In this document: in pieces, positions 1 to 64,000 of the stretch | Layout: every line of letters starts with the position of its first letter | Position numbering within the stretch: position 1 is the stretch's first letter | Source of the DNA: an uncultured Opitutaceae bacterium | GTDB lineage: Bacteria; Verrucomicrobiota; Verrucomicrobiia; Opitutales; Opitutaceae | Length of the DNA stretch: 64,000 nt | NCBI GenBank assembly: GCA_937902925.1 | Contig: CALFNN010000042.1 | Coordinates: 1-64,000 of the forward strand | Reading direction: 5' to 3' | The notes under the pieces: generated by a model | What the model saw: only the letters and a program-made list of their open reading frames with translations | Told to the model about the DNA's origin: nothing | Database searches by the model: none | Position numbers and translations under genes: made by a program

Positions 1-302
1 TGAACCTCGCTATCGAATGCTTTCTTCGCCTCCGCCTCCGATGCGCTGGGATCTAAGTATTGAATACGAAGTGCCTCTTCTTGCCCGTCTTCAAAACGGC
101 GCCAGCACGCGATCACCCAAATATCACCTTCGCCCATCACTGCCTTGAAAAACGGGTGCATTGGCTCGCCGGGCTGAGGACCGACGTCTTTTGCTTTCAT
201 TCGGCCAAAGCCGATAAATTCGCGCACCCATTCGTAAGGCGTCAGCTCGATCCTGTCGCGATACTCGACCAACATGACCCCGGCATATGGAGGAATGATC
301 AT
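1..302 (-). CDS. Hypothetical protein, partial (downstream of integrase)
   Basis: An open frame of 100 codons with no stop runs off the left edge. It begins with ATG at 302, only 12 bases after the integrase stop, with a GAGG ribosome-binding sequence about ten bases upstream. The predicted protein starts MIIPPYAGVMLVEYRDRIEL and continues with a soluble, charged sequence containing GDIWVIACWRRFEDGQEEA. Residue composition looks like real protein, not a GC-driven shadow frame. The frame and spacing imply co-transcription with the integrase, so it may be cargo or an accessory gene of the integrated element. I do not recognise the family and assign no function. Confidence 0.6.
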   Translation of the reverse strand, partial: MIIPPYAGVMLVEYRDRIELTPYEWVREFIGFGRMKAKDVGPQPGEPMHPFFKAVMGEGDIWVIACWRRFEDGQEEALRIQYLDPSASEAEAKKAFDSEV

Positions 303-314
303 TTGAGTGCGCCT

Positions 315-1412
315 CTACGACACATGGGAGGCAGTGAACGTCATTCGCTTCGCCATTTCGATTGAGTGAGTGTCGCGGAGATGCCCGTAGGTCTTGGCGA
401 CAAGCAAGCCCCCATCTTTGTGGCCGACCCATGCGGCGATGGTTTTGAAATCGATTCCCGCCTCGACTGCGTTGCTGACGAAATAATGTCGCAACGAGTG
501 ATGATTAAAACGCGTGATGTTCGCTAGCCGGCACGCGTGGCCCATCGCGGTCTTTGCGCTATCGATGCCGACGATGCGATCACCTGCAGCGGGATTTCGC
601 GTGGCGCGCAACGGCTCGAGGAAATTTCGTAGCGCGGGAAACAGGGGCACGACACGCACGTCGTGATTCTTCGTGCCGTGCTCGCCTCCCGTGACGACAA
701 ATCTGGATTCCTCGAAATTGATATCCGCCCAGCGAATCGCCGTGGCTTCTGCCAATCGCATTCCCGAGTAAGCGAGTAGCTCCACGAGGTTGGCCGCTTC
801 CTGCGCGCGCCTGTCGAGTGCTCGCAGACCTTTCACAAGGCAGCGAAATCCTTCCTGCGATGGAATCACCACCTCGGATTTGCCGAGCTTTCGGCGGCGA
901 AGAACGAGCGCGGAGTTATCCAACAATAGCCCTTCGCGTTTGGCGAAGTTCATCACCGCAATGATTGTGTCCCGCTCGTTGTTGTAAGTTGACGCAGAGA
1001 TTCCGGCCCCTCGTGTCGATGCCCAGTTTTCAAACGTGGCGCTGGTCAACTTGCGCGCCAGCGTGGTGCCGATATGCGCTTGAATCTGCTGCACGCTGGT
1101 TTCGCGACGGCGGGCAGACGACGCTTTGAGTTGCGGCTTAACGGTGGCGAGCCAGCGCTTGGCGATTTCGGCAAAGGTCACCGCGCCGCCGTTTTTCTTG
1201 TGATCCAGCCTGCCGACTTTCTGCCGAAAATCGGAAAGATTTCGCTCGGCAAGTTTGCGGTCGGTCGTCTTCAGCGAGCGGCGATACTGCTTGCCCGCCC
1301 TTTTCACCAAGCCATAGTAAACTCCTGATGCTGTGCGGCGGTAAAGGCACTCTGCCACTTTCTGAAATTCACTTTCTTCCGGCTTTGGCTCGGAAGGGAA
1401 CGGCGGCTGCAT
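315..1412 (-). CDS. Tyrosine recombinase / phage-type integrase
   Basis: A 365-residue site-specific recombinase of the lambda-integrase family, which cuts and rejoins DNA through a covalent tyrosine intermediate. Residues 75-160 resemble the SAM-like core-binding domain and residues 180-350 the catalytic domain. The catalytic set is visible: R219 in SGMRLAEA, H305 and R308 in HHSLRHY, H331 in WVGHKD and the nucleophile Y342 in AKTYGHL. The N-terminus (YGLVKRAGKQYRRSLKT) is like arm-binding domains of element integrases. The start lies 90 bases from a tRNA-Arg, a usual integration target. The gene therefore probably marks one end of an integrated element extending left, or its remnant. All catalytic residues are intact. 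Confidence 0.9.
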   Translation of the reverse strand: MQPPFPSEPKPEESEFQKVAECLYRRTASGVYYGLVKRAGKQYRRSLKTTDRKLAERNLSDFRQKVGRLDHKKNGGAVTFAEIAKRWLATVKPQLKASSARRRETSVQQIQAHIGTTLARKLTSATFENWASTRGAGISASTYNNERDTIIAVMNFAKREGLLLDNSALVLRRRKLGKSEVVIPSQEGFRCLVKGLRALDRRAQEAANLVELLAYSGMRLAEATAIRWADINFEESRFVVTGGEHGTKNHDVRVVPLFPALRNFLEPLRATRNPAAGDRIVGIDSAKTAMGHACRLANITRFNHHSLRHYFVSNAVEAGIDFKTIAAWVGHKDGGLLVAKTYGHLRDTHSIEMAKRMTFTASHVS

Positions 1413-1501
1413 GCGAAAACCATAGGGTGACTAAAACGGGTTACAACACCCTTTTTAACGGTCGAAGATGTAGCTCATTAATATCTAATTTGTAATTACT
1501 T

Positions 1502-1578
1502 GCGGTGGTAGCTCAGCTGGATAGAGCAGCGGTTTTCTAAACCGCCGGTCGGGTGTTCGAGTCACCTCCACCGCGCCA
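1502..1578 (+). tRNA. tRNA-Arg (TCT anticodon)
   Basis: A full cloverleaf can be drawn. The acceptor GCGGTGG pairs with CCACCGC, the D stem is GCTC/GAGC, the anticodon stem GCGGT/ACCGC holds loop TTTCTAA (anticodon TCT, reading AGA), and the T stem is GGGTG/CACCT with loop TTCGAGT. G is the discriminator and CCA (1576-1578) is encoded. The 5' end faces the integrase gene. No second copy of the tRNA 3' end was noticed to its left in the window. Confidence 0.95.
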
Positions 1579-1628
1579 TTATCGTCCATCCTGCCCCGGA
1601 ACCGCACGGCGCCCGCCCGCAGGCTTCG

Positions 1629-2570
1629 TTACAGCGGAAACCGCGTCAGGTCGTCCGCCGGACTCTGGCGGTGCTCGCGGTCGAGATGGAAATTAATGCG
1701 CACGCCGCCGTTCGTGTTCACCTGCCGGCCGTTCGGGCCCCACATTACGCGGCCACCGAGCGTCAGCATGATCTGGGTCCGGACTCCGTCGCGCCGAAGC
1801 GGGAAGGCCACCTCCGGGCGCAATTGAAAATTCTGCCGGCCTTCGTCGCTGGTCAGCGCAGTGCTGGCCAGCCGCGCGGTCAGCGAGGCGCGCACATGGC
1901 TCCAGTCACGGGCCAGACCGAGGACGAGCGCGAGTGAATTCGCGTGCAGTTGATTGCGGCCGAAGTCCGACGGCAGGCTCGTGCGCTGGAAAAAATTGGC
2001 CCCGAGATTCGCATACCCGAGCAACCGCCAGTCGGGCACGAGGATTCGTGTCACGGCGACGTAGGGTTGGACGTGACGGTAGCCATCGGAAAATCCGCGC
2101 GGCGCATGGTTGAACGGCGTCCGGTAATCCACGCCCACGCTGATCCCGTCGTGCACGAGCGTGGTCGGCACCGGACTCCATTTGATGCCCAGCGCCGTGC
2201 CGGCGAGACCATAGTCGCTCCCCTGGGCTCCTCCACGAGCGAAGTAACTGCCAAACTCATTTTCGATTTCGAGGCGGGGCGCGACTCTCCACCGCAGACT
2301 GACCGGCACCCGCACGTAATCCTGATGAAAAAAATCGCCGAGATGCGGCCGCACCGAGAGCTGGATCACGCTGTCCGGGTCGAGCAGCGGGAGGCGATCG
2401 ACGAGAAACGCCGGGAGGTCGTCGAGCACGCGGCTCATCCCGCGGGACCCGGCATCGGCAGGCACCAGGACATCGGGCGCCGGCTCGGCCGCGGCCAGCG
2501 TGACACCCAAAATGACGGGCGCAAAAATTTGCAGCAACGAGGAGCGCGACGGGTGGAGCAGCGGGGGCAT
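1629..2570 (-). CDS. Outer-membrane beta-barrel-like protein
   Basis: A predicted 313-residue exported protein. From ATG at 2570 the N-terminus is a signal peptide (residues about 1-27, ending VTLAAAEP). The rest is rich in alternating aromatic/polar strands typical of small outer-membrane barrels (for example RVPVSLRWRVAPRLEIENEF, VHDGISVGVDYRTPF). The frame stays open upstream to 2732, but that extension is arginine-rich and would put the signal peptide inside the protein, so the internal ATG is preferred. It stands alone between a tRNA and a hypothetical gene. The family is not recognised; a porin or structural barrel is likely. Confidence 0.7.
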   Translation of the reverse strand: MPPLLHPSRSSLLQIFAPVILGVTLAAAEPAPDVLVPADAGSRGMSRVLDDLPAFLVDRLPLLDPDSVIQLSVRPHLGDFFHQDYVRVPVSLRWRVAPRLEIENEFGSYFARGGAQGSDYGLAGTALGIKWSPVPTTLVHDGISVGVDYRTPFNHAPRGFSDGYRHVQPYVAVTRILVPDWRLLGYANLGANFFQRTSLPSDFGRNQLHANSLALVLGLARDWSHVRASLTARLASTALTSDEGRQNFQLRPEVAFPLRRDGVRTQIMLTLGGRVMWGPNGRQVNTNGGVRINFHLDREHRQSPADDLTRFPL

Positions 2571-2715
2571 CGGGTGACGGGACCGGCGGTGAAGATTGGC
2601 GGAGAGCCCGCGAGGCTCTCCAATTTTATGGTTCACTCTAGCATCAGGCCGACACCGTGTCTGTGAGGCCCGGGGGGAATCTCGTGTAGGGCGGCGCCCT
2701 ACGACGGGGCCGGTG

Positions 2716-3252
2716 CTAACGGCCGGCGACACTCAAGACGGCCCGCCACAAGTCCGGCTCGCCCGCGTGGCCGCGCACCTGAAGCTGCCCGGCGATCTCC
2801 TCCAACGACGGTTCCACCACGTGGTGCTGCGGATCGCCCGGCAAATCGGGCCGGACCGCCCGCGCGATCGCCCAGCACGCCCACGCGCGCGCGCGCCGCT
2901 GCTCGCGCCTGGGTTCGTTCATCCGGCCGGCATAGTGCTGGAAATGAACCCGCGGGTTGCCGAGGAAGGTCTCCCGCGGCGTATGCGAGATGAACCACGC
3001 TGTCGCCGCATAAGGCAACGGCCACTCGTGCAGGATCGGCTCATCCCCCCGCAGGTCGGCGCCCAGCGCCCGGTCGAGACACAGGATGGCGCGGGCGGCG
3101 AGCCCGCGTTGCCAGAGCGCATGACCGTATTCAAGGCAGTCGTGATAAAACGCCCCGCCCCGCACATCCCCGCGATGCACATGCAGCGTGCGCCAGTCGA
3201 GCCCGGCGCGGGGCGCCGGCAGATAAGGACAGGGCGGAAACGCGGTGGCCAT
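2716..3252 (-). CDS. Conserved hypothetical protein (verrucomicrobial type)
   Basis: A 178-residue soluble protein with no signal peptide or membrane segment. It has a compact, well-conserved look: FYHDCLEYGHALWQRGL, a helical CLDRALGADLRGDEPILHEWPLPYAA segment (split here by description only), and HFQHYAGRMNEPRREQRRARAW-type arginine-rich helices. It resembles proteins repeatedly seen in Verrucomicrobiota genomes without assigned function. It is divergent from the DUF374 acyltransferase gene (94 bases between starts), so the two may share a promoter region. No catalytic motif stands out, so function is unknown. Confidence 0.6.
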   Translation of the reverse strand: MATAFPPCPYLPAPRAGLDWRTLHVHRGDVRGGAFYHDCLEYGHALWQRGLAARAILCLDRALGADLRGDEPILHEWPLPYAATAWFISHTPRETFLGNPRVHFQHYAGRMNEPRREQRRARAWACWAIARAVRPDLPGDPQHHVVEPSLEEIAGQLQVRGHAGEPDLWRAVLSVAGR

Positions 3253-3345
3253 GAAACTTCAGGAGCGAGCCGCGAGTCGCGCCTCGGCGCAAGCCCGCCG
3301 CGCTGCCCGCGCGCGACTCTTCGCTTGGCGCACGCCGCCGTTTCG

Positions 3346-4047
3346 GTGACAACTCCGCGTCTGAACCCTCCGCACGAAAACTCCGCCCCTCCTCCCGACG
3401 GGACCGTAAAGGCCATCACCGGCTGGCGTCGCACGCTGCTCTGGCCGGGCGCGCTGCTGCTGAAGCTCTGGGGCCTTACCCTCCGGTTCGAGCTTTCGCC
3501 CGACGACCTGCGCAACTACACCAAGAAGGACGTGCCGGTCGCGCTCGTCCTCTGGCACAACCGGCTCTTCCTCTCCGCCGAGATCGTGCGGCGCTTCCGC
3601 CAGGGCCGTCGTTCCCACGCACTGGTGAGTGCGAGCAACGACGGCGCTTGGCTCACGGCGTTTTTTTCGCTGGCGGGCTTGCACGCGGTGCGCGGCTCGA
3701 GCAGCCGGCTCGGCCGCGAGGCCGCCATGGCGCTCGTCGGCGTCCTGCGCGCCGGCGACGACGTCGGCATCACGCCGGACGGGCCGCGCGGCCCGTGCTA
3801 CGACCTGAAGCCGGGCGCCGTCATCGTGGCCCGGCGCACGGGCGCGCCGCTGCTGTTGATCGGCGGCGACTTTTATTCCGCCTGGCGGCTGCGCAGCTGG
3901 GATGGGTTTTATCTCCCCAAGCCGTTTTCGAAGGTGCGCCTGCGGTGTGAACTCATCACCGCCGATCGGCTTTCGGACCGCGACGACGCCATCGCGCTGC
4001 TGCGCGCCCGGCTGCTCGCGATTAATCCCGACCGGTCAGCCCGCTAA
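3346..4047 (+). CDS. DUF374 / lysophospholipid acyltransferase-like protein
   Basis: A 233-residue protein of the DUF374 family, related to lysophospholipid and lipid A acyltransferases. The visible motifs are LVLWHNRLF near residues 67-75 (the acyltransferase His region), SASNDGAWL, RGSSSRLG and TPDGPRGPCYDLKPG near residue 145. A hydrophobic segment around residues 30-45 would hold it to the inner membrane. The start is taken as GTG at 3346. The frame is open far upstream, but that stretch overlaps the divergent gene in the opposite strand and lacks family sequence. The acyl acceptor cannot be told from sequence; a role in outer-membrane lipid synthesis is the likely one. Confidence 0.8.
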   Translation: MTTPRLNPPHENSAPPPDGTVKAITGWRRTLLWPGALLLKLWGLTLRFELSPDDLRNYTKKDVPVALVLWHNRLFLSAEIVRRFRQGRRSHALVSASNDGAWLTAFFSLAGLHAVRGSSSRLGREAAMALVGVLRAGDDVGITPDGPRGPCYDLKPGAVIVARRTGAPLLLIGGDFYSAWRLRSWDGFYLPKPFSKVRLRCELITADRLSDRDDAIALLRARLLAINPDRSAR

Positions 4048-4064
4048 CGGCGCCGGGCGCCCGC

Positions 4065-4478
4065 TCAGAAGACCGGGGCCACCGTCACGCTGCCCCCGGC
4101 CGTCACGGTGTAGTCTTCGCCCACGCACCACGTCTCGTCGTTGACCAGCAACTTGAACACGACCGGCTGGGACGACTCGCCCAAGACCGCACGCCACTGG
4201 TCGCTGGCGATCGACTCCATGAGAAGTCCGCGATCCCAACTCAAGCCGGCGCTGCTGCCACGGAGGTAGAGCGCGTTGCCAAAGCCAACGTCGATCTGCG
4301 CGACAATGGTCGTGACGGCTGGCGCGGTCGCGATGGCCGTCGCGGTGGTCGCAGTGGCTGGCTCCAGGGCGGGCGGAGCGACCGGAGCCGCTTTCCTGGC
4401 GGCGGCCGGCTTGGTGGACTTCTTCGCCGGGGCGGGCGACTTGGTGGTGCTGATCGTGGTCTTTTTCATAGCGGACAT
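4065..4478 (-). CDS. Small protein with Lys/Ala/Pro tail and starch-binding-like fold
   Basis: A 137-residue protein in two parts. Residues 1-65 are a basic, Lys/Ala/Pro/Thr-rich tail (AKKSTKPAAARKAAP) like histone H1-type tails. Residues 65-137 form a compact beta-rich domain (ALYLRGSSAGLSWDRGLLM, then FKLLVNDETWCVGEDYTV) resembling the CBM20/CBM48 beta-sandwich that binds alpha-glucans or decorates glycogen enzymes. There is no signal peptide, so it should be cytoplasmic. It converges on the DUF374 gene with 17 bases between stops. The carbohydrate-binding reading is a fold resemblance only; ligand residues were not identified. Confidence 0.65.
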   Translation of the reverse strand: MSAMKKTTISTTKSPAPAKKSTKPAAARKAAPVAPPALEPATATTATAIATAPAVTTIVAQIDVGFGNALYLRGSSAGLSWDRGLLMESIASDQWRAVLGESSQPVVFKLLVNDETWCVGEDYTVTAGGSVTVAPVF

Positions 4479-4679
4479 GGTTTTTTCGAGGAGTCTGGTT
4501 ACCCCGGATTCAAAGTCAGCCTAGCAAATGGAAGGCCAATCTTCCAGAGGTGTTTGGGCAAATTTGCCCAACTGTGACACCCCGCGCACGAACCCGCAAA
4601 TCGAGAGGAAGTTGCGGCGTTTTTTCGCCGCGCTGCAAGGTGCTGGCGCCTGCGCCGCGCCCTCCCGGCCGGCGCCGAT

Positions 4680-5513
4680 TCAACGAAAGTCGATCGCCAG
4701 ATTGCTGCCGATGATTTCCTGCCGGAAGCGGCGCCCGTGGAGCGCCGCACACAGAGCCTCCGTGCAGCCCGGCACAAGGCGGTCATGGAGTTCGATCACC
4801 AGCACGCCCACCCGGTCCAGCCAGTCGCTCGCGTCCCGCAGGATCGCGGCCTCGGCGCCCTCGACATCCATCTTCACCAGATCCCACCGCTCGCAGCCCT
4901 GACAGGCCGCGAACTCCGCCACCGTGTGCGCGGCGACCGGTGTCGTCGTCCCGTTTCCCGCCTCGGTCATGCGGAACGCATTCGGCTCGGCGTCGGGGTT
5001 GGCCACGCTGACCAGCGTCGCGCGCGACCATACCGCGGCCTGCAGGCAGGTGATCTGCGGCCACGGCCCGGCATTTTTCAACAAGAGATCGAGATTTCCG
5101 GCGGCCGGCTCCACCGCGAGAATTTCCGCGCGCGGCCAGCGCCGCGCGAAGTAAACCGCGGCGTAGCCCACGTTCGCACCGAGGTCGAGGATGTGCCGCG
5201 GGGCGAAGTCGCCGAACGGCAGTTCGTATTGGCGCGTGACAAAAACCTCCGCGAACGTGGCTGCGTCGGTGCCACCCGTGCGCGCCCACAACGGCTGCGG
5301 GCAACCCCGCAGACGCACGGGCAAAATCCGGCCCGGCGGGCCGTGCAGTCGCGCCGCCTGCCAGCCGGCCCGCCATCCAAGATGGCTCATGTAACGCAAC
5401 GTCCGCCGCACCCCGCCCCGTGTTTCCGGCTCCCGGTCGTCCGGCCGCGGTTCCACCCTCCTGGATGGCCCGGCGGATCCCGGCCTCGGCTCGCTCACCG
5501 CGTTCTTCGTCAT
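4680..5513 (-). CDS. FkbM-family SAM-dependent methyltransferase
   Basis: A 277-residue methyltransferase. The SAM-binding glycine loop ILDLGANVGYAAVYFARR is near residues 108-125, followed by an acidic strand end (ILAVEPAAGNLDLL). The family signature DLVKMDVEGAEAAIL lies near residue 215. FkbM proteins O-methylate sugars or polyketides and are frequent in surface-polysaccharide loci, matching the adjacent exopolysaccharide region. ATG at 5513 is preferred; an in-frame GTG at 5594 would add 27 low-complexity residues. It is divergent from the beta-barrel gene at 5726. Confidence 0.85.
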   Translation of the reverse strand: MTKNAVSEPRPGSAGPSRRVEPRPDDREPETRGGVRRTLRYMSHLGWRAGWQAARLHGPPGRILPVRLRGCPQPLWARTGGTDAATFAEVFVTRQYELPFGDFAPRHILDLGANVGYAAVYFARRWPRAEILAVEPAAGNLDLLLKNAGPWPQITCLQAAVWSRATLVSVANPDAEPNAFRMTEAGNGTTTPVAAHTVAEFAACQGCERWDLVKMDVEGAEAAILRDASDWLDRVGVLVIELHDRLVPGCTEALCAALHGRRFRQEIIGSNLAIDFR

Positions 5514-5725
5514 GACAAGACACCCACCGACCGTCGTCCGGCCCGTCGGTTCGCCTCCCGCGGTCGATCCGGCCGGCCGTAACGAAATTCTCACGCGCGA
5601 TCCGGGAACCGGTCGGCCCGCCGGCTATCTATGCCGCGCGCGACCCGCCATCGGCCGTCGGGGGCGAAGGACGCGCCGGCCCGAACGGGCCCGCAACCAA
5701 AAAACCGCTCGCTGGAGGCATCATC

Positions 5726-7054
5726 ATGACCAAGACCCGCACCGCCGCCGTCGCTTGGGGCGCACCGCCGACCGCCCTCGTTCGCCCCCCTTGGCTGTTT
5801 CATGTCGTCCGCATCGCGGCCGTCGTGGCCGGCGCCCTCGCCTCGCTCGGTGCCGCACCCGTGCCCGCCCCGAATCCGGCGCTGGCCGACGCCGATCCCG
5901 CCGCCACCGCAAATTCCCCCTCCACCAGCTCCGATCAGGACTGGCAGCTCGTCACCCGCCTCACGGCGGTCGCCAGCTACGATGACAACATCTTCATCCA
6001 GCCGCATGACGCGCAGTCGGACTATGTCCTCCACCTCGCGCCGACTTTCGCCTACGGCCTCGGCAGCTTTCGCAGCGAGATCGCGCCGTATGCCCCGATC
6101 CCCCATTTCCTCGCGCGCACCGGCGAGGAGGATCTGCCGCGGAAGGAATTTGCCTTCGTGAGCTACACGCCGGCCGGCGTCCTGTTCGACCGCCACGACA
6201 ACCAGGACACGCTCAATCACGATCTCCTGTTCGCCGCGCGCCGCGAGCGCGAGCTGTGGAGCACGGAGGGTGAGCTGCATTTCCAGCATCTTACCGATGC
6301 CAGCCTCGATGCCGGCGGCCGGCTCCGGCAGACTTACTACACGGCGGCGGCCCGCGCCGATGCCGCGCTCACTGGAAAGATCGAAGGCCGGCTCGGCTTT
6401 TTCGGCGTGCACTCGGACTACTCGGGTGGCCTGTCGTCGACCGACGTGCACGGCACCGCCGGCCTCGAATACAGCGTCGCTCCCAAGACGTCGGTGGGCT
6501 TCGACGTGGTCGCCGGTTACCTCGCCGTCTCGCACGGGACGGACCAGACCTACCAGCAGCCCCGGCTCGAGGTGCGCTACGTCCCGACGGAAAAAATCTC
6601 CTTCACCGGGCAGGCCGGCGAGGAGTTCCGGCAGTTCGGCGGACACATCGGCGACCGCGCGCGTTTCGTGTTCTCCATGAGCGGCGACTACGCTGCCGCC
6701 GACGGCACGACGCTGTCGCTCTCGAGCCGGCGCGAGACGCAGAGCTCGGCCGAGTTTGCGGCCGAGAACATCCTCGCGACGTATTTCCAGGGGAGCATCC
6801 GGCAGCGTTTTTTCCAACGACTCTACGCGTCCGCCGCCGGGGGCTACGTCCACAACGCCTACGAGGGCAACCAGCCCGTCGCGACCATCTCGCGGCGGGA
6901 CGACTATTATTTCGGCAAGCTCGGCCTGGCCCGCGACCTGACCCGCCGCGGCACGATCGAACTTTCCTATGAATATCGCGAAAATGATTCCACCCTCGGC
7001 GGCTTCGGCTTCACCGAGAACGTCGCGAGCGCGGCTTGGTCGTATCTGTTCTAG
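5726..7054 (+). CDS. Outer-membrane beta-barrel protein of the exopolysaccharide locus
   Basis: A 442-residue exported protein with a long signal region (hydrophobic core at residues 27-44, IAAVVAGALASLGAAP) and a barrel of repeated aromatic-ended strands finishing in ASAAWSYLF, a C-terminal Phe as used for outer-membrane insertion. The motif VTRLTAVASYDDNIFI is typical of the putative beta-barrel porin (BBP2-type) proteins found beside export lipoproteins. A Wza-like gene overlaps its 3' end, so it is probably the outer-membrane partner in polymer secretion. A ribosome-binding GGAGG lies just before the ATG (5714-5718). The channel role is inferred from context. Confidence 0.8.
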   Translation: MTKTRTAAVAWGAPPTALVRPPWLFHVVRIAAVVAGALASLGAAPVPAPNPALADADPAATANSPSTSSDQDWQLVTRLTAVASYDDNIFIQPHDAQSDYVLHLAPTFAYGLGSFRSEIAPYAPIPHFLARTGEEDLPRKEFAFVSYTPAGVLFDRHDNQDTLNHDLLFAARRERELWSTEGELHFQHLTDASLDAGGRLRQTYYTAAARADAALTGKIEGRLGFFGVHSDYSGGLSSTDVHGTAGLEYSVAPKTSVGFDVVAGYLAVSHGTDQTYQQPRLEVRYVPTEKISFTGQAGEEFRQFGGHIGDRARFVFSMSGDYAAADGTTLSLSSRRETQSSAEFAAENILATYFQGSIRQRFFQRLYASAAGGYVHNAYEGNQPVATISRRDDYYFGKLGLARDLTRRGTIELSYEYRENDSTLGGFGFTENVASAAWSYLF

Positions 7055-7691
7055 GGCGGCCCGGCTGGTTCTGCCGGCGATCGCCCTCGCCCTCACGACC
7101 TCCTGCTCGCTCCTGCCGTGGCATCACGAGGCGCCGCCGCCCGTCCTCGCCAGCCACGTCGCCGCGCCCGTCCAGCCGGCCGAGTCGATGGACGACTACC
7201 GCATCCGCCCGGCCGACATTCTCGATATCGCCGTCTTCCAGGAAGAGGACCTGAAATCCAGCCTGCGGGTCTCCAACGAGGGCACGATCGCCTTCCCGCT
7301 CATCGGCTCCGTGGCGGTCGGCGGGTTGACGCCCCAACAGGCCGGCCGGACGATTCGCGACCGGTTGTCCAAGGGTTACCTGACCAACCCACAGGTCAGC
7401 GTCACGGTCACCTCGTTTTCGAAGCGCCGTTTCACCGTGCTCGGCGAAGTCCAGAAACCCGGGTCCTACGACATGCCCGATCAGGTCGAGGTCACGGTGC
7501 TCCAGGCCATCGGCATGGCGGGCGGCTACACGCGCATCGCCAACCCCGGCAAGGTGACGCTCATGCGCAACCAGGACGGGAACCAGCAGACCTTCGCGTT
7601 GAACGCCAAGCGCATGGCCAGCGGGAGCGCCGAGTCCGAATTCATGGTGCGCCCCGGCGACGTGATCACGGTCGCGGAGAGCCGGTTTTGA
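6969..7691 (+). CDS. Wza-like polysaccharide export lipoprotein
   Basis: A 240-residue polysaccharide export protein. It has a lipoprotein signal peptide with lipobox LTTSC (Cys near residue 46). The Poly_export domain (YRIRPADILDIAVFQEEDL, then GTIAFPLIGSVAVGG) spans residues about 75-160, and an SLBB-type ligand-binding domain (RRFTVLGEVQKPGSYDMP) follows at 160-240. Family members form the periplasmic/outer-membrane exit channel for polymer. It lacks the long C-terminal part of E. coli Wza, as usual for short OPX proteins that rely on a separate barrel, here the upstream gene. The start overlaps the preceding gene by 86 bases; ATG 6984 is the alternative. Its stop overlaps the stop of the convergent GT4 gene by 26 bases. 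Confidence 0.88.
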   Translation: MNIAKMIPPSAASASPRTSRARLGRICSRAARLVLPAIALALTTSCSLLPWHHEAPPPVLASHVAAPVQPAESMDDYRIRPADILDIAVFQEEDLKSSLRVSNEGTIAFPLIGSVAVGGLTPQQAGRTIRDRLSKGYLTNPQVSVTVTSFSKRRFTVLGEVQKPGSYDMPDQVEVTVLQAIGMAGGYTRIANPGKVTLMRNQDGNQQTFALNAKRMASGSAESEFMVRPGDVITVAESRF

Positions 7692-8874
7692 GCGGCCCCG
7701 CCGCGTCCGCGCCGGTTTCGCCCGCGGGTCGCGCCACCGCCGCCGTCAATCGCCGGTAGAGGTCCAGCACCTCGCCATATTTCTGGCGGCGCTCGAAACG
7801 CGCCAGCGCGACCGCCCGGTGATTGACCGGCCCGTCGTCGTGCAATCGCTCGTGCCAGCACGCGATCCCGCGGGCGAAGCCGTCGACATCGCCCGGCGCC
7901 GCGGACCAGACGTGCGACAGCGACTGCCCGAGCAGGTCGCGATTGCCGGGCGCGTCGCTCAGGATCATCGGCAGGTTCGCGGACAGCGCCTCCAGCGCCG
8001 CCAGCGAGCAACCCTCGTAGCGCGACGTCAGGATGAATCCATCCACGACGCGATAGAACTCGGCCGGCGCGGACATATAGGCCCGTCGAAAAATCCGTCC
8101 AGCCAGGCCCGCGTGCCCGACAAACTCGTCGAGCCGTTCCGCGAGTTCGCCCTGCCCGACATGAAACAGCGAGACCGGCCGCTCCGCCGCAACTTGGGCG
8201 AACGCCCGATACAGCGTCAGTGGATCCTTCTGCTCGGAGGCCCGCCCGATGAACCCGAGCACGGCGCCATCGACCGGCAACCCCAGCGCCGCGCGCCGCC
8301 GGCGTTTCTCGTCCGCTCCCACCGGGGAAAACAAATCGGTGTCCACGCCGTTCGAGACGAAGTGCAGCCGGGCCGCGGGAATTTTCAGCCGCTCCCGGGC
8401 AAACCGCCATTCGTCCGTCGACACCACGATGGTGTGCGCCGTGCGGCCGAGCGCGCCCTCGACCAGATTATAGACCCCGTCGAAGCGCCCCGGCTTGGGC
8501 CGCATCCCGACGTAGGCGTGCGGATGGTAGCACTGCACGGCCCGCACGCCGGCGGTGCGCAGCGCCCGGGCGAGCGCGCCGGCCTTTGAACTATGGCTGT
8601 GGATGACATCCGGCCGGACTTCGCGCGCGAGTTTGCGCAGCGACCAGAACGCCCCGCCGTCGGCGAAGGTCGGGCGGTTGGCCGTGCGGAGGTTCAGGGT
8701 CCGGCCGCCGCGTTCCTCGATCCACCGCACCAATTCCGGCAGGCGGTCGCCCGCCCGCCGGTCGGAATACGCCAGGTGCACGCGCACGCCCTCCCCGTCC
8801 AGAAAACGGCAGAGCGTGTCGACATAGCGGAACACACCGTCAACGCCCGGCTCGGTCACGACCAGCACTTTCAT
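7666..8874 (-). CDS. Glycosyltransferase family 4
   Basis: A 402-residue GT-B enzyme that transfers a sugar from a nucleotide donor. The N-terminal acceptor domain begins MKVLVVTEPGVDGVFRYVDT, with the membrane-proximal motif DVIHSHSSKAG near residue 90. The donor domain holds FIGRASEQKDPLTLY near residue 210 and the E-x7-E motif in SRYEGCSLAALEALSA near 285-300. This is the last gene of the minus-strand exopolysaccharide run; its start overlaps the preceding GT4 gene by 35 bases. Donor and acceptor are unknown. Confidence 0.87.
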   Translation of the reverse strand: MKVLVVTEPGVDGVFRYVDTLCRFLDGEGVRVHLAYSDRRAGDRLPELVRWIEERGGRTLNLRTANRPTFADGGAFWSLRKLAREVRPDVIHSHSSKAGALARALRTAGVRAVQCYHPHAYVGMRPKPGRFDGVYNLVEGALGRTAHTIVVSTDEWRFARERLKIPAARLHFVSNGVDTDLFSPVGADEKRRRRAALGLPVDGAVLGFIGRASEQKDPLTLYRAFAQVAAERPVSLFHVGQGELAERLDEFVGHAGLAGRIFRRAYMSAPAEFYRVVDGFILTSRYEGCSLAALEALSANLPMILSDAPGNRDLLGQSLSHVWSAAPGDVDGFARGIACWHERLHDDGPVNHRAVALARFERRQKYGEVLDLYRRLTAAVARPAGETGADAAGPLKTGSPRP

Positions 8875-10147
8875 AGATTCCTCCTTTCGCGACGGACGGC
8901 TCGACGCCGCCGGCGATTTCCGCGTAGAAACCCAACAGTTCCCCCACGTGGCGCGCCCTGGTCCACGGCTCGCGCCAATACCATTCGTGCGCGAGCTGGC
9001 TGAGCCGCGCCGTGAGCCCGTCGTTGTCGGCCAGCTGCCACATTTTCCCGGCGAGCGCTCCGGCCGATCCGTGGGCGAAATGCAATCCCGTCACGCAGTC
9101 GACGACATGGTCCGTCGCCGCGCACTGGTCCGACACGATCGCCGGCACGCCAGCCGCCGCGGCCTCGATGACGACCAGCCCGAGCGTCTCATACCACAAC
9201 GGCGGAAACACCAGCGCGCGGGCTCGTCGCAGCCGCCGCCGGATTTCCGCCGGCGGCAACCAGCCCGTGAACGTGGCGCCCGGGCACATCCGCCTGACCG
9301 CGGCCAGCTCCGCGCCGTCGCCGACGAAGGTCGCCTTCAACCCCGACGTTTGCACCGCCTCGGCGAACAGCCGCACACCTTTCTCCACCTCGAACCGGCC
9401 GACAAACAGAAACTCCCGGTTTTCCTCGGCCCGCACCCGCCCGTCCGCGGCCGACGCCGGCACGTCGACGGGATTGCGAATCACGCGCGCGGGCGTGGTC
9501 GCGGGCAGATCAGGCCGCAGCAGCCGCAGGCTGAATTCGGAGACGCCGATGAAGCCCGACACTTTCGCGGGGATCCGCAGGATCCGGTTCTGGATCACGG
9601 TGCGCGCCCCGCGCCAGAGCTTGTGGGCGTAATTCCGCCGGTCGCAGTTGCACGCCCAGCAGGCCGCCGACAACGGAACCCGCCGGCACAGTTCGTTTTC
9701 CCCATGCACGAAGAACCCGCCATTCGGACACGCGATGAAAAAATCGTGCAGCGTCACCACGAGCTTGAAACCGAGCCGCGTGACCGCCTCGAGCGCGAAC
9801 GGCGACAGCGCCTTCGTCCACGTGTGGGCGTGGACGACGGTGCGATCGCGCGGCTTCCCGCGCAACAGGGTGCGCAGCGCGTCGACCGCCGCGCGGTTGC
9901 GCCAGCCCTGCGCAAACGCCTGGAACCGGTTGCGGTTTTTCGCGATTTCCGCCTGGCCGAGGCAGATCACCTCGAGGTTCGGCACGTCCTGCAACTCCGC
10001 CGCCACGGGGCCCACGCAGGTGAACAGCGTCACGCGCACGTCGCGCGCCGCCAGCTCGAGGGCCGACGCGACCGCCACCGCCGTCGAGCCGCCGGTGACC
10101 GACGCATAGTCGTTCAAGATGATCACCTCGTGCGGTGCCGTCGTCAT
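8840..10147 (-). CDS. Glycosyltransferase family 4 with Cys cluster
   Basis: A 435-residue GT4 enzyme. ATG at 10147 is preceded by GGGAGG and overlaps the upstream GT2 stop as ATGA, so this start is firm even though the frame stays open upstream. The N-terminal domain holds ILNDYASVTGGSTAVAVA and a cysteine cluster, CRRVPLSAACWACNCDRR, near residues 170-190. The donor domain holds LFVGRFEVEKGVRLF and the E-x7-E motif in LWYETLGLVVIEAAAAGV. It builds the exopolysaccharide repeat unit with its neighbours. The cysteines could hold a metal or disulfides; this is not shown. Confidence 0.88.
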   Translation of the reverse strand: MTTAPHEVIILNDYASVTGGSTAVAVASALELAARDVRVTLFTCVGPVAAELQDVPNLEVICLGQAEIAKNRNRFQAFAQGWRNRAAVDALRTLLRGKPRDRTVVHAHTWTKALSPFALEAVTRLGFKLVVTLHDFFIACPNGGFFVHGENELCRRVPLSAACWACNCDRRNYAHKLWRGARTVIQNRILRIPAKVSGFIGVSEFSLRLLRPDLPATTPARVIRNPVDVPASAADGRVRAEENREFLFVGRFEVEKGVRLFAEAVQTSGLKATFVGDGAELAAVRRMCPGATFTGWLPPAEIRRRLRRARALVFPPLWYETLGLVVIEAAAAGVPAIVSDQCAATDHVVDCVTGLHFAHGSAGALAGKMWQLADNDGLTARLSQLAHEWYWREPWTRARHVGELLGFYAEIAGGVEPSVAKGGIYESAGRDRAGR

Positions 10148-10977
10148 CGCGGCGCCTCCCCGTGTTGCAGCAACTGGTAGCTCGTGCGCCAGCCGCGCGA
10201 GCGCACGCGCGCCAGATAGCGCGGCAGGTTGCAGAGGCGATAGCGCCAGCGCGCGAATTTCTTGCGCGGCGCCGCCACCGCCTGCGGCAGGTGCCGGCGC
10301 ACGATTTCCGCCTGCTCCCGCTCGGTCACCGCCGTGGCGCCGGAAAGCTGCCCGCCGCGCAGTCGAAACTGCGCCACGCGCACCGGGTGGTAGCGAAAGC
10401 CCGCGCCTGCGACATAAGCCCGCAGCCACAGGTCGAGATCGGCGCAGAGCCGGTAACGCGGATTGAAGCCGCCGAGGCGGTGCACCGTGTCCCGGCGCAG
10501 CAGCATGCCTTGCTGCATCAAGGGGCTGATGCCCTGCTGCAGCAGGGCGGGAAACCACGCCGGGTCGCTCTCCACCGTGACGCGGGACAGAACCCGGCTG
10601 CGGGAGTCAATCAGGTCGACGTCACCGTAGATCACCGTCTCGGGCCTCGGGGCGCGAACGTGGCGCAAGAATGCCCGGGCGAAACCCGGCAGCAGCCGGT
10701 CGTCATCATTGATGTAGGAAAACCAATCCCAGCGATCGAGCACGCCGCCCAGCGCCGCGTTGAGTGCGCCGTAGATCCCGCCGGCCTTTCCCGCATCCGG
10801 CACCACGCACGTGTCGGGAAACCGCGCCTGCAGGGCCGCGACTCTGCCCGCCGGCGCCGCGAGCACGTGCCGGATGTCGAGTTCCTGCCCGGCCACCGAC
10901 GCGACCGCGTCCGCGAGGAACTCGGAGTCGCCGAGGGTCGGCGTCACGACGAGGATGCGGGGTGCGCCGGCCATCAC
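10144..10977 (-). CDS. Glycosyltransferase family 2
   Basis: A 277-residue GT-A enzyme. The nucleotide-binding start ILVVTPTLGDSEFLADAVAS and the metal-binding acidic motif SYINDDDRLLPGF (near residue 90) are clear. LMQQGMLLRRDTVHRLGGFNPRYR and ADLDLWLR near residues 155-185 match the acceptor/catalytic region of family 2. It overlaps both neighbours by four bases (ATGA), indicating tight translational coupling in the exopolysaccharide operon. Sugar specificity is unknown. Confidence 0.88.
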   Translation of the reverse strand: MMAGAPRILVVTPTLGDSEFLADAVASVAGQELDIRHVLAAPAGRVAALQARFPDTCVVPDAGKAGGIYGALNAALGGVLDRWDWFSYINDDDRLLPGFARAFLRHVRAPRPETVIYGDVDLIDSRSRVLSRVTVESDPAWFPALLQQGISPLMQQGMLLRRDTVHRLGGFNPRYRLCADLDLWLRAYVAGAGFRYHPVRVAQFRLRGGQLSGATAVTEREQAEIVRRHLPQAVAAPRKKFARWRYRLCNLPRYLARVRSRGWRTSYQLLQHGEAPR

Positions 10978-12713
10978 GAACCCTCCGGGCTGATGGTGAT
11001 GGCGACCGTGGTCGCGTCACCGTTGATGTCCGCCGCCGGGCCGGGATCGACCGCGAAGTCGATCGCCGATCCCCGGTGCACCGCGGTCACGAAATCGAAG
11101 TTCTCCACGACGGGATTTCCGGTCGCGCCGCCGAGCAAGCGCCGGAACCGCCGCCGGCCATCGACGAGCACGCTCACCCCGACGCCGTCACCCCCCGTCG
11201 CACATTGGAATTTTCCCACGACCCGCACCGGACCTTCGTGGGCACTCGACCAACGGCGGACGGCCGCCACCGGCGTCTGGTTGACCACCGACGGATGCTG
11301 TTCGCCCGCCGCCAGCACCAGATACGGATAGCCGCCGCCCCACTCGCCCTGCCAGTCGCTCAGCGTGTAAGCCGTGACGGGAACCAACACGGTGCTGGCA
11401 CCGACGAACACGCCGTAGGACCAGCCCTGCTCCCCCTGCTTGCCGGAAAAATCGTGCATCGAATCGGCGAGCGGTGCCTCCGTCGGCGCCGCGGGCGGCA
11501 GCCCGGTCAACGGGCCCGCGACAAACACCGGCGATTCGTTCAGCGTCACCGGCTCCGCGAGCGCGAGGTTGCGTCCCCGCAGATCCACCGCGGCCGTCGC
11601 CCCGCGAAGGGCGATGCTCCGCGGTCGCAGCGACCAGAGGACGCGCACCTCCTCGCCCGAGTCCCGCGCAAAGGCGATGGAGTAGAGATCCGGCGGTGTC
11701 GGTTCGCGCCGCACGAAATGCGCATCGCGTAATTCCCGGATCAGCGTCGTCATCGCCGTGTAGGCGGGCTTCGGCGTGAGCTTCGCGTCGTCATGCACCA
11801 GGCCCATCGCGAGTCCTTGATGATCGCGGAACAGATACCAATACACCCGCTGGACGCCGGCGGACAGCAAGAGCGCATAGGCGCGGACGAGGAATTGTGC
11901 CTGCACGTCCTCGTCGATCGTGAGATCGCCAGGACCCTGGCTGCCTTTCGTCTTCCAGCCGATCTCCGTCACCCAGATCGGTTTCGTTTTCCCGCCGTTG
12001 TATTTCCGGACCAAGGCCTGCAAACCCGCGATGTCGTCCTCCAGGCCCTCCGGCGGCGCATCGTAGCGGTAGGGATGCACCGAGAGCGCATCCATCGAGT
12101 TCAACGCACCGCCCGCGAGCAGTTTTTCCCAATAGGGCAGCGGCACCCCGATCGTCGCGCCACCCACGACCGTCACGTCGGGGCGCTCCCGTTTGATCGC
12201 CGCGTAGGCCGCGCGCAGCATCCGCAGGTAGGTGCCCGCGCGATCCTTGGTCGCCGGACCGTGGCAGAACGTCCCGTTGTATTCGTTCCAGATTTCCACC
12301 GCCGCGATCTGCGCCCCATAGTGCCGCAACACTTCCACGCCATAACGTGCATAAGCCGCAATCCCGGCATCGGTCCACGGCGTCGCCCCGCCGTCGTAGT
12401 GGTCGTTCTCGAAACTGAGCGTGATCAACGGCGCGACCTGGTTCGCGCGCAGGGCTCCCAGATACCCGTCGTCCCGCGCGGGAAACGAAAACACGCCGGG
12501 CTGCGGCTCGACCTCGCGCCAGTAGACCTCGTCGCGCACCTCGCCGAGGCCCGCGCGGGCGACGAGCGGGACGGCCGCGGTGTCCCAACCCTGCGCGAAA
12601 TGCGTCATCACGCCGAACCGTTCGTCCGGCGCCGGCGCCGCGGCCTGGCCCATGGCCGCCGGGACAACGCCCGCAAGCGCACTCGCAATCAGGATATGAC
12701 GGCAATTCTTCAT
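10974..12713 (-). CDS. Secreted clan GH-A glycoside hydrolase (PslG/GH39-like)
   Basis: A 579-residue exported protein: signal peptide (residues 1-22, ending AMGQ), then a TIM-barrel glycosidase domain to about residue 370, then a beta-rich C-terminal part. The retaining catalytic pair of clan GH-A is visible: acid/base E144 in VEIWNEYNG and nucleophile E250 in PIWVTEIGWK. Such enzymes inside exopolysaccharide operons (PslG is the known case) cut polymer in the periplasm, affecting chain length or clearing misrouted product. Its stop overlaps the GT2 start by four bases and it follows a GT4 gene by three bases, so it is part of the operon. Substrate is presumably the locus polymer. Confidence 0.82.
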   Translation of the reverse strand: MKNCRHILIASALAGVVPAAMGQAAAPAPDERFGVMTHFAQGWDTAAVPLVARAGLGEVRDEVYWREVEPQPGVFSFPARDDGYLGALRANQVAPLITLSFENDHYDGGATPWTDAGIAAYARYGVEVLRHYGAQIAAVEIWNEYNGTFCHGPATKDRAGTYLRMLRAAYAAIKRERPDVTVVGGATIGVPLPYWEKLLAGGALNSMDALSVHPYRYDAPPEGLEDDIAGLQALVRKYNGGKTKPIWVTEIGWKTKGSQGPGDLTIDEDVQAQFLVRAYALLLSAGVQRVYWYLFRDHQGLAMGLVHDDAKLTPKPAYTAMTTLIRELRDAHFVRREPTPPDLYSIAFARDSGEEVRVLWSLRPRSIALRGATAAVDLRGRNLALAEPVTLNESPVFVAGPLTGLPPAAPTEAPLADSMHDFSGKQGEQGWSYGVFVGASTVLVPVTAYTLSDWQGEWGGGYPYLVLAAGEQHPSVVNQTPVAAVRRWSSAHEGPVRVVGKFQCATGGDGVGVSVLVDGRRRFRRLLGGATGNPVVENFDFVTAVHRGSAIDFAVDPGPAADINGDATTVAITISPEGS

Positions 12714-12716
12714 GGC

Positions 12717-14096
12717 TCACGCCGCGCAGGGCGTCGCGGTGAATCCGCCGGGCGGCATCGGCCCGAGCAGATCGCGGTAGAGCGCGGCATAACGCCGTGC
12801 CTGGAGGTTGATGTCGTATTCGCGCTCGGCGCGGTCGCGCGCCGCCGCGGCAAATGTTCGCTGCAATGCGCCGTCCTCGAGCAGCCGGTGCAGCGCGGCG
12901 GCCAGCGCCGCGGCATCGCCGGTCGGCGCGAGCAATCCCGTCTGCCCGTCGGCAACCGCCTCGCGCACGCCGCCGGCGGCAAAGCCCACGACCGGCGTGC
13001 CGCAAGCCATCGACTCGAGGATCGTGTTGGGCAGGTTGTCCTGCAGCGAGGGAATCGCGAAGACGTCGGCCGCGCTGTAGGCGGCCCGGAGCTGGGCGGA
13101 GTCGTTCAGCACGCCGAGGTGACGCACCGCAGGCGGCGGATGCAGCGCGGGCGGGCCGCTGCCCAGCGTCACCAGCAGCAGCCGCGGCAAATCACGCAGT
13201 GCCTCGAGCGCGCGCTGCAACAGCGCGAAGCCCTTGCGCTGGTCCTCGATCCGCTCCGCGACGAACAGCACGATGCGGGCCTCGGGCGGCAGTTGCAGCC
13301 GGGCGCGGGCCTCGGCGCGCGCCATCGGCCGGTATTCCCGCAGGTCGATGCCATTGGGAATCGTGTGGACGTTGAAGTTCCGGAACAGCGTGCTCCGCAG
13401 CGCCTCCGCCGCGAGCCACTCGCTCGGGCACACGATCGCCAGCCGCGAGGGCGGCACGCGCCCGAGCACCTGCTGCTTGCGATTCAGGATGCGCCGCGTC
13501 ATGTCCTCGTCGCCCGACGACGTCATCAGCAACGGGCACGACCCGCAGCGGTCCTGAAAACGCCGGCAGGATTCGCAGTAATGGCAGCCGCCGGTGAACG
13601 CATTCATGTCGTGAAACGTCCACACCACCGGCAGCTGCGCCGTGAGCCGCGGCAGCGTCCGGTAGTCGAGCAGGTCGGCGACCCAGTGCAGATTCACGAG
13701 GTCGCTCGGCGGCAGCTGTGACGCCAGCCGCCAGCCGGTGAAAGACCAGTCCGGCGTGAAATACGCCCCGGCGCGCCGGATCGATGGGCGGTGCCATCGC
13801 CGGCCGAACCGGAAAAACGCCTGCGCCAGCATGCGCGGCGCGGGCGCCAGCGAATTGAACTCGACGACATCGGCATCGTCGCCGAAGCGCTGGGCGACGA
13901 GCATCCGCGAGCGCACTCCGGCGCCGCCCAGCGCACGTTGCAGCCGGAGCGTGGCGCGGGCCGCCCCTCCCCGGACGTCCGTGGTGGAAATCTGCGTCAC
14001 TTGAAACGGCGCCCCGGAATCGCCGGGCCCAAACGCCCCCTCGCGGGCCAGCGGCGGCCGGCGGTCGCGGATCGGACTGTGGGCGGTCTGGATCAT
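12717..14096 (-). CDS. Glycosyltransferase family 4 (WcaC-like, Cys-rich loop)
   Basis: A 459-residue GT4 enzyme. The N-terminal half holds QISTTDVRGGAARATLRL and a strongly Cys-rich segment, GGCHYCESCRRFQDRCGSCP, near residues 170-190, of a kind seen in WcaC-like transferases. The donor domain holds FVAERIEDQRKGFALLQRAL and SLQDNLPNTILESMACGTP (E motif). The N-terminal 30 residues are low complexity and the true start may be a little downstream. It lies between the flippase gene and the secreted hydrolase gene in the exopolysaccharide operon. Confidence 0.87.
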   Translation of the reverse strand: MIQTAHSPIRDRRPPLAREGAFGPGDSGAPFQVTQISTTDVRGGAARATLRLQRALGGAGVRSRMLVAQRFGDDADVVEFNSLAPAPRMLAQAFFRFGRRWHRPSIRRAGAYFTPDWSFTGWRLASQLPPSDLVNLHWVADLLDYRTLPRLTAQLPVVWTFHDMNAFTGGCHYCESCRRFQDRCGSCPLLMTSSGDEDMTRRILNRKQQVLGRVPPSRLAIVCPSEWLAAEALRSTLFRNFNVHTIPNGIDLREYRPMARAEARARLQLPPEARIVLFVAERIEDQRKGFALLQRALEALRDLPRLLLVTLGSGPPALHPPPAVRHLGVLNDSAQLRAAYSAADVFAIPSLQDNLPNTILESMACGTPVVGFAAGGVREAVADGQTGLLAPTGDAAALAAALHRLLEDGALQRTFAAAARDRAEREYDINLQARRYAALYRDLLGPMPPGGFTATPCAA

Positions 14097-14115
14097 GGAC
14101 GGCGGATGCGGTGCG

Positions 14116-15519
14116 TCAGAGTTGGGACTCGGTCGCCGGCGGCGCGTCGATCAGCGGTGACACGGGGTGGCGGTGCGGCGGAAAAATCCGGAGCACGCGC
14201 ACCGCCTCGGCGATGTTGCCCAGCAAAAGATACGGCAGGAAACCGAGCGCCATCCCCGCGACGACGCCCTCCGCACCGTGCGGGCGGACGAACAGGAACA
14301 TCAGGACCGCGCTGGCCACCGTGCTGACCACCGCATAGAAGGTCAGCCGCCTGACCTCGGAGATTCCGGCCAGCATGTAGCCGAACGGCTGCTCGAGAAA
14401 CACGAGGGCATTCCACAAAAACAGCAGCCACACGAGCGCCGGGGTCGGCAGGCTGCCGCTGCCGCCGACCCAGTATCCGAGCACCGGCCGCGCAAACGCC
14501 GCCCCGAGCGCCATCGGCGCGATCACGCCGAGCAGCGTCGCCCCGAGCGAAAAGACCAGCGTGCGGCGGATCCAGCGGAAGTCGCCCTTCGCGTGGGCGT
14601 CCGAATACGCCGGCCAGAGCGGCAGCATGAAGGCGTTCTGGACGATCGCGAACAGGTTGAACAACCGCTGCGCGAGGTTGTAAGGCGTGACCGCCGCCGC
14701 GCCGAGATGCGTCGAGATGATGCCCTGCGGCAGCGCGAGCAGCAGCGTGAGTTGCACCTGTTGCACGCCGAAATACGCACCAAGACCCATCAGCTCCCGC
14801 ATCGTCGCCCAGCGGCAGCGCCACGCGGCCGGATGCAGCCAGCCCAGCCGCTGGAGTTGCGCGGCCAGCAGCGCGGCATTGGCCGCGAGCACCGGCACCA
14901 CCGCCGCCGCGATGATCGCCGCCAGCGTCCAGTGGCACTGCGTCGCAAGGATCACGCCGCCGAGGGCGCCGATCGCGCCCGCCGCCTGCGCGAGATTGTG
15001 CATCCAGCCCTCCTGCCGGCCGTAGGCCAGCCGCTGCGCGAGCCCCAGCGGAAGATTGGCGCAGAATAACAGCAGCGTGACGGTGACCGCCGCGCGCGCG
15101 CCGGCCCGCACCGCCGGCTCGCTGAGATTGAAGAGCGCCGTGTAATCGAGCCACGGCGCCACGAGCGCGACCACGGTTGCCACGAGCAGGCCGACAGTTC
15201 CAAGAAACGCGAGCGAGCTGCCCCACAACTCGCGGGCGCGCTCCGTGTCTCCCGTCGCGAAGGCCTCCGCGAGCTTGTTCTGCGCCCCCTGCCCCAGCCC
15301 GAAGTCGGCAAAGGTGAGCACATAGCCGACGCTGGTCAGCGTCATCCACAGCCCGAAGGCCTCCGGTCCGAGCGCCCGCATCGCGACCGGCACCTGGAAC
15401 AACTGGCACGCCACGCCGAGACCGCGGGCGGCGAGCGAGGTCGCAAAGAACAGGCCGACGGCTTTCGAACGGCCGGAGAGGCGGCGCGCGCGGCGCCCGA
15501 GCCGGTGGAGCGGGTTCAT
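14116..15519 (-). CDS. Wzx-like oligosaccharide flippase
   Basis: A 467-residue polytopic inner-membrane protein of the MOP (polysaccharide biosynthesis/Wzx) superfamily, with about 12-14 hydrophobic segments. The N-terminal signature SKAVGLFFATSLAARGLGVA and GPEAFGLWMTLTSVGYVLTF (residues 18-75) match the first helices of the family. It would flip lipid-linked repeat units to the periplasm. ATG at 15519 overlaps the stop of the ligase/polymerase-like gene (ATGA). The frame is open much further upstream, but that part is antisense-like sequence overlapping the upstream gene and is not included. Confidence 0.86.
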   Translation of the reverse strand: MNPLHRLGRRARRLSGRSKAVGLFFATSLAARGLGVACQLFQVPVAMRALGPEAFGLWMTLTSVGYVLTFADFGLGQGAQNKLAEAFATGDTERARELWGSSLAFLGTVGLLVATVVALVAPWLDYTALFNLSEPAVRAGARAAVTVTLLLFCANLPLGLAQRLAYGRQEGWMHNLAQAAGAIGALGGVILATQCHWTLAAIIAAAVVPVLAANAALLAAQLQRLGWLHPAAWRCRWATMRELMGLGAYFGVQQVQLTLLLALPQGIISTHLGAAAVTPYNLAQRLFNLFAIVQNAFMLPLWPAYSDAHAKGDFRWIRRTLVFSLGATLLGVIAPMALGAAFARPVLGYWVGGSGSLPTPALVWLLFLWNALVFLEQPFGYMLAGISEVRRLTFYAVVSTVASAVLMFLFVRPHGAEGVVAGMALGFLPYLLLGNIAEAVRVLRIFPPHRHPVSPLIDAPPATESQL

Positions 15520-16796
15520 TGCTCGCGCGGGTTGGGTTCGCCGGGGTTTGCGGATTGGTCTTGGAGCAGAAGGATCAGCCCGAGCGCCAGCGCGATCGCC
15601 ACGCGGTGGGCGCCCGAGAACGGGCTGAACAGCAGGTTCCACAGCGCCGACAGGAGCGTCAGCGTGCAGAGTGCCGCGAGCCGGTGCCACGGCTGAACGA
15701 GCACGAGGTCGTAAAGCGCCCGGAGCAACCCGGCGCCGAACACGAAAAAAAACACCCCGCCGAACACGCCGCCCTCGGCCACCGCCACGAGGATCTGCGA
15801 GTGCAGCGCCATGTCGCGCGAATCCTTGTTGAGCGTGGCGAAACCGCCGACGTGCGCCTCCCGCGCCATGTGGTCGCGGATCAGGACGAAGTTGTCGTAG
15901 ACATCCGTGTTGCTGAACCACGAGCCGTGGCCGACGAGCGGCGATTCCGCCACCGCCTCGACCGCCGCCTGCACCATCGCGGTGCGCTCGATGTCGGACC
16001 GCGACGTGCGGGTCGTGCCGGCCGTCGCGCCCGTGAGTTCGAACACGACGGCACCGACCGCCAGCAACGCCAGCGGCGCGAGCCACAGCCGGAATTGCGG
16101 CCGCACGAGTTGCAGCAGCGTGCCGACCCCGACCAGCAGGCAGAGTCCGCCGTAGCTGCGGTAATCGAGCGCGAAGTGCGCGGCGCCGATCGCGAACGCA
16201 CCCAGCGCCGTCAGGATGCCGCCGGCCAGCGGCACCAGGAGAAACACGAGCGCCGTCAGCGGCGCGCCGACGCCGAATTTCCACAGGTCGTCGAACATCG
16301 CCCCGTAGAGCAGCGCGCTCACGACCGCACCGAGTTCCTGCCCGACGATGAAGAGCACGAAATTGCGCCGCGCGCAGCCGAACAGGTAGGCCACCGCGAC
16401 GATGTCGATCGCGAGAAAGCCCATGCGGCCCCAGCCCCGCGCCATGTCGTGCGGCGAGCTGTGGCGGTAGAGATCCGAACCGACATAGGCGACGAAGGCG
16501 ACGACCTGTGCCGCCAGGGCCAGCCCGAGGAACGGCCGCCGGAACAGCGGGCCGGGCAACGCGCCGTTGAACAACAGGCAGGCCCCCGCCCACAGCGCCA
16601 CGACGATCAGCACCAGTTCGCCGACCGGCATCTCGCCCACCAGCGGAATCGTGAACGCCGTGAGAAAACTCGCCGCGAACGTGGCCCAGGCGGACGGCGA
16701 CCACCACGCGCTGCGCGGCGCGGCGACCGCCGGTTCCGTTTCCCGCGACACGACGGGCCGGGCCAGCGCGGGTCGAACTGCTGCGGTTAGAGGCAT
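15516..16796 (-). CDS. O-antigen ligase/polymerase-like membrane protein (Wzy/WaaL type)
   Basis: A 426-residue polytopic protein with roughly ten transmembrane segments. The long periplasmic loop late in the sequence contains AVAESPLVGHGSWFSNTDVY and a region ending SRDMALHSQILVAVAEGGVF, which is the usual pattern of O-antigen ligase/polymerase proteins (GHG and H-S-x-x-L motifs). It probably polymerises the exopolysaccharide repeat units. ATG at 16796 (MPLTAAVRP) is preferred; an upstream in-frame start at 16898 would run into the neighbouring gene. The gene lies five bases after the GT4 stop. Confidence 0.82.
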   Translation of the reverse strand: MPLTAAVRPALARPVVSRETEPAVAAPRSAWWSPSAWATFAASFLTAFTIPLVGEMPVGELVLIVVALWAGACLLFNGALPGPLFRRPFLGLALAAQVVAFVAYVGSDLYRHSSPHDMARGWGRMGFLAIDIVAVAYLFGCARRNFVLFIVGQELGAVVSALLYGAMFDDLWKFGVGAPLTALVFLLVPLAGGILTALGAFAIGAAHFALDYRSYGGLCLLVGVGTLLQLVRPQFRLWLAPLALLAVGAVVFELTGATAGTTRTSRSDIERTAMVQAAVEAVAESPLVGHGSWFSNTDVYDNFVLIRDHMAREAHVGGFATLNKDSRDMALHSQILVAVAEGGVFGGVFFFVFGAGLLRALYDLVLVQPWHRLAALCTLTLLSALWNLLFSPFSGAHRVAIALALGLILLLQDQSANPGEPNPREQ

Positions 16797-16801
16797 GAAT
16801 T

Positions 16802-17992
16802 TCAGGAGGCCGCCGCCTCCAGTTTGGCCGCGGACGGAACCCGCGGCCGCACCGCGTCGGCGATGACCTCGGCCATCCGGCGGCCGGCGACTTTCCACGA
16901 CAGTCGCGTGGCGCCCTCGTCCACCGCGCGCAGCGCGAGCCGGCGATAACGGGACGGACTGTTGATCAGTCCGAGAATCCAGGACGCATATTCATCGGCT
17001 CCGGCGTCGAGCGGAAAGAGGTGGCCGTTGACGCCCTCGCGGACGACCGAGGGCAGGCCGCCCACCTGCGTCCCGAGGCACGGCACGCCAAACGCCGTCG
17101 CCTCCGCGTAGACAATGCCAAACGCCTCGGCGCGCGTGGGCATGATGAAGAAGTGACTGCGCGCGTAGAGTTCGTTCAGGCGCCGGCGGTCCTCGATCTT
17201 CGACTTGTTGATGAACGGCAGGATCGTGACGCCCGGTGGCAGCGCTCGCGACGCCGGCGGGGAGCAGCCGACGATCGTGAGCCGGCAGTCCACCCCCGCG
17301 GCGACGAGGCGCTCGAAGGTTTCGACGGCCAGGTCGGCGCCCTTGCGTTTCCAGTCCACGCCGACGAGGAGCAGGTGAACCGGCGACGCGGGACGGCGGC
17401 ACACAATCTCTCGTGCTTCCTCGAGGGTCGGCGGCTCCTGCAGATTTCCGCCAAACGGCACCATCACGATCTTCGCGGGGTCGATGCGGTAGCTGGCCCG
17501 CGCCGTGCGCGCCGCCCAGTCGGCCGAGTAGACGGCCCGGGTGCAACGCTCCAGCGCACGCTGCTCGACCGCATGCCCCGTCGCGACGCTGGGCGGCGCG
17601 AGGTTGCTGAACGACTCGTAGTATTCGAGGAGGCCCGCGAAACACGCGTCAGTCCAGAAGACGACCGGCAGCTCGGTTTCCAAAAACGCGATGGGCCAGG
17701 TGCTCGGGCTGAACACCGCATCGACCGAGATCGCCGCCAGCCGGCGCTCGAACTGCCGCGCGTGGCTCTGCAGCAGCTCTGTGTCGCAGTAGATCAGGTA
17801 ACGCTTCCGGTGGAACCAGCGCCAGTAGAGGAAGCGGGCCCAGCGCTTCGAGTCGCCGGTGTCCTCCGGCGCGAGCGTGATCGTCTCCACCCCGGCGTCC
17901 TCCAGCGCCCGGCGCATGAAGAACGGCAGGCCCGACCAGGCCCGCGGGTTGTCGGGATTGATCAGCCGGCCGCCAAGAAATGCCACGCGCAT
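16802..17992 (-). CDS. Glycosyltransferase family 4
   Basis: A 396-residue GT4 protein starting MRVAFLGGRLINPDNPRAWS. The donor domain holds HLLLVGVDWKRKGADLAVET near residue 210 and the E-x7-E motif in PTRAEAFGIVYAEATAFGVP near 305-325. The acceptor half contains FSPSTWPIAFLETELPVVFW, found in a subgroup of GT4 enzymes acting in polymer assembly. ATG 17992 lies 41 bases after the WbaP-like stop. The longer open frame to 18736 overlaps that gene out of frame and is rejected. Confidence 0.87.
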   Translation of the reverse strand: MRVAFLGGRLINPDNPRAWSGLPFFMRRALEDAGVETITLAPEDTGDSKRWARFLYWRWFHRKRYLIYCDTELLQSHARQFERRLAAISVDAVFSPSTWPIAFLETELPVVFWTDACFAGLLEYYESFSNLAPPSVATGHAVEQRALERCTRAVYSADWAARTARASYRIDPAKIVMVPFGGNLQEPPTLEEAREIVCRRPASPVHLLLVGVDWKRKGADLAVETFERLVAAGVDCRLTIVGCSPPASRALPPGVTILPFINKSKIEDRRRLNELYARSHFFIMPTRAEAFGIVYAEATAFGVPCLGTQVGGLPSVVREGVNGHLFPLDAGADEYASWILGLINSPSRYRRLALRAVDEGATRLSWKVAGRRMAEVIADAVRPRVPSAAKLEAAAS

Positions 17993-18033
17993 GGTAATGC
18001 CTCCGTTGGGTTCGAGCGGGGTTCCGTCGCCAG

Positions 18034-19500
18034 TCAGGCGGCGTTCTTGTGGCGGAAGAGCGTCATCCCCACGATCTGGAGATCGAGCAGCGGGCTCCAG
18101 TTCTCGATGTAGTGAAGGTCGCAGCGAATGCGCTCGTTCAGGTCCGTGTCGCCGCGGAAACCGTTGACCTGCGCCCAGCCGGTGATGCCGGGCTTCACGT
18201 TGTGGCGCGCGTTGTAGTGGGAGATCTCCTCCTTGAAGACACTGATGAGCTCGGGCCGCTCGGGCCGCGGGCCGACGAGGCTCATGTCGCCCTTGAGCAC
18301 GTTCCAGAACTGCGGAAGCTCGTCGATGTTCCAGCGGCGCATGAACGAGCCGATGCGCAGCCGCCGCGGATCGCCCTTCACCGTCCAGCCCACCGTGCCA
18401 TCGCGCTCGGCGTCCGCCCGCATGCTGCGGATCTTGTAGATCCAGAACGGCCGGCCGTGGCGGCCGAGCCGCCGCTGGCGGTAGATCACCGGCCCCGGGC
18501 TCTCCCGGTAAACCAGCGCGGCGAACACGGCGACGATCGGCGCGCTCAACCCCAGCCCGACCAGCCCGCCGACGAGGTCGATGAGCTGCTTGATCGCGAC
18601 ATTGAACGGGTTCTCGAGGGGAAAATACGTGACGCCGAGGACCGGCACGCCGCTCACGGTCTGCAGGCGGAGGCAGGACCGGAGCACCGGGAAGCAGCCC
18701 GCGATGACCTTGAAGTCGACCATCTCCTTTTCGCACAGGTCGGCGAGGGTCATCGTTTCCTGCGTGGAGGCGTTCAGGTCGGCGTGGATGACAATGTCCA
18801 CCTCATGCGAGGCCAGCACCTCCGCCATGCTGTCGAAGTCGGCGAGCTTGCGCACAAAGACCGGTGGCACGCCGGGCTCCGGCGCCCGGGGCGCCGGCAC
18901 GTAGCCGACAATCTCGTAGGGATGGCGGGCGTCGTTGAGGATGGCCTGCGCCAGCGATCGCGCCGCGGCCGACCACCCGACGAACAGGATGCGCTGGCGC
19001 AGCCGCTGCGCCACCGCTTCTTCGCTGACAAACTGCGAGAGCAGGAACCGCCACACCACCAACGCGGAGGTCGTGATGCCGAACGCAATGAACACGTAAA
19101 GCCGGCTGATCTCCCGGCCGTAGCGCAACAGCCCCGACAGGGCCATGTAGGCCACGAGCCAGATCAAGCCGGTCCGCACGATCGCCAGCCCGATCCGCCG
19201 AAACCGGAAAATCCGATGCAGATCGTAGATTTCGCGGTGCGGCAGGAGCAGGAGGAACAACCCCGCGCCGAACATCACGTGCCCGAAATACTCCGTCCAG
19301 TAGATCGAGCTCGCATCCACGCCGACGTGCGCGAGGCTGGTCTGGAAACGCAGCCAGCTGCTGAACGCCAGCGCCAGGAAGACCACGAGCGCGTCGCCGA
19401 CGAGTCCCGTCAGCAGCAGATGGTCGGTGATATGGCGGCTGGGCGCCCTCGGCTCCGAGGTGAGAACGGCCGCCTTGGCCGCAATGGTGTGGTTCGTCAT
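18034..19500 (-). CDS. WbaP/WcaJ-like undecaprenyl-phosphate sugar phosphotransferase
   Basis: A 488-residue polyisoprenyl-phosphate hexose-1-phosphate transferase, the enzyme that starts exopolysaccharide repeat-unit synthesis on the inner membrane. Four to five N-terminal membrane segments (residues 25-160) precede a CoA-binding/NAD-like middle domain (RILFVGWSAAARSLAQAI). The catalytic domain starts at the re-entrant helix near residue 290. Its signature stretches are YRQRRLGRHGRPFWIYKIRS, RRWNIDELPQFWNVLKGDMS and VGPRPERPEL, followed by KPGITGWAQVNG. The lipid acceptor is undecaprenyl phosphate by family; the sugar is probably glucose or galactose but cannot be read off. Confidence 0.92.
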   Translation of the reverse strand: MTNHTIAAKAAVLTSEPRAPSRHITDHLLLTGLVGDALVVFLALAFSSWLRFQTSLAHVGVDASSIYWTEYFGHVMFGAGLFLLLLPHREIYDLHRIFRFRRIGLAIVRTGLIWLVAYMALSGLLRYGREISRLYVFIAFGITTSALVVWRFLLSQFVSEEAVAQRLRQRILFVGWSAAARSLAQAILNDARHPYEIVGYVPAPRAPEPGVPPVFVRKLADFDSMAEVLASHEVDIVIHADLNASTQETMTLADLCEKEMVDFKVIAGCFPVLRSCLRLQTVSGVPVLGVTYFPLENPFNVAIKQLIDLVGGLVGLGLSAPIVAVFAALVYRESPGPVIYRQRRLGRHGRPFWIYKIRSMRADAERDGTVGWTVKGDPRRLRIGSFMRRWNIDELPQFWNVLKGDMSLVGPRPERPELISVFKEEISHYNARHNVKPGITGWAQVNGFRGDTDLNERIRCDLHYIENWSPLLDLQIVGMTLFRHKNAA

Positions 19501-19637
19501 GGCTGTTCGTCTTTCTCTTTGGCTGTTCGCTGCACACCGCCTCGGGGCAAACGCGATGGGTCGTTGGTGGAATTGGGAAAATCAGGGAAACTTCGTGGCG
19601 GCACCTCGCGGGTTGAAGCCGGGAACGGGATGAACGG

Positions 19638-21848
19638 TCAGGAATTGTAGTAGTAATAGTGGCCGGCCGCGGAGCGGGACGTCGTCTTGTTCAGCACCAG
19701 CCCGGTGGCGCCGCGCTTCGCGACTTCCTCGAGCAGCTTGAGCGCGCGCAGCGTCATCCGCCGCGGGGTCCGGCCGGCGTAGACGACCACGCAGACGGTC
19801 GATACGTGCGGCGCGATGTGCAGCGTGTCGCTCACCGCCATCAACGGGGCGGTGTCGATCACCACGCGCTCGAATTCCGCCGTCGCGCGGGCGAGGACCT
19901 CGCGCATGCCGTCCCGGGCGAGCAGCTCCGCGCTGCCGGCGTGATGCCGCCAGTCGCCGAGGCGGTAAAGGTGCTCGAACCTCGTCCGCTGCACGGCGGC
20001 AGGAAACAACGCCGCGTCGCGCAGACACGCACTCAGCTCGGGTTTGCCGTTCGGGTCGCCGAATATCCGCAACAGGCTCGGCCGCCGCAGGTCGGCGTCG
20101 ATCAGCAGCGTCCGCAGCCCCTGCTGGGCGAACGACGCCGCGCAGTTCACCGAGCAAAAGCTCTTCCCCTCGCCCGGCAGCGCGCTGGTGAACAGGACGC
20201 AGCGCCGCCCCTCGGTCGACTCCTGGAGCGACAACGACGTCCGCAACGAGCGGAACGCCTCCGCCTGGATGGACGCCGGATACCGCAGGACCAGCGGCTT
20301 CCCGGTAAGCCGGTGATGGCGCGAGCGCGGCACGGTGGTGAGCACCGGCAGCCCCAGCGTTGCCTCCGCGTTGTCCACCGACGAGACGGTGTTGTCGAGC
20401 GCCCGCGTCACGAGCGCCAGACCGCAGCCGAGGAACAAGCCCGTCGCCGCCGACAGCGCGAGAAGCAGTTCCTGCCGCGGGCCCGTCGGGTGAACCGGCA
20501 CGAGCGGCGCAGCCACGACGCGGATGTCGACGCCGTTCACGTCGCTGTCGGACGTGAGCCCATGGGCGACGTCCAGCTGGTTCAACTGGTCGAGGATCTT
20601 TTGATAAGTGGCCCCGTCGGCTTCCTTCTCCCGCTCGAGCGAATGATAGGGAATGGCGATCCGGTCGAGGTCCAGCGCCGCCTGCTCCTGCGTCTTCAAG
20701 GCCGCCTCCAGCGCCTCCTCCGTCGCCTTCGTCGCGGCATAGGACTGCTCGATCTGGCTGACGGCTTTCTGAATGCCGACGCGCAATGCCGCCCGCATTT
20801 CCTGCAACTGGCTTTTCGCCTGGATCATCGTCGGGTGCAGGTCGCCGTAACGCTGCGACAGCATCACGACGTGCGCCTCCCCTTGCGCGACCTGCTTGCG
20901 CAGGTCGATGATATCCGGCTGGTCGGCGACCGCATGCAGGCCGAGCAGCCGCTCGGGGTCGGAATCCGCCAGCCGCACGACCTGGTTGTAGTCGGACTCG
21001 CTGGTCAGCCGGGCGCTCTTCGCCGTGGCCACCTGCTGGTTCAGCTCCCGGAGGCGCTCCACCACGATGTTCTGCCGCTCCTGCAACGAGACCGCGTTGT
21101 ATTTCACGCGATAGGCCTCGAGCTTTTCCTCCGAGGTCTTGAACTCCGCCCCCACCCGCTTGGCCTCGGCCAGCAACTGGTCCCGCGCCGCCGTGACATC
21201 GCGCGACTTCTGGCCGCGCGACTGCCGGAAGAACTCGTCGATGATCTGCTGGGCGAGACGCCGCGCGTTCTGCGGGTCGTGATCGTCGACCGTGAGTTCG
21301 ATCAGGCGGCTGCCGCGCACGACGTTGACGGAAATCTTGGCGGCCATCCGCTTGACGAGCTCCGCATCGGTCAGCGGCTCGGCCGCCGCAGGTTTGCCGG
21401 CGGCGAGCTTCGCGGCCAAGTCGTCGGCGTCGATGTTGAACCGGTGCAGTGTCGCGACCGCCTCGGCGCCGAGGCGGTGCACGCCGTCGATTCCCGTCAG
21501 GCGCTGGACCAGGCCGTCGCCCGCGGTGAAATCCGGATTGTCCGCCAGATGATCGGCCTTGATCACGGCGAGCAGCACCGACTGCCCCGCCAGCTTCAGC
21601 TCGACCGTCTTCAGCGTTTCCGTGGCGTCGGCATCCGCGACGGCCGCGTCGGATTTCTTGTCGGGCTGCACCTCCAGCACGGCGGCGGCGCGGTAGGTCG
21701 GCCGTTTCGTCATCAGGTAAAGTCCGGCCAGCCCGACCGCGAGCACGACGCAAACGAAAATCTTCCCGAAATTATTCCGAAAAAGGAAAACCGCCTCGCG
21801 CAAATCGAGAGTCTCCGAATGTCCCATTCTGGTTCGGGCAAGTTCCAT
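19638..21848 (-). CDS. Wzc-like polysaccharide co-polymerase / BY-kinase
   Basis: A 736-residue chain-length regulator fused to a bacterial tyrosine kinase. The N-terminal Wzz domain has a membrane segment (IFVCVVLAVGLAGLYLM), a long periplasmic coiled coil, and a second segment (LLLALSAATGLFLGCGLALV, near residue 485). The cytoplasmic ATPase holds Walker A SALPGEGKS (about 555-563), Walker A' LIDADLRRP (about 582-590) and Walker B VVIDTAP (about 662-668). The C-terminus ends in a tyrosine cluster (GHYYYYNS), the usual autophosphorylation site. It heads the minus-strand exopolysaccharide run and probably partners the export lipoprotein at 6969-7691. ATG 21848 is chosen; ATG 21827 is possible. 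Confidence 0.92.
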   Translation of the reverse strand: MELARTRMGHSETLDLREAVFLFRNNFGKIFVCVVLAVGLAGLYLMTKRPTYRAAAVLEVQPDKKSDAAVADADATETLKTVELKLAGQSVLLAVIKADHLADNPDFTAGDGLVQRLTGIDGVHRLGAEAVATLHRFNIDADDLAAKLAAGKPAAAEPLTDAELVKRMAAKISVNVVRGSRLIELTVDDHDPQNARRLAQQIIDEFFRQSRGQKSRDVTAARDQLLAEAKRVGAEFKTSEEKLEAYRVKYNAVSLQERQNIVVERLRELNQQVATAKSARLTSESDYNQVVRLADSDPERLLGLHAVADQPDIIDLRKQVAQGEAHVVMLSQRYGDLHPTMIQAKSQLQEMRAALRVGIQKAVSQIEQSYAATKATEEALEAALKTQEQAALDLDRIAIPYHSLEREKEADGATYQKILDQLNQLDVAHGLTSDSDVNGVDIRVVAAPLVPVHPTGPRQELLLALSAATGLFLGCGLALVTRALDNTVSSVDNAEATLGLPVLTTVPRSRHHRLTGKPLVLRYPASIQAEAFRSLRTSLSLQESTEGRRCVLFTSALPGEGKSFCSVNCAASFAQQGLRTLLIDADLRRPSLLRIFGDPNGKPELSACLRDAALFPAAVQRTRFEHLYRLGDWRHHAGSAELLARDGMREVLARATAEFERVVIDTAPLMAVSDTLHIAPHVSTVCVVVYAGRTPRRMTLRALKLLEEVAKRGATGLVLNKTTSRSAAGHYYYYNS

Positions 21849-22071
21849 GGCGTTTGTTGTTCGTCGGCAATTCGCTCCCTGTCGTTCGATCCCCAAGCCG
21901 ACGGGCGCCGGGGAGCGCATCCCCGGTTCACGACGTCGGCTGCGGCCGATAGAACGACCGGTGGCGTCTTGGTTCCGGTCTTACCTGCCGCGACGCGTTA
22001 CTTTTTGTCGTCGAAAATTTGAACGCGGCGCGCCCGCCGGCGGCGCTGCAAAACGCACGACCGTGCCGCCC

Positions 22072-22854
22072 TCAGGTGAACTGCAGGCGGACAACCTCGG
22101 GCGGACAGTTGATCCGGAGGTGAATCGTCGTGCACCCGACGCCTTCGCTGACGATCAGCGTGCGATCGCCCTCCCGGGAAAATCTGCCGCGGACGTATTT
22201 TCGCCCGAGCGTCGGCAAATAGAAGGCCTGGTCGAAAATCCGCACCTGGCCACCATGCGTATGGCCGGCGAGATGCAGCAACTCGGGCGGCCGATACCCA
22301 TCCCACACATCCGGCTCGTGCCCCAGCACGAGTTTGAACCCACGGGCGTCGAGCAACGACGTGCGCTGCGCCATGCGCAACGCCGACGGCAAGCCGACGA
22401 TCGTGATGCCATCCCAGCGCTCGGCGGCGTTGCACAACACCGTCGCCCCGGCCGCGCGGGCCTGTTCCATGACGGGGCTGGGGTGTTCGACGCCCGTGTC
22501 GTGGTTGCCCGGCGTGAAGATCGTGGGACAACCCGGCGACCAGGAGGAAAAGAACCCGGCGAGATCGGTGTCCGGTGTCTGCGCCAGGTCGCCGCCCAGC
22601 AAGACGAGATCGGGACGCTGGGCGCGCACGATCTGCGCAAGGGCCGCCGCCTCGCTCGGGCCGAAAAAGCTGCCGTAGTGGACATCGCTCACGAAGAGCA
22701 CCGTCCGGCCCCGCCACCCGGCGGGGGCCGGGATCGACTCGGTGCGCAGCGCGCATTGGCGGTGAAACGGTTCGTTGCCGGCCCAAAGCTCCGAGCCGAC
22801 TCCGCCAACGCCGGCACCGGCAAGGGCGAAAAGAAATTTTCTACGGGAAATCAT
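22072..22854 (-). CDS. Tat-exported metallophosphoesterase (YkuE-like)
   Basis: A 260-residue calcineurin-type phosphoesterase. A twin-arginine signal (MISRRKFLFALAGAGVGG) begins the protein. The five metal-binding blocks follow in order: FVSDVHYGS, LLGGDLAQTPD, TPGNHDTG, LVLGHEPD and LAGHTHGGQVRI. YkuE-like members are dinuclear-metal phosphohydrolases sometimes acting on lipid A precursors or other phospho-lipids outside the cytoplasm; the substrate here is unknown. It stands alone, 223 bases before the Wzc-like gene on the same strand, and is probably not part of the exopolysaccharide operon. Confidence 0.88.
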   Translation of the reverse strand: MISRRKFLFALAGAGVGGVGSELWAGNEPFHRQCALRTESIPAPAGWRGRTVLFVSDVHYGSFFGPSEAAALAQIVRAQRPDLVLLGGDLAQTPDTDLAGFFSSWSPGCPTIFTPGNHDTGVEHPSPVMEQARAAGATVLCNAAERWDGITIVGLPSALRMAQRTSLLDARGFKLVLGHEPDVWDGYRPPELLHLAGHTHGGQVRIFDQAFYLPTLGRKYVRGRFSREGDRTLIVSEGVGCTTIHLRINCPPEVVRLQFT

Positions 22855-23089
22855 CGTGCAGTCGGCGTCTTTCAGCGAGTTTGCTTCACTGCTTCGCGTC
22901 GACCCACGCGCGTTCGCTTTGTTTCCTCACATCGCTACTGCCAGCAAACGGCCGGCCACGCATCAGGAAAACTTTTCACACTTGTCACCGGTCAGAGTGA
23001 AAACTCATCCCCGACGCCCGCCGCGACAAACGAGACGCCCAAGGCGCGATTCCCGATGAAGAGCACCGAGTTCGCCATTCGCCGGAAGT
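22855..23089. other. Intergenic region, no gene seen
   Basis: This stretch separates the phosphoesterase start from the receptor terminator at 23090. Short open frames here have no protein-like character. It should hold the promoter of the phosphoesterase gene, but I could not place a convincing -35/-10 pair. Confidence 0.4.
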
Positions 23090-23115
23090 AAAAAAGCCCC
23101 GGCAGGTCGCCGGGG
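23090..23115 (-). terminator. Rho-independent terminator of the TonB-dependent receptor pair
   Basis: On the minus strand a perfect 7-bp stem (CCCCGGC/GCCGGGG, loop of five) is followed by a run of six T. It lies 115 bases beyond the receptor stop at 23231 and would end the FecI-FecR-receptor transcript. Confidence 0.8.
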
Positions 23116-23230
23116 CGGGGACTCCGCCAGCAATTTTCTCCGGTCACGCCGCGGCGGAGCAGATTCCTGCTCCGCCCGTGCTTGGAAAACCGGGAAAGGC
23201 GCGCGACCGACGGGACGAGATGGTCCCGGC

Positions 23231-25549
23231 TCAGAAATTAAAGGTCGTCGTGAAGCGGATGTTGCGACCAGTCGCCGTGGTCAACCCGGAGCCCCAGGAA
23301 CGGGCGCCCGCCACGGCGATGTAGTCCTTTTCATCGAAGATATTGTCGACCTTCAGGCGGAAGGTATACTTCTCGTTCATCCGGTAGGTGGCGCCGATCG
23401 TGTCCACATATTGCGGCTTCAGGTAGAAGCTGACCTGCTCCACGATGCCCAGTTGCGTGAAGTTGGCGGCCGGGATGTCTCCCGCGCGCTTGCCGCTGTA
23501 GTTGATGCCGGCGTTGAGCGACAGCCCTTTGACCTCGGTGTCCTTGAAGCGATAGTTGAGCAACAGGGCGGCGTTGTCGTCCGCGACGCCACGGACCATG
23601 CGGCCCAGCTTGTCGCGCATGTCGAGATGGGAGTAGGTGGCGACCGCGGACAGGTTGGAAGTCAGGCTGCCCATGAGCTCGAGTTCGTAGCCCTTGTTGG
23701 TGAGATCGGAGACGAGGGTCTGCGGCTGGGTGGGGTCATTTTGATAGGCGGGGTTGGGCACGGTGACATTGGTCTGCGCGATCTCGAAGTAGGCGCCGTT
23801 GATCGAGAGCCGCTTGTTGAAGAACTCGGTCTTCACGCCGTATTCCGACTGCACGCCGGCCTTCCACAGCGGCGCGTTGTTGGCGATGGTCGGCGCGGCA
23901 TTCTTGGAGTGGCTGTAGTAAACCGAGACATTGTCCTGCACCTTCACGAGGGCGCTGAGGTTGGTCAGGTTCTTGGAATCGTTCAGGATGCTGTGCGCCG
24001 AGTTCGTGAGGATGTTCCAGGACTCGGTGTCGGTGGAGTAGTGCAGGTAGCCGCCGGTCAGGTAGAGACGGTTGTCAAAGAGACCGATCCGCTGGTTGAT
24101 ATAAGTCTGCTCGTTGATGTAGGAGCTGCCGTTGTCCTGCGTCAGATTGGCCGGGTAGGCCGGATAGACGCTCGGGATCGGCTGCGTCAGGTTGATGGCC
24201 GGCAACGGACCGGGATCCTTCACCCGGCTGTCGGTATACTGGCGCCCGTAGCCGAAGCCGACGACGGTCTGCGAATCGACCGGGCCGAACTTGTATTTGA
24301 TCAGCTCGTCCGCCTGGAAATTGAAAGTCTTGAGCCGGGTCCATTGAATCTGGCCGCGCACGGGAATGCTGGCCGGATTGTAGTAGGGCGAGAGCGTGGC
24401 GACGTAGGGATTGCTCGTGGCGTTGTAGGGCTGCGCCGTGTTCTGGAGCGCCCAGGTGTAGTCCTGCGTCAGAAGGCCGGTCGCGGGGTTGTAGCGGTTG
24501 CCCAGTCCCGGCAGGCCGTTCACGAACTCCTGGTCGGCATCCGTAAAGTAGTAACGGGCGTTGGCGGCGATGCGCGAACTCAGGTGCTCGTTCTGGCTCG
24601 TGGTGAGTGCCGTGAAAATATCGGCGTTGGCCGTGCCGTTGTGGCTCCAGGGCTGGGTGCCGTTGAGCGAGCGATACGCGAACCCCGGGGCGAGCTTCGG
24701 ATTGTTCGTGGTGGGATTCGCGTTGGGATCGAGAATCAGCGCCGGCTCGCGGAAAACCCACATGTCGGCGGCGATGAGCTTGGCGGTCAGCGTGGTCCGG
24801 TCGGAAATGCGCCACGTGATCATGGGCGCCAGCGCCCGGTGTTTCGTGATGGCATCCGACGACCAGTATTGGCGGGTGTCCTGCAGCGAACCGACCAGGC
24901 GATAGGCGAGATTCTTGCTGTTTCCCAGCGGACCAGTCATGTCGAGGGTGATCTTCTGGGCGTCGAACAAACCGACCATGGCCGTAAGCGAGCGTTGCGC
25001 GCGGAACAGCGGGGTCTTCGTGATGATGTTGAGCGAGCCGCCGGGCGCGCCGGCCGGGGAGAGGATGGCATTGGGACCCTTCGCCACCTCGATGCGGTCG
25101 ATCACGGTCTCATCGACGTTGTCCGCGTCCGCGGACTGGAGAAAATTATCCACGGTGCGGGCCCCGCCCTGGGTCTCAAAGCCGCGGATGATCATGCGGT
25201 CCTGGAACTGGATGCCGCGGCCTTCCTGCACGCCCGCGATATAGCGCGTGACATCGAAGACCCGGGTCGGCGCAAGATCGTCCATCATTTCGCGGGTGAT
25301 TACCGAGATCGAACTCGGGGTGTCGATGAGCGGGGCGCGCACGCGAACGGCAGAAACCGCGTCGACTGCGCGGTAGCGGTCGGCAGTATCTTCCGAAACG
25401 GTGAACGCCGACAGCGCGACGATGTCATCCTTGGCGGGAACGGCAGCCGGTGCCGGCTGGGCGGACATCGGAAGGCGGATCAATCCGGCGCAGAGGCCGG
25501 CGAGGACAAGGCGGTGCGAGGGCACCGCGCCAGCGCGGAGGTATTTCAT
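23231..25549 (-). CDS. TonB-dependent receptor without STN domain (siderophore-type)
   Basis: A 772-residue outer-membrane receptor. A signal peptide (residues 1-31) is followed by a putative TonB box (DDIVALSAFTVSED), a plug domain (residues about 60-180: DTPSSISVITREMMDDLAPT, then MIIRGFETQGG and RIEVAKGPNAILSPAGAPGG), and a 22-strand barrel ending IRFTTTFNF. It is a paralog of the receptor upstream but lacks that protein's N-terminal signalling domain. It sits last in the fecI-fecR-receptor-receptor run, 145 bases after the previous stop. A terminator lies in that gap, so it may also be made from its own promoter. Ligand unknown; the plug is like siderophore receptors. Confidence 0.9.
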   Translation of the reverse strand: MKYLRAGAVPSHRLVLAGLCAGLIRLPMSAQPAPAAVPAKDDIVALSAFTVSEDTADRYRAVDAVSAVRVRAPLIDTPSSISVITREMMDDLAPTRVFDVTRYIAGVQEGRGIQFQDRMIIRGFETQGGARTVDNFLQSADADNVDETVIDRIEVAKGPNAILSPAGAPGGSLNIITKTPLFRAQRSLTAMVGLFDAQKITLDMTGPLGNSKNLAYRLVGSLQDTRQYWSSDAITKHRALAPMITWRISDRTTLTAKLIAADMWVFREPALILDPNANPTTNNPKLAPGFAYRSLNGTQPWSHNGTANADIFTALTTSQNEHLSSRIAANARYYFTDADQEFVNGLPGLGNRYNPATGLLTQDYTWALQNTAQPYNATSNPYVATLSPYYNPASIPVRGQIQWTRLKTFNFQADELIKYKFGPVDSQTVVGFGYGRQYTDSRVKDPGPLPAINLTQPIPSVYPAYPANLTQDNGSSYINEQTYINQRIGLFDNRLYLTGGYLHYSTDTESWNILTNSAHSILNDSKNLTNLSALVKVQDNVSVYYSHSKNAAPTIANNAPLWKAGVQSEYGVKTEFFNKRLSINGAYFEIAQTNVTVPNPAYQNDPTQPQTLVSDLTNKGYELELMGSLTSNLSAVATYSHLDMRDKLGRMVRGVADDNAALLLNYRFKDTEVKGLSLNAGINYSGKRAGDIPAANFTQLGIVEQVSFYLKPQYVDTIGATYRMNEKYTFRLKVDNIFDEKDYIAVAGARSWGSGLTTATGRNIRFTTTFNF

Positions 25550-25639
25550 TGGGTAACGGGGTGGGTTTGCGACCGGCGAAGCGCCGGACATCCGTAGACG
25601 CGTGAGCGGCCCAAATGGGGGATGCCTTTGTCGGGGCAC

Positions 25640-25666
25640 AAAAAAACCACGGCGGAGGGACCGTGG
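25640..25666 (-). terminator. Rho-independent terminator between the two receptor genes
   Basis: On the minus strand CCACGG/CCGTGG forms a 6-bp stem with an 8-base loop, followed directly by seven T. It lies 29 bases past the stop of the STN-containing receptor and would partly insulate the second receptor gene. Confidence 0.75.
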
Positions 25667-25694
25667 GCGGCGGGAGCAAGGCGACCGACCGGAA

Positions 25695-28235
25695 TCAAAA
25701 TTCAACCGTGGTCGAGAGCTTCGCGTTGAAGCCCGTCGCGACCGCGAGGCCGGTGCCGGACACGCGCCCGCCGGCGGTCTGGAGATAATCCGTTTCGTTG
25801 AGGATGTTGTCGAAATTCAGGCGGAGAACGCAGCGCCCCCGGCGATAGGCCGCGCCGCAGTTGGTCACGTTGTAGGCGGGGATCCGGAAGCTCTGCCGGG
25901 TTGCGACGCCCAGCGGCGTGAAGTTCACGCTCGTGGCGTCTCCGGGGCGCGCGCCGGCGTGGCTGACGCCGAAGAAAAAGGACAGGCGGTTCGCGCCAGC
26001 GAGTGGCACCCGGTAGCTGAGCAGGACCGCGGCGTTGCGGTCGGCGACGGCGCGCACCGGCCGGCCGAGCGAATCGCGGAGGTGCAGCGCCGTGAACGCC
26101 GCGATGATCGAGAGATTCGGGGCGAGCCCGCCGGTCAGCTCCGCCTCGAAGCCGCGGTCGCTCAGGTCGGAGATCAACTGCTCGGGTGCAAGGGGATCGG
26201 TCTGGTGGTCGGGATTGGGCACGCTGACGTTGGTCTGCCGGATGCGAAACGCGGCGAGATTGAGCGCGAGGCGCTGGCGGAAAAACTCGGCTTTGAGGCC
26301 GATCTCGTCCTGTTTGCCGTCGCGCCAGAGCGGCAGGTTGTTCGCGATGACCGGCGTGGAATTTGTCGAGCGCGTATAGTAGACCGAGGTGTCGGGTCGC
26401 AGCTTGAGGAGCAGGCTCGCGAGCCACAGCGAGCGCGAGTCATCGAGCACGCTGGGCGCCGCCAGCGGATCGAGCTGGCTGCGGTTTTTCATATAGACCG
26501 AGTAGTGCAGCCCGGCGCCGCTGACCTGCAGCCGGTCGGAGAAAAAGGTGAAGCGCTGGTTGAGGTAAGCCTGCCATGTGTTTTGCTTCGCACGGTTGTC
26601 CGCCGCGAGCGTGGCGGCCCAGACGGGATTCGCGGGCACCCCGGGGTGCGCGAGGTCGAGCGGCGGCAGCGTGCCGCCGCGGTCGAGGTTGACACTGTCG
26701 AAGTGATTCACCGCGCCGCCGAGCACGGTCTGCGAGCCGACGGCGCCGAGGCGATAGGTCGCGGCGAGGTCGGCCTGGCCGTTGACGGTGACAATCGTGG
26801 TCGCCTGCGTATCGCCGCGCACGGGAATGGCCGTGGGATCGAAAAACGGCGCCGCCGTCGCCACGTAGCGGCCAGTCGCGGGGTCGAGCGCCCACGTCTG
26901 GTCCTGCGTGAGCAGGCCGGTGGTGGGATTGTAGCGGTTGTTCAGCGTGGGCGTGGAAAAAAACTCCTGCGTGGAGTCCTCGAAGTAGTAGCGCCCGTTG
27001 GCGGCCAGGCGGAGGCTGAGGTGCTCGTTGAGATTCGAGGTGAGCAAGGCAAACCCGTCCCACGTCCGCGTGCCGACGTGGCTCCACGGCTGGATGCCGT
27101 TGCGACTGCGGTAGGAAAAACCCGGCGCGAGGACGGGTGGATCGGTCCCGTAGTCCACCCGCGGATCGAGGATCAGGCCCGGCTCGCGAAATATCCAGTG
27201 CTCCGCTCCGATCAACTTGAACGTCAGGCGCGCGTGCGGCGACACCTGCCAGGTCAGCATCGGGGCGAAAACTCTCCCCCGCAGCCGCGCATCCGCCGCC
27301 GCGTAGCGGCGCGAATCCTGCCCCGCGGCCACGAGCCGGTAGGCCACGTCGGACCGGGCGGCAACCGGCCCCGTCAAATCGAGCGTGAGCTTCTGGGCAT
27401 CGAACAGGCCCGCGAGCGCCGTGACCGCGCGGAGCGGCGCGAACGACGGCGACTTCGTGATGACGTTGATCGAGCCGCCGGGCACGCCAGCCGGTGCGAG
27501 GATCGCGTTGGGGCCCTTGGACACCTCGACGCGGTCGATCAAGGCCTCGTCGAAATTGTCGGCGCCGCCCTGGAAAAAATTGTCGACCGTGCGGCCGTTG
27601 CTCTCGAAGCCGCGAATGATCTGCCGGTCGGAGAACTGGATGCCGCGCCCCTCCTCGATGCCGGCGACATAGCGCGTCACGTCGAAGATGCGCATGGGCA
27701 CGAGGTCGTCGAACACCTCGCGGGTCATCACGGAGATGGAACTCGGCGTGTCGAGCAGCGGCGCGCGCACCCGCACCTCCGAAATCGCATCCTCGGCGCG
27801 ATAACGATCCACGGTCGTGCTCGAGACGGTAAACTCGGTCAGCTTCACGATTTCCTCCGCCGGCGGCCGCGCGGCGCCCCGCGCCGGCGGCGGTTTCGGC
27901 CGCTCCTCGGGACGCGGCTCGGGGCGGCGCACCACCGTCATCGCGCCGGTCGCCGTCTCGCGATGGGCGGCGAGCGCCGTGCCGGCCAGCATCTGCTGCA
28001 GCGCCTCGAACGGGGGCAGCGCGCCCTCGACGGCATTCGTGCGCTGGCCGCGCACGGTGTCGACGAGAAACACGATTTGCTCGTCGGCCTGTCGCGCGAA
28101 TTCCCCGAGGGTCGCCGCGGCGTCACCCGCGGGCAGGTGAAATTCCCTCCGGGCCCCGTCGGCGGCGAAGAGACCGTGAACAGCAAGCGCGGTGCAGAAT
28201 CCGGCGGTGGCGAGCGGGGAGAAGATTGATCGCAT
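25695..28235 (-). CDS. FecA-like TonB-dependent transducer (STN domain)
   Basis: An 846-residue outer-membrane receptor with signalling extension. Residues 1-24 are the signal peptide. Residues 30-105 form an STN (secretin/TonB N-terminal) domain (FHLPAGDAAATLGEFARQAD, then GTALAAHRETATGAMTVVRR). A Pro-rich linker precedes a putative TonB box (EEIVKLTEFTV), the plug (residues about 140-260: DTPSSISVMTREVFDDLVPM, VEVSKGPNAILAPAGVPGG) and a barrel ending STTVEF. STN receptors pass ligand occupancy to a FecR anti-sigma protein. The genes for FecR and the ECF sigma factor lie directly upstream, so this is a complete cell-surface signalling unit. Ligand is unknown, probably a ferric siderophore. 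Confidence 0.92.
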   Translation of the reverse strand: MRSIFSPLATAGFCTALAVHGLFAADGARREFHLPAGDAAATLGEFARQADEQIVFLVDTVRGQRTNAVEGALPPFEALQQMLAGTALAAHRETATGAMTVVRRPEPRPEERPKPPPARGAARPPAEEIVKLTEFTVSSTTVDRYRAEDAISEVRVRAPLLDTPSSISVMTREVFDDLVPMRIFDVTRYVAGIEEGRGIQFSDRQIIRGFESNGRTVDNFFQGGADNFDEALIDRVEVSKGPNAILAPAGVPGGSINVITKSPSFAPLRAVTALAGLFDAQKLTLDLTGPVAARSDVAYRLVAAGQDSRRYAAADARLRGRVFAPMLTWQVSPHARLTFKLIGAEHWIFREPGLILDPRVDYGTDPPVLAPGFSYRSRNGIQPWSHVGTRTWDGFALLTSNLNEHLSLRLAANGRYYFEDSTQEFFSTPTLNNRYNPTTGLLTQDQTWALDPATGRYVATAAPFFDPTAIPVRGDTQATTIVTVNGQADLAATYRLGAVGSQTVLGGAVNHFDSVNLDRGGTLPPLDLAHPGVPANPVWAATLAADNRAKQNTWQAYLNQRFTFFSDRLQVSGAGLHYSVYMKNRSQLDPLAAPSVLDDSRSLWLASLLLKLRPDTSVYYTRSTNSTPVIANNLPLWRDGKQDEIGLKAEFFRQRLALNLAAFRIRQTNVSVPNPDHQTDPLAPEQLISDLSDRGFEAELTGGLAPNLSIIAAFTALHLRDSLGRPVRAVADRNAAVLLSYRVPLAGANRLSFFFGVSHAGARPGDATSVNFTPLGVATRQSFRIPAYNVTNCGAAYRRGRCVLRLNFDNILNETDYLQTAGGRVSGTGLAVATGFNAKLSTTVEF

Positions 28236-28345
28236 GACGGGGAGGCGTTGAAGGGACGGCGCCGGCGGCGACCGGCAGCTATCCGACGTCGCACCGCATC
28301 AAATGGGGGACGCGCCGGCCGCTGGCGGATACCGGAGCCGCGGGT

Positions 28346-29347
28346 TCACCGCGCCTTGCGCAGGATGAGCCGCGTCTCGGACACGCGCTCGACCCGGATG
28401 TCGCCGTTGGCGAGCAGCAGGCTGACGAAGGCCTCCGAGTTGTTGGCGTAGAACGAGCCGCCGATCGGCTGCGCGCCGAGTTCGCGATCGCCGATCTCGA
28501 GTTGCACGCGACTGTAGCGGTTGAAGCGCTCCACGGCTTCCGCCAGCGGCGTGTCGGCAAACTTCAGCAGCGGTGCCTGCCACGCGAGTTTTTCGCGCAT
28601 CGCGTCGGGCGGGAGCCGGCCGGCGGCGGGCAGCGGTGCGCCTTCCCCGATGACCACCCCCTCGCCCGCGACCAAAAACAACTCGTCGCCGGCGGTGCCA
28701 TCGCGGCTCACGCGCACCTTGCCCTCCGTCACGACGACATCGACGCTGGCGGCGCCGCGTTTCACGTTGAAGGCGGTGCCGACCGCCCGGACCTTGACGG
28801 CACCCGCGGCAACAATGAATGGCCGCGCCTCGTCCTTTGCGACGGAGAAGTGCACCTCGCCCTGGCGGAGATTTACGCGGCGTTCATCCGACAGGAATTC
28901 GACGTCGACCTCGCTGCCGTTGTTGAGCAGCAGCGTCGAACCGTCGGTCAGCGCGACGGTGCGATGCCGGTCGGCGGGCGCGCCGAAAGACAGCGCGGTG
29001 TGGGCCAGCGGGGTGCGCAGCGCGACCAGGAACGCCACACACGCGGCCGCGGCGAGGGTCCCCGCGGCGAGCAGCCAGGGAGCGAGCCGGGTGCCGCGGC
29101 GGCGCGGGCGGCACAGCGCCTCGACCTCGTCGAACAGTTCGGCCGCAGCCGGCGATTCGGGAAGCCGCGCCAGCAGTTGCTGCGTCGCCTCGATCTCGCG
29201 CACGGCCGCATCGTGCCGCGGATCGGTCGCCCGCCAGAGCGCAAAGTCCGCGGCTTCCTGACGCGACCAACCGGCCTCGCGCAGGGCGAGGAACTCGGCG
29301 GCCCGGGCCCGGATGACCGTCATTGCCTGACCGGGGCGCTCATTCAT
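28346..29347 (-). CDS. FecR-family anti-sigma/transmembrane signal protein
   Basis: A 333-residue single-pass inner-membrane protein. The cytoplasmic N-terminus (residues 10-75) carries the DUF4880-type helices (EAGWSRQEAADFALWRATD) that bind the sigma factor. One membrane segment (LLAAGTLAAAACVAFLVAL) is near residues 92-110. The periplasmic FecR domain follows (GSTLLLNNGSEVDVEFLSDE, GTAFNVKRG, VTEGKVRVSR; about 120-220), and a C-terminal domain ends the protein. It relays signal from the STN receptor to the ECF sigma factor. Its start overlaps the sigma gene by eight bases. Confidence 0.92.
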   Translation of the reverse strand: MNERPGQAMTVIRARAAEFLALREAGWSRQEAADFALWRATDPRHDAAVREIEATQQLLARLPESPAAAELFDEVEALCRPRRRGTRLAPWLLAAGTLAAAACVAFLVALRTPLAHTALSFGAPADRHRTVALTDGSTLLLNNGSEVDVEFLSDERRVNLRQGEVHFSVAKDEARPFIVAAGAVKVRAVGTAFNVKRGAASVDVVVTEGKVRVSRDGTAGDELFLVAGEGVVIGEGAPLPAAGRLPPDAMREKLAWQAPLLKFADTPLAEAVERFNRYSRVQLEIGDRELGAQPIGGSFYANNSEAFVSLLLANGDIRVERVSETRLILRKAR

Positions 29348-29909
29348 GGGGTTCGAGCACGGACAGGCCCCTGACCCGGCCGGCGAGCAGGCCGTGCGCG
29401 GCGAAATACTCGGTGCAGCGTTGCACCCCCTTCGCCATCTGCGTCTTCACCGTCTCGGGCGAGATGTCGAGCAGCGCGGCGATTTCCTTGTAGGAACAAC
29501 CTTTGAGATAGCGGAGCATGATGACTTGGCGGCAGCGTTCGGGCAGGGCGCGGACGGCGGCGGCAACCAGTTCCAGTTCCTGGCGCCGGTCGAGCGTGTC
29601 GGCCGCGTCGGGCCCGTCTGCTACGACGTGCGCGGCGTCCAAATGGGTGACAGCATCCGCGCCCGCGGTGCGTCGACGGCGAAAAAAATCGAGTGCCACG
29701 TTGCGCGCAGCCGTGAACATGAACGCGCGCGTATGCTGGACGCGGCCGGCGTCTTTTTCGCGAAGCAGGCGCGTGTAGGTTTCCTGGATCACGTCGTCGC
29801 AATCCTGCAGAAACGGAAACCGCGCATGCAGATAGGCGCGCAGGGCCGGCTCGTGCGGCTGGACTTCCAGCGCAAACCAACGGGATTGCTCGGCATTAGA
29901 CGGAGGCAT
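29340..29909 (-). CDS. FecI-like ECF sigma factor
   Basis: A 189-residue extracytoplasmic-function sigma factor. Region 2 is visible at residues 20-85 (CDDVIQETYTRLLRE, then FMFTAARNVALDFFRRRR) and region 4 at residues 115-170 (LPERCRQVIMLRYLKGCSYK, EIAALLDISPETVKTQMAKG with the helix-turn-helix). It should direct RNA polymerase to the downstream receptor operon. It is co-transcribed with the FecR gene (eight-base overlap). In the known Fec pathway sigma activity depends on the receptor and FecR; whether the sigma gene is iron-repressed could not be judged, as no clear Fur box was recognised. Confidence 0.93.
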   Translation of the reverse strand: MPPSNAEQSRWFALEVQPHEPALRAYLHARFPFLQDCDDVIQETYTRLLREKDAGRVQHTRAFMFTAARNVALDFFRRRRTAGADAVTHLDAAHVVADGPDAADTLDRRQELELVAAAVRALPERCRQVIMLRYLKGCSYKEIAALLDISPETVKTQMAKGVQRCTEYFAAHGLLAGRVRGLSVLEPHE

Positions 29910-30250
29910 GGGGTTGGGGCTTCACCCGTGCGCTTGCTGATAGGAGCGCGCCGCGGGCTGACAAGCACCATTTGTCCCGAATGGCGAACGCAGCGGTTCA
30001 GAACCGTCCGGACGAATCGCTTGCGCCGGATGTCAGCCGGCCACCGCCTCGGAACAAGGCGAGCGATCTGGCGCGCGTCAAAAACAGTGGAAGGGTTCAT
30101 GGCGGGGCCCGCCTGCTCGCCGTGCGGCCAATTGCGCCTGCGAGCATTAATTAATCCGCCGGTGACCTCTGCCGTTCGCTCCGTGGGCTTTTTCTCGTCA
30201 CGATCATTCCCGAAAATAGCGTCACAAACGTGAATCCCCAATCTTCGCCG
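29910..30250. other. Divergent intergenic region between fecI-like and GT-C-like genes
   Basis: No gene is seen. The region has locally AT-rich sequence (GCATTAATTAATCC near 30144-30157). CTGACA (29958-29963) and TGTCCC (29972-29977) lie in its first third, but their spacing does not match the operator described for the receptor array. It presumably holds the promoters of both divergent genes. Confidence 0.4.
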
Positions 30251-31987
30251 ATGAACGACAAGCGCCTCGCAACCACATGCTGGATCGTCACTGCCGTCAT
30301 TGCCGCCTTCCTCGCCGTTGGGCAACTCGGCGCGATGGTCAGCCTGATGCTAGGCCGGGCGGGTTTCGCCTATGTCGCTCCCGCGGCATTGATGACCGCA
30401 TTGGCGTCAGGGTATTGGCTCGCCGTTCGAGAGAGGCTCGCCAGGGAAATGCGGTGGCAGCCCTTGGCTCTTGTTCTGGGCCTGCTTGGCCTGGCGCTTT
30501 CGCTGTCGGCCTTCTACTACGACCTCTCGTGGGACGGGCAGTCGTATCACCAAGCGGCCATACTGGCCATCGCTCGGGATTGGAATCCACTGGCCGACCC
30601 GATGCACACGTTTCCGTCGGTCTTTAAGCTCTGGGTCCGGCACTACGCGAAGGGTCCGTGGTATATGGCGGCCGCCATCTACGGCACGACTGGCCATATC
30701 GAATTGGGTAAATGCATCAACTGGCTGGCGCTTGCAGCGATGGGTCTGGCTGCGCTGGCCGCCGGCCTGGATGGGGGCCTGCGTCGCAGCCGCGCCATTG
30801 GAATTGCCGCCATTGTGGCGCTCAACCCGGTCGCGATGAGCGAACTCACCACGTATCTGGTCGACGGCACCATGATGTCATTTCTGGTCGTGGCCGTGGC
30901 GTCGGTGTTCTCTGGTCTGCGCCGACCCGGCCTGGCGATCATGGCCGCTGGTTTCGCTGCCTCGATCGTCGCCATCAACGCGAAGTTCACGGGACTCGTC
31001 TTTCTGTGTTTCGTGTTCGCCGCGGCCGGACTTTGGTGCCTTTGCCGGCAGAGGGAACGACTGCTGCCGCTGATGGGCCTGGCGACGGCGGCGATCCTGC
31101 TCGGCGCGTGCGTTTGGGGCTTCAATCCCTACGTCACCAACACGCTCCACATGCACCAACCGTTTTACCCGGTTCTAGGGTCAGCCAAATACCCGAGCCT
31201 CACCCAACAGGGCCGGGAGGGAATCGAGCTGTATGAGACGCCGAAGAATATGATGGGGCGCAGCCGACTGGTGCGGTTTGGTTACGCGATCTTCGGTCGT
31301 CCGGGCAACCAGCCCTATCAGCAGGGGCGAAACGCGTCGCTCATGTGGCCGTTCACCGCGCGGCCGGGCGATCTCTATGCCTACAAGTATCACGAAACCC
31401 GGGTGGCTGGTTTTGGGCCATTCTTCAGTGGCTGCCTGATTCTCTCCTCGGTTTTAGGCGTCTGGCTTTTGCTCCCAAATTCGCCGTTCCGATGGACGCT
31501 CTTGCTGCTGTCGGGGGCGATCATTGCCTCGCTGGTTATCAGTGTTCATCTTTGGTGGCCGCGCTATGGACCGCAACTGTGGCTGCTGCCCATCGCACCC
31601 ATCGTCCTGGCCTTCGCTGCCGAGCGTTCGCGATTCCAGGTGAAGGCCAGCTGGGCCCTGCTGGTTCTGCTTTTGTCCAATGCCGGTATCGTCGCGGCTG
31701 TCCGTTTGCGCTGGGAAACAACCGCCAGTCTCACCCTGCGCCAGCAACTGCAGGAGTTGCGGGAGTCGGGAAAGGAATACGAGTTCTACACCGGCGCCTT
31801 CGACGATGCGACGAAGGTCCGGCTCGCGGAGGCCGGTGTGCGCTTTCGCGACTTGGGTTCAAAAACATTCCAAGACGGCTACGAGTTGATGAGTGTGGTG
31901 GAAGGTTATCCCCGCGCGATTCGGTATCGACCCGTGGGTGAACCGGATCCGGCCGCGCCAGGGGCGACCAAGGCCGGCCACCCGTGA
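30251..31987 (+). CDS. Polytopic membrane protein, GT-C glycosyltransferase-like
   Basis: A 578-residue inner-membrane protein with about ten to twelve hydrophobic segments. After the third segment comes FYYDLSWDGQSYHQAAILAI, an acidic first-loop motif placed like the Asp of GT-C enzymes that use polyprenyl-phosphate sugars. A soluble C-terminal tail of about 90 residues follows the last segment. I do not recognise a named family. A membrane mannosyl/arabinosyl-type transferase or a polymer-synthesis protein is possible. ATG 30251 is used; GTG 30230 would add seven residues. Codon use looks less GC-biased than its neighbours and the gene ends about 210 bases from a tRNA-Ala 3' end, so it may have been acquired. 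Confidence 0.7.
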   Translation: MNDKRLATTCWIVTAVIAAFLAVGQLGAMVSLMLGRAGFAYVAPAALMTALASGYWLAVRERLAREMRWQPLALVLGLLGLALSLSAFYYDLSWDGQSYHQAAILAIARDWNPLADPMHTFPSVFKLWVRHYAKGPWYMAAAIYGTTGHIELGKCINWLALAAMGLAALAAGLDGGLRRSRAIGIAAIVALNPVAMSELTTYLVDGTMMSFLVVAVASVFSGLRRPGLAIMAAGFAASIVAINAKFTGLVFLCFVFAAAGLWCLCRQRERLLPLMGLATAAILLGACVWGFNPYVTNTLHMHQPFYPVLGSAKYPSLTQQGREGIELYETPKNMMGRSRLVRFGYAIFGRPGNQPYQQGRNASLMWPFTARPGDLYAYKYHETRVAGFGPFFSGCLILSSVLGVWLLLPNSPFRWTLLLLSGAIIASLVISVHLWWPRYGPQLWLLPIAPIVLAFAAERSRFQVKASWALLVLLLSNAGIVAAVRLRWETTASLTLRQQLQELRESGKEYEFYTGAFDDATKVRLAEAGVRFRDLGSKTFQDGYELMSVVEGYPRAIRYRPVGEPDPAAPGATKAGHP

Positions 31988-32199
31988 ACTGGAAATGCAG
32001 CCCACGGGCCTCGACGGCCCCTCTATGGCTGCAAAAACCAAAGAACCGCAAAAAATCACCCACGTAAGCGGGGAAATTGCACGTATCCTCGATTACCGGC
32101 GGCCGATGGAGAATATTCCCCAAACTACCGAACCAACCGGTCGATTCCCGGCCTCCACCCGACCTACATTTCGGCAGTTGGTTTGTGCCAAACGGAAAG

Positions 32200-32275
32200 T
32201 GGTGGACCAGATCGGGATCAAACCGACGACCTCGTCGTTGCGAACGACGCGCTCTATCAACTGAGCTACTGGCCC
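32200..32275 (-). tRNA. tRNA-Ala (CGC anticodon)
   Basis: On the minus strand the cloverleaf is complete. The acceptor GGGCCAG pairs with CTGGTCC (one G-T), the D stem is GCTC/GAGC, the anticodon stem CGTCG/CGACG holds loop TTCGCAA (anticodon CGC, reading GCG), and the T stem is GTCGG/CCGAT with loop TTTGATC. A is the discriminator and CCA is encoded at the 3' end (32200-32202). GCG is a frequent Ala codon in this GC-rich genome. Confidence 0.95.
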
Positions 32276-32401
32276 GTGAGGAACGTGACGTATTGCGAAA
32301 TGAAGGCGCCCAAGTAAACACCAATTTTCAGGCCAGGCCGGCGCCACCAAATCCTCCCGCGATTTCGCCCCCCAAGACGCCCCATCCCGCGGCGCGAGAG
32401 G

Positions 32402-33430
32402 CTAGTCCGCCTCCCCCACCCGTCGCGCAAATATCATCTTCCCGCCCGCCGTCGGCAGCACGCTCGCGATTTCGACCTGCACCCGGCGGCCGATGTGGGG
32501 CCGGCCGTCGCCGACCACGACCATCGAGCCATCCTCGATAAATCCGACCGCCTGGCCCTCTTCCTTGCCCGGCTTGACGAGATCGACCTCGATCCTCTCG
32601 CCGAGCATCAACTCGGGGCGCAGCGACTTTGCGAGCGCGTTGAGGTTGAGCCAGGGCACGCCATGGAATTCGGCCATCTTCGCGAGATTGTAGTCCGTCG
32701 TCAGCAGCTTTGCCCGCATCGACTGGGCGAGGAACACCAGTTTGGCGTCCACATCCTCCCGCCGCAAAACCTCGCTCTCCGGAATGTTGATTTCCAAATT
32801 CTTGATTTTCCGCAGTTCGTTCAGCACCTCGAGCCCCCGCCGGCCCCGGGCCTGCTTGTTGGGCTCGCTGGAATCGGCCACCGACCGGAGTTCGTTCAGC
32901 ACAAACCGCGGGATGACCAGGGTCGCGCTCAAAAACCCGGACTCACACACCCGCGCGATGCGCCCGTCGATCAGCACGCTCGTGTCCACCACGACCAACG
33001 GCACGTCGACCTCGCGCGGCACGAACCGCACATAGGGAATGACGAGATTGAATTCATCCTTGCCGCGCAACGCGATGACCGTTGCGAGGTAGGGGCAGAT
33101 GACAAAAAGCCCGATCCGGATGAGGTAGATCGTCGCCGGGTCCATCGGATCGCCACGCTGCGGATTCACATCTAGCAGCGGCGAGATGCTCACCATGTGG
33201 GCCACGAGCAGGCCAACCCCAATGCCAAAGGTGACCGCCGACAACGCACGCAGGGAGAAACCCTTCAGCATCACATCCACGAGCACCACGAGCAGCCCGA
33301 TGCCCAAACCGACGAAAATCGGCAGCAGCCGGTAATAGTCGCCCGCCAGCACGGTCGCCTGCACCAGCCAGCCGCCCGCCGCGCATAGCAACACGAACAC
33401 GGCCCGGATCGGGAGGAGGGTTTTGTTCAT
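32402..33430 (-). CDS. YacL-like membrane PIN/TRAM-domain protein
   Basis: A 342-residue protein. Four hydrophobic segments lie in residues 5-125. A PIN ribonuclease-fold domain spans about 145-262 with the acidic motif VVDTSVLIDGRIARV (D149) and PRFVLNELRSVADSS, and a C-terminal TRAM domain spans about 275-336 (GKEEGQAVGFIEDGSMVVV). YacL-type proteins are widespread in bacteria; a PIN nuclease activity anchored at the membrane is expected from the fold, but the RNA target is unknown. A 38-codon membrane-protein gene lies 23 bases upstream in the same direction and is probably co-transcribed. Confidence 0.88.
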   Translation of the reverse strand: MNKTLLPIRAVFVLLCAAGGWLVQATVLAGDYYRLLPIFVGLGIGLLVVLVDVMLKGFSLRALSAVTFGIGVGLLVAHMVSISPLLDVNPQRGDPMDPATIYLIRIGLFVICPYLATVIALRGKDEFNLVIPYVRFVPREVDVPLVVVDTSVLIDGRIARVCESGFLSATLVIPRFVLNELRSVADSSEPNKQARGRRGLEVLNELRKIKNLEINIPESEVLRREDVDAKLVFLAQSMRAKLLTTDYNLAKMAEFHGVPWLNLNALAKSLRPELMLGERIEVDLVKPGKEEGQAVGFIEDGSMVVVGDGRPHIGRRVQVEIASVLPTAGGKMIFARRVGEAD

Positions 33431-33453
33431 TGAAAAAGGCCGCGATCCCGGTT

Positions 33454-33570
33454 TCAGCGCGAGCGCAACAAGAAGATCACCAGCGGCGCGAACACCATGA
33501 CAAGCATCAAAACATAGAGCAACAACTGCACCCGCTCCGCTTTTGCCTTTTCAGCCTCGGTGGGTTCCAT
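33454..33570 (-). CDS. Small single-pass membrane protein (38 residues)
   Basis: An unbroken 38-codon frame from ATG 33570 to TGA at 33454, too short for standard cut-offs. The product begins MEPTEAEKAKAERVQ, a charged amphipathic head. A strongly hydrophobic segment of about 20 residues follows (LLLYVLMLVMVFAPLVIFLL), and it ends RSR. This is the layout of a tail-anchored or signal-anchored miniprotein. It reads toward the YacL-like gene with a 23-base gap, which suggests an operon and perhaps a partner role. No clear Shine-Dalgarno sequence precedes it, as for many genes here. Function unknown. Confidence 0.6.
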   Translation of the reverse strand: MEPTEAEKAKAERVQLLLYVLMLVMVFAPLVIFLLRSR

Positions 33571-33600
33571 TTGCGTGCAGCGGACCAAACCGTCCGTCCC

Positions 33601-34014
33601 ATGACAATGCAATACTGGTTGGTTAAATCCGAGCCCGAAGCCTACGCGTGGACCGACTTGGTCCGCGATGGTCGCACCGCCTGGACCGGCGTGCGCAACT
33701 ACACTGCACGGAACAACCTTCGCGCGATGCGCGCGGGCGACCGCGTGTTTTTCTACGAGAGCGTGACGACCAAGGCCGTCGTCGGGATTGCGCAGGTGGC
33801 CCGGGTGGCATATCCCGATCCCAGCGCCGACGATCCCGCGTGGGTCGCGGTCGACCTGAAGTCGGAACGTGCGCTACCCAAGCCGGTGACACTCGACCAA
33901 ATCAAGGCGGAACCCGCGCTCGCCCAAACCGCACTGCTGCGCCTCGGCCGGCTTTCCGTCCAGTCGCTCACGGCGGCGGAATTCGCCCGGATTTCGAAGC
34001 TCGGCGGCGCGTGA
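33601..34014 (+). CDS. EVE-domain protein
   Basis: A 137-residue protein made of one EVE (PUA-like) domain. Diagnostic sequence includes YWLVKSEPEAYAWTDL at the start, then TAWTGVRNYTARNNLRAM, GDRVFFYESVTTKAVVGIAQ and VTLDQIKAEPALAQTALLR. EVE domains bind modified bases in DNA or RNA and often sit beside modification or restriction genes, but no such gene is near here. ATG 33601 is used; ATG 33607 is equally possible. It is divergent from the small membrane protein gene. Confidence 0.9.
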   Translation: MTMQYWLVKSEPEAYAWTDLVRDGRTAWTGVRNYTARNNLRAMRAGDRVFFYESVTTKAVVGIAQVARVAYPDPSADDPAWVAVDLKSERALPKPVTLDQIKAEPALAQTALLRLGRLSVQSLTAAEFARISKLGGA

Positions 34015-34028
34015 CGCGGCGACGGCCT

Positions 34029-35750
34029 TCACCCGGCCGGCGATTCCACCACCACTCGAAATCCGACGTGCCGCGCCCGCCCGCGTCTTTCCATGGACAC
34101 GACGGGCATGGTGTCGGGGACGCCAGCGGGATCGAGATAACTGCCACCCGCCACCGGCGCCGTGTCGCCTTGGGTGGAGTCCGGCTGCAGCCACTCTGCC
34201 AGGTTACCGTGAAGGCCGTCGAACCCGGCGCCCGATGCCGTCAATTCGCCAGGCTCGCGGCTCTGCATGCCGCCGGCGCCGGTCGCGGCCACCGACGCGC
34301 GACCGCTCTCCGCGCCGCCTGCCGCGCGAAATTCCGCGAGCGAGGGCAGCCGCACGCGACAGCCAAGAAGCCAGGAAACTCTGCGGCAGAATTCCTGCGT
34401 GTCGTCCCAACTCACCGAATCGACCGGTAGGGCGGGACCGGTGTGGCGACTCGGACTGGCGTTCATGACCCAGGCATAAAGTTCCTGCGGCACCTCAGTC
34501 CGATACATCCGAAGCTTCGGCGCACCCGGCAACGGCAGCAACGCCCCGTAAATCTGCCCTTGCCGGGCCGCGAGCTCCGCCCGGCGCAGCCCGAGGAAGG
34601 CCAGTTTCGCCAGCAAATCCCCATCGAGCGCGAGTCCATTCGGAAAATCCGCCGCCGCCTTGGCGACCAGCGCCTGGGCCGAGCCGATCTTTTCCCCCGC
34701 CGCCACGGTCTGGCGACGGGCCAGCGCCGCCGTGATCTCCCGATCGAGGTCCATCGCCTCGGCCACCAGCGCGCGGGACAAAATCGTGTCGTGCTTCATC
34801 CGGAACTCGGCGACCCGCGCAATCGCCGCAAAGCGGCTCCGCGGAAACTTCTCGTTCACGTCCGCCTGCAAATCGGCCGCCGCGCCGTATAACGCCGCGG
34901 CTTCCTGCCACCGGCCCGCCCTGGCCGCCGCCTCGCCATCCCGCTCGCGCGCCGCGATGGTGGCCGCGGCACCGGCCGCCCTGAGTGACGCCACCTCGGC
35001 GTCGATCCGGTCGATCGCCGCCACACTCGCATATCGCGTCGCCGCGTAGCGCTGGTTCAACCGGCTTTGCGCCTCCCGCGCCCCGGCGTAGGCCTTGATC
35101 GCCTCGTCCCATTCCTCCCGCGCCGCCGCCGCCGCCGCCAGCGTGAGGGAAATGTCCACGGCCGCGTGCAACGGCTCCGCCTCCAACGTCTCGATCGCCT
35201 GGCTGAGCCGCGCCTCGCGCGCTACATCCCGAAGCTCGGGCGAAGGCGCGTTCGCGTTGGCTTCCTGCCGCAAACGCAGCGCCTCGCGCAACTGCTCCAG
35301 CGCGGTCGCACCCTGCCCCGCTTCGCGGGCCGCGGCCGCCTGTTTTTCCAACGAAGCGCTTTCGGCGGCGGCGTGGCGGGCGCGGAGTGCGGCCCGTTCC
35401 CTTTCGAGTGGCGCCAGTCGCGCCCGCGCTTCGGTCGCCGCCCGCGGCGCCAAACGGATCCGCTCGCGCAGTCGTTCGATGACCCGGTCGAGTTGCGCGG
35501 CCAAGTCGGAATCGGCCGCGCCCGCCACAACGGCCTCGCGGTAGGATTTCTCCCATTCTTCCCCCTCGTCCCCGGCCGCGCCGCGGGTGGCAATTTGCGC
35601 GGCCGCGGAGCGATTGCGCGCGAGGCGCGGAAGCACCTCGTGCCCCACCAGCCAGCCCGCCAGACCCAGCACGATCAGGCCCGCGACCGCTGGCATCACG
35701 TAGGGCCGCGCCTCCTCGAGACGCTCCTTCCAGGTGGGGACGTAGGGCAT
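34029..35750 (-). CDS. Membrane-anchored coiled-coil protein with FGE-sulfatase-like domain
   Basis: A 573-residue protein in three parts. A short N-terminal cytoplasmic segment precedes one membrane helix (VMPAVAGLIVLGLAGWLVGH, near residues 20-38). A long Ala/Arg/Glu-rich coiled-coil region spans about 60-390. The C-terminal domain resembles the formylglycine-generating-enzyme/SUMF1 fold (MYRTEVPQELYAWVMNASPS, VDSVSWDDTQEFCRRVSWLL, LPSLAEFRAAGG, GLHGNLAEWLQ, RARHVGFRVVVE). The paired C-terminal cysteines of true FGEs are not seen, so it is more likely a binding module than an oxidase. ATG 35750 is preferred over TTG 35789. No functional partner is evident. Confidence 0.78.
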   Translation of the reverse strand: MPYVPTWKERLEEARPYVMPAVAGLIVLGLAGWLVGHEVLPRLARNRSAAAQIATRGAAGDEGEEWEKSYREAVVAGAADSDLAAQLDRVIERLRERIRLAPRAATEARARLAPLERERAALRARHAAAESASLEKQAAAAREAGQGATALEQLREALRLRQEANANAPSPELRDVAREARLSQAIETLEAEPLHAAVDISLTLAAAAAAREEWDEAIKAYAGAREAQSRLNQRYAATRYASVAAIDRIDAEVASLRAAGAAATIAARERDGEAAARAGRWQEAAALYGAAADLQADVNEKFPRSRFAAIARVAEFRMKHDTILSRALVAEAMDLDREITAALARRQTVAAGEKIGSAQALVAKAAADFPNGLALDGDLLAKLAFLGLRRAELAARQGQIYGALLPLPGAPKLRMYRTEVPQELYAWVMNASPSRHTGPALPVDSVSWDDTQEFCRRVSWLLGCRVRLPSLAEFRAAGGAESGRASVAATGAGGMQSREPGELTASGAGFDGLHGNLAEWLQPDSTQGDTAPVAGGSYLDPAGVPDTMPVVSMERRGRARHVGFRVVVESPAG

Positions 35751-35872
35751 GGCGGCCACCGAGCCAAATTCGGGTTTCAAAAAATGCAACGCGATCCCCG
35801 CGCCACGCGAGCCCGCCCCGGGGTCGCCGAAGGGCTCGACACCACGCGGGGATTTTGCGTTTTTGGCCCACC

Positions 35873-36733
35873 GTGTCCGCTCACGCCCAACTCACCATCC
35901 TCGCGCCCGGCTTGCTCGGCGCCTCGGTCGCCCGCGCCGCCCGCGCGCGCGGCGTGGCCTCGCGCATCGTGCTGTGGGCGCGCCGGCCCGAGGTCCGGCT
36001 CAAGCTTCGCGAACAACCGTGGTGTGACGCGGTGGCCGACACGCCGGCCGAGGCCGTGCACGGTGCGATCATCGTCGTCATCGCCGCGCCCGTCGACCAG
36101 ATCGTGCCGCTCCTGCGGCAGATCGCGCCGCACCTCGCCCCGGGCGCGATTGTCACCGACGTCGGCAGCGTGAAGGGAGAAATCGCGCGGCTCGGCCACG
36201 CCGCGCTCCCGGCCCACGCGCATTTCGTGGGGGCGCACCCGATGGCCGGCTCGGAAAAAACCGGCTGGGAACACGGCAGCGCGGGGTTGTTCGAGCACCG
36301 CACGTGTTTTGTCACGCCGCTGCCGGAGAGCGACCCCCGTGCTATCGCAGCCGTGGTCGGTTTCTGGCACGATGTTGGCGCCGAGACGGTGACGGTCGAT
36401 CCCGACAAGCACGACGAGATCGTCGCCCACATCAGCCATCTGCCGCAGATCCTCGCGTCGAACCTGTGCGCGTTCCTGGCCAAAAAGGATCCGTCGTGGC
36501 GCAACCACGCCGGCGGGGGCCTTCGTGACACGACCCGCATCGCCGCGAGCGATCCACAACTCTGGCGCACGATCCTCGAACAAAATCGCGACGAAGTGCT
36601 GCGCGCGCTCCGCCAGTTCGAGGACGAGTTGCACGGTTTCCAAATCGCGCTGGCCAACCGCGACTACCTCGAAATCGCCGCCCGCCTGGAACGCGGCAGG
36701 GCCTATCGCGACCAGTTTCGCCCGCACCCGTGA
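35873..36733 (+). CDS. tyrA: Prephenate/arogenate dehydrogenase
   Basis: A 286-residue NAD(P)-dependent dehydrogenase of tyrosine synthesis, converting prephenate or arogenate. The nucleotide loop appears as LTILAPGLLGASVARAARAR near residues 7-26. VIAAPVDQIVPLLRQIAPHL and IVTDVGSVKGEI follow, then the family motifs HFVGAHPMAGSEKTGWEHG near residue 118 and AHISHLPQILASNL near 190. GTG 35873 is taken as the start; TTG 35855 would add six residues. The stop overlaps the aroA start (GTGA), so the two aromatic-pathway genes are translationally coupled. Confidence 0.9.
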   Translation: MSAHAQLTILAPGLLGASVARAARARGVASRIVLWARRPEVRLKLREQPWCDAVADTPAEAVHGAIIVVIAAPVDQIVPLLRQIAPHLAPGAIVTDVGSVKGEIARLGHAALPAHAHFVGAHPMAGSEKTGWEHGSAGLFEHRTCFVTPLPESDPRAIAAVVGFWHDVGAETVTVDPDKHDEIVAHISHLPQILASNLCAFLAKKDPSWRNHAGGGLRDTTRIAASDPQLWRTILEQNRDEVLRALRQFEDELHGFQIALANRDYLEIAARLERGRAYRDQFRPHP

Positions 36734-38031
36734 CGCCCGCCCTGCCCGACCTGCTGCCGATCCCACCGTTCACGCGCCCCGCCCGCGGCGAAATCACGCT
36801 GCCCGGCTCGAAAAGCCTCACGAACCGCGCCCTGCTGCTCGCCGCGCTGTGCGACCAACCCGTGACGCTCACCGGCGCACTGTTCAGCGAAGACACGCAT
36901 CTCATGGCGGAGGCGCTTCGAAAACTCGGCTTCACGGTCGAGGCCGACGAAAACGCCCTCACCCTGCGCGTGACCGACCAGGCGAACGGTTTCACGGTCG
37001 GCGAGGCGGACATCTTTGCCGGACTCGCAGGCACGGCGGCACGTTTCCTCACCGCGTTGTGTGCCGTGGCGCCGCGCGGGATTTACCGAGTCGACGGCGT
37101 GCCGCAGATGCGGAAGCGGCCGATGAAGGGATTGATCGAAGCGCTCCGGCAGCTCGGCGCCGACGTCCGCTGCACGGGAGAAGAGGGATTTTTTCCCCTC
37201 GAAATCCATGCGCACGGCCTGCGCGGCGGTGCAGTGGACATCGATGCGAGTGAAAGCAGTCAGATGCTTTCGGCACTGCTCATGGTCGCTCCCAGGGCGA
37301 AAACGACGGTCGAAATCCGGTTGAAAGCGCCGGTGCGCCAGCCGTTCGTGCTCATGACTCGTGGTTTGATGCATCACTTCGGGTTTAACGCGAAGCACCC
37401 ATTCCGGTCACTCGAACTCCACGTGGCAACCGACCGCTATCGCTCGCCAGGAACCTATTCGGTGGAACCGGACGCAACGGCGGCCAGCTACTTTCTCGCC
37501 CTGGAGCTGGTCACTCATGGGAAACTGGCGTTGGCCGGGCTGCGACCGTTCAAGGAGTCGCTCCAGGGCGATTCCGTTTTCGCCACCGTGCTGGAAAGGG
37601 TGCGCACACGACCGCCACAGCACCCCTTGCTCCTCGTCGATTTCACCGAGTTCTCCGACACGTTTCTCACGCTCGCGGCCATCGCGCCGTTGCTCAACGG
37701 CGCGATCCAGATCACCGGCATCGCCCACACCCGCAAGCAGGAGACCGACCGGGTCGCCGGGATGGCGCGCGAACTCCGCAAACTCGGCCAGGATGTCGTC
37801 GAGGAGCACGACTCGCTCACGATCACGCCGCGCCCGCTCAAATCCGGCATCGAGATCGAGACCTACGACGACCACCGGTTCGCGATGAGCTTCGGCATCC
37901 TCGGCTGCCACGATCTGCACGGCGACGGCCGGCCGTGGCTCTCGATCCGCAACCCGGCGTGCTGCGCAAAAACATTTCCCAATTTTTTTGAGTTGCTGGA
38001 GACCGTGCGCCAAAAATCGTTGGCAGCCTGA
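36730..38031 (+). CDS. aroA: 3-phosphoshikimate 1-carboxyvinyltransferase (EPSP synthase)
   Basis: A 433-residue EPSP synthase of the shikimate pathway, joining shikimate 3-phosphate and phosphoenolpyruvate. The N-terminal signature LPGSKSLTNRALLLAALC (residues 24-41) and LFSEDTHLMAEALRKLG are clear, as are FAGLAGTAARFLTALCAV, PQMRKRPMKGLIEALRQLGA and the C-terminal KQETDRVAGMARELRKLG and YDDHRFAMSFGIL. It starts at GTG 36730 inside the tyrA stop and its TGA shares a base with the cmk ATG, forming the common tyrA-aroA-cmk arrangement. Confidence 0.95.
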   Translation: MTPALPDLLPIPPFTRPARGEITLPGSKSLTNRALLLAALCDQPVTLTGALFSEDTHLMAEALRKLGFTVEADENALTLRVTDQANGFTVGEADIFAGLAGTAARFLTALCAVAPRGIYRVDGVPQMRKRPMKGLIEALRQLGADVRCTGEEGFFPLEIHAHGLRGGAVDIDASESSQMLSALLMVAPRAKTTVEIRLKAPVRQPFVLMTRGLMHHFGFNAKHPFRSLELHVATDRYRSPGTYSVEPDATAASYFLALELVTHGKLALAGLRPFKESLQGDSVFATVLERVRTRPPQHPLLLVDFTEFSDTFLTLAAIAPLLNGAIQITGIAHTRKQETDRVAGMARELRKLGQDVVEEHDSLTITPRPLKSGIEIETYDDHRFAMSFGILGCHDLHGDGRPWLSIRNPACCAKTFPNFFELLETVRQKSLAA

Positions 38032-38705
38032 TGGCCACCTCTCCCTTCATCATTGTCGCCATCGACGGCGGTGCCGCCTCCGGCAAATCAACCAGTTCGA
38101 AGGTCCTCGCGGACCGGTTCAACCTGCTGCACGTCGACACGGGCTCGTTCTACCGCGCCGTCACCGCGGAATTCCTGCGCCGCGGCGTGGCCGCGACCGA
38201 CCAACCGGGGGTGCGCGCGGCCGCCGCCGCGCTGAAGTTTGGCACGCAGGTGCGCGGCCGCTCGGCGCAAATGGAGATCGACGGCCGCGTCGTGCCCGAC
38301 GCGGACATCCGCAGCCGGACCGTCAACGACCATGTTTCCCATTTCGCGGCGATCCCGGAAGTGCGCACCGCCCTTCTCGCCTACCAGCGCGGCCTCGCCG
38401 GGGTCGCGCGCGCGCGCGGCCTGCAGGGTGTCGTGATGGAGGGCCGCGACATCGGCTCGGTGATTTTTCCCGACGCGGATTTCCGTTTTTTCCTGCACGC
38501 CCACCCGGCCGAGCGGGCCCGCCGCCGGGCCAGCGAGGGCCAGCAGGATTCAATCGTGGAACGCGACCGGATCGATTCGTCGCGCAAGACCGCGCCACTC
38601 GCCTGCCCGCCCGGCGCCACGACCATCGACACGACGCACCTCACGCCCGCGCAAGTCGTCGACACGATGGCCGCGCCGATCGCGGCGAGGACGGCCACGC
38701 CATGA
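38031..38705 (+). CDS. cmk: Cytidylate kinase
   Basis: A 224-residue nucleoside monophosphate kinase phosphorylating CMP and dCMP. The P-loop IDGGAASGKSTSSKVLADRF lies at residues 11-30, followed by LLHVDTGSFYRAVTAEFLRR, the VNDHVSHFAAIPEVR segment and QGVVMEGRDIGSVIFPDADF with the family GRDIG motif. The C-terminal half is slightly short compared with E. coli Cmk, but the core is complete. Start and stop overlap the aroA and acyltransferase genes, so it belongs to the same operon. Confidence 0.93.
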   Translation: MATSPFIIVAIDGGAASGKSTSSKVLADRFNLLHVDTGSFYRAVTAEFLRRGVAATDQPGVRAAAAALKFGTQVRGRSAQMEIDGRVVPDADIRSRTVNDHVSHFAAIPEVRTALLAYQRGLAGVARARGLQGVVMEGRDIGSVIFPDADFRFFLHAHPAERARRRASEGQQDSIVERDRIDSSRKTAPLACPPGATTIDTTHLTPAQVVDTMAAPIAARTATP

Positions 38706-39364
38706 GCCGGGTGCTGCGGCAGGTCGAGATGGAACCCATCTACGGGTTCTGCCACTATCTGTTTGGTGTCGCTTACGGGATGTTTTTTCGCGGCGACGTC
38801 CTTGGCCTCGAGCATCTGCCGTTGCACGGCGGCTTCCTCGTCGCCGCCAATCACGCGAGTTTCCTCGATCCGCCGTTCATCGGCTGCCAGGTGCCGCGGC
38901 AGATCGCCTACTTCGCCAGAAAGACGCTCTGGAAGGGTGGCTTCGCCTCGTGGTGGCTCGATGCCGTGGGCACCATCCCCGTCGATCGCGACGGCGGCCA
39001 GGACGTCAGCGCCATCAAGCGCGTGCTCAAGGCCGTGAAGGAGGAGCGCGGACTCATTCTGTTTCCCGAGGGCACGCGGACGCTCGACGGCAACCTCCAG
39101 CCGGCGAAGGCCGGCGTGGGGCTGATCGCGTGCCGGACGCAGGTCCCGGTCGTGCCGGCGCGAATCTTCGGCTCGTTCGACGCGTTCGGCAAGGGCGTCA
39201 AGTTCCCGCGGCTCGGCACGCGCGTCACGGTCGTCTTCGGCCGGCCGCTTCCGCCTTCGACCTACGACGAGCCGGCGGCGGGCAAGGAGCGCTACCAGAT
39301 CGCCAGCGAACGGATCATGGCGGCGATCGCGAAACTCGAGCGGCCCCACGCGGCCGTGCTATAA
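38702..39364 (+). CDS. plsC: 1-acyl-sn-glycerol-3-phosphate acyltransferase (PlsC family)
   Basis: A 220-residue phospholipid acyltransferase that makes phosphatidic acid on the inner membrane. The catalytic HX4D motif is in ANHASFLDPPF (about residues 56-66). The substrate-binding motif is FPEGTRTLDG (about residue 122), and VPVVPARIFGSFDAF is the usual downstream block. ATG 38702 overlaps the cmk stop by four bases. Long open sequence upstream in the same frame belongs to a shadow of aroA-cmk and is excluded. Confidence 0.92.
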   Translation: MSRVLRQVEMEPIYGFCHYLFGVAYGMFFRGDVLGLEHLPLHGGFLVAANHASFLDPPFIGCQVPRQIAYFARKTLWKGGFASWWLDAVGTIPVDRDGGQDVSAIKRVLKAVKEERGLILFPEGTRTLDGNLQPAKAGVGLIACRTQVPVVPARIFGSFDAFGKGVKFPRLGTRVTVVFGRPLPPSTYDEPAAGKERYQIASERIMAAIAKLERPHAAVL

Positions 39365-39432
39365 GCGTCCGGCACCGGGACCGTCTGCCGCCATGGCAAC
39401 GGGGACGCCTCAAGCCGTCCGCCTCGATCGGT

Positions 39433-40398
39433 TCACTCCAGCCCCGAGGCCCTGCGGGCGCGTTTGAGCACGACACCCGCCACCGCCCGGGCACGCGCCG
39501 CACCGTCGCGCAGCACCGCCTCGACATGGTCCGGGTTCGCCGCAAGTTCGGCACGACGGACACGGGCGGCGGCGAAATAATTCCAGTAGTGCTCGAACAG
39601 CGCTTTCTTCAGGTCGCCGTAGCCGAGGCCGCCGGCGCGGAGCCGGTTTTCGAAATCGGCGGCGACATCGGCGGGCGCGACGAGCTTGAGGAGCTGGATC
39701 GCGAGATTCTTGTCGGCGTCGGGCTTGGGCTCGGCCGGGGTGCGCGAGTCCATGACGAGGCCCATGATTTTTTTCCGCATCGCCTTCTCGTCGCCGAAAA
39801 TCTCGATGGTGTTGCCGTAGCTCTTCGACATTTTCTGGCCGTCGAGCCCGGGAATGACGGCGACGTCCTCGCGGATGATCGAGTCGGGGATGACGAACGT
39901 CTCGCCGTAGGTCTCGTTGAACTTGATCGCGATGTCGCGCGTCATCTCAAGGTGCTGCTTCTGGTCCTTGCCGACGGGCACGCCATTCGTGTCGTAGAGC
40001 AGGATGTCGGCGGCCATGAGCACCGGGTAGGCGAAGAGGCCGAAGTTGGGCGAGATGCCCTTGGCGATCTTGTCCTTGTAACTGTGTGCGCGCTCGAGCA
40101 GGCCCATCGGCGTGAGCGAGCCGAGGAGCCAGGTAAGCTCGGTAACCTCGGGCACGTCGCTCTGGCGCCAGAAGACGCTGATCTGCGGGTCGAGCCCGCA
40201 GGCGAGCCAGTCGAGCGCGATGCCGCGCGTATAGGCGCGGCGCTCGGCGGGATCGGTGACCGAGATCATCGAGTGGTAGTCGGCGATGAAATAAAAACAG
40301 TCGCCCCGCGCCTGCGCCTCGATGGCGGGGCGCATCGCGCCAAAGTAATTGCCGATGTGGAGCGTGCCGGAGGGCGTGATGCCGGTGAGAGTGCGCAT
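39433..40398 (-). CDS. trpS: Tryptophanyl-tRNA synthetase
   Basis: A 321-residue class Ic aminoacyl-tRNA synthetase charging tRNA-Trp. The HIGH-type motif is TPSGTLHIGNYFGAMRP (residues 8-24), ADYHSMI binds the substrate, and the KMSKS loop is LDGQKMSKSYGNTI near residue 190. VLMAADILLYDTNGVPVGKD matches the mid-domain of bacterial enzymes. Length is normal for the family. It converges on the plsC-type gene, with 68 bases between, and lies 64 bases after the hexapeptide gene on the same strand. Confidence 0.96.
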   Translation of the reverse strand: MRTLTGITPSGTLHIGNYFGAMRPAIEAQARGDCFYFIADYHSMISVTDPAERRAYTRGIALDWLACGLDPQISVFWRQSDVPEVTELTWLLGSLTPMGLLERAHSYKDKIAKGISPNFGLFAYPVLMAADILLYDTNGVPVGKDQKQHLEMTRDIAIKFNETYGETFVIPDSIIREDVAVIPGLDGQKMSKSYGNTIEIFGDEKAMRKKIMGLVMDSRTPAEPKPDADKNLAIQLLKLVAPADVAADFENRLRAGGLGYGDLKKALFEHYWNYFAAARVRRAELAANPDHVEAVLRDGAARARAVAGVVLKRARRASGLE

Positions 40399-40462
40399 GC
40401 GGGGGCCGACAGCAGACTATGACCGGAGGCCGGAGGACAGGAAAAAGTTCCGCCGCGGCGGT

Positions 40463-41140
40463 TCAGTCCCGCCGCGGAATCAGTTTCAACTGCCCCCGGG
40501 AGTGCGCGATCGTGGCCGGCGGCAGATAGCCCCCAAAAGCCATCGCCGGCCCCACCAGGGCGCGCCGGCCGAGCAACGCGCCGGGATTCAGCACGCTGTT
40601 GCAGCCGACCTCCGCGCCCTCGCCGATGATGGCGCCGAGCTTGCGCAGGCCGGTGTCGTGGGCCGCGGCAGCCGTGTGCACGACGACGGGCTTCTGATCG
40701 AGGCGGAGATTGGAGCAAATCGCGCCGGCGCCAAGATGCGCGCCATTGCCGAGGACCGAGTCGCCGACGTAGCTGAAATGCGGCACCTGCACCTGGTCCA
40801 TCAGCAGGCAGTTCTTGAACTCGCACGCATTGCCGAGCACGCAGCCCTCGCCGACGATCACGTTGCCGCGGACGAATGCGCCCGGGCGAATCTCCGTGTG
40901 CGCGCCGATCCACGCGGGTCCGATCAAGGTGGCGTGGGCCGGCAGTTTCACCGTCGGGTGCAGCCAGACGTGGCCCTCGACGTGGATGCCCGGCGCGAGC
41001 GGTCGCAGCGCCGGCGGCGCGAGGCCGGCGAGCGCGGGACCGATCCGCCCCAGCCACTCCCATGGCGCTGCGTCGGCGGGAAAATGCGTGGCAAACTGGG
41101 CCAGCGAGGACGGCAGGGCAAAGAAGTCCGAGGCTTTCAC
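40463..41140 (-). CDS. Left-handed beta-helix (hexapeptide) nucleotidyl/acyltransferase-like protein
   Basis: A 225-residue protein dominated by hexapeptide repeats from about residue 50 to 200 (IHVEGHVWLHPTVKLPAHAT, GPAWIGAHTEIRPGAFVRGN, VIVGEGCVLGNACEFKN, NGAHLGAGAICSNLRLD). It resembles the C-terminal half of GlmU and related sugar-phosphate acetyl/nucleotidyltransferases, without the N-terminal pyrophosphorylase. A role in sugar-nucleotide or envelope precursor synthesis is probable. GTG 41140 (VKASDFFALP) fits family N-termini better than TTG 41158. It lies just upstream of trpS. Confidence 0.8.
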   Translation of the reverse strand: MKASDFFALPSSLAQFATHFPADAAPWEWLGRIGPALAGLAPPALRPLAPGIHVEGHVWLHPTVKLPAHATLIGPAWIGAHTEIRPGAFVRGNVIVGEGCVLGNACEFKNCLLMDQVQVPHFSYVGDSVLGNGAHLGAGAICSNLRLDQKPVVVHTAAAAHDTGLRKLGAIIGEGAEVGCNSVLNPGALLGRRALVGPAMAFGGYLPPATIAHSRGQLKLIPRRD

Positions 41141-41156
41141 GCCGGCGAACGTGAAC

Positions 41157-41186
41157 AAAAAAACCGCCGAGGAACAGCGGCTTTTT
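41157..41186. other. Hairpin with A/T flanks in divergent intergenic region
   Basis: CCGC (41164-41167) and GCGG (41177-41180) can pair across a 9-base loop, with seven A before and five T after, so on either strand it looks like a weak terminator. No gene end is nearby: it sits just upstream of the hexapeptide gene and in the leader of the response-regulator operon. It may act as an insulator or an attenuator. Confidence 0.35.
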
Positions 41187-41408
41187 GTCGGACGCGGGTG
41201 GCGGTTCCATCGGCCGCCGCACCGGCGGGGCGCCGGGCGTCGTCCAGCTTCCGGCTATTTCCGCCGCAACCGGCGCGCCTGACGGAAATGTCAGATTCGC
41301 GCGTTCGTGGGCCGTGCGACCCGCCGGCAACCTCGGGCCGCATCGCCGCCGCGGCGGCTCCGTGAGCCTGCGGGCGTCCCGAGCCTTTCAAAAATCCGCC
41401 TCCTCTTT

Positions 41409-42173
41409 ATGAAGAAACCCGTTAACTTTTCCGCAGAGTATGCCGCCACCCTCGCCCGAACTGCCGTGAGTGCCCCGCCCTCCACGCCTCCTCACGTGCT
41501 CGTGGTGGAGGACGAACTCAAGACGCGCGATTCCCTCGCGGAGGGGTTGCAGATGGAGGCTTGGACGGTTTCCACGGCATCGACGGGCAACGAAGCGGTC
41601 GACCTGATCGATCACGCGACATTCGACCTGGTGGTCCTCGACTGGATGCTGCCCGATCGCGACGGCATCGACGTCTTGCGGCACGTGCGCCAGCGCGGCA
41701 ATCAAACGCCCGTGCTCATGCTCACGGCCCGCGTCGCGGTCGACGACCGGATCGCCGGCCTCGAGTCCGGCGCGGACGACTACCTGCCCAAGCCGTTCGC
41801 GTTTGCCGAGCTTCTCGCCCGGTGCCGGGCCCTGCTCCGCCGGCCGGTGCTCAGCACGAGTCACTTTCTCCGTTGCGGCGACCTCCAGCTCGACACCCGC
41901 GCCCGCGTGGCCGTCCGCGCCGGCCAGGCGATCCCGCTCACGCCGCGCGAGGTGGACATCCTCGAATATCTCCTCCGCTACCAGGGGCAGATCGTAACGC
42001 GCGAAATGCTGGAACGCGATGTCTGGAAACAGGCCCACCGCTTCACGTCGCTCGACAACGTGATCGACGTGCAGATCATGCGCCTGCGCCGCAAGGTCGA
42101 TGGCGAGGGCGCGGAGCGGCTGATTTTCACGCTCCGCGGGCTCGGCTACCGGCTGGGGAGGGAGCCCGAGTGA
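41409..42173 (+). CDS. OmpR-family response regulator
   Basis: A 254-residue two-component regulator. The receiver domain occupies residues 28-145, with acidic pocket VLVVEDE, phospho-acceptor D78 in LVVLDWMLPD, Thr in MLTARV and Lys in DDYLPKPF. A winged-helix DNA-binding domain follows at 155-250 (IPLTPREVDILEYLLRYQGQ, then SLDNVIDVQIMRLRRKVDG, TLRGLGYRL). The N-terminal 25 residues are extra; GTG 41466 is an alternative start. Its stop overlaps the histidine kinase start (GTGA), so the pair is co-translated. Confidence 0.93.
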   Translation: MKKPVNFSAEYAATLARTAVSAPPSTPPHVLVVEDELKTRDSLAEGLQMEAWTVSTASTGNEAVDLIDHATFDLVVLDWMLPDRDGIDVLRHVRQRGNQTPVLMLTARVAVDDRIAGLESGADDYLPKPFAFAELLARCRALLRRPVLSTSHFLRCGDLQLDTRARVAVRAGQAIPLTPREVDILEYLLRYQGQIVTREMLERDVWKQAHRFTSLDNVIDVQIMRLRRKVDGEGAERLIFTLRGLGYRLGREPE

Positions 42174-43567
42174 ACTTCTGGTGGCGCCGGCGAACGCTGC
42201 GGTTCCGGCTCGCGCTCTGGTATGGCGTCGGCGGCACCGTGCTGCTGGCCGCCTTCAGCGCGACGCTGTATCTCTACGTTTCGAGCAACATGGCGGCGCC
42301 GCTCGACGAGGGGCTGCGCCAGGATCTTGCAGAGATTCTTCGCCGGCTCAAGGTCGAGCCGGATCATCGCGTGTTCTGGGATGGTTCCCTGGTGCGTGGC
42401 GCCGCGTGGAATCCCGAGGACCCGTGGTTCGAGCTCTGGGATGAACATGGCGTTCTGGTGCGCCGCCTCTGGCCATTCCGCGGCCGCCTCGAACACCTGC
42501 CCATGGCGCCCGTGCCCAACCGGGAAACGCTCTCCATTTTCAATGTCGCCCGCGACATCCGGCTGCGCGTGCTTTCGGTGCCGTATTCCTCGCCCGGGAT
42601 TCCCGAGGGCTGGATGATCCGCGTGATGTCGGTCCACCAGCCCGCCGCGGGGCCGCTGGGCCCGCTGCAGGTGATCATCGTCACCGCCCTGCCGGTCGTC
42701 GTCGCCCTGCTCGTGCTCGGCGGGTTCGTCGTCACCCGCCGCTGGTTGATGCCCCTCGACGAAATGGTGAACGAAGCCAACCGGATCACCGCGGACGACC
42801 TGAGCCGGCGGCTGCCGGTCGTGAATCCCCACGATGAACTCGGCCGGCTGGCCACGGTGTTCAATGTCACGCTCGACCGGCTGCAGGACTCGTTCGTGAC
42901 GCTCGACCGCTTCGTTGCCGACGCCTCGCACGAACTGCGGACGCCCTTGACGACATTGCGCAGCGTCGGCGAGGTCGGCCTCCGCCGCGGCCGCTCGGTC
43001 GAGGAATACCGCGACATCATCGCCAGCATGCTGGAGGAATCGCAGCGGCTGCAGCTCCTCATCGAGCGGCTGCTCGAGCTGGCGAGCGCCGAGGGCGGCG
43101 TGTCGGTGGTTCAACCCGCCCGGATCCAGCTCGATGAATTCGTCACCACCTGCGTCAGCGAATTGGGCATCCTCGCCGAGAACCGGGGCCAGCACCTCAC
43201 CCTCGAAACCGTCGCCTGCGCGACCGAAACCGATCCGGTGATTCTCCGACAGGCGTTGCAAAACCTCGTCGACAATGCGCTCAAATACAGCCCCGACGGT
43301 GCCACTATCCGCGTGTCCGTCCGGGCGACGGATACTGCGTGCGCCGTCTCCGTCACCGACGAGGGCCCGGGCATCAGCCCCGAACACCGAGCCCGGTTGA
43401 CCGAGCGATTCTTCCGTTCCGACAGTTCGCGCGATCGCCGCAAGGGCGGTTTCGGCCTCGGCCTCTCGATCACGAAGGCCTACATGCGTGTCCTCGGCGG
43501 AACGCTGGCGTATGAGGCGGCCCAGCCCAAGGGCAGCACGTTCCGGCTCACGCTGCCGAAAGCCTGA
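42170..43567 (+). CDS. Two-component sensor histidine kinase
   Basis: A 465-residue inner-membrane kinase and cognate partner of the upstream regulator. Membrane segments lie at residues about 14-37 and 166-189, flanking a 128-residue periplasmic sensor region. HAMP (about 190-242) leads to the HisKA domain with H254 in VADASHELRTPLTTLRS. The ATPase domain has the N box LQNLVDNALKYSPDG and G boxes VTDEGPGIS and GGFGLGLSITKAYM. Organisation matches the CusS/heavy-metal sensor type, but the signal cannot be told. It starts at GTG 42170. Confidence 0.93.
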   Translation: MNFWWRRRTLRFRLALWYGVGGTVLLAAFSATLYLYVSSNMAAPLDEGLRQDLAEILRRLKVEPDHRVFWDGSLVRGAAWNPEDPWFELWDEHGVLVRRLWPFRGRLEHLPMAPVPNRETLSIFNVARDIRLRVLSVPYSSPGIPEGWMIRVMSVHQPAAGPLGPLQVIIVTALPVVVALLVLGGFVVTRRWLMPLDEMVNEANRITADDLSRRLPVVNPHDELGRLATVFNVTLDRLQDSFVTLDRFVADASHELRTPLTTLRSVGEVGLRRGRSVEEYRDIIASMLEESQRLQLLIERLLELASAEGGVSVVQPARIQLDEFVTTCVSELGILAENRGQHLTLETVACATETDPVILRQALQNLVDNALKYSPDGATIRVSVRATDTACAVSVTDEGPGISPEHRARLTERFFRSDSSRDRRKGGFGLGLSITKAYMRVLGGTLAYEAAQPKGSTFRLTLPKA

Positions 43568-43876
43568 AAGGCCGGCCACCACGCCGCGCCCATCCGGCCC
43601 GCGGCCCGTCACGCCTGCCGGATTCCCGGTAGTCGGACTGCTTGTCGCACGCCGCCCGCCCTTCTGCATCGAGCCGGTAAAACCAAAACTATCTCCGTCG
43701 TCCCACGTCTTTGCTTCCGCCGGGTCATGGATCACGGGTCCGCCACGCCTTCCGCTGCTTACGGCTCGCGCTAAAGTTTGCGCGGCGACGCGTCGATGGC
43801 AGGTTGGACTCCGACCGAAGACCCGGCCGGCTCGCATCCGCCATCCGCACCACATCCGACCCATGGCCGTCCTCGC
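43568..43876. other. Intergenic region, no gene seen
   Basis: This 309-base stretch lies between the histidine kinase and the transglutaminase-like gene. The frames that cross it are proline/arginine-rich shadows without family sequence. No terminator or palindrome stood out, so read-through from the kinase gene is possible. Confidence 0.4.
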
Positions 43877-44467
43877 ATGACCGCGTTGCCCTCCAGCACC
43901 CGCAGCCGGAAAATCTGCGCCGTGGGGGTCGCATGCGCGCTCGCCTTCACCCGGCTCGACGCCGTGACCCTGGGTGAGTTGCTCGACGACCCAAAGCTGA
44001 CGCCGAAAAAGTTCGCCGCCTACTTCGAGGACTTCGACTACGAGTTCAGCCCCGAGGTGCTGCCCGCGGAGGTCTTCCTGCGGGAACGCCGGGGCGATTG
44101 CGACGACTATGCCATCCTCGCCGACTACGTGCTGAGCGCGCGCAAATACGACACGCGGCTGATTCACATCCGGATGGTCGGTCGCGTCGCCCACGCCGTC
44201 TGCTATGTCACCGAGTCGCGGGCCTATCTCGACTACAACAACCGGAAATACTTCTTCAACCTGCAGGGCTGCGGCCGGACCCTCCGCGCCATCGCCAGCA
44301 AGGTCGCCGATTCGTTCGAAGCCAACTGGACGTCCGCATCGGAATTCACTTACGATTACAAGGAGGATCGGAAACACTTCGGTGCCACGGTCGTGAAAAC
44401 CGACCCGCCGTCCAGCGATCCCCCGCTGTCCCCGCCGCCCGTTCGCAACCTCCCTCCTTCTTCATAA
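43877..44467 (+). CDS. Secreted transglutaminase-like cysteine protease
   Basis: A 196-residue protein with a signal peptide (residues 1-29, core ICAVGVACALAF). The papain-like/transglutaminase triad is visible: C75 in RERRGDCDDYAILADYVL, H106 in GRVAHAVCYV and D119 in SRAYLDYNNRKYF. This Cys-His-Asp order and the GDCDDYA block match bacterial transglutaminase-like cysteine proteinases. The C-terminal 25 residues are Pro/Ser-rich. It lies between a histidine kinase and a CHASE3-PAS sensor gene (18 bases after it), so it may act on an envelope protein in the same signalling route; that link is inferred. ATG 43877 is chosen. Confidence 0.75.
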   Translation: MTALPSSTRSRKICAVGVACALAFTRLDAVTLGELLDDPKLTPKKFAAYFEDFDYEFSPEVLPAEVFLRERRGDCDDYAILADYVLSARKYDTRLIHIRMVGRVAHAVCYVTESRAYLDYNNRKYFFNLQGCGRTLRAIASKVADSFEANWTSASEFTYDYKEDRKHFGATVVKTDPPSSDPPLSPPPVRNLPPSS

Positions 44468-44485
44468 CCGAACCCCGCGCCCTTC

Positions 44486-45646
44486 GTGAAAGACAATACG
44501 ATCAGACGTGTCCTCGCGTTTTTCCTGCTGATTTCCGCCGTCCTCGTCGCCGTCGCGTTCGTCGCGGTGCGCAATATCAACCGGTCGGCGGCCAGCAGCG
44601 ACTGGGTCAATCACACGCACGCCGTCATCCTCGAGGCCGAGGCGCTCCTCTCCGGGCTCAACGCCGGCGACGGCGCGATGCGGACGACGGTGATGACCGG
44701 GGACGCCCGCGATCAGGCGGCCTGCCGCGAGGCCCTGGGCAGCATCGCGGAGCATCTGGAAGTGACAAAGGCGTTGACGCGAAACGAGACGGCGCAAAGC
44801 CAGCAAGTCCACGATCTCGAGTCGCTCGTCAACCGCCGTATCGATTTCATCCGCCAGGTTTTGGCCGCGCGGCAATCCGGCGGCCAGGAAGCCACCCGCC
44901 CGCTCCTCGCCACCGATGCCGGCGGCGAGACCATGCGCGAGATCCAGCGGGCGGTCGAGAAGTTGAAGGACGACGAGATGACGCTCCTGGCCGAGCGTGA
45001 CACGGCTTCGTTTGCCCAGGCCCAGACGACGCGCTGGACGGTCTGGCTTGGCGTGGCGCTGGATGTTCTGCTGCTCGGAGGCGTCGCCTGGCTGCTCCGG
45101 GACGACATCGCTGCCCGCCGCCGGGTCGCCGCGACCCTGCACGACGCCAACGTCCTCTTGGAAGCACGCGTGCAGGAGCGCACCGCCGAGCTGGCCGCGG
45201 CCAACTCCCGGCTCTCGACGGAGAATCTCGAGCGCCAGTGGGCCAACCAGGCGCTCGAACATCAACTTCGCTACAACCAGCTCATCGTTAATTCCATCAA
45301 CGACCTGGTCTTTGTGCTGACGAAAGCCATGAACGTCTCCCGGGTGAATCCGGCCGTCGTCCGCCTGACCGGCTTCGAACCCGCCGACCTCGTGAGCCAG
45401 CCGCTTTCGCGATTCGTGCGGCTCGCCCCCGGCAACGGCGAAACGGAGGAGCCGATGCTCGATCCCATCCAGCAGGCCTTGAAGGAAGGCCGTGACCTCC
45501 GGGATCGCCCTGCCGTGATGGAAGACAAACGCGGCCGGAAAACCGCGGTGCGCTTCACGCTCTTTCCCCTCCGCGACGGCGACAAGGTCGTCGGCGGCGT
45601 CGCCACGCTGCAACTCGCGCCCTCCTCCCCGGCGTCACCGCGCTAG
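44486..45646 (+). CDS. CHASE3-PAS membrane sensor lacking a transmitter domain
   Basis: A 386-residue protein. A first membrane segment (residues 8-28) and a second (about 187-207) bracket an extracytoplasmic helical CHASE3 domain (NHTHAVILEAEALLSGLNAG, ALTRNETAQSQQVHDLESLV). A coiled coil (LLEARVQERTAELAAANSRL) links to one PAS domain (about 265-380; YNQLIVNSINDLVFVLTKAM, RVNPAVVRLTGFEPADL). The protein then stops: no HisKA, HATPase, GGDEF or methyl-accepting domain is present, and the 44-base gap to the next gene leaves no room for one. It may signal through a partner kinase or the lone receiver that follows. It starts at GTG 44486. Confidence 0.8.
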   Translation: MKDNTIRRVLAFFLLISAVLVAVAFVAVRNINRSAASSDWVNHTHAVILEAEALLSGLNAGDGAMRTTVMTGDARDQAACREALGSIAEHLEVTKALTRNETAQSQQVHDLESLVNRRIDFIRQVLAARQSGGQEATRPLLATDAGGETMREIQRAVEKLKDDEMTLLAERDTASFAQAQTTRWTVWLGVALDVLLLGGVAWLLRDDIAARRRVAATLHDANVLLEARVQERTAELAAANSRLSTENLERQWANQALEHQLRYNQLIVNSINDLVFVLTKAMNVSRVNPAVVRLTGFEPADLVSQPLSRFVRLAPGNGETEEPMLDPIQQALKEGRDLRDRPAVMEDKRGRKTAVRFTLFPLRDGDKVVGGVATLQLAPSSPASPR

Positions 45647-45690
45647 CACCCTCCCACACTCGCAATCTCATTTTCAGCGGATCACTTCCC

Positions 45691-46056
45691 ATGACGAACC
45701 ACATTTTGCACATCGACGACGAGGCGCCGATTCGCGAGCTGCTCGCACAGTTCCTCACCTCCAACGGCTATCGCGTGACCTCTGTCGACTCGGCGACGGA
45801 GGCGTTCAAGACCGTCAAACGCGATGCCCCGGACCTCGTCATCTCCGACCTGCAGCTCGAGGACTCGGACGGCCTGGAGATGATCGAGCGGCTGAACGCG
45901 ATGCTGCCCGCCGTGCCGGTGATCCTGCTCACCGGGGTCCTGTTCGACGCGCAGGTCGCCCGCGACACGCTCGGCAAAAAAGTCTCCTGCTACCTCGAGA
46001 AGACCACGTCGCTGGGAAAAATTCTCGAAGAGGTAAAGCGGCTGTTGAAGCCCTGA
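45691..46056 (+). CDS. Stand-alone response-regulator receiver domain
   Basis: A 121-residue single-domain receiver of CheY type. The acidic pair is in ILHIDDEAP, the phospho-acceptor is D53 in LVISDLQLED, the switch Thr is T81 in ILLTGVL, and the conserved Lys is K104 in CYLEKTTSLG. The residue after this Lys is Thr instead of the near-universal Pro. There is no output domain, so it must act by protein contact or as a phosphate relay/sink. It follows the kinase-less CHASE3-PAS gene by 44 bases. Confidence 0.85.
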   Translation: MTNHILHIDDEAPIRELLAQFLTSNGYRVTSVDSATEAFKTVKRDAPDLVISDLQLEDSDGLEMIERLNAMLPAVPVILLTGVLFDAQVARDTLGKKVSCYLEKTTSLGKILEEVKRLLKP

Positions 46057-46107
46057 ATTTTCCCGGCAGCGGGCAACGCGGTCCGCCCCGCGTCGGTTGC
46101 GGCGGGC

Positions 46108-47019
46108 TCACCCGACGACATCCGCCGGCCGGCCATCCTTGCCGCAGCGATATGGCGGCGTCGCCCCATCGCGGCCGGCCACGAACTCTCCCATGCGGCA
46201 CGCGGCGGCCAACGCCGCCGGCGGCGTGGCGCGGCGCACGAGCAAGGCCGCCAACAATCCACTGAGGAACGCATCGCCCGCACCGATCGTATCGCGAATT
46301 TTCACCGGGCGCGCGCTTTCCCAAAACCATTCTCCCTGCCAGAGCAGGCCGGCGCCGCGGGCCCCCGAGGTCACGCAGATCCGCGTCAGGTTGTGGCGCC
46401 GCCCAAAATCGCGCGCGGCCCGCTCGATCGTCGCCGGCGTGCCGACGGGGCCGCCGGCCAGCGTGGCCAGCTCGTGGTCGTTCAACTTCAACAACTGGGC
46501 GTGCCCCAGGGCGAACGCGATGGCCGCGCGCCGATCGAAGGGTGCCCGAAGGTTTATATCCACGACGCGGAGCGCCTGCGGCCAGCGCGCGAGCAGGCGC
46601 GCGAGCGTGCCGCGGTTGGACGGTTCGCGCAGCGCGAGCGTGCCAAAAACCACCGCCACGGGCACCGGCGCCCGGCGTCCGAGTGCCGGCGGAGCGGCGA
46701 TCCGGTCCCACGCCACCGATCGCGCGATGCGATAGGTGGGAACTCCAGCCCGGTCGAGCACGGCCCGCACGGTCCCGGTGGGAACGCGCGGTCGCGCAGG
46801 GACAAAGCGGGACTCGATCCCCCACCCCGCAATCCGCCCCCGCGCCTCCGCGCCGAGAAAATCCCGGCCCACGGCGCTGACCGGAATCGCGCAGGCGCCC
46901 TGCCTCGAGAGATGATAGGCGACATTGAGCGGCGCGCCGCCGAGGAAGATTCCACGTGGCAGGCAATCCCACAGAACTTCCCCGAAGCAGACAATTGGAC
47001 TGACGGTTTGTTTTCCCAT
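46108..47019 (-). CDS. PfkB-family sugar kinase (fructokinase-like)
   Basis: A 303-residue ribokinase/PfkB-fold kinase. The N-terminal substrate block is IVCFGEVLWDCLPRGIFLGG, then APLNVAYHLSRQG. The C-terminal signature DTIGAGDAFLSGLLAALL near residue 245 contains the catalytic Asp (GAGD). LKLNDHELATLAGG is also typical. The sequence is closest in style to bacterial fructokinases, but the sugar is not proven. It lies downstream of the receptor array and behind a strong terminator, on the same strand. Confidence 0.87.
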   Translation of the reverse strand: MGKQTVSPIVCFGEVLWDCLPRGIFLGGAPLNVAYHLSRQGACAIPVSAVGRDFLGAEARGRIAGWGIESRFVPARPRVPTGTVRAVLDRAGVPTYRIARSVAWDRIAAPPALGRRAPVPVAVVFGTLALREPSNRGTLARLLARWPQALRVVDINLRAPFDRRAAIAFALGHAQLLKLNDHELATLAGGPVGTPATIERAARDFGRRHNLTRICVTSGARGAGLLWQGEWFWESARPVKIRDTIGAGDAFLSGLLAALLVRRATPPAALAAACRMGEFVAGRDGATPPYRCGKDGRPADVVG

Positions 47020-47080
47020 GACGGGCCTGCGCGCAACGATGACTGAGCCGCCGAGGCGGACAACGGTTCCCGCACCAACG

Positions 47081-47111
47081 GAAAAGCACGGTCCGCACCG
47101 CGGACCGTGCT
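47081..47111 (-). terminator. Terminator of receptor gene 1 of the array
   Basis: A perfect 12-bp stem (AGCACGGTCCGC with its complement, loop of three, 47085-47111) is followed on the minus strand by a T run. It lies 27 bases past the receptor stop at 47138. Confidence 0.88.
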
Positions 47112-47137
47112 CGCAAATTACGCCGTCGGCCGGCGGA

Positions 47138-50100
47138 TTACAAATCGAACGTCGCGGTCAGGATGAACTGCCGCGGATCGACGATACGGTAGCTAGAGAT
47201 GCTGCCGTCGGGGAAGGCGGCGATCGCCTGCAGCCGGCCGCTCTCCTGGATGTTGCGCACGTTGAACTGGAACGTCGCGCCCACCTTGTCCGCCCACAAC
47301 CGGGTCCGATATGTCACGAACGCATCGACGTAATAGTGCGCCTTGTCGTAGATTGGCCGGTTCGGATCGAGGTCGGTGATCGATGCCGGCAGCGATTGCA
47401 CCCCGTAGAAACCGATCGAGCCCTTGTCCTCCCAGCGGACCGAGCCGCCGATCGAGAACTTCTTGAGCAGCGGATTCTCGGTGATGCCGGCGAGCCGGAG
47501 ATTCGTGTTCAACTTCGCCGCGTATTCGCGGATCTGCGGCTTCGGCTTCCCCTCGGACTGGTGAATCACGCTATAGGGCGCCGCGACGAAAGTCTGGAAG
47601 TTCTGCGCCGCCGTCTGGGAGCCGCCATAGTTGTGATTCCACCAGAGTTGCTGCGGATCGACCGCGGGATCGATGGTCGGATCCTTGATCGTCGTCCAGA
47701 TCGGCATCCGCTTGTCGATGTAGTCCTGCACGCTGGTCGAGACGTTGACCGTCGTCGACTGGGTCTGCGTGACGGAGCCGGCCACGGTCCAGAACCGCGT
47801 GGGATTGAAATTCAGCTCGAGCTCGTTGCCCTGGGCGATGACGTCGTTCGTGGCGGCGATCGGCGGATTCTGCGTGCGCAACGCATCACGCAGCTCGGCG
47901 GAGATGCCGATTTCCTTGTCCGCCTCAGTCTCGATCTGGTCGGTGGTCCAGGTCGGATTCGCGACGGTGATCCAGTTGACGGCCGCATTGAACAACTGAA
48001 ACGCGTCGGCGGAACTGACGTCGTGACGCAGCACGCGTTGGGCAAGCGTGTTGGCATCGCCGTTGCGCGCGTTGAGCGCCCGGTTGATGTAGTGGTTGAT
48101 CCGGATGACGAACTTCCCGTCAAACGCGTTGAACGTGACGCCATAGTCCTCGCCCTGCCCGGAGGAGTTCGGCAGCGGCCGAAGGAACAAGTCCTGTGCG
48201 GGAGTCTGCGGCGTGAAGCTATCAGACTTATTGTAGCTGATCGACATCCCTCCCAGCAGGTTTGAAACGAAGTGACCCGCCTCGCCACTGTTGTTCATCG
48301 ATTCGAGAAACGCCATCCGCCGGAAAGGCTTCACCACCACGCCGCCGGTCTTGGTCTTGCCGCTGTTGAACCGCCAGTCGTCCGTTCCCCAGTGGTTGAT
48401 GTTTTCGTAGATGTAGCTGTTGCCGTCGGCACTGAGCTGGGGCTGCGCAGTGGAGTTTGGCGCGCCGAACTTGGCGTAGACCTTGTCTTCGCGCAGGCCG
48501 AACGTCGACACGATGCGGTCCCCGAGGAAATGACTCTGCAGCACGGCGCCGTAGGTCTTGAGGATGGTCTTGGTCCCGCTGGTCCCGCCGGAATACGCGC
48601 CCTTCGCAATCAAGGTGGGCTCGTGATGGAACGCGCCCGTCGCCCCGTTGCCCCACACGAAATCGTAGGTGCCGTATTTGAAGTTACTCGGCGCGTAATC
48701 GACGTTCACGCCCTTGTTGTCGCCGACATAATACCGGAAGTAAGAGACCCGGGTATTGGCGGCCGGCACCCAGGCGTGCGTGTCCGAGATCACATCGCGG
48801 AACGAATAACTCCGGTTGATCCGGTATTTGTATTCGTCGTAGGCCGTGAACTGGTGCAGGCCGAGCCATTTGAGCGCCCCGCTCTCGCGCGTCAGATCCA
48901 GCTTGTAGGCGAGCTGCGCCCGGTAGGTATCCCACTTTTCCGGCTGGTAGGATTCACGCGGCTGGTCGGTGCCGATGAACGGCTCCAGAAAATACGGGTT
49001 CGGCGTGCCGTCGAGCAGCCGCTCGTTGACGTCCATGATGAGCTGGCCCGACTGGCCGTTTTGATTCAGCCCGCTGACCAGATTACGGGCGTAACGCATG
49101 CTGTCCTCGCGGAAAAAGCCGCCCTGCACGGCCAGGGTCTGCATCGGCGTGTTCAGCAGCACCTGGTCGAGCTGCACGCTCGACGTCCGCGACCGGTCCC
49201 AGATCCGGTTCACCGCCGCGAGATTGACGTCCGTCCAGTCATACATGGACTTGTCGCTCACCGATGGCGTGGTCGTGAACAGCGGCTGCGACGAGATGTG
49301 CCCGAGTGCGACGCCGGCGGCGCCGCTGGAGCTGACAAAGCGGTCGGCCTGGCCGCCCGAGCCGGGCGCGGTGCCGGAGTTGGAATTCGGCGTGGTCCAG
49401 TAAACCATGTTGTTCGGCCCGACAAAAAACTGGCTGCGCGAACTGCCGGTGAAGGTGTTCAGAAAATAATCCGGCAGGCCGTTCGCGTTCGTATAGGTGC
49501 CGACCGTCACGCCATGCAGATGAACCTGCTGCGTCGGCGGATCGAACGTCGCCATCCCGCTATCGCGCCAATAGGAGATATTGTCGCGGGGCGGCACGAC
49601 ATTCGGACGGTTGCCGTTCATCCGGTAGTATTCGTAGGAGGCGGAGATCGTGGTGTTCTTGAATGGCTGGAACTTGATCATGCCGTTGTAGCGCACCGTA
49701 TTCGTCCCGGACGGCTTGCGGATATAGCCATCGTGCTGGAACGCCGCGCTGCCACGAACCGCCAGTTTGCCCTTCACGAGCACGCGGTTCAGGTCGACGC
49801 TCGTGCGATAGCCGTCGTAGCTATCCGCCCGAAACTGGACCTGCGAACGGTCGCGCGTCAGGTTGGCCGCCGCCGGCACTTGGTTGACCGTGCCCGCGGG
49901 ACTGCCCAGGCCGAAGACATTGGCGTTCGGACCGCGGCTCACCTCCACGCCGTCGATCGCCAGCGGGTCCACCGGCGTGCGCCCCTGCGTCTCGTAATTC
50001 CCCATGGAAATATTCGCCGCCGCGATGCCACGGATGCGGTTGGCGTTGGCCGGGTCGAGTTCCACGTTGTCCGCCACGCTGCCGTTGCGGTCGATCGTGA

Positions 50101-50563
50101 GATCCGTGAACGTGCCCGTGCCCTCGGTGTTCGCGGTGTAATTGAAGATGTCGTTCACGTCGAGCATCGCGAAATCCGACATCTGTTCCTTCGTCACCAC
50201 CGTGATCGACGCACCCAAGTCCTCGATCTTCGAGTTGAACCGGGTGCCCGACATCGTGTTCGAGGAATAATATCCCTTCGTGTCGGACACCACTTCGAAG
50301 GGCGAAAGCTGGACGACCGGCTCGGAACCCGCGGTGCTCGCGGCAGCGGTGGTCGTCGGGACCGCTCGGGCGCGGTCCGCCTGCATTGCATTTAATTCGG
50401 CGGGATCGAGCCGGCCGTTCTTGTTGGTATCATACTTCGCGAGGTCGGCAGCGGAGGCCGTCGACGCCGCGGCGACTTGTGCCCTGCATGGCGAAAAAAT
50501 CGCAACAGTCAGCGCAAGCAGCAGCGATCCGGGCATCCGATAGATGGCATGTTTTGGGGTCAT
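47138..50563 (-). CDS. Giant TonB-dependent receptor with N-terminal EF-hand (array member 1)
   Basis: A 1141-residue outer-membrane receptor. Residues 1-29 are the signal peptide. Residues 45-56 form a canonical EF-hand loop, DTNKNGRLDPAE. A putative TonB box (VVQLSPFEVVSDT) precedes the plug (about 100-230: FNSKIEDLGASITVVTKEQM, VEVSRGPNANVFGLGSPAG), and the large barrel ends FILTATFDL. Size is like SusC proteins but no SusD gene is present. It is a close paralog of the receptor upstream. ATG 50563 is chosen because it begins the signal peptide. The start is preceded by a conserved leader hairpin and operator set. Substrate unknown; an oligosaccharide is plausible next to sugar genes. Confidence 0.92.
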   Translation of the reverse strand: MTPKHAIYRMPGSLLLALTVAIFSPCRAQVAAASTASAADLAKYDTNKNGRLDPAELNAMQADRARAVPTTTAAASTAGSEPVVQLSPFEVVSDTKGYYSSNTMSGTRFNSKIEDLGASITVVTKEQMSDFAMLDVNDIFNYTANTEGTGTFTDLTIDRNGSVADNVELDPANANRIRGIAAANISMGNYETQGRTPVDPLAIDGVEVSRGPNANVFGLGSPAGTVNQVPAAANLTRDRSQVQFRADSYDGYRTSVDLNRVLVKGKLAVRGSAAFQHDGYIRKPSGTNTVRYNGMIKFQPFKNTTISASYEYYRMNGNRPNVVPPRDNISYWRDSGMATFDPPTQQVHLHGVTVGTYTNANGLPDYFLNTFTGSSRSQFFVGPNNMVYWTTPNSNSGTAPGSGGQADRFVSSSGAAGVALGHISSQPLFTTTPSVSDKSMYDWTDVNLAAVNRIWDRSRTSSVQLDQVLLNTPMQTLAVQGGFFREDSMRYARNLVSGLNQNGQSGQLIMDVNERLLDGTPNPYFLEPFIGTDQPRESYQPEKWDTYRAQLAYKLDLTRESGALKWLGLHQFTAYDEYKYRINRSYSFRDVISDTHAWVPAANTRVSYFRYYVGDNKGVNVDYAPSNFKYGTYDFVWGNGATGAFHHEPTLIAKGAYSGGTSGTKTILKTYGAVLQSHFLGDRIVSTFGLREDKVYAKFGAPNSTAQPQLSADGNSYIYENINHWGTDDWRFNSGKTKTGGVVVKPFRRMAFLESMNNSGEAGHFVSNLLGGMSISYNKSDSFTPQTPAQDLFLRPLPNSSGQGEDYGVTFNAFDGKFVIRINHYINRALNARNGDANTLAQRVLRHDVSSADAFQLFNAAVNWITVANPTWTTDQIETEADKEIGISAELRDALRTQNPPIAATNDVIAQGNELELNFNPTRFWTVAGSVTQTQSTTVNVSTSVQDYIDKRMPIWTTIKDPTIDPAVDPQQLWWNHNYGGSQTAAQNFQTFVAAPYSVIHQSEGKPKPQIREYAAKLNTNLRLAGITENPLLKKFSIGGSVRWEDKGSIGFYGVQSLPASITDLDPNRPIYDKAHYYVDAFVTYRTRLWADKVGATFQFNVRNIQESGRLQAIAAFPDGSISSYRIVDPRQFILTATFDL

Positions 50564-50583
50564 AGTAGTCGGTTTGGTTTTGG

Positions 50584-50600
50584 CCGTCAGTTGCTGGCGG
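50584..50600 (-). promoter_or_regulatory. Leader hairpin before receptor gene 1
   Basis: CCGTCAG and CTGGCGG form an interrupted 7-bp inverted repeat (one G-T) with a TTG loop, ending 21 bases before the start codon. The same element, perfect there, occurs at 54297-54313 before receptor gene 2. Confidence 0.5.
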
Positions 50601-50652
50601 CAGGAAAGAACAAGATTCGATGGTCCCAGCCGGATTGGGTCGGCTTCCGATT

Positions 50653-50666
50653 GAGACACGTGTCTC
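50653..50666. promoter_or_regulatory. 14-bp perfect DNA palindrome before receptor gene 1
   Basis: GAGACACGTGTCTC is fully self-complementary with a central CG, as in operators of dimeric regulators such as the LacI family. It has no loop, so it is unlikely to act as an RNA hairpin. A 10-bp core (GACACGTGTC) recurs at the same place before receptor gene 2. Confidence 0.6.
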
Positions 50667-50698
50667 GAACAACCCCATCTCTCATGACTTCTTTGCGC

Positions 50699-50731
50699 CC
50701 GACAACGGGCGCCACCTGACATTTTTGTCAG
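50699..50731 (-). promoter_or_regulatory. Composite operator-like element before receptor gene 1
   Basis: A perfect inverted repeat CTGACA-N4-TGTCAG (50716-50731) is accompanied by a third half-site (CCGACA, 50699-50704) 11 bases nearer the gene. The same three-part element precedes all four receptor genes of the array. It starts 136 bases before the start codon. Confidence 0.7.
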
Positions 50732-50781
50732 AATTGAACGCGGGCACGTGTCCGGACATCCCGTCGCCCCAATCCTGGCGT

Positions 50782-50815
50782 AAAAAAGAAGCACGCGGGC
50801 CGATCCGCGTGCTTC
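50782..50815 (-). terminator. Terminator of receptor gene 2 of the array
   Basis: A perfect 11-bp stem (GAAGCACGCGG with its complement, loop of six, 50788-50815) is followed on the minus strand by six T. It lies 37 bases past the receptor stop at 50852. Confidence 0.88.
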
Positions 50816-50851
50816 CCACTGGACGAGCGGGACCGACCCGCACGTCCCCGA

Positions 50852-53800
50852 CTACAAATCGAAGGTTGCGGTCACAATGAATTGCCGGGGATCCACGATC
50901 CGGTAGGCCGAGGGTGACCCATCCGGAAAGGCGGCAATGGGCTGAAGTCGGCCGCCCTCCTGGAGGTTGCGCACATTGAGCTGAAACGTTGCGCCGACCT
51001 TGTCGTTCCAAAGCTTGGTGCGATACGTAACGAAGGCGTCGAGGTAGAAATGCGCCGGATCGTAAATCGGTTTGTTCGGATCCAACGCGGTGATCGAGGC
51101 GGGCAGCGACTGGACGCCGTAGAACCCGATCGAGCCCTTGTCCTCCCAGCGCACGGAACCGCCCACGGAGAACTTCCGCCATAGCGGATGTTCGGTGATA
51201 CCCGACAACCGCAGGTTTGTGCTCATCTTGGCCGTATACTGGCGGAGCTGCGACTTCGGCTTGCCTTCCTGTTCGCGGATCACGCCATACGGTGCTTCCA
51301 CGAACGTCTGGAAGTTTTGCTCCGCCGTCTGCGATCCACCGTAATTGTGGGTCCACCAAAGTTGGTCCGGCTCGACCGTGGGATCGATCGTCGGGTCCTT
51401 GATCGTGGTCCAAATCGGCATGCGCAAGTCGATGTAATCCTGAATGGTCCGGGACACGTTGGTCGTCGTCGACTTTTTCTGAGTGATCGAACCCGCCACT
51501 GTCCAATACCGCGTCGGGTTGAAGTTGATCTCAATCTCCGTCCCCGAGGCGGTAATATCGTTGGTCGCCGCGAGGCCCGGATTCTGCGTGATGAGTGCGT
51601 TCCGCAACGCCGGTGCGATTCCGATCTCGACGCAGGCCTCGGCTTCGAGCTGGTCGACCGTCCAGTCCGGATGCGCCGCTTCTATCCAATCGTAGGCGCG
51701 GCTGAACAATTGGAATGGATCAGCCGAGCTGACATCGTGGCGCAGAACGCGCTGGGCGATCGTGTTGGCGTCACCGCTGCGCGAGTTGAGCGCCTTGTTG
51801 ATGTAGTGGTTGACCCGAACGACGAATTTCCCGTTGAACGCGTTGAACGAGAAACCGTAGTCCTTCCCTTCACCGGTGGAATTCGGCAGCGGACGCAGAA
51901 AGAGATCCTGCGCGGGATTCTGCGGCGTGAAGCTATCGGACTGATTGTAGCTCAGGGCAAGACCACCGAGCAGGTTGGAAAAGACGTGGCCCGCAGTGCC
52001 GCTGTTGTTCAGGCTCTCGAGGAACCCCATTCGCCGGAATGGTTTGACGACAACGCCGCCGGTCTTGGTGTCGCCTTGGTTGGTCGACCAGTCGCCCGTC
52101 GACCAATGGCGGATGGCATCGAAGTTGTAGTTCAAGCCATCCGGCGTGAGCTGCTGGGCGGCAGTAAGGCCGCCCAGCGCCCCTTTTAAATTCACCTCGT
52201 CGTGGCGGAGGCCGAACGTGGTCACGATGTGATCGCCCAGCAGATGACTCTGCAGCACGGCGCCCCTCGTTTTCAAGATCGTCTTGCTCGCCCCACCCGC
52301 GCCCCCGCTATAGGCGCTGCGCTGCAGGATCGTAGGTTCGTGGTGGAAGACCCCGGTGGAGGCGTTGCCCCACGTGTAGTTGTAGGTGCCGTATCGAAAT
52401 GCCTGCGGGGCGTAGTCGACATTGTAGCCCACGTTGTCGCCGACGTAATAGTGGATGTAGTTGCGCTGGATGTTGCTGTTCGGCGTCCAGGCGTGATCGC
52501 CCGTAACATAGTCGCGGTAGGACTCGCTGTAGTTTATCCGGTATTTGTATTCATCGTAGGCCGTGAACTGATGCAGCCCCAGCCATTTCAGGGGATTACT
52601 GACGCGAGTCAGGTCGAGCTTGTAGGCGAGCTGGCCGCGGTAGGTATCCCACTTCCGCGGTTGATAGTATTCCCGCGGCGCATCGGTCCCGATGAACAGC
52701 ATCCGGAAATACGGATTGGGCGTGCCGTCGATCAGCCGCTCGTTGACATCAGCGATGAGCTGGTTCGACGCCCCGTTCTGGCTCAGGCCGCTGACTTGAT
52801 TGCGATTATAGCGTTGCGTGTCCTCCCGGAAGAACGAGCCCTGCACGAAGAGCGTCTGCATTGGCGTGTTCAACAACAGTTGGTCGAGGTTGAAGGTGGT
52901 CGTCGCCGTCCGGTCCCAAATCCGGTTGACTGCAGCCAGGTTGATCGACGTCCAGTCATAGAGGGATTGATCGCTGATCGTCGGCGTCGCGGTGAACAAC
53001 GGCTGGGCGCTGATATGTCCCAGCGCCACGCCCGCCGCCCCGGCCGAGGTGATGAAGCGGTCTGGCTGGTTCCCGCTTCCTGGCGCCGTGCCCGAGTTGG
53101 CATTCGGCGCCGTCCAGTAGACCTGATTGTCCGGACCGACAAAAAGCTGGCTGCGCCCGCTTCCCGTGTAGGTATTGAGGAAGGCGTCGGGCAGGCCTTT
53201 CGCGCTCGTGAACGTCCCCACCGTGGCCCCGTTCAGGTGAACTTGCTGTGTCGGTGGATCGAACGACGGCGCGCCGCTGTTCCGCCAATAGGAAACGTTG
53301 TCGCGGGGCGGGACCGCATTGGGGCGGTTGCCGTTCATCCGGTAATAGGAAAAGGAGCCGGAAATCGTCGTATTCTTGAACGGCTGGAACTTGATCATGC
53401 CGTTGTAGCGCACGGTATTTGTGCCCGACGGTTTGCGCACATAACCATCGTGCTGGAATGCACCGCTCGCGCGGATCGCCAGCTTGCCTTTCACGAGCAC
53501 GCGGTTCAGGTCGAGGCTCGTGCGATAGCCATCGTAGCTGTCCGCGCGAAACTGCACCTGCGACCGATCGCGCGTCAGGTTGGCCGCCGCCGGCACCTGG
53601 TTGACCGTGCCGGCAGGACTGCCGAGCCCGAAGACGTTGGCATTCGGTCCGCGGCTCACCTCGACGCCATCGATGTTGAGCGGATCGACCGGCGTGCGCC
53701 CCATGGTTTCAAAATTGCCCATCGAGATGTTGGCGTTGGCGATACCGCGCACGCGATTGGCGTTGGCCGGATCCAGTTCCACGTTGTCCGCCACGCTGCC

Positions 53801-54274
53801 GTTGCGATCCACGGTCAGGTCGGTGAACGTGCCCGTGCCCTCGGTATTCGCGGTGTAGTTGAAGATGTCGTTCACATCGAGCATCGCGAAATCCGACATC
53901 TGCTCTTTGGTCACCACGCTGATCGACATGCCGAGGTCCTCGATCTTCGAGTTGAAGCGCGTCCCGGACATCGTGTTCGAGGCGTAGTAGCCGTTCGTGT
54001 CGGACACGACCTCGAAGGGTGACAGCTCCACCACCTTGTCGCGCTCCGGCGCGGTCGTCTTGGTCACTGGGACGGCCTTTGTCCGATCCGCCTGCATGGC
54101 GTTGAGTTCGGCCGGATCGAGCCGGCCGTTCTTGTTGGCATCATATCTGATGAGATCCGCCGCCGAGACAGCCGGTGACGAGGCGATTTGCGCCCAAGCC
54201 GGCGTGAAGGCGGCGACTGCGATTGCAATTAACAGATGCGGGCGCATCCAACGGATCGAATATTTTGGGGTCAT
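50852..54274 (-). CDS. Giant TonB-dependent receptor with N-terminal EF-hand (array member 2)
   Basis: A 1140-residue paralog of array member 1, one residue shorter and similar along its whole length, evidently from tandem duplication. Signal peptide is residues 1-29, and the EF-hand loop DANKNGRLDPAE is at 45-56. The putative TonB box is KVVELSPFEVVSDT, the plug runs about 95-225 (TMSGTRFNSKIEDLGMSISV, GPNANVFGLGSPAGTVNQVP), and the barrel ends FIVTATFDL. Divergence from member 1 is scattered through the barrel, as expected if the ligands differ. Its upstream DNA shares three elements with member 1. No SusD-like gene accompanies it. Substrate unknown. Confidence 0.92.
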   Translation of the reverse strand: MTPKYSIRWMRPHLLIAIAVAAFTPAWAQIASSPAVSAADLIRYDANKNGRLDPAELNAMQADRTKAVPVTKTTAPERDKVVELSPFEVVSDTNGYYASNTMSGTRFNSKIEDLGMSISVVTKEQMSDFAMLDVNDIFNYTANTEGTGTFTDLTVDRNGSVADNVELDPANANRVRGIANANISMGNFETMGRTPVDPLNIDGVEVSRGPNANVFGLGSPAGTVNQVPAAANLTRDRSQVQFRADSYDGYRTSLDLNRVLVKGKLAIRASGAFQHDGYVRKPSGTNTVRYNGMIKFQPFKNTTISGSFSYYRMNGNRPNAVPPRDNVSYWRNSGAPSFDPPTQQVHLNGATVGTFTSAKGLPDAFLNTYTGSGRSQLFVGPDNQVYWTAPNANSGTAPGSGNQPDRFITSAGAAGVALGHISAQPLFTATPTISDQSLYDWTSINLAAVNRIWDRTATTTFNLDQLLLNTPMQTLFVQGSFFREDTQRYNRNQVSGLSQNGASNQLIADVNERLIDGTPNPYFRMLFIGTDAPREYYQPRKWDTYRGQLAYKLDLTRVSNPLKWLGLHQFTAYDEYKYRINYSESYRDYVTGDHAWTPNSNIQRNYIHYYVGDNVGYNVDYAPQAFRYGTYNYTWGNASTGVFHHEPTILQRSAYSGGAGGASKTILKTRGAVLQSHLLGDHIVTTFGLRHDEVNLKGALGGLTAAQQLTPDGLNYNFDAIRHWSTGDWSTNQGDTKTGGVVVKPFRRMGFLESLNNSGTAGHVFSNLLGGLALSYNQSDSFTPQNPAQDLFLRPLPNSTGEGKDYGFSFNAFNGKFVVRVNHYINKALNSRSGDANTIAQRVLRHDVSSADPFQLFSRAYDWIEAAHPDWTVDQLEAEACVEIGIAPALRNALITQNPGLAATNDITASGTEIEINFNPTRYWTVAGSITQKKSTTTNVSRTIQDYIDLRMPIWTTIKDPTIDPTVEPDQLWWTHNYGGSQTAEQNFQTFVEAPYGVIREQEGKPKSQLRQYTAKMSTNLRLSGITEHPLWRKFSVGGSVRWEDKGSIGFYGVQSLPASITALDPNKPIYDPAHFYLDAFVTYRTKLWNDKVGATFQLNVRNLQEGGRLQPIAAFPDGSPSAYRIVDPRQFIVTATFDL

Positions 54275-54296
54275 AGTTTGCGGCGGTTGGAAGTAG

Positions 54297-54313
54297 CCGT
54301 CAGTCACTGACGG
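54297..54313 (-). promoter_or_regulatory. Leader hairpin before receptor gene 2
   Basis: CCGTCAGT-C-ACTGACGG is a perfect inverted repeat ending 23 bases before the start codon, matching the imperfect copy before receptor gene 1. It could fold in the mRNA leader just upstream of the ribosome site, or bind a protein as DNA. Confidence 0.5.
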
Positions 54314-54367
54314 CCGGAAAGGGGCGGAATTCGCAGACACGGCCGGCTCGCCTGAATCAGCCGCTGC

Positions 54368-54377
54368 GACACGTGTC
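54368..54377. promoter_or_regulatory. 10-bp DNA palindrome before receptor gene 2
   Basis: GACACGTGTC lies 65 bp, centre to centre, from the composite element upstream. The corresponding palindrome of receptor gene 1 lies 64 bp away. The flanking CGA(G)ACACGTGTC sequence is also shared. Confidence 0.55.
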
Positions 54378-54412
54378 TCGGACGCACTCGATCTCTCCCG
54401 ACTTCACCACAC

Positions 54413-54445
54413 GCGACAAGGATCGCCGCCTGACAGTTGTGTCAG
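54413..54445 (-). promoter_or_regulatory. Composite operator-like element before receptor gene 2
   Basis: CTGACA-N4-TGTCAG (54430-54445) has a third half-site GCGACA (54413-54418) 11 bases nearer the gene. The element starts 139 bases before the start codon. A second, slightly degenerate inverted repeat (CTGAC-N6-GTCAG, 54461-54476) lies 31 bp further upstream, about three helical turns away. Confidence 0.7.
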
Positions 54446-54540
54446 CGATACCCGGCATCTCTGACTTTTCCGTCAGCCGCCTATTGCGTATCCATACCTT
54501 ACTGTCGCTAATGGCCGCAACTCGTCGCGGCAGTTGGCAA

Positions 54541-54570
54541 AAAGAAAAACGCGCGGCGTCAGCCGCGCGT
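54541..54570 (-). terminator. Terminator of receptor gene 3 of the array
   Basis: A perfect 9-bp stem (ACGCGCGGC with its complement, loop of four, 54549-54570) is followed on the minus strand by a T-rich run. It lies 36 bases past the receptor stop at 54606. Confidence 0.85.
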
Positions 54571-54605
54571 CGACTGGGGAAATTCGAAACCGCGATCCGC
54601 GAACG

Positions 54606-57600
54606 TCAGAGATCGAACGAGGCGGTCAGGATGAATTGCCGGGGATCGATGATGCGGAAGTTATAGCCGCGGCCGTCGGGATTCACGCCGATGGTCTGGA
54701 GCCGTCCACCCTCGAATGCGTTGCGCACGTTGAGCTGGAAGTTCGCCGAAATGCGGTTGTTGAACAGCCGCAGCCGGTGGGAAATGAAGAGGTCGACGTA
54801 AGTGTGCGGGGAATCGTAAACCGGTTTCGAGGGATCGAGCGAGCGAACCACGTCGTCGGCGTCGGGCGCAGCGCCAAGGAAACCGATCGAACCCCGGTCC
54901 TCCCAACGCAACGCTCCACCGACGACCGTGCGGCGGATCCAGTCCCGTTCGATGTCGAGGCCGGCGAGTTTATAGCTGGTCGTGGCGCTCCAGTGCCACT
55001 CACGGACCTGGGAGCGCGACTTCCCCTGGTTGGCCGTGGCGAGTTTGTAGGGAGCCAATACCACACCCTGATAAAACGCCTCCGGCGTGCCTGCACTGCC
55101 GTAGCGCGTCATCCACCACTGGCTGCCGTCGACCGGGTTGATGACGTCCTGCCAAACGGGAAGCCGATAGTCGAAATAACGCTGGATGTTCGGCGAGAGG
55201 TTGCTGTCGATCGTTTTCTGCTCCGAGCCGGCGACCTTGAGCGTCCAGTAGTTCGAAGGATTGAAATTGATTTCAAATTCCCAGCCCTTCGAGGCGACAT
55301 CCTGTGTCGCCGCGATGCTCTTGCCGACAATGTTCTCGATGAACCCGCCGGGGAGGCCCATCAGCTTGTAAACTTCCGACCGCTGTTGCTCCGCGGTGAA
55401 CTCGGGATGCAGCTGCGCGACCCACTCGGTCGCCCGGTCCTCGAGGTTGAATCCGTCGCTGCCGAAGTCGATGCGATTGGCGCGCGTGGCGACGATGCCG
55501 GCGTCACCCCCGCGGGAATCCAGCTGCGAGTTCTCGTAGCGATTGATGCGCATCGAGAGCTTTTGGTGAAACAGGCTCAAGTTGACGCCGTAGTCCTCGC
55601 CCTCCCCCGTCGGACTCGGGAGAAGTTCGCCGAAGAGATCGTATTGAGCCGCCGCCGGCTGAAAGGTGTTGGAGGTGTTGTAATACACACTGCTGTTGCG
55701 CAACGAATCGGCGAGAAACGACAGCAGGCCCGGGCCACTGTTGGCGCGGCGGTCGATCGGCTTCCAATGTTGGAACGGCTTCACGACGATTCCGCGGGTG
55801 CGGGTCGTGCCTTGCTGCTCGGACCAGTTGCGCCAGACATTGAGCGGGGAAAGATCGTAGAGACCGGTGGCGGGATCGATCGTCGCTCCGTTGGAATCGC
55901 GGCTGCGATTGCGATCGCGGCGCGTGCCGACCGTGGTGACGACCCGCTCGCCCAGCCAGAAGCTCTGGAGCACGGCGCCGCGCGAGCGGATTTCGCGCTG
56001 ATTGCGGCTCGAGACATAGGATTCCTGCCCGATCGTCGCCGGTTCGGTGACCCACTGACCCGTGCCGCCGTCATACCAGTGAAAGTCGTAGGTGCCGCTC
56101 ACCCCGTAGAGCGCCGGAGGCGCGTAATCGATGTTCTGCCCCTTGGCGTCGCCAAGATAGTATTTGAAATACGCCCGGTTGGCGGCATTGCCGTTCGCGC
56201 GGTTGGCCGTGTTCACCCAGGTGTGATCGTCGGTCACAATCTCGCGGTAGCGGTAGAGGCCGGACGTGATCCGGCGCCCCTCCAGATAGCCCGAAACCCG
56301 ATGCCGCCCGAGCCAGTGCAGCCAGGGAGCCCTAGCCTGCTCGAGATTGAGTTGATAAGCCACCTGCACGCGTCCGTTGTCATTCAGCGACGGCCGGTTG
56401 TAGGTAGTGGGCTCGGATGCGCCAAGATAGGGCCGGAGAAAATAGGGATTGGTCGAGCCGTCGAGGAGCTTTTCGTTCACATCGATGAAGAGAATCGAAG
56501 AATTGCCGCTGATAAAATTGCGGCTGTAGTTGTCGACGTCCTCGCGGAACCAGCCCGCCTGAGCCGCGAGGAGGTGGACCGGCGTATTGATGAAGAATTG
56601 TTCCAGCTCGACGCGATAGGTGTCGGCTTTTTTCCGGGCAAAATTGGGCGCAACGTAGTTGATGCCCGTCCAGTCGTAGAGACTGGAATCGGTGATGCCC
56701 GGCGTGGTGAAGAGCGGCATCGTGGAACCGCGGGAGCGCATGATGGCGGTGGCCGATTCCAGGAAGCGGACATTGGTGTTGGGCGAATTGGCATTCGTCG
56801 TGGAGGTCGTGCGGTTGACACTCCAGTAGGCCACACCGCCGCCGTCGATATACATGCCCGGGCGATTATAGAATCCGGTTCCCTGGGAAATGAGGCCGGG
56901 CGGCAGCGCCCCGTCCTGCCCCTGCGTGAAGGTTCCGACCGCGACGCCGTTGACCTTGGCCGTCCACGTCGTCGGATCCCACGTCGGGCTGCCTACCGAG
57001 CGCCAGTAGGTAGTCGTGTCGCGCGGAGTCAGGTAGTTCGGTCGGCGCGCGAAGTTGTGATACGACTCGTAGCTCCCGCGAATCGTCGTGTTCTTGAACG
57101 GACGGTAGGTGAACATCGCCTCCTGGCGGCGGGTGATGTCCTTGGAGGGCTTGCGCACGTAGCCCGTGGAGTCGTAGAGGCCGAGCACGCGCACGGCCAG
57201 TTTGTCGCGGAACAACGACCGGTTAAGGTCGATGCTGGCGCGGTAGCCGCTGTAACTGTCGACGCGAATCGTGGCGGCGGACCGGTCGCGCGTGAGATTC
57301 GCCTGGCTTTGGATGACATTCACCGTGCCCGACGCATTCCCCAGGCCGAAGATATTTGAATTCGGACCCCGACTGATCTCAATGCCGTCGACGTTATAGG
57401 TATCGATCGGAATGCTGCTGTCGCTGGCAAAATTGCCGCGCGCAATGTTCGCCGACGCGATGCCGCGGATGCGATTGGCCGTGGTGGGACTACCCTGCAC
57501 CGCGTCATTGACGTCACCGTTTCGACCCACGCTAAAGTCGGTGAAATTACCCGTGCCCTCGGTGTTCGCCTCGTAGAGGAAAATATCGTTGATATCGACC

Positions 57601-58001
57601 GACGCAGTATCGAGCAGTTGCTGTTTGGTCACGACGGTGATCGATGAAGCCAGGTCCTCGATCTTCGAATTCAAGCGCGTTCCCGAAAGCGTGTTCGAGG
57701 CATAATAGCCGTTCTGGCCCTCATCCGTGACCTCGAATGGCGACATTTCCACCACGTCGGGGGTGGCGGAAGCCGCCTTCACGGTCACACCCGCCGCCCT
57801 GGCGAGGTCGGAGCGCCGGGCTGCCAGCTCGCCGGGATCGAGCCTGCCGTTTTTATTTGCATCGTATTTCGCCAGGTCCGCCGCCGGAACCGGGGATGTG
57901 GTCGCCTGTTGCGCGAGCAACGGCAGTCCGGAACAGGACACAATTATTGAAAGCATCACGCCGAAACCGAGTGAGCGGGGAAGCCAATGTTCTTTTTTCA
58001 T
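54606..58001 (-). CDS. Giant TonB-dependent receptor with N-terminal EF-hand (array member 3)
   Basis: A 1131-residue receptor, more distant from members 1 and 2 than they are from each other. The signal peptide is residues 1-31 (SIIVSCSGLPLLAQ). The EF-hand loop DANKNGRLDPGE is at residues 47-58. The putative TonB box is VVEMSPFEVTDE, the plug spans about 95-230 (SKIEDLASSITVVTKQQLLD, ISRGPNSNIFGLGNASGTVN), and the barrel ends FILTASFDL. It starts at ATG 58001 with no strong Shine-Dalgarno sequence. It shares the upstream composite element in degenerate form. Substrate unknown, and there is no SusD partner. Confidence 0.92.
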   Translation of the reverse strand: MKKEHWLPRSLGFGVMLSIIVSCSGLPLLAQQATTSPVPAADLAKYDANKNGRLDPGELAARRSDLARAAGVTVKAASATPDVVEMSPFEVTDEGQNGYYASNTLSGTRLNSKIEDLASSITVVTKQQLLDTASVDINDIFLYEANTEGTGNFTDFSVGRNGDVNDAVQGSPTTANRIRGIASANIARGNFASDSSIPIDTYNVDGIEISRGPNSNIFGLGNASGTVNVIQSQANLTRDRSAATIRVDSYSGYRASIDLNRSLFRDKLAVRVLGLYDSTGYVRKPSKDITRRQEAMFTYRPFKNTTIRGSYESYHNFARRPNYLTPRDTTTYWRSVGSPTWDPTTWTAKVNGVAVGTFTQGQDGALPPGLISQGTGFYNRPGMYIDGGGVAYWSVNRTTSTTNANSPNTNVRFLESATAIMRSRGSTMPLFTTPGITDSSLYDWTGINYVAPNFARKKADTYRVELEQFFINTPVHLLAAQAGWFREDVDNYSRNFISGNSSILFIDVNEKLLDGSTNPYFLRPYLGASEPTTYNRPSLNDNGRVQVAYQLNLEQARAPWLHWLGRHRVSGYLEGRRITSGLYRYREIVTDDHTWVNTANRANGNAANRAYFKYYLGDAKGQNIDYAPPALYGVSGTYDFHWYDGGTGQWVTEPATIGQESYVSSRNQREIRSRGAVLQSFWLGERVVTTVGTRRDRNRSRDSNGATIDPATGLYDLSPLNVWRNWSEQQGTTRTRGIVVKPFQHWKPIDRRANSGPGLLSFLADSLRNSSVYYNTSNTFQPAAAQYDLFGELLPSPTGEGEDYGVNLSLFHQKLSMRINRYENSQLDSRGGDAGIVATRANRIDFGSDGFNLEDRATEWVAQLHPEFTAEQQRSEVYKLMGLPGGFIENIVGKSIAATQDVASKGWEFEINFNPSNYWTLKVAGSEQKTIDSNLSPNIQRYFDYRLPVWQDVINPVDGSQWWMTRYGSAGTPEAFYQGVVLAPYKLATANQGKSRSQVREWHWSATTSYKLAGLDIERDWIRRTVVGGALRWEDRGSIGFLGAAPDADDVVRSLDPSKPVYDSPHTYVDLFISHRLRLFNNRISANFQLNVRNAFEGGRLQTIGVNPDGRGYNFRIIDPRQFILTASFDL

Positions 58002-58367
58002 AGGGTAGTGTAAGTTGGGCCCGGCTCATTCCGCGAAAGTCGCCAGGCGCGCCGGCCGGAGTATCACCGCGCGACCACCACGGTCCGCTTTGCATCACAA
58101 ATCACCGGTGCGAAACGAGAGTGCCAGCGCGGCGCTCATGCTGACAACGTGCACCGCCTTACAATTCGGTCAGCGCTCCGCTCCCCACGCTCAGCGGCCG
58201 GAAAAAGCAGCCGGGCTGGATGAGATTCCAGTCCCCGACCGGATGCGGAGGGCCGAATTCCTGTTACGCCAGCATACAACATAGTGCCGACGGCCACCGC
58301 AAAACCCTGCCGGTGCTCGACTCCACGGCCGCCGCCGATTCTCCGGTCTCAGCGAACAACAACCTCA
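58002..58367. promoter_or_regulatory. Promoter region of receptor gene 3
   Basis: A 366-base non-coding stretch. Besides the composite element at 58141-58173 it has an 8-bp palindrome CACCGGTG (58103-58110). Its centre is 59 bp from the composite element, close to the 64-65 bp of the ACACGTGT palindromes before genes 1 and 2. No protein-like frame is seen. Confidence 0.45.
58141..58173 (-). promoter_or_regulatory. Composite operator-like element (degenerate) before receptor gene 3
   Basis: The inverted repeat here is imperfect (CTTACA-N4-GGTCAG, 58158-58173, one mismatch in each arm), but the third half-site is perfect (CTGACA, 58141-58146) with the same 11-base spacing. On the minus strand it also shares the following GGCGG sequence with gene 2. 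It starts 140 bases before the start codon. Confidence 0.55.
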
Positions 58368-58400
58368 TAAAAAACTCCCCTGCCGCCGGGCAGGGGAGTT
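58368..58400 (-). terminator. Terminator of receptor gene 4 of the array
   Basis: A perfect 12-bp stem (AACTCCCCTGCC with its complement, loop GCCG, 58373-58400) is followed on the minus strand by six T. It lies 52 bases past the receptor stop at 58452. Confidence 0.9.
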
Positions 58401-58451
58401 GTGGGCGAATCGGACAGGCCGGCCTTCAGCGAGGCCGGCTGCTCGTTGCGG

Positions 58452-61400
58452 TCAGAAGTCGAATGTCGAAGTCAGGAACCACGTTCGCGGATCGACGATG
58501 CGATACTGGGCCGGCGAGCCGTCCGCGTTGAAGATGATCGGCCGGAGCCCGCCCTTCTCCGTCGCATCGCGGACGTTCAACTGAAACTTCGCCCGCACGT
58601 TTTTGCCGAACAAATCCCGGCGCGTCGTATATGAAATCCAGAGATCCACGTTGGTGGTGGCCGGGATCGTGATCGGCTTGGTCAGGTCCGGATATGAGAT
58701 CAGGCTCTGCGTAGGCGTCGGATGAGTGAACTTCGCCGGATTCAGGTCGCCATAATAACTGACCACAGCGTTGGACGCCCAACGCAGACTGCCGCCCACC
58801 GCGAGGCCCCTCAGCTTCCCTTCCTGGAAGGAATAGTTGGAGATGAGACTGCTGCTCCATTCGCGCTGGCTCGGGGACTTGGTCCCCTGCAACGTGATCA
58901 ACTGATACAGTTGCGAATCAACAATGCCGTAGTAGGTGCTCTGCGGCGTGCTTCTCGCCCCGGTGGTGTTGGAGTTGGCATCGCCGGTGTAGCCGTAGCT
59001 GTTCCAAAAATCGCCCAGATATAGTTTGTTGCCGTTCGCTCTCGTATAAACGGTCGGCAGGTCGGCCGCCTTCAGGTTCTGCCAGAAGTTCAGGCGGCCG
59101 TTGCCGCTTTCCGCGGTGCCCGTGCCATAGAGCCAGGCGGTGATTTCACCGATGGCGTTGTTGTAGGTCGAGACCTGCTGGCCGACGGTGACCTTGATGT
59201 TCCAATTGCGCAGCGGGTTGTAGATCAACGAGCCCTCCATCCCCTTGGATTCCTGGGAATTGGTGCCTTGGATGTTGGTATTCGGCCACGGGATGAGTCC
59301 ACCGGACTGCCAGGCGGCCACGACCTGTTTTCCGTCGGACGTCTTCTCCGGCCCAGCCACGATCGCGTTGATCTGGTCCTGCATCGCGCTCGTCAACGGA
59401 TACACCGTGTTGTTGTCGAAGTTCACATCCGCCGGGTCCTCACCATTGCGAATACGCACGACTTCTCGCGCCCAGGCGAACGTGCTGCTCGTGTCGATGC
59501 GCTGGGCCCGCCCGATGGCGGTGCCGGCGGCGGACGACACGGCATGCTCGTTGGTGGACTTATACCAGCTGAGGGTCCACACCAGCTTGTTGTTGAACAT
59601 CGACCCGCGCACCCCGTAGTCCTTGCCGGTGCCGGAAGGCTTGGGCAAGAGGTTGCCAAAATAATCCGTGGTCGTGGTCGTCGGCGGGGTAAAGTTATTC
59701 GACTTGTTGTAAGAGAAGCCGAGATTGCGCACAAAATCCGCCAGCCAGTTTCCCCGTTCCGCCGCCGAATCGAGGGAGTGCCATCCGCTGAACGGCCGGG
59801 CGACGACGCCGATGGTGCTGGTGCGACCGGAGGCCACGTAGGGAGCGGCTCCGATTACCGACGACAACGGCTCATTGCCAACGCCGTTCGTGTAGAAGGC
59901 AGTCGTGGGGATGGCCGTGTTGTCCGGGTATCTGCCGTTATACGTGTAGATCTTCGCCTTGTCGTAACGCGTGCCGAGCGTCGGGATGATGCGGTTGCCC
60001 CACAGGCTGCCTTGGTAGGCAAAGCTCTGCGCCGTGAGAATCTTGTTGGTCACGCCAAAATTCGCTCCGGCGAAGAACAGCTCGGGGTCCATGGTCATGT
60101 TGGTCGTCTGCCAGCTTCCCGCGCCATTCCAGTCATAGTAGTTGAGCGCCACCTGATTGGGGCCGCCAAAGTCGGGATCGCCCAGCTTGGCGACCCCCTG
60201 GCTCACCTGGCCCTGGCCGCCGCCGCCCAAGTAGTAGTGGCGCTCGATCGATGACGACTGTCCAAAACTGAAGCCCGCCGTCTGCTCGTTGGGCAGGAAC
60301 CGCGGATCGCCCGAGGTGAACCCAAGGCGGTAACGCAGATTGTTCTTCCAATCCTTCTGTTGGGTTCCGAGCGCCGAGAACCGGTGGTTTCCCAGGAAAC
60401 GGGTCCAGCCCTCGTTCTTGGAGAACTTGAGGTCATACACCAGCATGGCGCGCAGGTTGTCGTTCACTTCCGGGCTGTTGAAACTGTCTTCCTGATAGTC
60501 GAGGATAAACGGCGCCCCAAAGTAAGGGTTCGTGGCCCCGTTCATCAGCTTCTTGTTGGTATCGACGAAGATTCTCGTGGCTTGGTTGGCCTGCCCGAGG
60601 CCGTAATGATCCCATTGATTGTATTCCTGGCGGAACCAGCCCGCATTGAAATTCAACGTCGGGAGAATCTCCTGCGTCCACTCGAGGTTGTAGGTCCGCC
60701 CCGTTGCCGAGCCATAGTTGGCGCCCTGGGAATTATATTTCGTCCAATCGTAGAGATTCTTGTCCGTGATCCCGACGTTATACCAGGTCGAGTAGCTTGT
60801 CGCCCCGGTGCTCGCCGGCGGCACGGGCGTCACAAACCCCGCCGACTCGGTCTGGTAGTTGTTGGCGATGATCCATTGCGCCGCGGTCCGGCCTGCCGCC
60901 GTTGCGGCCGGCAGCGCCGCCGATCCGTTCGTGTTCGCTCCAGTCGTTGCATTGGCCACAAAGGCGTTTACGAACTGACCGCCATCGACGTTCAGCGAGT
61001 TGTGTCCGAGCACGGCCAAGCCCGGAACATAATATGCAGAGGTCGTGCCGGTGAACGCCCCGCTGCCGTTGACCGACAGCGTCACCCCGGTGGCCAGCGC
61101 CGCCGCATAGCGGGGGTCCAGCGTCGAGGCCAGAAACGGCCCCTTCACCGTGCCGTTGGCCAATGTGATCGTCTGCGTGGTTGGGTCCCAGCCCGGCCTG
61201 CCGGCTTCGACCCACGGCGTGATATAGTCCGACGGCTCGATGTAGTTCGGCCGGTTGTTGTTGTTGGCGTAATATTCAAAACTGCCCGTGATCTTGGTTT
61301 TGGAAAACGGCTGGTAGGTGAATGCCGCAAACCGCCGACGGTAGATATCCGACGACGGCTTCCGTTCGAAACCCTTGTGATCCTCCAGCCAGGCCAGATA

Positions 61401-62237
61401 AACCGCGAACTTGTTCCCGAGTGGAATGTTCAGGCTGATGCTCTCGCGATGGGCCCCGAAGCTGCCAAATTGGTCCTTCACCGTGGTGTGCCATTTGTTC
61501 AGGACCGCCTCGCTCGTCGATTGGTTGACGATACCGGACGCGCCGCCCGCGCCGAAGAGCATCGAGTTCGGGCCGCGGTTGATTTCGACGGAGTTGGTGT
61601 TGTAGGAGTCGAACGCCATCCGCGAGATGGTCGGATGGTTGTTCTGCGCGGTATCCGCCGCTCCCAGGCCACGGACGCGATTGGCGGTCGCTATGCCATA
61701 CGGCGTGCCGTCGTCCCCACTATAGCCGCCAATCGCATCGGTGGCCGTGCCACGGTTGACATAGGTCGGCGTGTAGTTGCCGGCGCCCTCGGTGTTCGCC
61801 TCATAAAGGAACACGTCGTTGATGTTGAGCGCGCCGGTGTCGTCGAGTTGCTGCTTGGTCACCACCGTGATCGAGGACGCCAAGTCACCCACGTTTGTGT
61901 TCAGGCGGCTGCCGGCGAGCGTGTTCTCCGCGTAGTAACCCGTGTCCTTGCTCGCATCGACTTGGAACGGGCTGAGCGTGACCACGTCCGGGGAGGTGGA
62001 AGTGGCGGCGGTGGTCGCACGGGTTGCGCCCGACTTCGCCTGATCCGCCTGCCTCGCAGCCGATTCGCCGGCGTCCAGTCGCCCGTCGTGGTTTTTGTCG
62101 TATCTGGCGAGATCGTCCGCCGAGACGGCGGGCCTCGGGGCGGTCTGCGCAGCCGACGTCAGGGCGGTCAGGAGCGCGCAGGAGATCAGAAGCAATATTC
62201 GTTCGAATGCGCCCAGTCTATCTTGTTCCATTTTCAT
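58452..62237 (-). CDS. Giant TonB-dependent receptor with N-terminal EF-hand (array member 4)
   Basis: A 1261-residue receptor, the longest of the four. The signal peptide is residues 1-30 (RILLLISCALLTALTSAAQ). The EF-hand loop DKNHDGRLDAGE is at residues 47-58. The putative TonB box is VVTLSPFQVDASKD, the plug spans about 95-250 (TNVGDLASSITVVTKQQLDD, INRGPNSMLFGAGGASGIVN), and the barrel ends FLTSTFDF. Extra length lies in loop regions of the barrel (Ala/Thr/Asn-rich stretches near residues 400-500). ATG 62237 begins the signal peptide; the open frame beyond it is non-coding leader. Substrate unknown. Confidence 0.92.
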   Translation of the reverse strand: MKMEQDRLGAFERILLLISCALLTALTSAAQTAPRPAVSADDLARYDKNHDGRLDAGESAARQADQAKSGATRATTAATSTSPDVVTLSPFQVDASKDTGYYAENTLAGSRLNTNVGDLASSITVVTKQQLDDTGALNINDVFLYEANTEGAGNYTPTYVNRGTATDAIGGYSGDDGTPYGIATANRVRGLGAADTAQNNHPTISRMAFDSYNTNSVEINRGPNSMLFGAGGASGIVNQSTSEAVLNKWHTTVKDQFGSFGAHRESISLNIPLGNKFAVYLAWLEDHKGFERKPSSDIYRRRFAAFTYQPFSKTKITGSFEYYANNNNRPNYIEPSDYITPWVEAGRPGWDPTTQTITLANGTVKGPFLASTLDPRYAAALATGVTLSVNGSGAFTGTTSAYYVPGLAVLGHNSLNVDGGQFVNAFVANATTGANTNGSAALPAATAAGRTAAQWIIANNYQTESAGFVTPVPPASTGATSYSTWYNVGITDKNLYDWTKYNSQGANYGSATGRTYNLEWTQEILPTLNFNAGWFRQEYNQWDHYGLGQANQATRIFVDTNKKLMNGATNPYFGAPFILDYQEDSFNSPEVNDNLRAMLVYDLKFSKNEGWTRFLGNHRFSALGTQQKDWKNNLRYRLGFTSGDPRFLPNEQTAGFSFGQSSSIERHYYLGGGGQGQVSQGVAKLGDPDFGGPNQVALNYYDWNGAGSWQTTNMTMDPELFFAGANFGVTNKILTAQSFAYQGSLWGNRIIPTLGTRYDKAKIYTYNGRYPDNTAIPTTAFYTNGVGNEPLSSVIGAAPYVASGRTSTIGVVARPFSGWHSLDSAAERGNWLADFVRNLGFSYNKSNNFTPPTTTTTDYFGNLLPKPSGTGKDYGVRGSMFNNKLVWTLSWYKSTNEHAVSSAAGTAIGRAQRIDTSSTFAWAREVVRIRNGEDPADVNFDNNTVYPLTSAMQDQINAIVAGPEKTSDGKQVVAAWQSGGLIPWPNTNIQGTNSQESKGMEGSLIYNPLRNWNIKVTVGQQVSTYNNAIGEITAWLYGTGTAESGNGRLNFWQNLKAADLPTVYTRANGNKLYLGDFWNSYGYTGDANSNTTGARSTPQSTYYGIVDSQLYQLITLQGTKSPSQREWSSSLISNYSFQEGKLRGLAVGGSLRWASNAVVSYYGDLNPAKFTHPTPTQSLISYPDLTKPITIPATTNVDLWISYTTRRDLFGKNVRAKFQLNVRDATEKGGLRPIIFNADGSPAQYRIVDPRTWFLTSTFDF

Positions 62238-62385
62238 GTCTGTTTTTGGTTTCGGGGTTGGTTTGCACGGGCACGGCCAGGTGCCGGAGGGGAAATTTTC
62301 ACGCCGTTGAAAAAGGGCGGGCGCGAAGCGCGGCGTCATCGAGGGTGCGAGCCGCCGCGGTTTTTCTTTTGCGCCGCGCGCCGGT

Positions 62386-62399
62386 CACCTTCAAAGGTG
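62386..62399. promoter_or_regulatory. 14-bp interrupted palindrome before receptor gene 4
   Basis: CACCTT-CA-AAGGTG pairs perfectly in both arms. It lies 41 bp, centre to centre, from the composite element, so it may be this gene's counterpart of the second palindrome seen before genes 1 and 2. Confidence 0.4.
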
Positions 62400-62407
62400 C
62401 CAGGCGG

Positions 62408-62441
62408 CTGACAGTCCGATTTTTCCTGACATTTCTGTCAG
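62408..62441 (-). promoter_or_regulatory. Composite operator-like element before receptor gene 4
   Basis: A perfect CTGACA-N4-TGTCAG (62426-62441) has a third half-site CTGACA (62408-62413) 12 bases nearer the gene. It starts 171 bases before the start codon, further than in genes 1-3, because of a longer leader. Read as RNA the repeat has a GAAA loop, so a leader hairpin is an alternative reading. Confidence 0.68.
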
Positions 62442-62522
62442 GTTCTCATGGCGCCCGGCCAAATGACCGTGAGTCTGCCGCCAGCCGCGAGCGGTCCTGG
62501 CTTGCCCGGACGAGTGCCGGGG

Positions 62523-64000
62523 TTATTCGTCGCTCGAAACCTCGGGCGCGAGATGCAGTTCCTGGCACGCCCGCAAATAGGCGGCGGCCGACCACGCCTG
62601 ATACGCCTTGCCCATCGGGCGACCCGTCGCGCCGTGCGCCCACTCGTTGAATTCCCACTCGTGATTTTTGCCAAGGCGGTTGATCTGGGCGAGCTTCACC
62701 AGTTCGTTGCGCGCGATGTCGTGCAATCCGAGTCGATGGATGAATCGCACCCACATTCCCCCGATGAACGGCCAGATGCCGCCATTGTGGTAGTGATGCG
62801 GAAGGTTGAGCAGGTTGACCGTGTAGTAGGCCCGCCAGTCCGGGTCGCCCGACTGCACGGCCGGATAGAGATTGACCACCGGCCAGGGATTGCTGACGCC
62901 GACCCCCCACATGAAGCGGAATGCCGTGCGGGCGCGCTCCACGTCGATCACGTTGGTGAGAAATGCCAGGACGTTGCCCAGGACGTCGCAACGCCAGTTG
63001 AACGCAAAGGGCGTGATCTCCGCCAAAAGATATTGCGCATCGCCGAGCGACGACTGGCTGGTCGCGAACGACGGCGTGGAATTCGGATCGGCATGCGTGC
63101 TGGGCCAGAAGGACACCTTGATCTTCCCGGCGATGTGTTGTGACCACCGCAAGTAGTCGGCCGCGCGATCGAAGTCCTGCTGGTATTCGAGCAGCCGCCC
63201 AAAGCAGACGTTGGCCCGATACCACATGACTTCATCGTAGAGCACATGATAGCTCCGGCCGAAGAGGTCGGTCCAGTCTCCCGCCTCCGGCACCTCGATC
63301 AATCCGTCGTTGTTGCTATCCTGCGCGCTCAGCCAGTCCATCGTGCGCTGCAATCGTGGCGCGTATTCGGCGAGGAGCGCCATGTCGCCCGTGTGGGTGA
63401 CGTAGTGATAGAACGCCACGACCAGCCAAAGGCCGCTGTCGATGGAGCAGATTCCGCCCACCCCGGAGTATTCGGGCTCGCCGTCCTCGATCCGGACGTT
63501 CGCGGGGATCTGGCCGTTCACGTTGGCGGCATCGAGGAGGGTGCGCAACGTGCGCTGCTGCGCCTCGCGAATGTCGGGGTCGTCCATTTCGATCGTTTGC
63601 ACGATCGTGAAGCAGCCGTCCCGCGCCCAGACGCTGCGATAGTTGACGTCCGTGCCCGTCACGATGTTGTCCGTGAGGGAACAAGCCGAGAAGCCGCGCG
63701 GCGTGATGTTTTTCCGCAGCGCGATCAAGGCCCGCTCGTAACCGGTCGCGATCAATTCGCGCTCCTCCGCGCGCAGCGTCCGCAACGACTCGGGGCCAAA
63801 GAGCATGCCCTGCCAGGCGGCCCGGCTGCGTTGTCCGGGCGGCACCCCCCTGGGCGGCGGCACCTCGGGGATGAGGCCGAAATGCTTGAGCCCCTCGAGC
63901 ACGCCGTCGGCCATCACCTTGTGCGAGACGAACACCGGCAGCTTCACGACCGCCTCGAACAGCTCGGGCTGGGCGTTTTCCACGACGATGCCCTTCACTC
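62523..64000 (-). CDS. (alpha/alpha)6 glycosidase, partial, with HAD-phosphatase-like N-terminal tail
   Basis: The frame is open to the right edge, so the N-terminus is probably missing, although a GTG at 63998 could start it. Residues 60-490 of the visible part resemble an (alpha/alpha)6-barrel glycosidase of the GH63/GH100/amylo-glucosidase type: VNYRSVWARDGCFTIVQTIE, DSGLWLVVAFYHYVTHTGDM, DGLIEVPEAGDWTDLFGRSY, NLPHHYHNGGIWPFIGGMWV, HEWEFNEWAHGATGRPMGKA. The first 45 visible residues (VVENAQPELFEAV, then GVLEGLKHFGL) look like the end of an HAD-IIB sugar-phosphatase domain. The full protein may therefore be a phosphatase-glycosidase fusion, or this is the whole gene with an unusual head. 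Probable role in sucrose or related disaccharide metabolism. Confidence 0.8.
   Translation of the reverse strand, partial: VKGIVVENAQPELFEAVVKLPVFVSHKVMADGVLEGLKHFGLIPEVPPPRGVPPGQRSRAAWQGMLFGPESLRTLRAEERELIATGYERALIALRKNITPRGFSACSLTDNIVTGTDVNYRSVWARDGCFTIVQTIEMDDPDIREAQQRTLRTLLDAANVNGQIPANVRIEDGEPEYSGVGGICSIDSGLWLVVAFYHYVTHTGDMALLAEYAPRLQRTMDWLSAQDSNNDGLIEVPEAGDWTDLFGRSYHVLYDEVMWYRANVCFGRLLEYQQDFDRAADYLRWSQHIAGKIKVSFWPSTHADPNSTPSFATSQSSLGDAQYLLAEITPFAFNWRCDVLGNVLAFLTNVIDVERARTAFRFMWGVGVSNPWPVVNLYPAVQSGDPDWRAYYTVNLLNLPHHYHNGGIWPFIGGMWVRFIHRLGLHDIARNELVKLAQINRLGKNHEWEFNEWAHGATGRPMGKAYQAWSAAAYLRACQELHLAPEVSSDE

Follow-up and report, generated by a model that had tools for sequence, protein, structure and literature searches.

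A CTGACA-N4-TGTCAG box ahead of TonB-dependent receptor genes in an Opitutaceae bacterium, very probably bound by a two-component regulator of the copper-sensor type

Heavy-metal operators and the palindrome in the window

Response regulators of the heavy-metal class of the OmpR family are described with operators that are inverted repeats of 6-4-6 layout. TGACA-N4-TGTCA is given as the box of both P. aeruginosa CopR and E. coli CusR (PMC12428095), the E. coli CusR box is also written as AAAATGACAAnnTTGTCATTTT (PMC11195947), and the box of AgrR from Cupriavidus metallidurans is ATKACANNNNTGTMAT, i.e. ATKACA-N4-TGTMAT (PMC7380067). The account of AgrR adds an in-phase direct half-site, autoregulation and a box centred near -43.5 at the regulator's own promoter (PMC7380067). 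In the cusR-cusC DNA of E. coli we read ATGACAATTTTGTCAT, followed by TTTTCTGTCAC.

The window analyzed here is a stretch of 64,000 nucleotides (C42:1-64000) from the genome of an uncultured Opitutaceae bacterium (G000; 6.0 Mb in 105 contigs, 95% complete). A preliminary description had placed a palindrome with a third half-site before four receptor genes, and the elements read as claimed at 50699-50731, 54413-54445, 58141-58173 and 62408-62441, their gene-proximal ends lying 136, 139, 140 and 171 bases from the ATGs at 50563, 54274, 58001 and 62237. The repeats of genes 1, 2 and 4 are perfect, and both the degenerate repeat claimed for gene 3 and the second repeat claimed for gene 2 are recovered with two mismatches (Table 1). 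A fifth copy, absent from that description, precedes a response-regulator gene. With up to two mismatches the window holds 8 copies of CTGACA-N4-TGTCAG against 1.2 expected, a number reached by none of 100 shuffles. The 16-mer of the second gene 2 repeat also precedes another receptor gene (contig C84).

Table 1. Palindromes, flanking elements and genes in the window
Feature	Positions	Strand	Remark
Palindrome CTGACGGAAATGTCAG, 115 bp ahead of regulator ATG	41279..41294	+	1 mismatch; proposed autoregulatory site
OmpR/PhoB-family response regulator	41409..42173	+	proposed box binder; nearest NCBIfam model TIGR01387
Sensor histidine kinase (HAMP/HisKA)	42170..43567	+	proposed partner; nearest NCBIfam model TIGR01386
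TonB-dependent receptor gene 1	47138..50563	-	Plug domain
T-N-G element (TTG), gene 1	50703..50705	-	part of the third half-site of the preliminary description
Palindrome CTGACA-N4-TGTCAG, receptor gene 1	50716..50731	-	perfect
TonB-dependent receptor gene 2	50852..54274	-	Plug domain; ORF open to 54340
T-N-G element (TTG), gene 2	54417..54419	-	
Palindrome, receptor gene 2	54430..54445	-	perfect
Second palindrome, upstream, receptor gene 2	54461..54476	-	2 mismatches
TonB-dependent receptor gene 3	54606..58001	-	Plug domain
T-N-G element (TTG), gene 3	58145..58147	-	
Palindrome, degenerate, receptor gene 3	58158..58173	-	2 mismatches
TonB-dependent receptor gene 4	58452..62237	-	Plug domain; ORF open to 62339; start taken from the preliminary description
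TGTCAG copy, gene 4	62408..62413	-	out of register with conserved T-N-G
Palindrome, receptor gene 4	62426..62441	-	perfect

The preliminary description could name no regulator for such a site, but the heavy-metal OmpR-family class represented by CusR, CopR and AgrR has this very 6-4-6 arrangement. The box shares TGACA-N4-TGTCA with CusR and CopR, as well as the position of a copy ahead of the regulator's own operon (PMC12428095, PMC11195947). The outer arm base is A/T in E. coli cus and C/G here. With AgrR, as far as its published account goes, the system has in common an OmpR-family regulator, a 6-4-6 inverted repeat, an extra element by the palindrome and autoregulation, which for our regulator is a proposal; this extra element is T-N-G here and, for AgrR, a direct half-site lying in phase (PMC7380067). 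The targets in these accounts are silver and copper genes for AgrR and copper efflux regulons for CusR and CopR, in contrast to the surface genes found here. The string CTGACANNNNTGTCAG had no match in the literature searched.

The window regulator is 42% identical to E. coli CusR and 47% to P. syringae CopR, and a FastTree tree places it with its same-family relatives in a clade of its own, next to CusR/CopR/HprR but outside them. Its best model is TIGR01387 (cztR_silR_copR), at 211.2 bits and thus below the cut-off of 279.2; the kinase likewise matches TIGR01386 (heavy-metal sensor kinases) best, at 270.3 bits against a cut-off of 292.55. At the operator level the regulator would therefore behave like the CusR type, while models below cut-off and a separate clade leave it a candidate member of that family. 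An alignment of 13 kinases shows, for the sensor part, no clear metal-binding motif and no invariant His or Cys; one Met, adjoining a Trp, is invariant. E. coli PhoB is 33% identical to the window regulator and falls on a different tree branch. The Pho box of PhoB consists of direct repeats of CTGTCAT and so shares the TGTCA half-site, within the same protein superfamily; it was rejected as a model for our box, which is an inverted and not a direct repeat.

Sites and target genes across the genome

Genome-wide, CTGACA-N4-TGTCAG has eight perfect sites and four with one mismatch, against none and one (at up to one mismatch) for a reversed-pattern control. Allowing two mismatches yields 78 sites against 59 in the control, mostly noise, so the degenerate repeat of gene 3 owes its standing to its position and would not stand alone. 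A concentration of sites before TonB-dependent receptors had been predicted, and five of the eight perfect sites do lie just upstream of such genes. Among all twelve sites, with genes called by a home-made ORF picker, six precede TonB-dependent receptor genes (genes 1, 2 and 4 of the window and loci L006, L007 and L009). The remaining six lie one each ahead of a gene for a MacB-type permease, from which a BlaI-type repressor gene diverges (a perfect box), between a PTPS-like gene and the gene for a beta-strand-repeat surface protein, ahead of an arabinofuranosidase-like gene, ahead of the response regulator (the 41279 copy), beside an ArsR/methyltransferase-type gene (L011), and apparently inside coding DNA (L012).

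The genome encodes 71 Plug-domain receptors, nine of which have a site with up to two mismatches near the gene start (five perfect, six with at most one mismatch). In the same upstream regions, 120 permuted palindromes give means of 0 perfect sites, 0.18 at up to one and 2.2 at up to two mismatches. Nine receptors at up to two mismatches are reached by 5 of the 120 permutations; the three weakest receptor sites are therefore carried by position and not by count. The tie to EF-hand receptors drawn in the preliminary description does not hold up: three of the nine receptors lack an EF-hand-like motif (scored by regular expression), only 6 of the 24 receptors with the motif have a site, and the site also precedes regulator, glycosyltransferase-like, surface-repeat and MacB-type genes. 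The targets are neither all receptors (9/71) nor the EF-hand ones alone.

Perfect boxes are present in 11 of 20 regulator-bearing relatives, at 20 sites (control 0). Their targets comprise the regulator itself, TonB-dependent receptors, a CotH/lamin-tail protein, sugar-related genes and polytopic glycosyltransferase-like proteins, the latter including clusters c1 (no Pfam match) and c6 (PMT_2); proteins of c1 and c4 were named glycosyltransferase-like by eye from sequence and not by family match. Annotation covered part of the genes neighbouring the boxes, and among these we recognized no metal-efflux gene. Perfect sites also turned up in 9 of 57 genomes picked by kinship alone, G000 and G033 included; those of the other seven genomes look like chance, since six of their nine sites fall inside a predicted ORF or at its border.

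Several further features accompany the sites. A second palindrome, GACACGTGTC, lies between box and start of genes 1 and 2, at 50655-50664 and 54368-54377. It has 13 copies genome-wide (control 0), five of which are followed by a Plug-domain match no more than 700 bp downstream, and may be the operator of another regulator. Receptors of different classes at L006 (C74) and L007 (C104) have a near-identical block, GGCTGGTTTACGGAYACSTGTCC, right after the box, and this block links the box to the second palindrome. At L013:9311-11755 (contig C47), a BlaI-type repressor gene and a BlaR1/TonB-like fusion are divergent from the boxed MacB-type gene. Upstream of gene 4, from 62523 to 63998 and beyond (L020:524-4286), lie genes for a sucrose-synthase-like glycosyltransferase and for a sucrose-phosphate phosphatase/invertase-like fusion. 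In three relatives (G141, G006 and G033) one of these genes, or each of them, has a homologue near the regulator. A 17-mer identical to the gene 3 repeat occurs outside the window at C42:66452-66467 (L020), with unrelated flanks.

The T-N-G element beside the palindrome

Each of the four window genes has TGTC 11-12 bases past its palindrome, which had been read as a third half-site. We compared 31 non-redundant sites from G000 and related genomes (seven of 38 dropped as redundant), each oriented by its nearest downstream gene. TGTC at the proposed spacing (17-18 bp start to start) is found at only 5 of the 31. Beyond the palindrome, conservation is strongest for T at offset 10 (22/31; p ~5e-9) and G at offset 12 (25/31; p ~2e-8), neither value being corrected for the number of columns inspected. 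T10 and G12 each occur at 7 of 11 own sites, and at 15 and 18 of the 20 sites of relatives. What is conserved is thus T-N-G and not a full half-site. Half-sites 17-18 bp apart would be out of helical phase, and T-N-G fits neither half-site orientation; we therefore rejected the half-site reading, while the underlying idea of one regulator docking as a dimer with an extra contact agrees with a palindrome plus a conserved extra element.

On the gene strand the spacer reads RAAW, with A as its third base in 27 of 31 sites. Nine later sites, oriented by the spacer only, have T10 in six cases and G12 in five. Three fail both, and these have no forward gene just downstream; in the other six T10 is present in 6/6 and G12 in 5/6, one of them (L303) resembling an already counted flank.

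The preliminary description also offered TTGTC as a -35 element. T-N-G is a possible -35 core by its sequence, TTG being present in 9 of 31 sites and in none of 1000 shuffles. A TATAAT-like -10 finds no support: the value obtained is reached by 207 of 2000 local shuffles (240 with site orientations corrected), and TATAAT ranks 14 of 20 permutations. With no -10 found, T-N-G is a candidate -35 at most.

The regulator, its relatives and rival explanations

We searched 200 genomes of the same family for the window regulator and found it at no less than 62% identity in 21 (23 genes, window gene included). Within 420 bp before the receiver domain, a box with at most one mismatch precedes 8 of the 23 (four perfect; window gene included), where the chance of such a box is about 0.0009 per gene. 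A later set of 32 further genomes gave 18 regulator genes, 17 of which were scanned (57-81% identity); one with only 106 bp of upstream DNA was left out. Six of the 16 counted have the box with at most one mismatch (one perfect), and three more with two mismatches. For 15 of the 23 genes of the first set and 10 of the 16 of the later one, the 420 bp upstream hold no box of up to one mismatch; the assemblies of many relatives are incomplete. In the first set a two-mismatch box precedes the regulator of G084, and a box with three mismatches is found in G062. The regulator gene of G217 is among those with no box of up to one mismatch: such a box, with one mismatch, stands ahead of the preceding beta-strand-repeat (PATR) gene, which is followed directly by regulator and kinase.

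Searching 252 family genomes, we found CTGACANAAWTGTCAG, the box with its oriented spacer, in 17 of them (27 copies) and the reversed form in none. Among the 200 genomes the oriented form is present in 12 of 21 with the regulator and in 1 of 179 without (Fisher 6e-13), four genomes with homologues at only 50-57% identity being scored as without. Nine of the 21 regulator-bearing genomes lack this form, and one genome (G201, assembly 93% complete) has the box with no regulator match. In the later test the regulator is found in 4 of 5 box-bearing genomes, but also in 12 of 27 without the oriented form, so it does not require that form of the box. Among homologues from other taxa, an upstream box of the form NTNACA-N4-TGTNAN is found in only 1 of 80: Bordetella petrii MY10 (L076), of another phylum, has the exact box CTGACAGGAATGTCAG about 108 bp upstream of the point where the match to its response-regulator gene begins.

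Very probably, the protein that docks at the box is the two-component regulator of copper-sensor type whose gene lies a few kilobases away. Another protein could instead bind it, the window regulator being merely one of the targets, as G000 encodes about a dozen OmpR-type regulators. The binder might be the paralogue on contig C70 alone, 74% identical and with CTGACGATCCGGTCAG upstream (two mismatches), or a different OmpR-type regulator: those at L033 and L034, 43-44% identical, also have the N that is found in the region of the recognition helix in CusR and CopR. Against this, the box in relatives precedes orthologues at 57% identity and above, and is absent, even with up to three mismatches, upstream of the six scanned homologues at 50-57%. 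We regard a different binder as improbable, and the C70 paralogue probably uses the same operator as the window regulator.

A second alternative takes the inverted repeat as an RNA hairpin in the 5' leader, where a stem of 6 bp with a loop of four bases could fold and act on the mRNA. TGTAAG replaces TGTCAG, paired with CTGACA or CTGACG, in 5 of the 16 upstream regions of the later regulators. This recurrent one-arm variant would break a pair in RNA and therefore disfavours the hairpin; the protein-bound AgrR box, ATKACA-N4-TGTMAT, is degenerate (G/T and C/A) at the same position of the arm (PMC7380067). Since the positions of box to gene also vary widely and the box matches published protein-bound operators, as these are described, we consider the hairpin very unlikely. 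A Lux-type quorum-sensing box, 20 bp long in Vibrio, is suggested by several copies that extend to ACCTGACA-N4-TGTCAGGT, likewise 20 bp, with AC/GT flanks in L004, L006 and L007, but scarcely credible and dropped, as the LuxR autoinducer-binding domain (PF03472) has no match in this 95% complete genome while its E. coli control matched (LuxI, PF00765, also gave none, though its control had no match anywhere either).

We return to the regulator at 41409-42173 as a relative of CusR, CopR and AgrR. Its kinase would sense an envelope signal and phosphorylate it; the regulator would then sit on the palindrome as a symmetric dimer, next to the T-N-G that starts 10 bp downstream and is maybe the -35 of the target promoter. 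We infer activation and not repression, both of its own operon and of surface uptake and envelope genes, here mainly TonB-dependent receptors. This draws on the palindrome itself and its enrichment, on the copies ahead of the regulator gene in relatives, on box and regulator occurring together, and on the conservation of T-N-G. We consider it likely, as a whole, that CTGACA-RAAW-TGTCAG is the operator through which the kinase drives this activation.

The operator type was already known; what is new is its phylum, the T-N-G register and a regulon of surface genes, which is apparently rewired. We lean, with some reserve, towards a branch of copper/silver-type two-component systems that kept the ancestral operator while its regulon exchanged metal-efflux genes for genes of the cell surface (two receptor classes, polytopic glycosyltransferase-like, beta-strand-repeat and CotH-type proteins), with the box held at a constant 10 bp from the T-N-G, by which the promoter register would be set. 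The control of TonB-dependent receptor genes in this phylum seems little studied: a search on this subject had no such title among the matches listed, nor was there one on this phylum among the matches listed for CusR-type regulators and TonB-dependent receptors. With a regulator, a kinase and a readable operator named, the inducing signal of these receptors becomes directly testable. The result suggests an operator that is common to different phyla and serves different genes.
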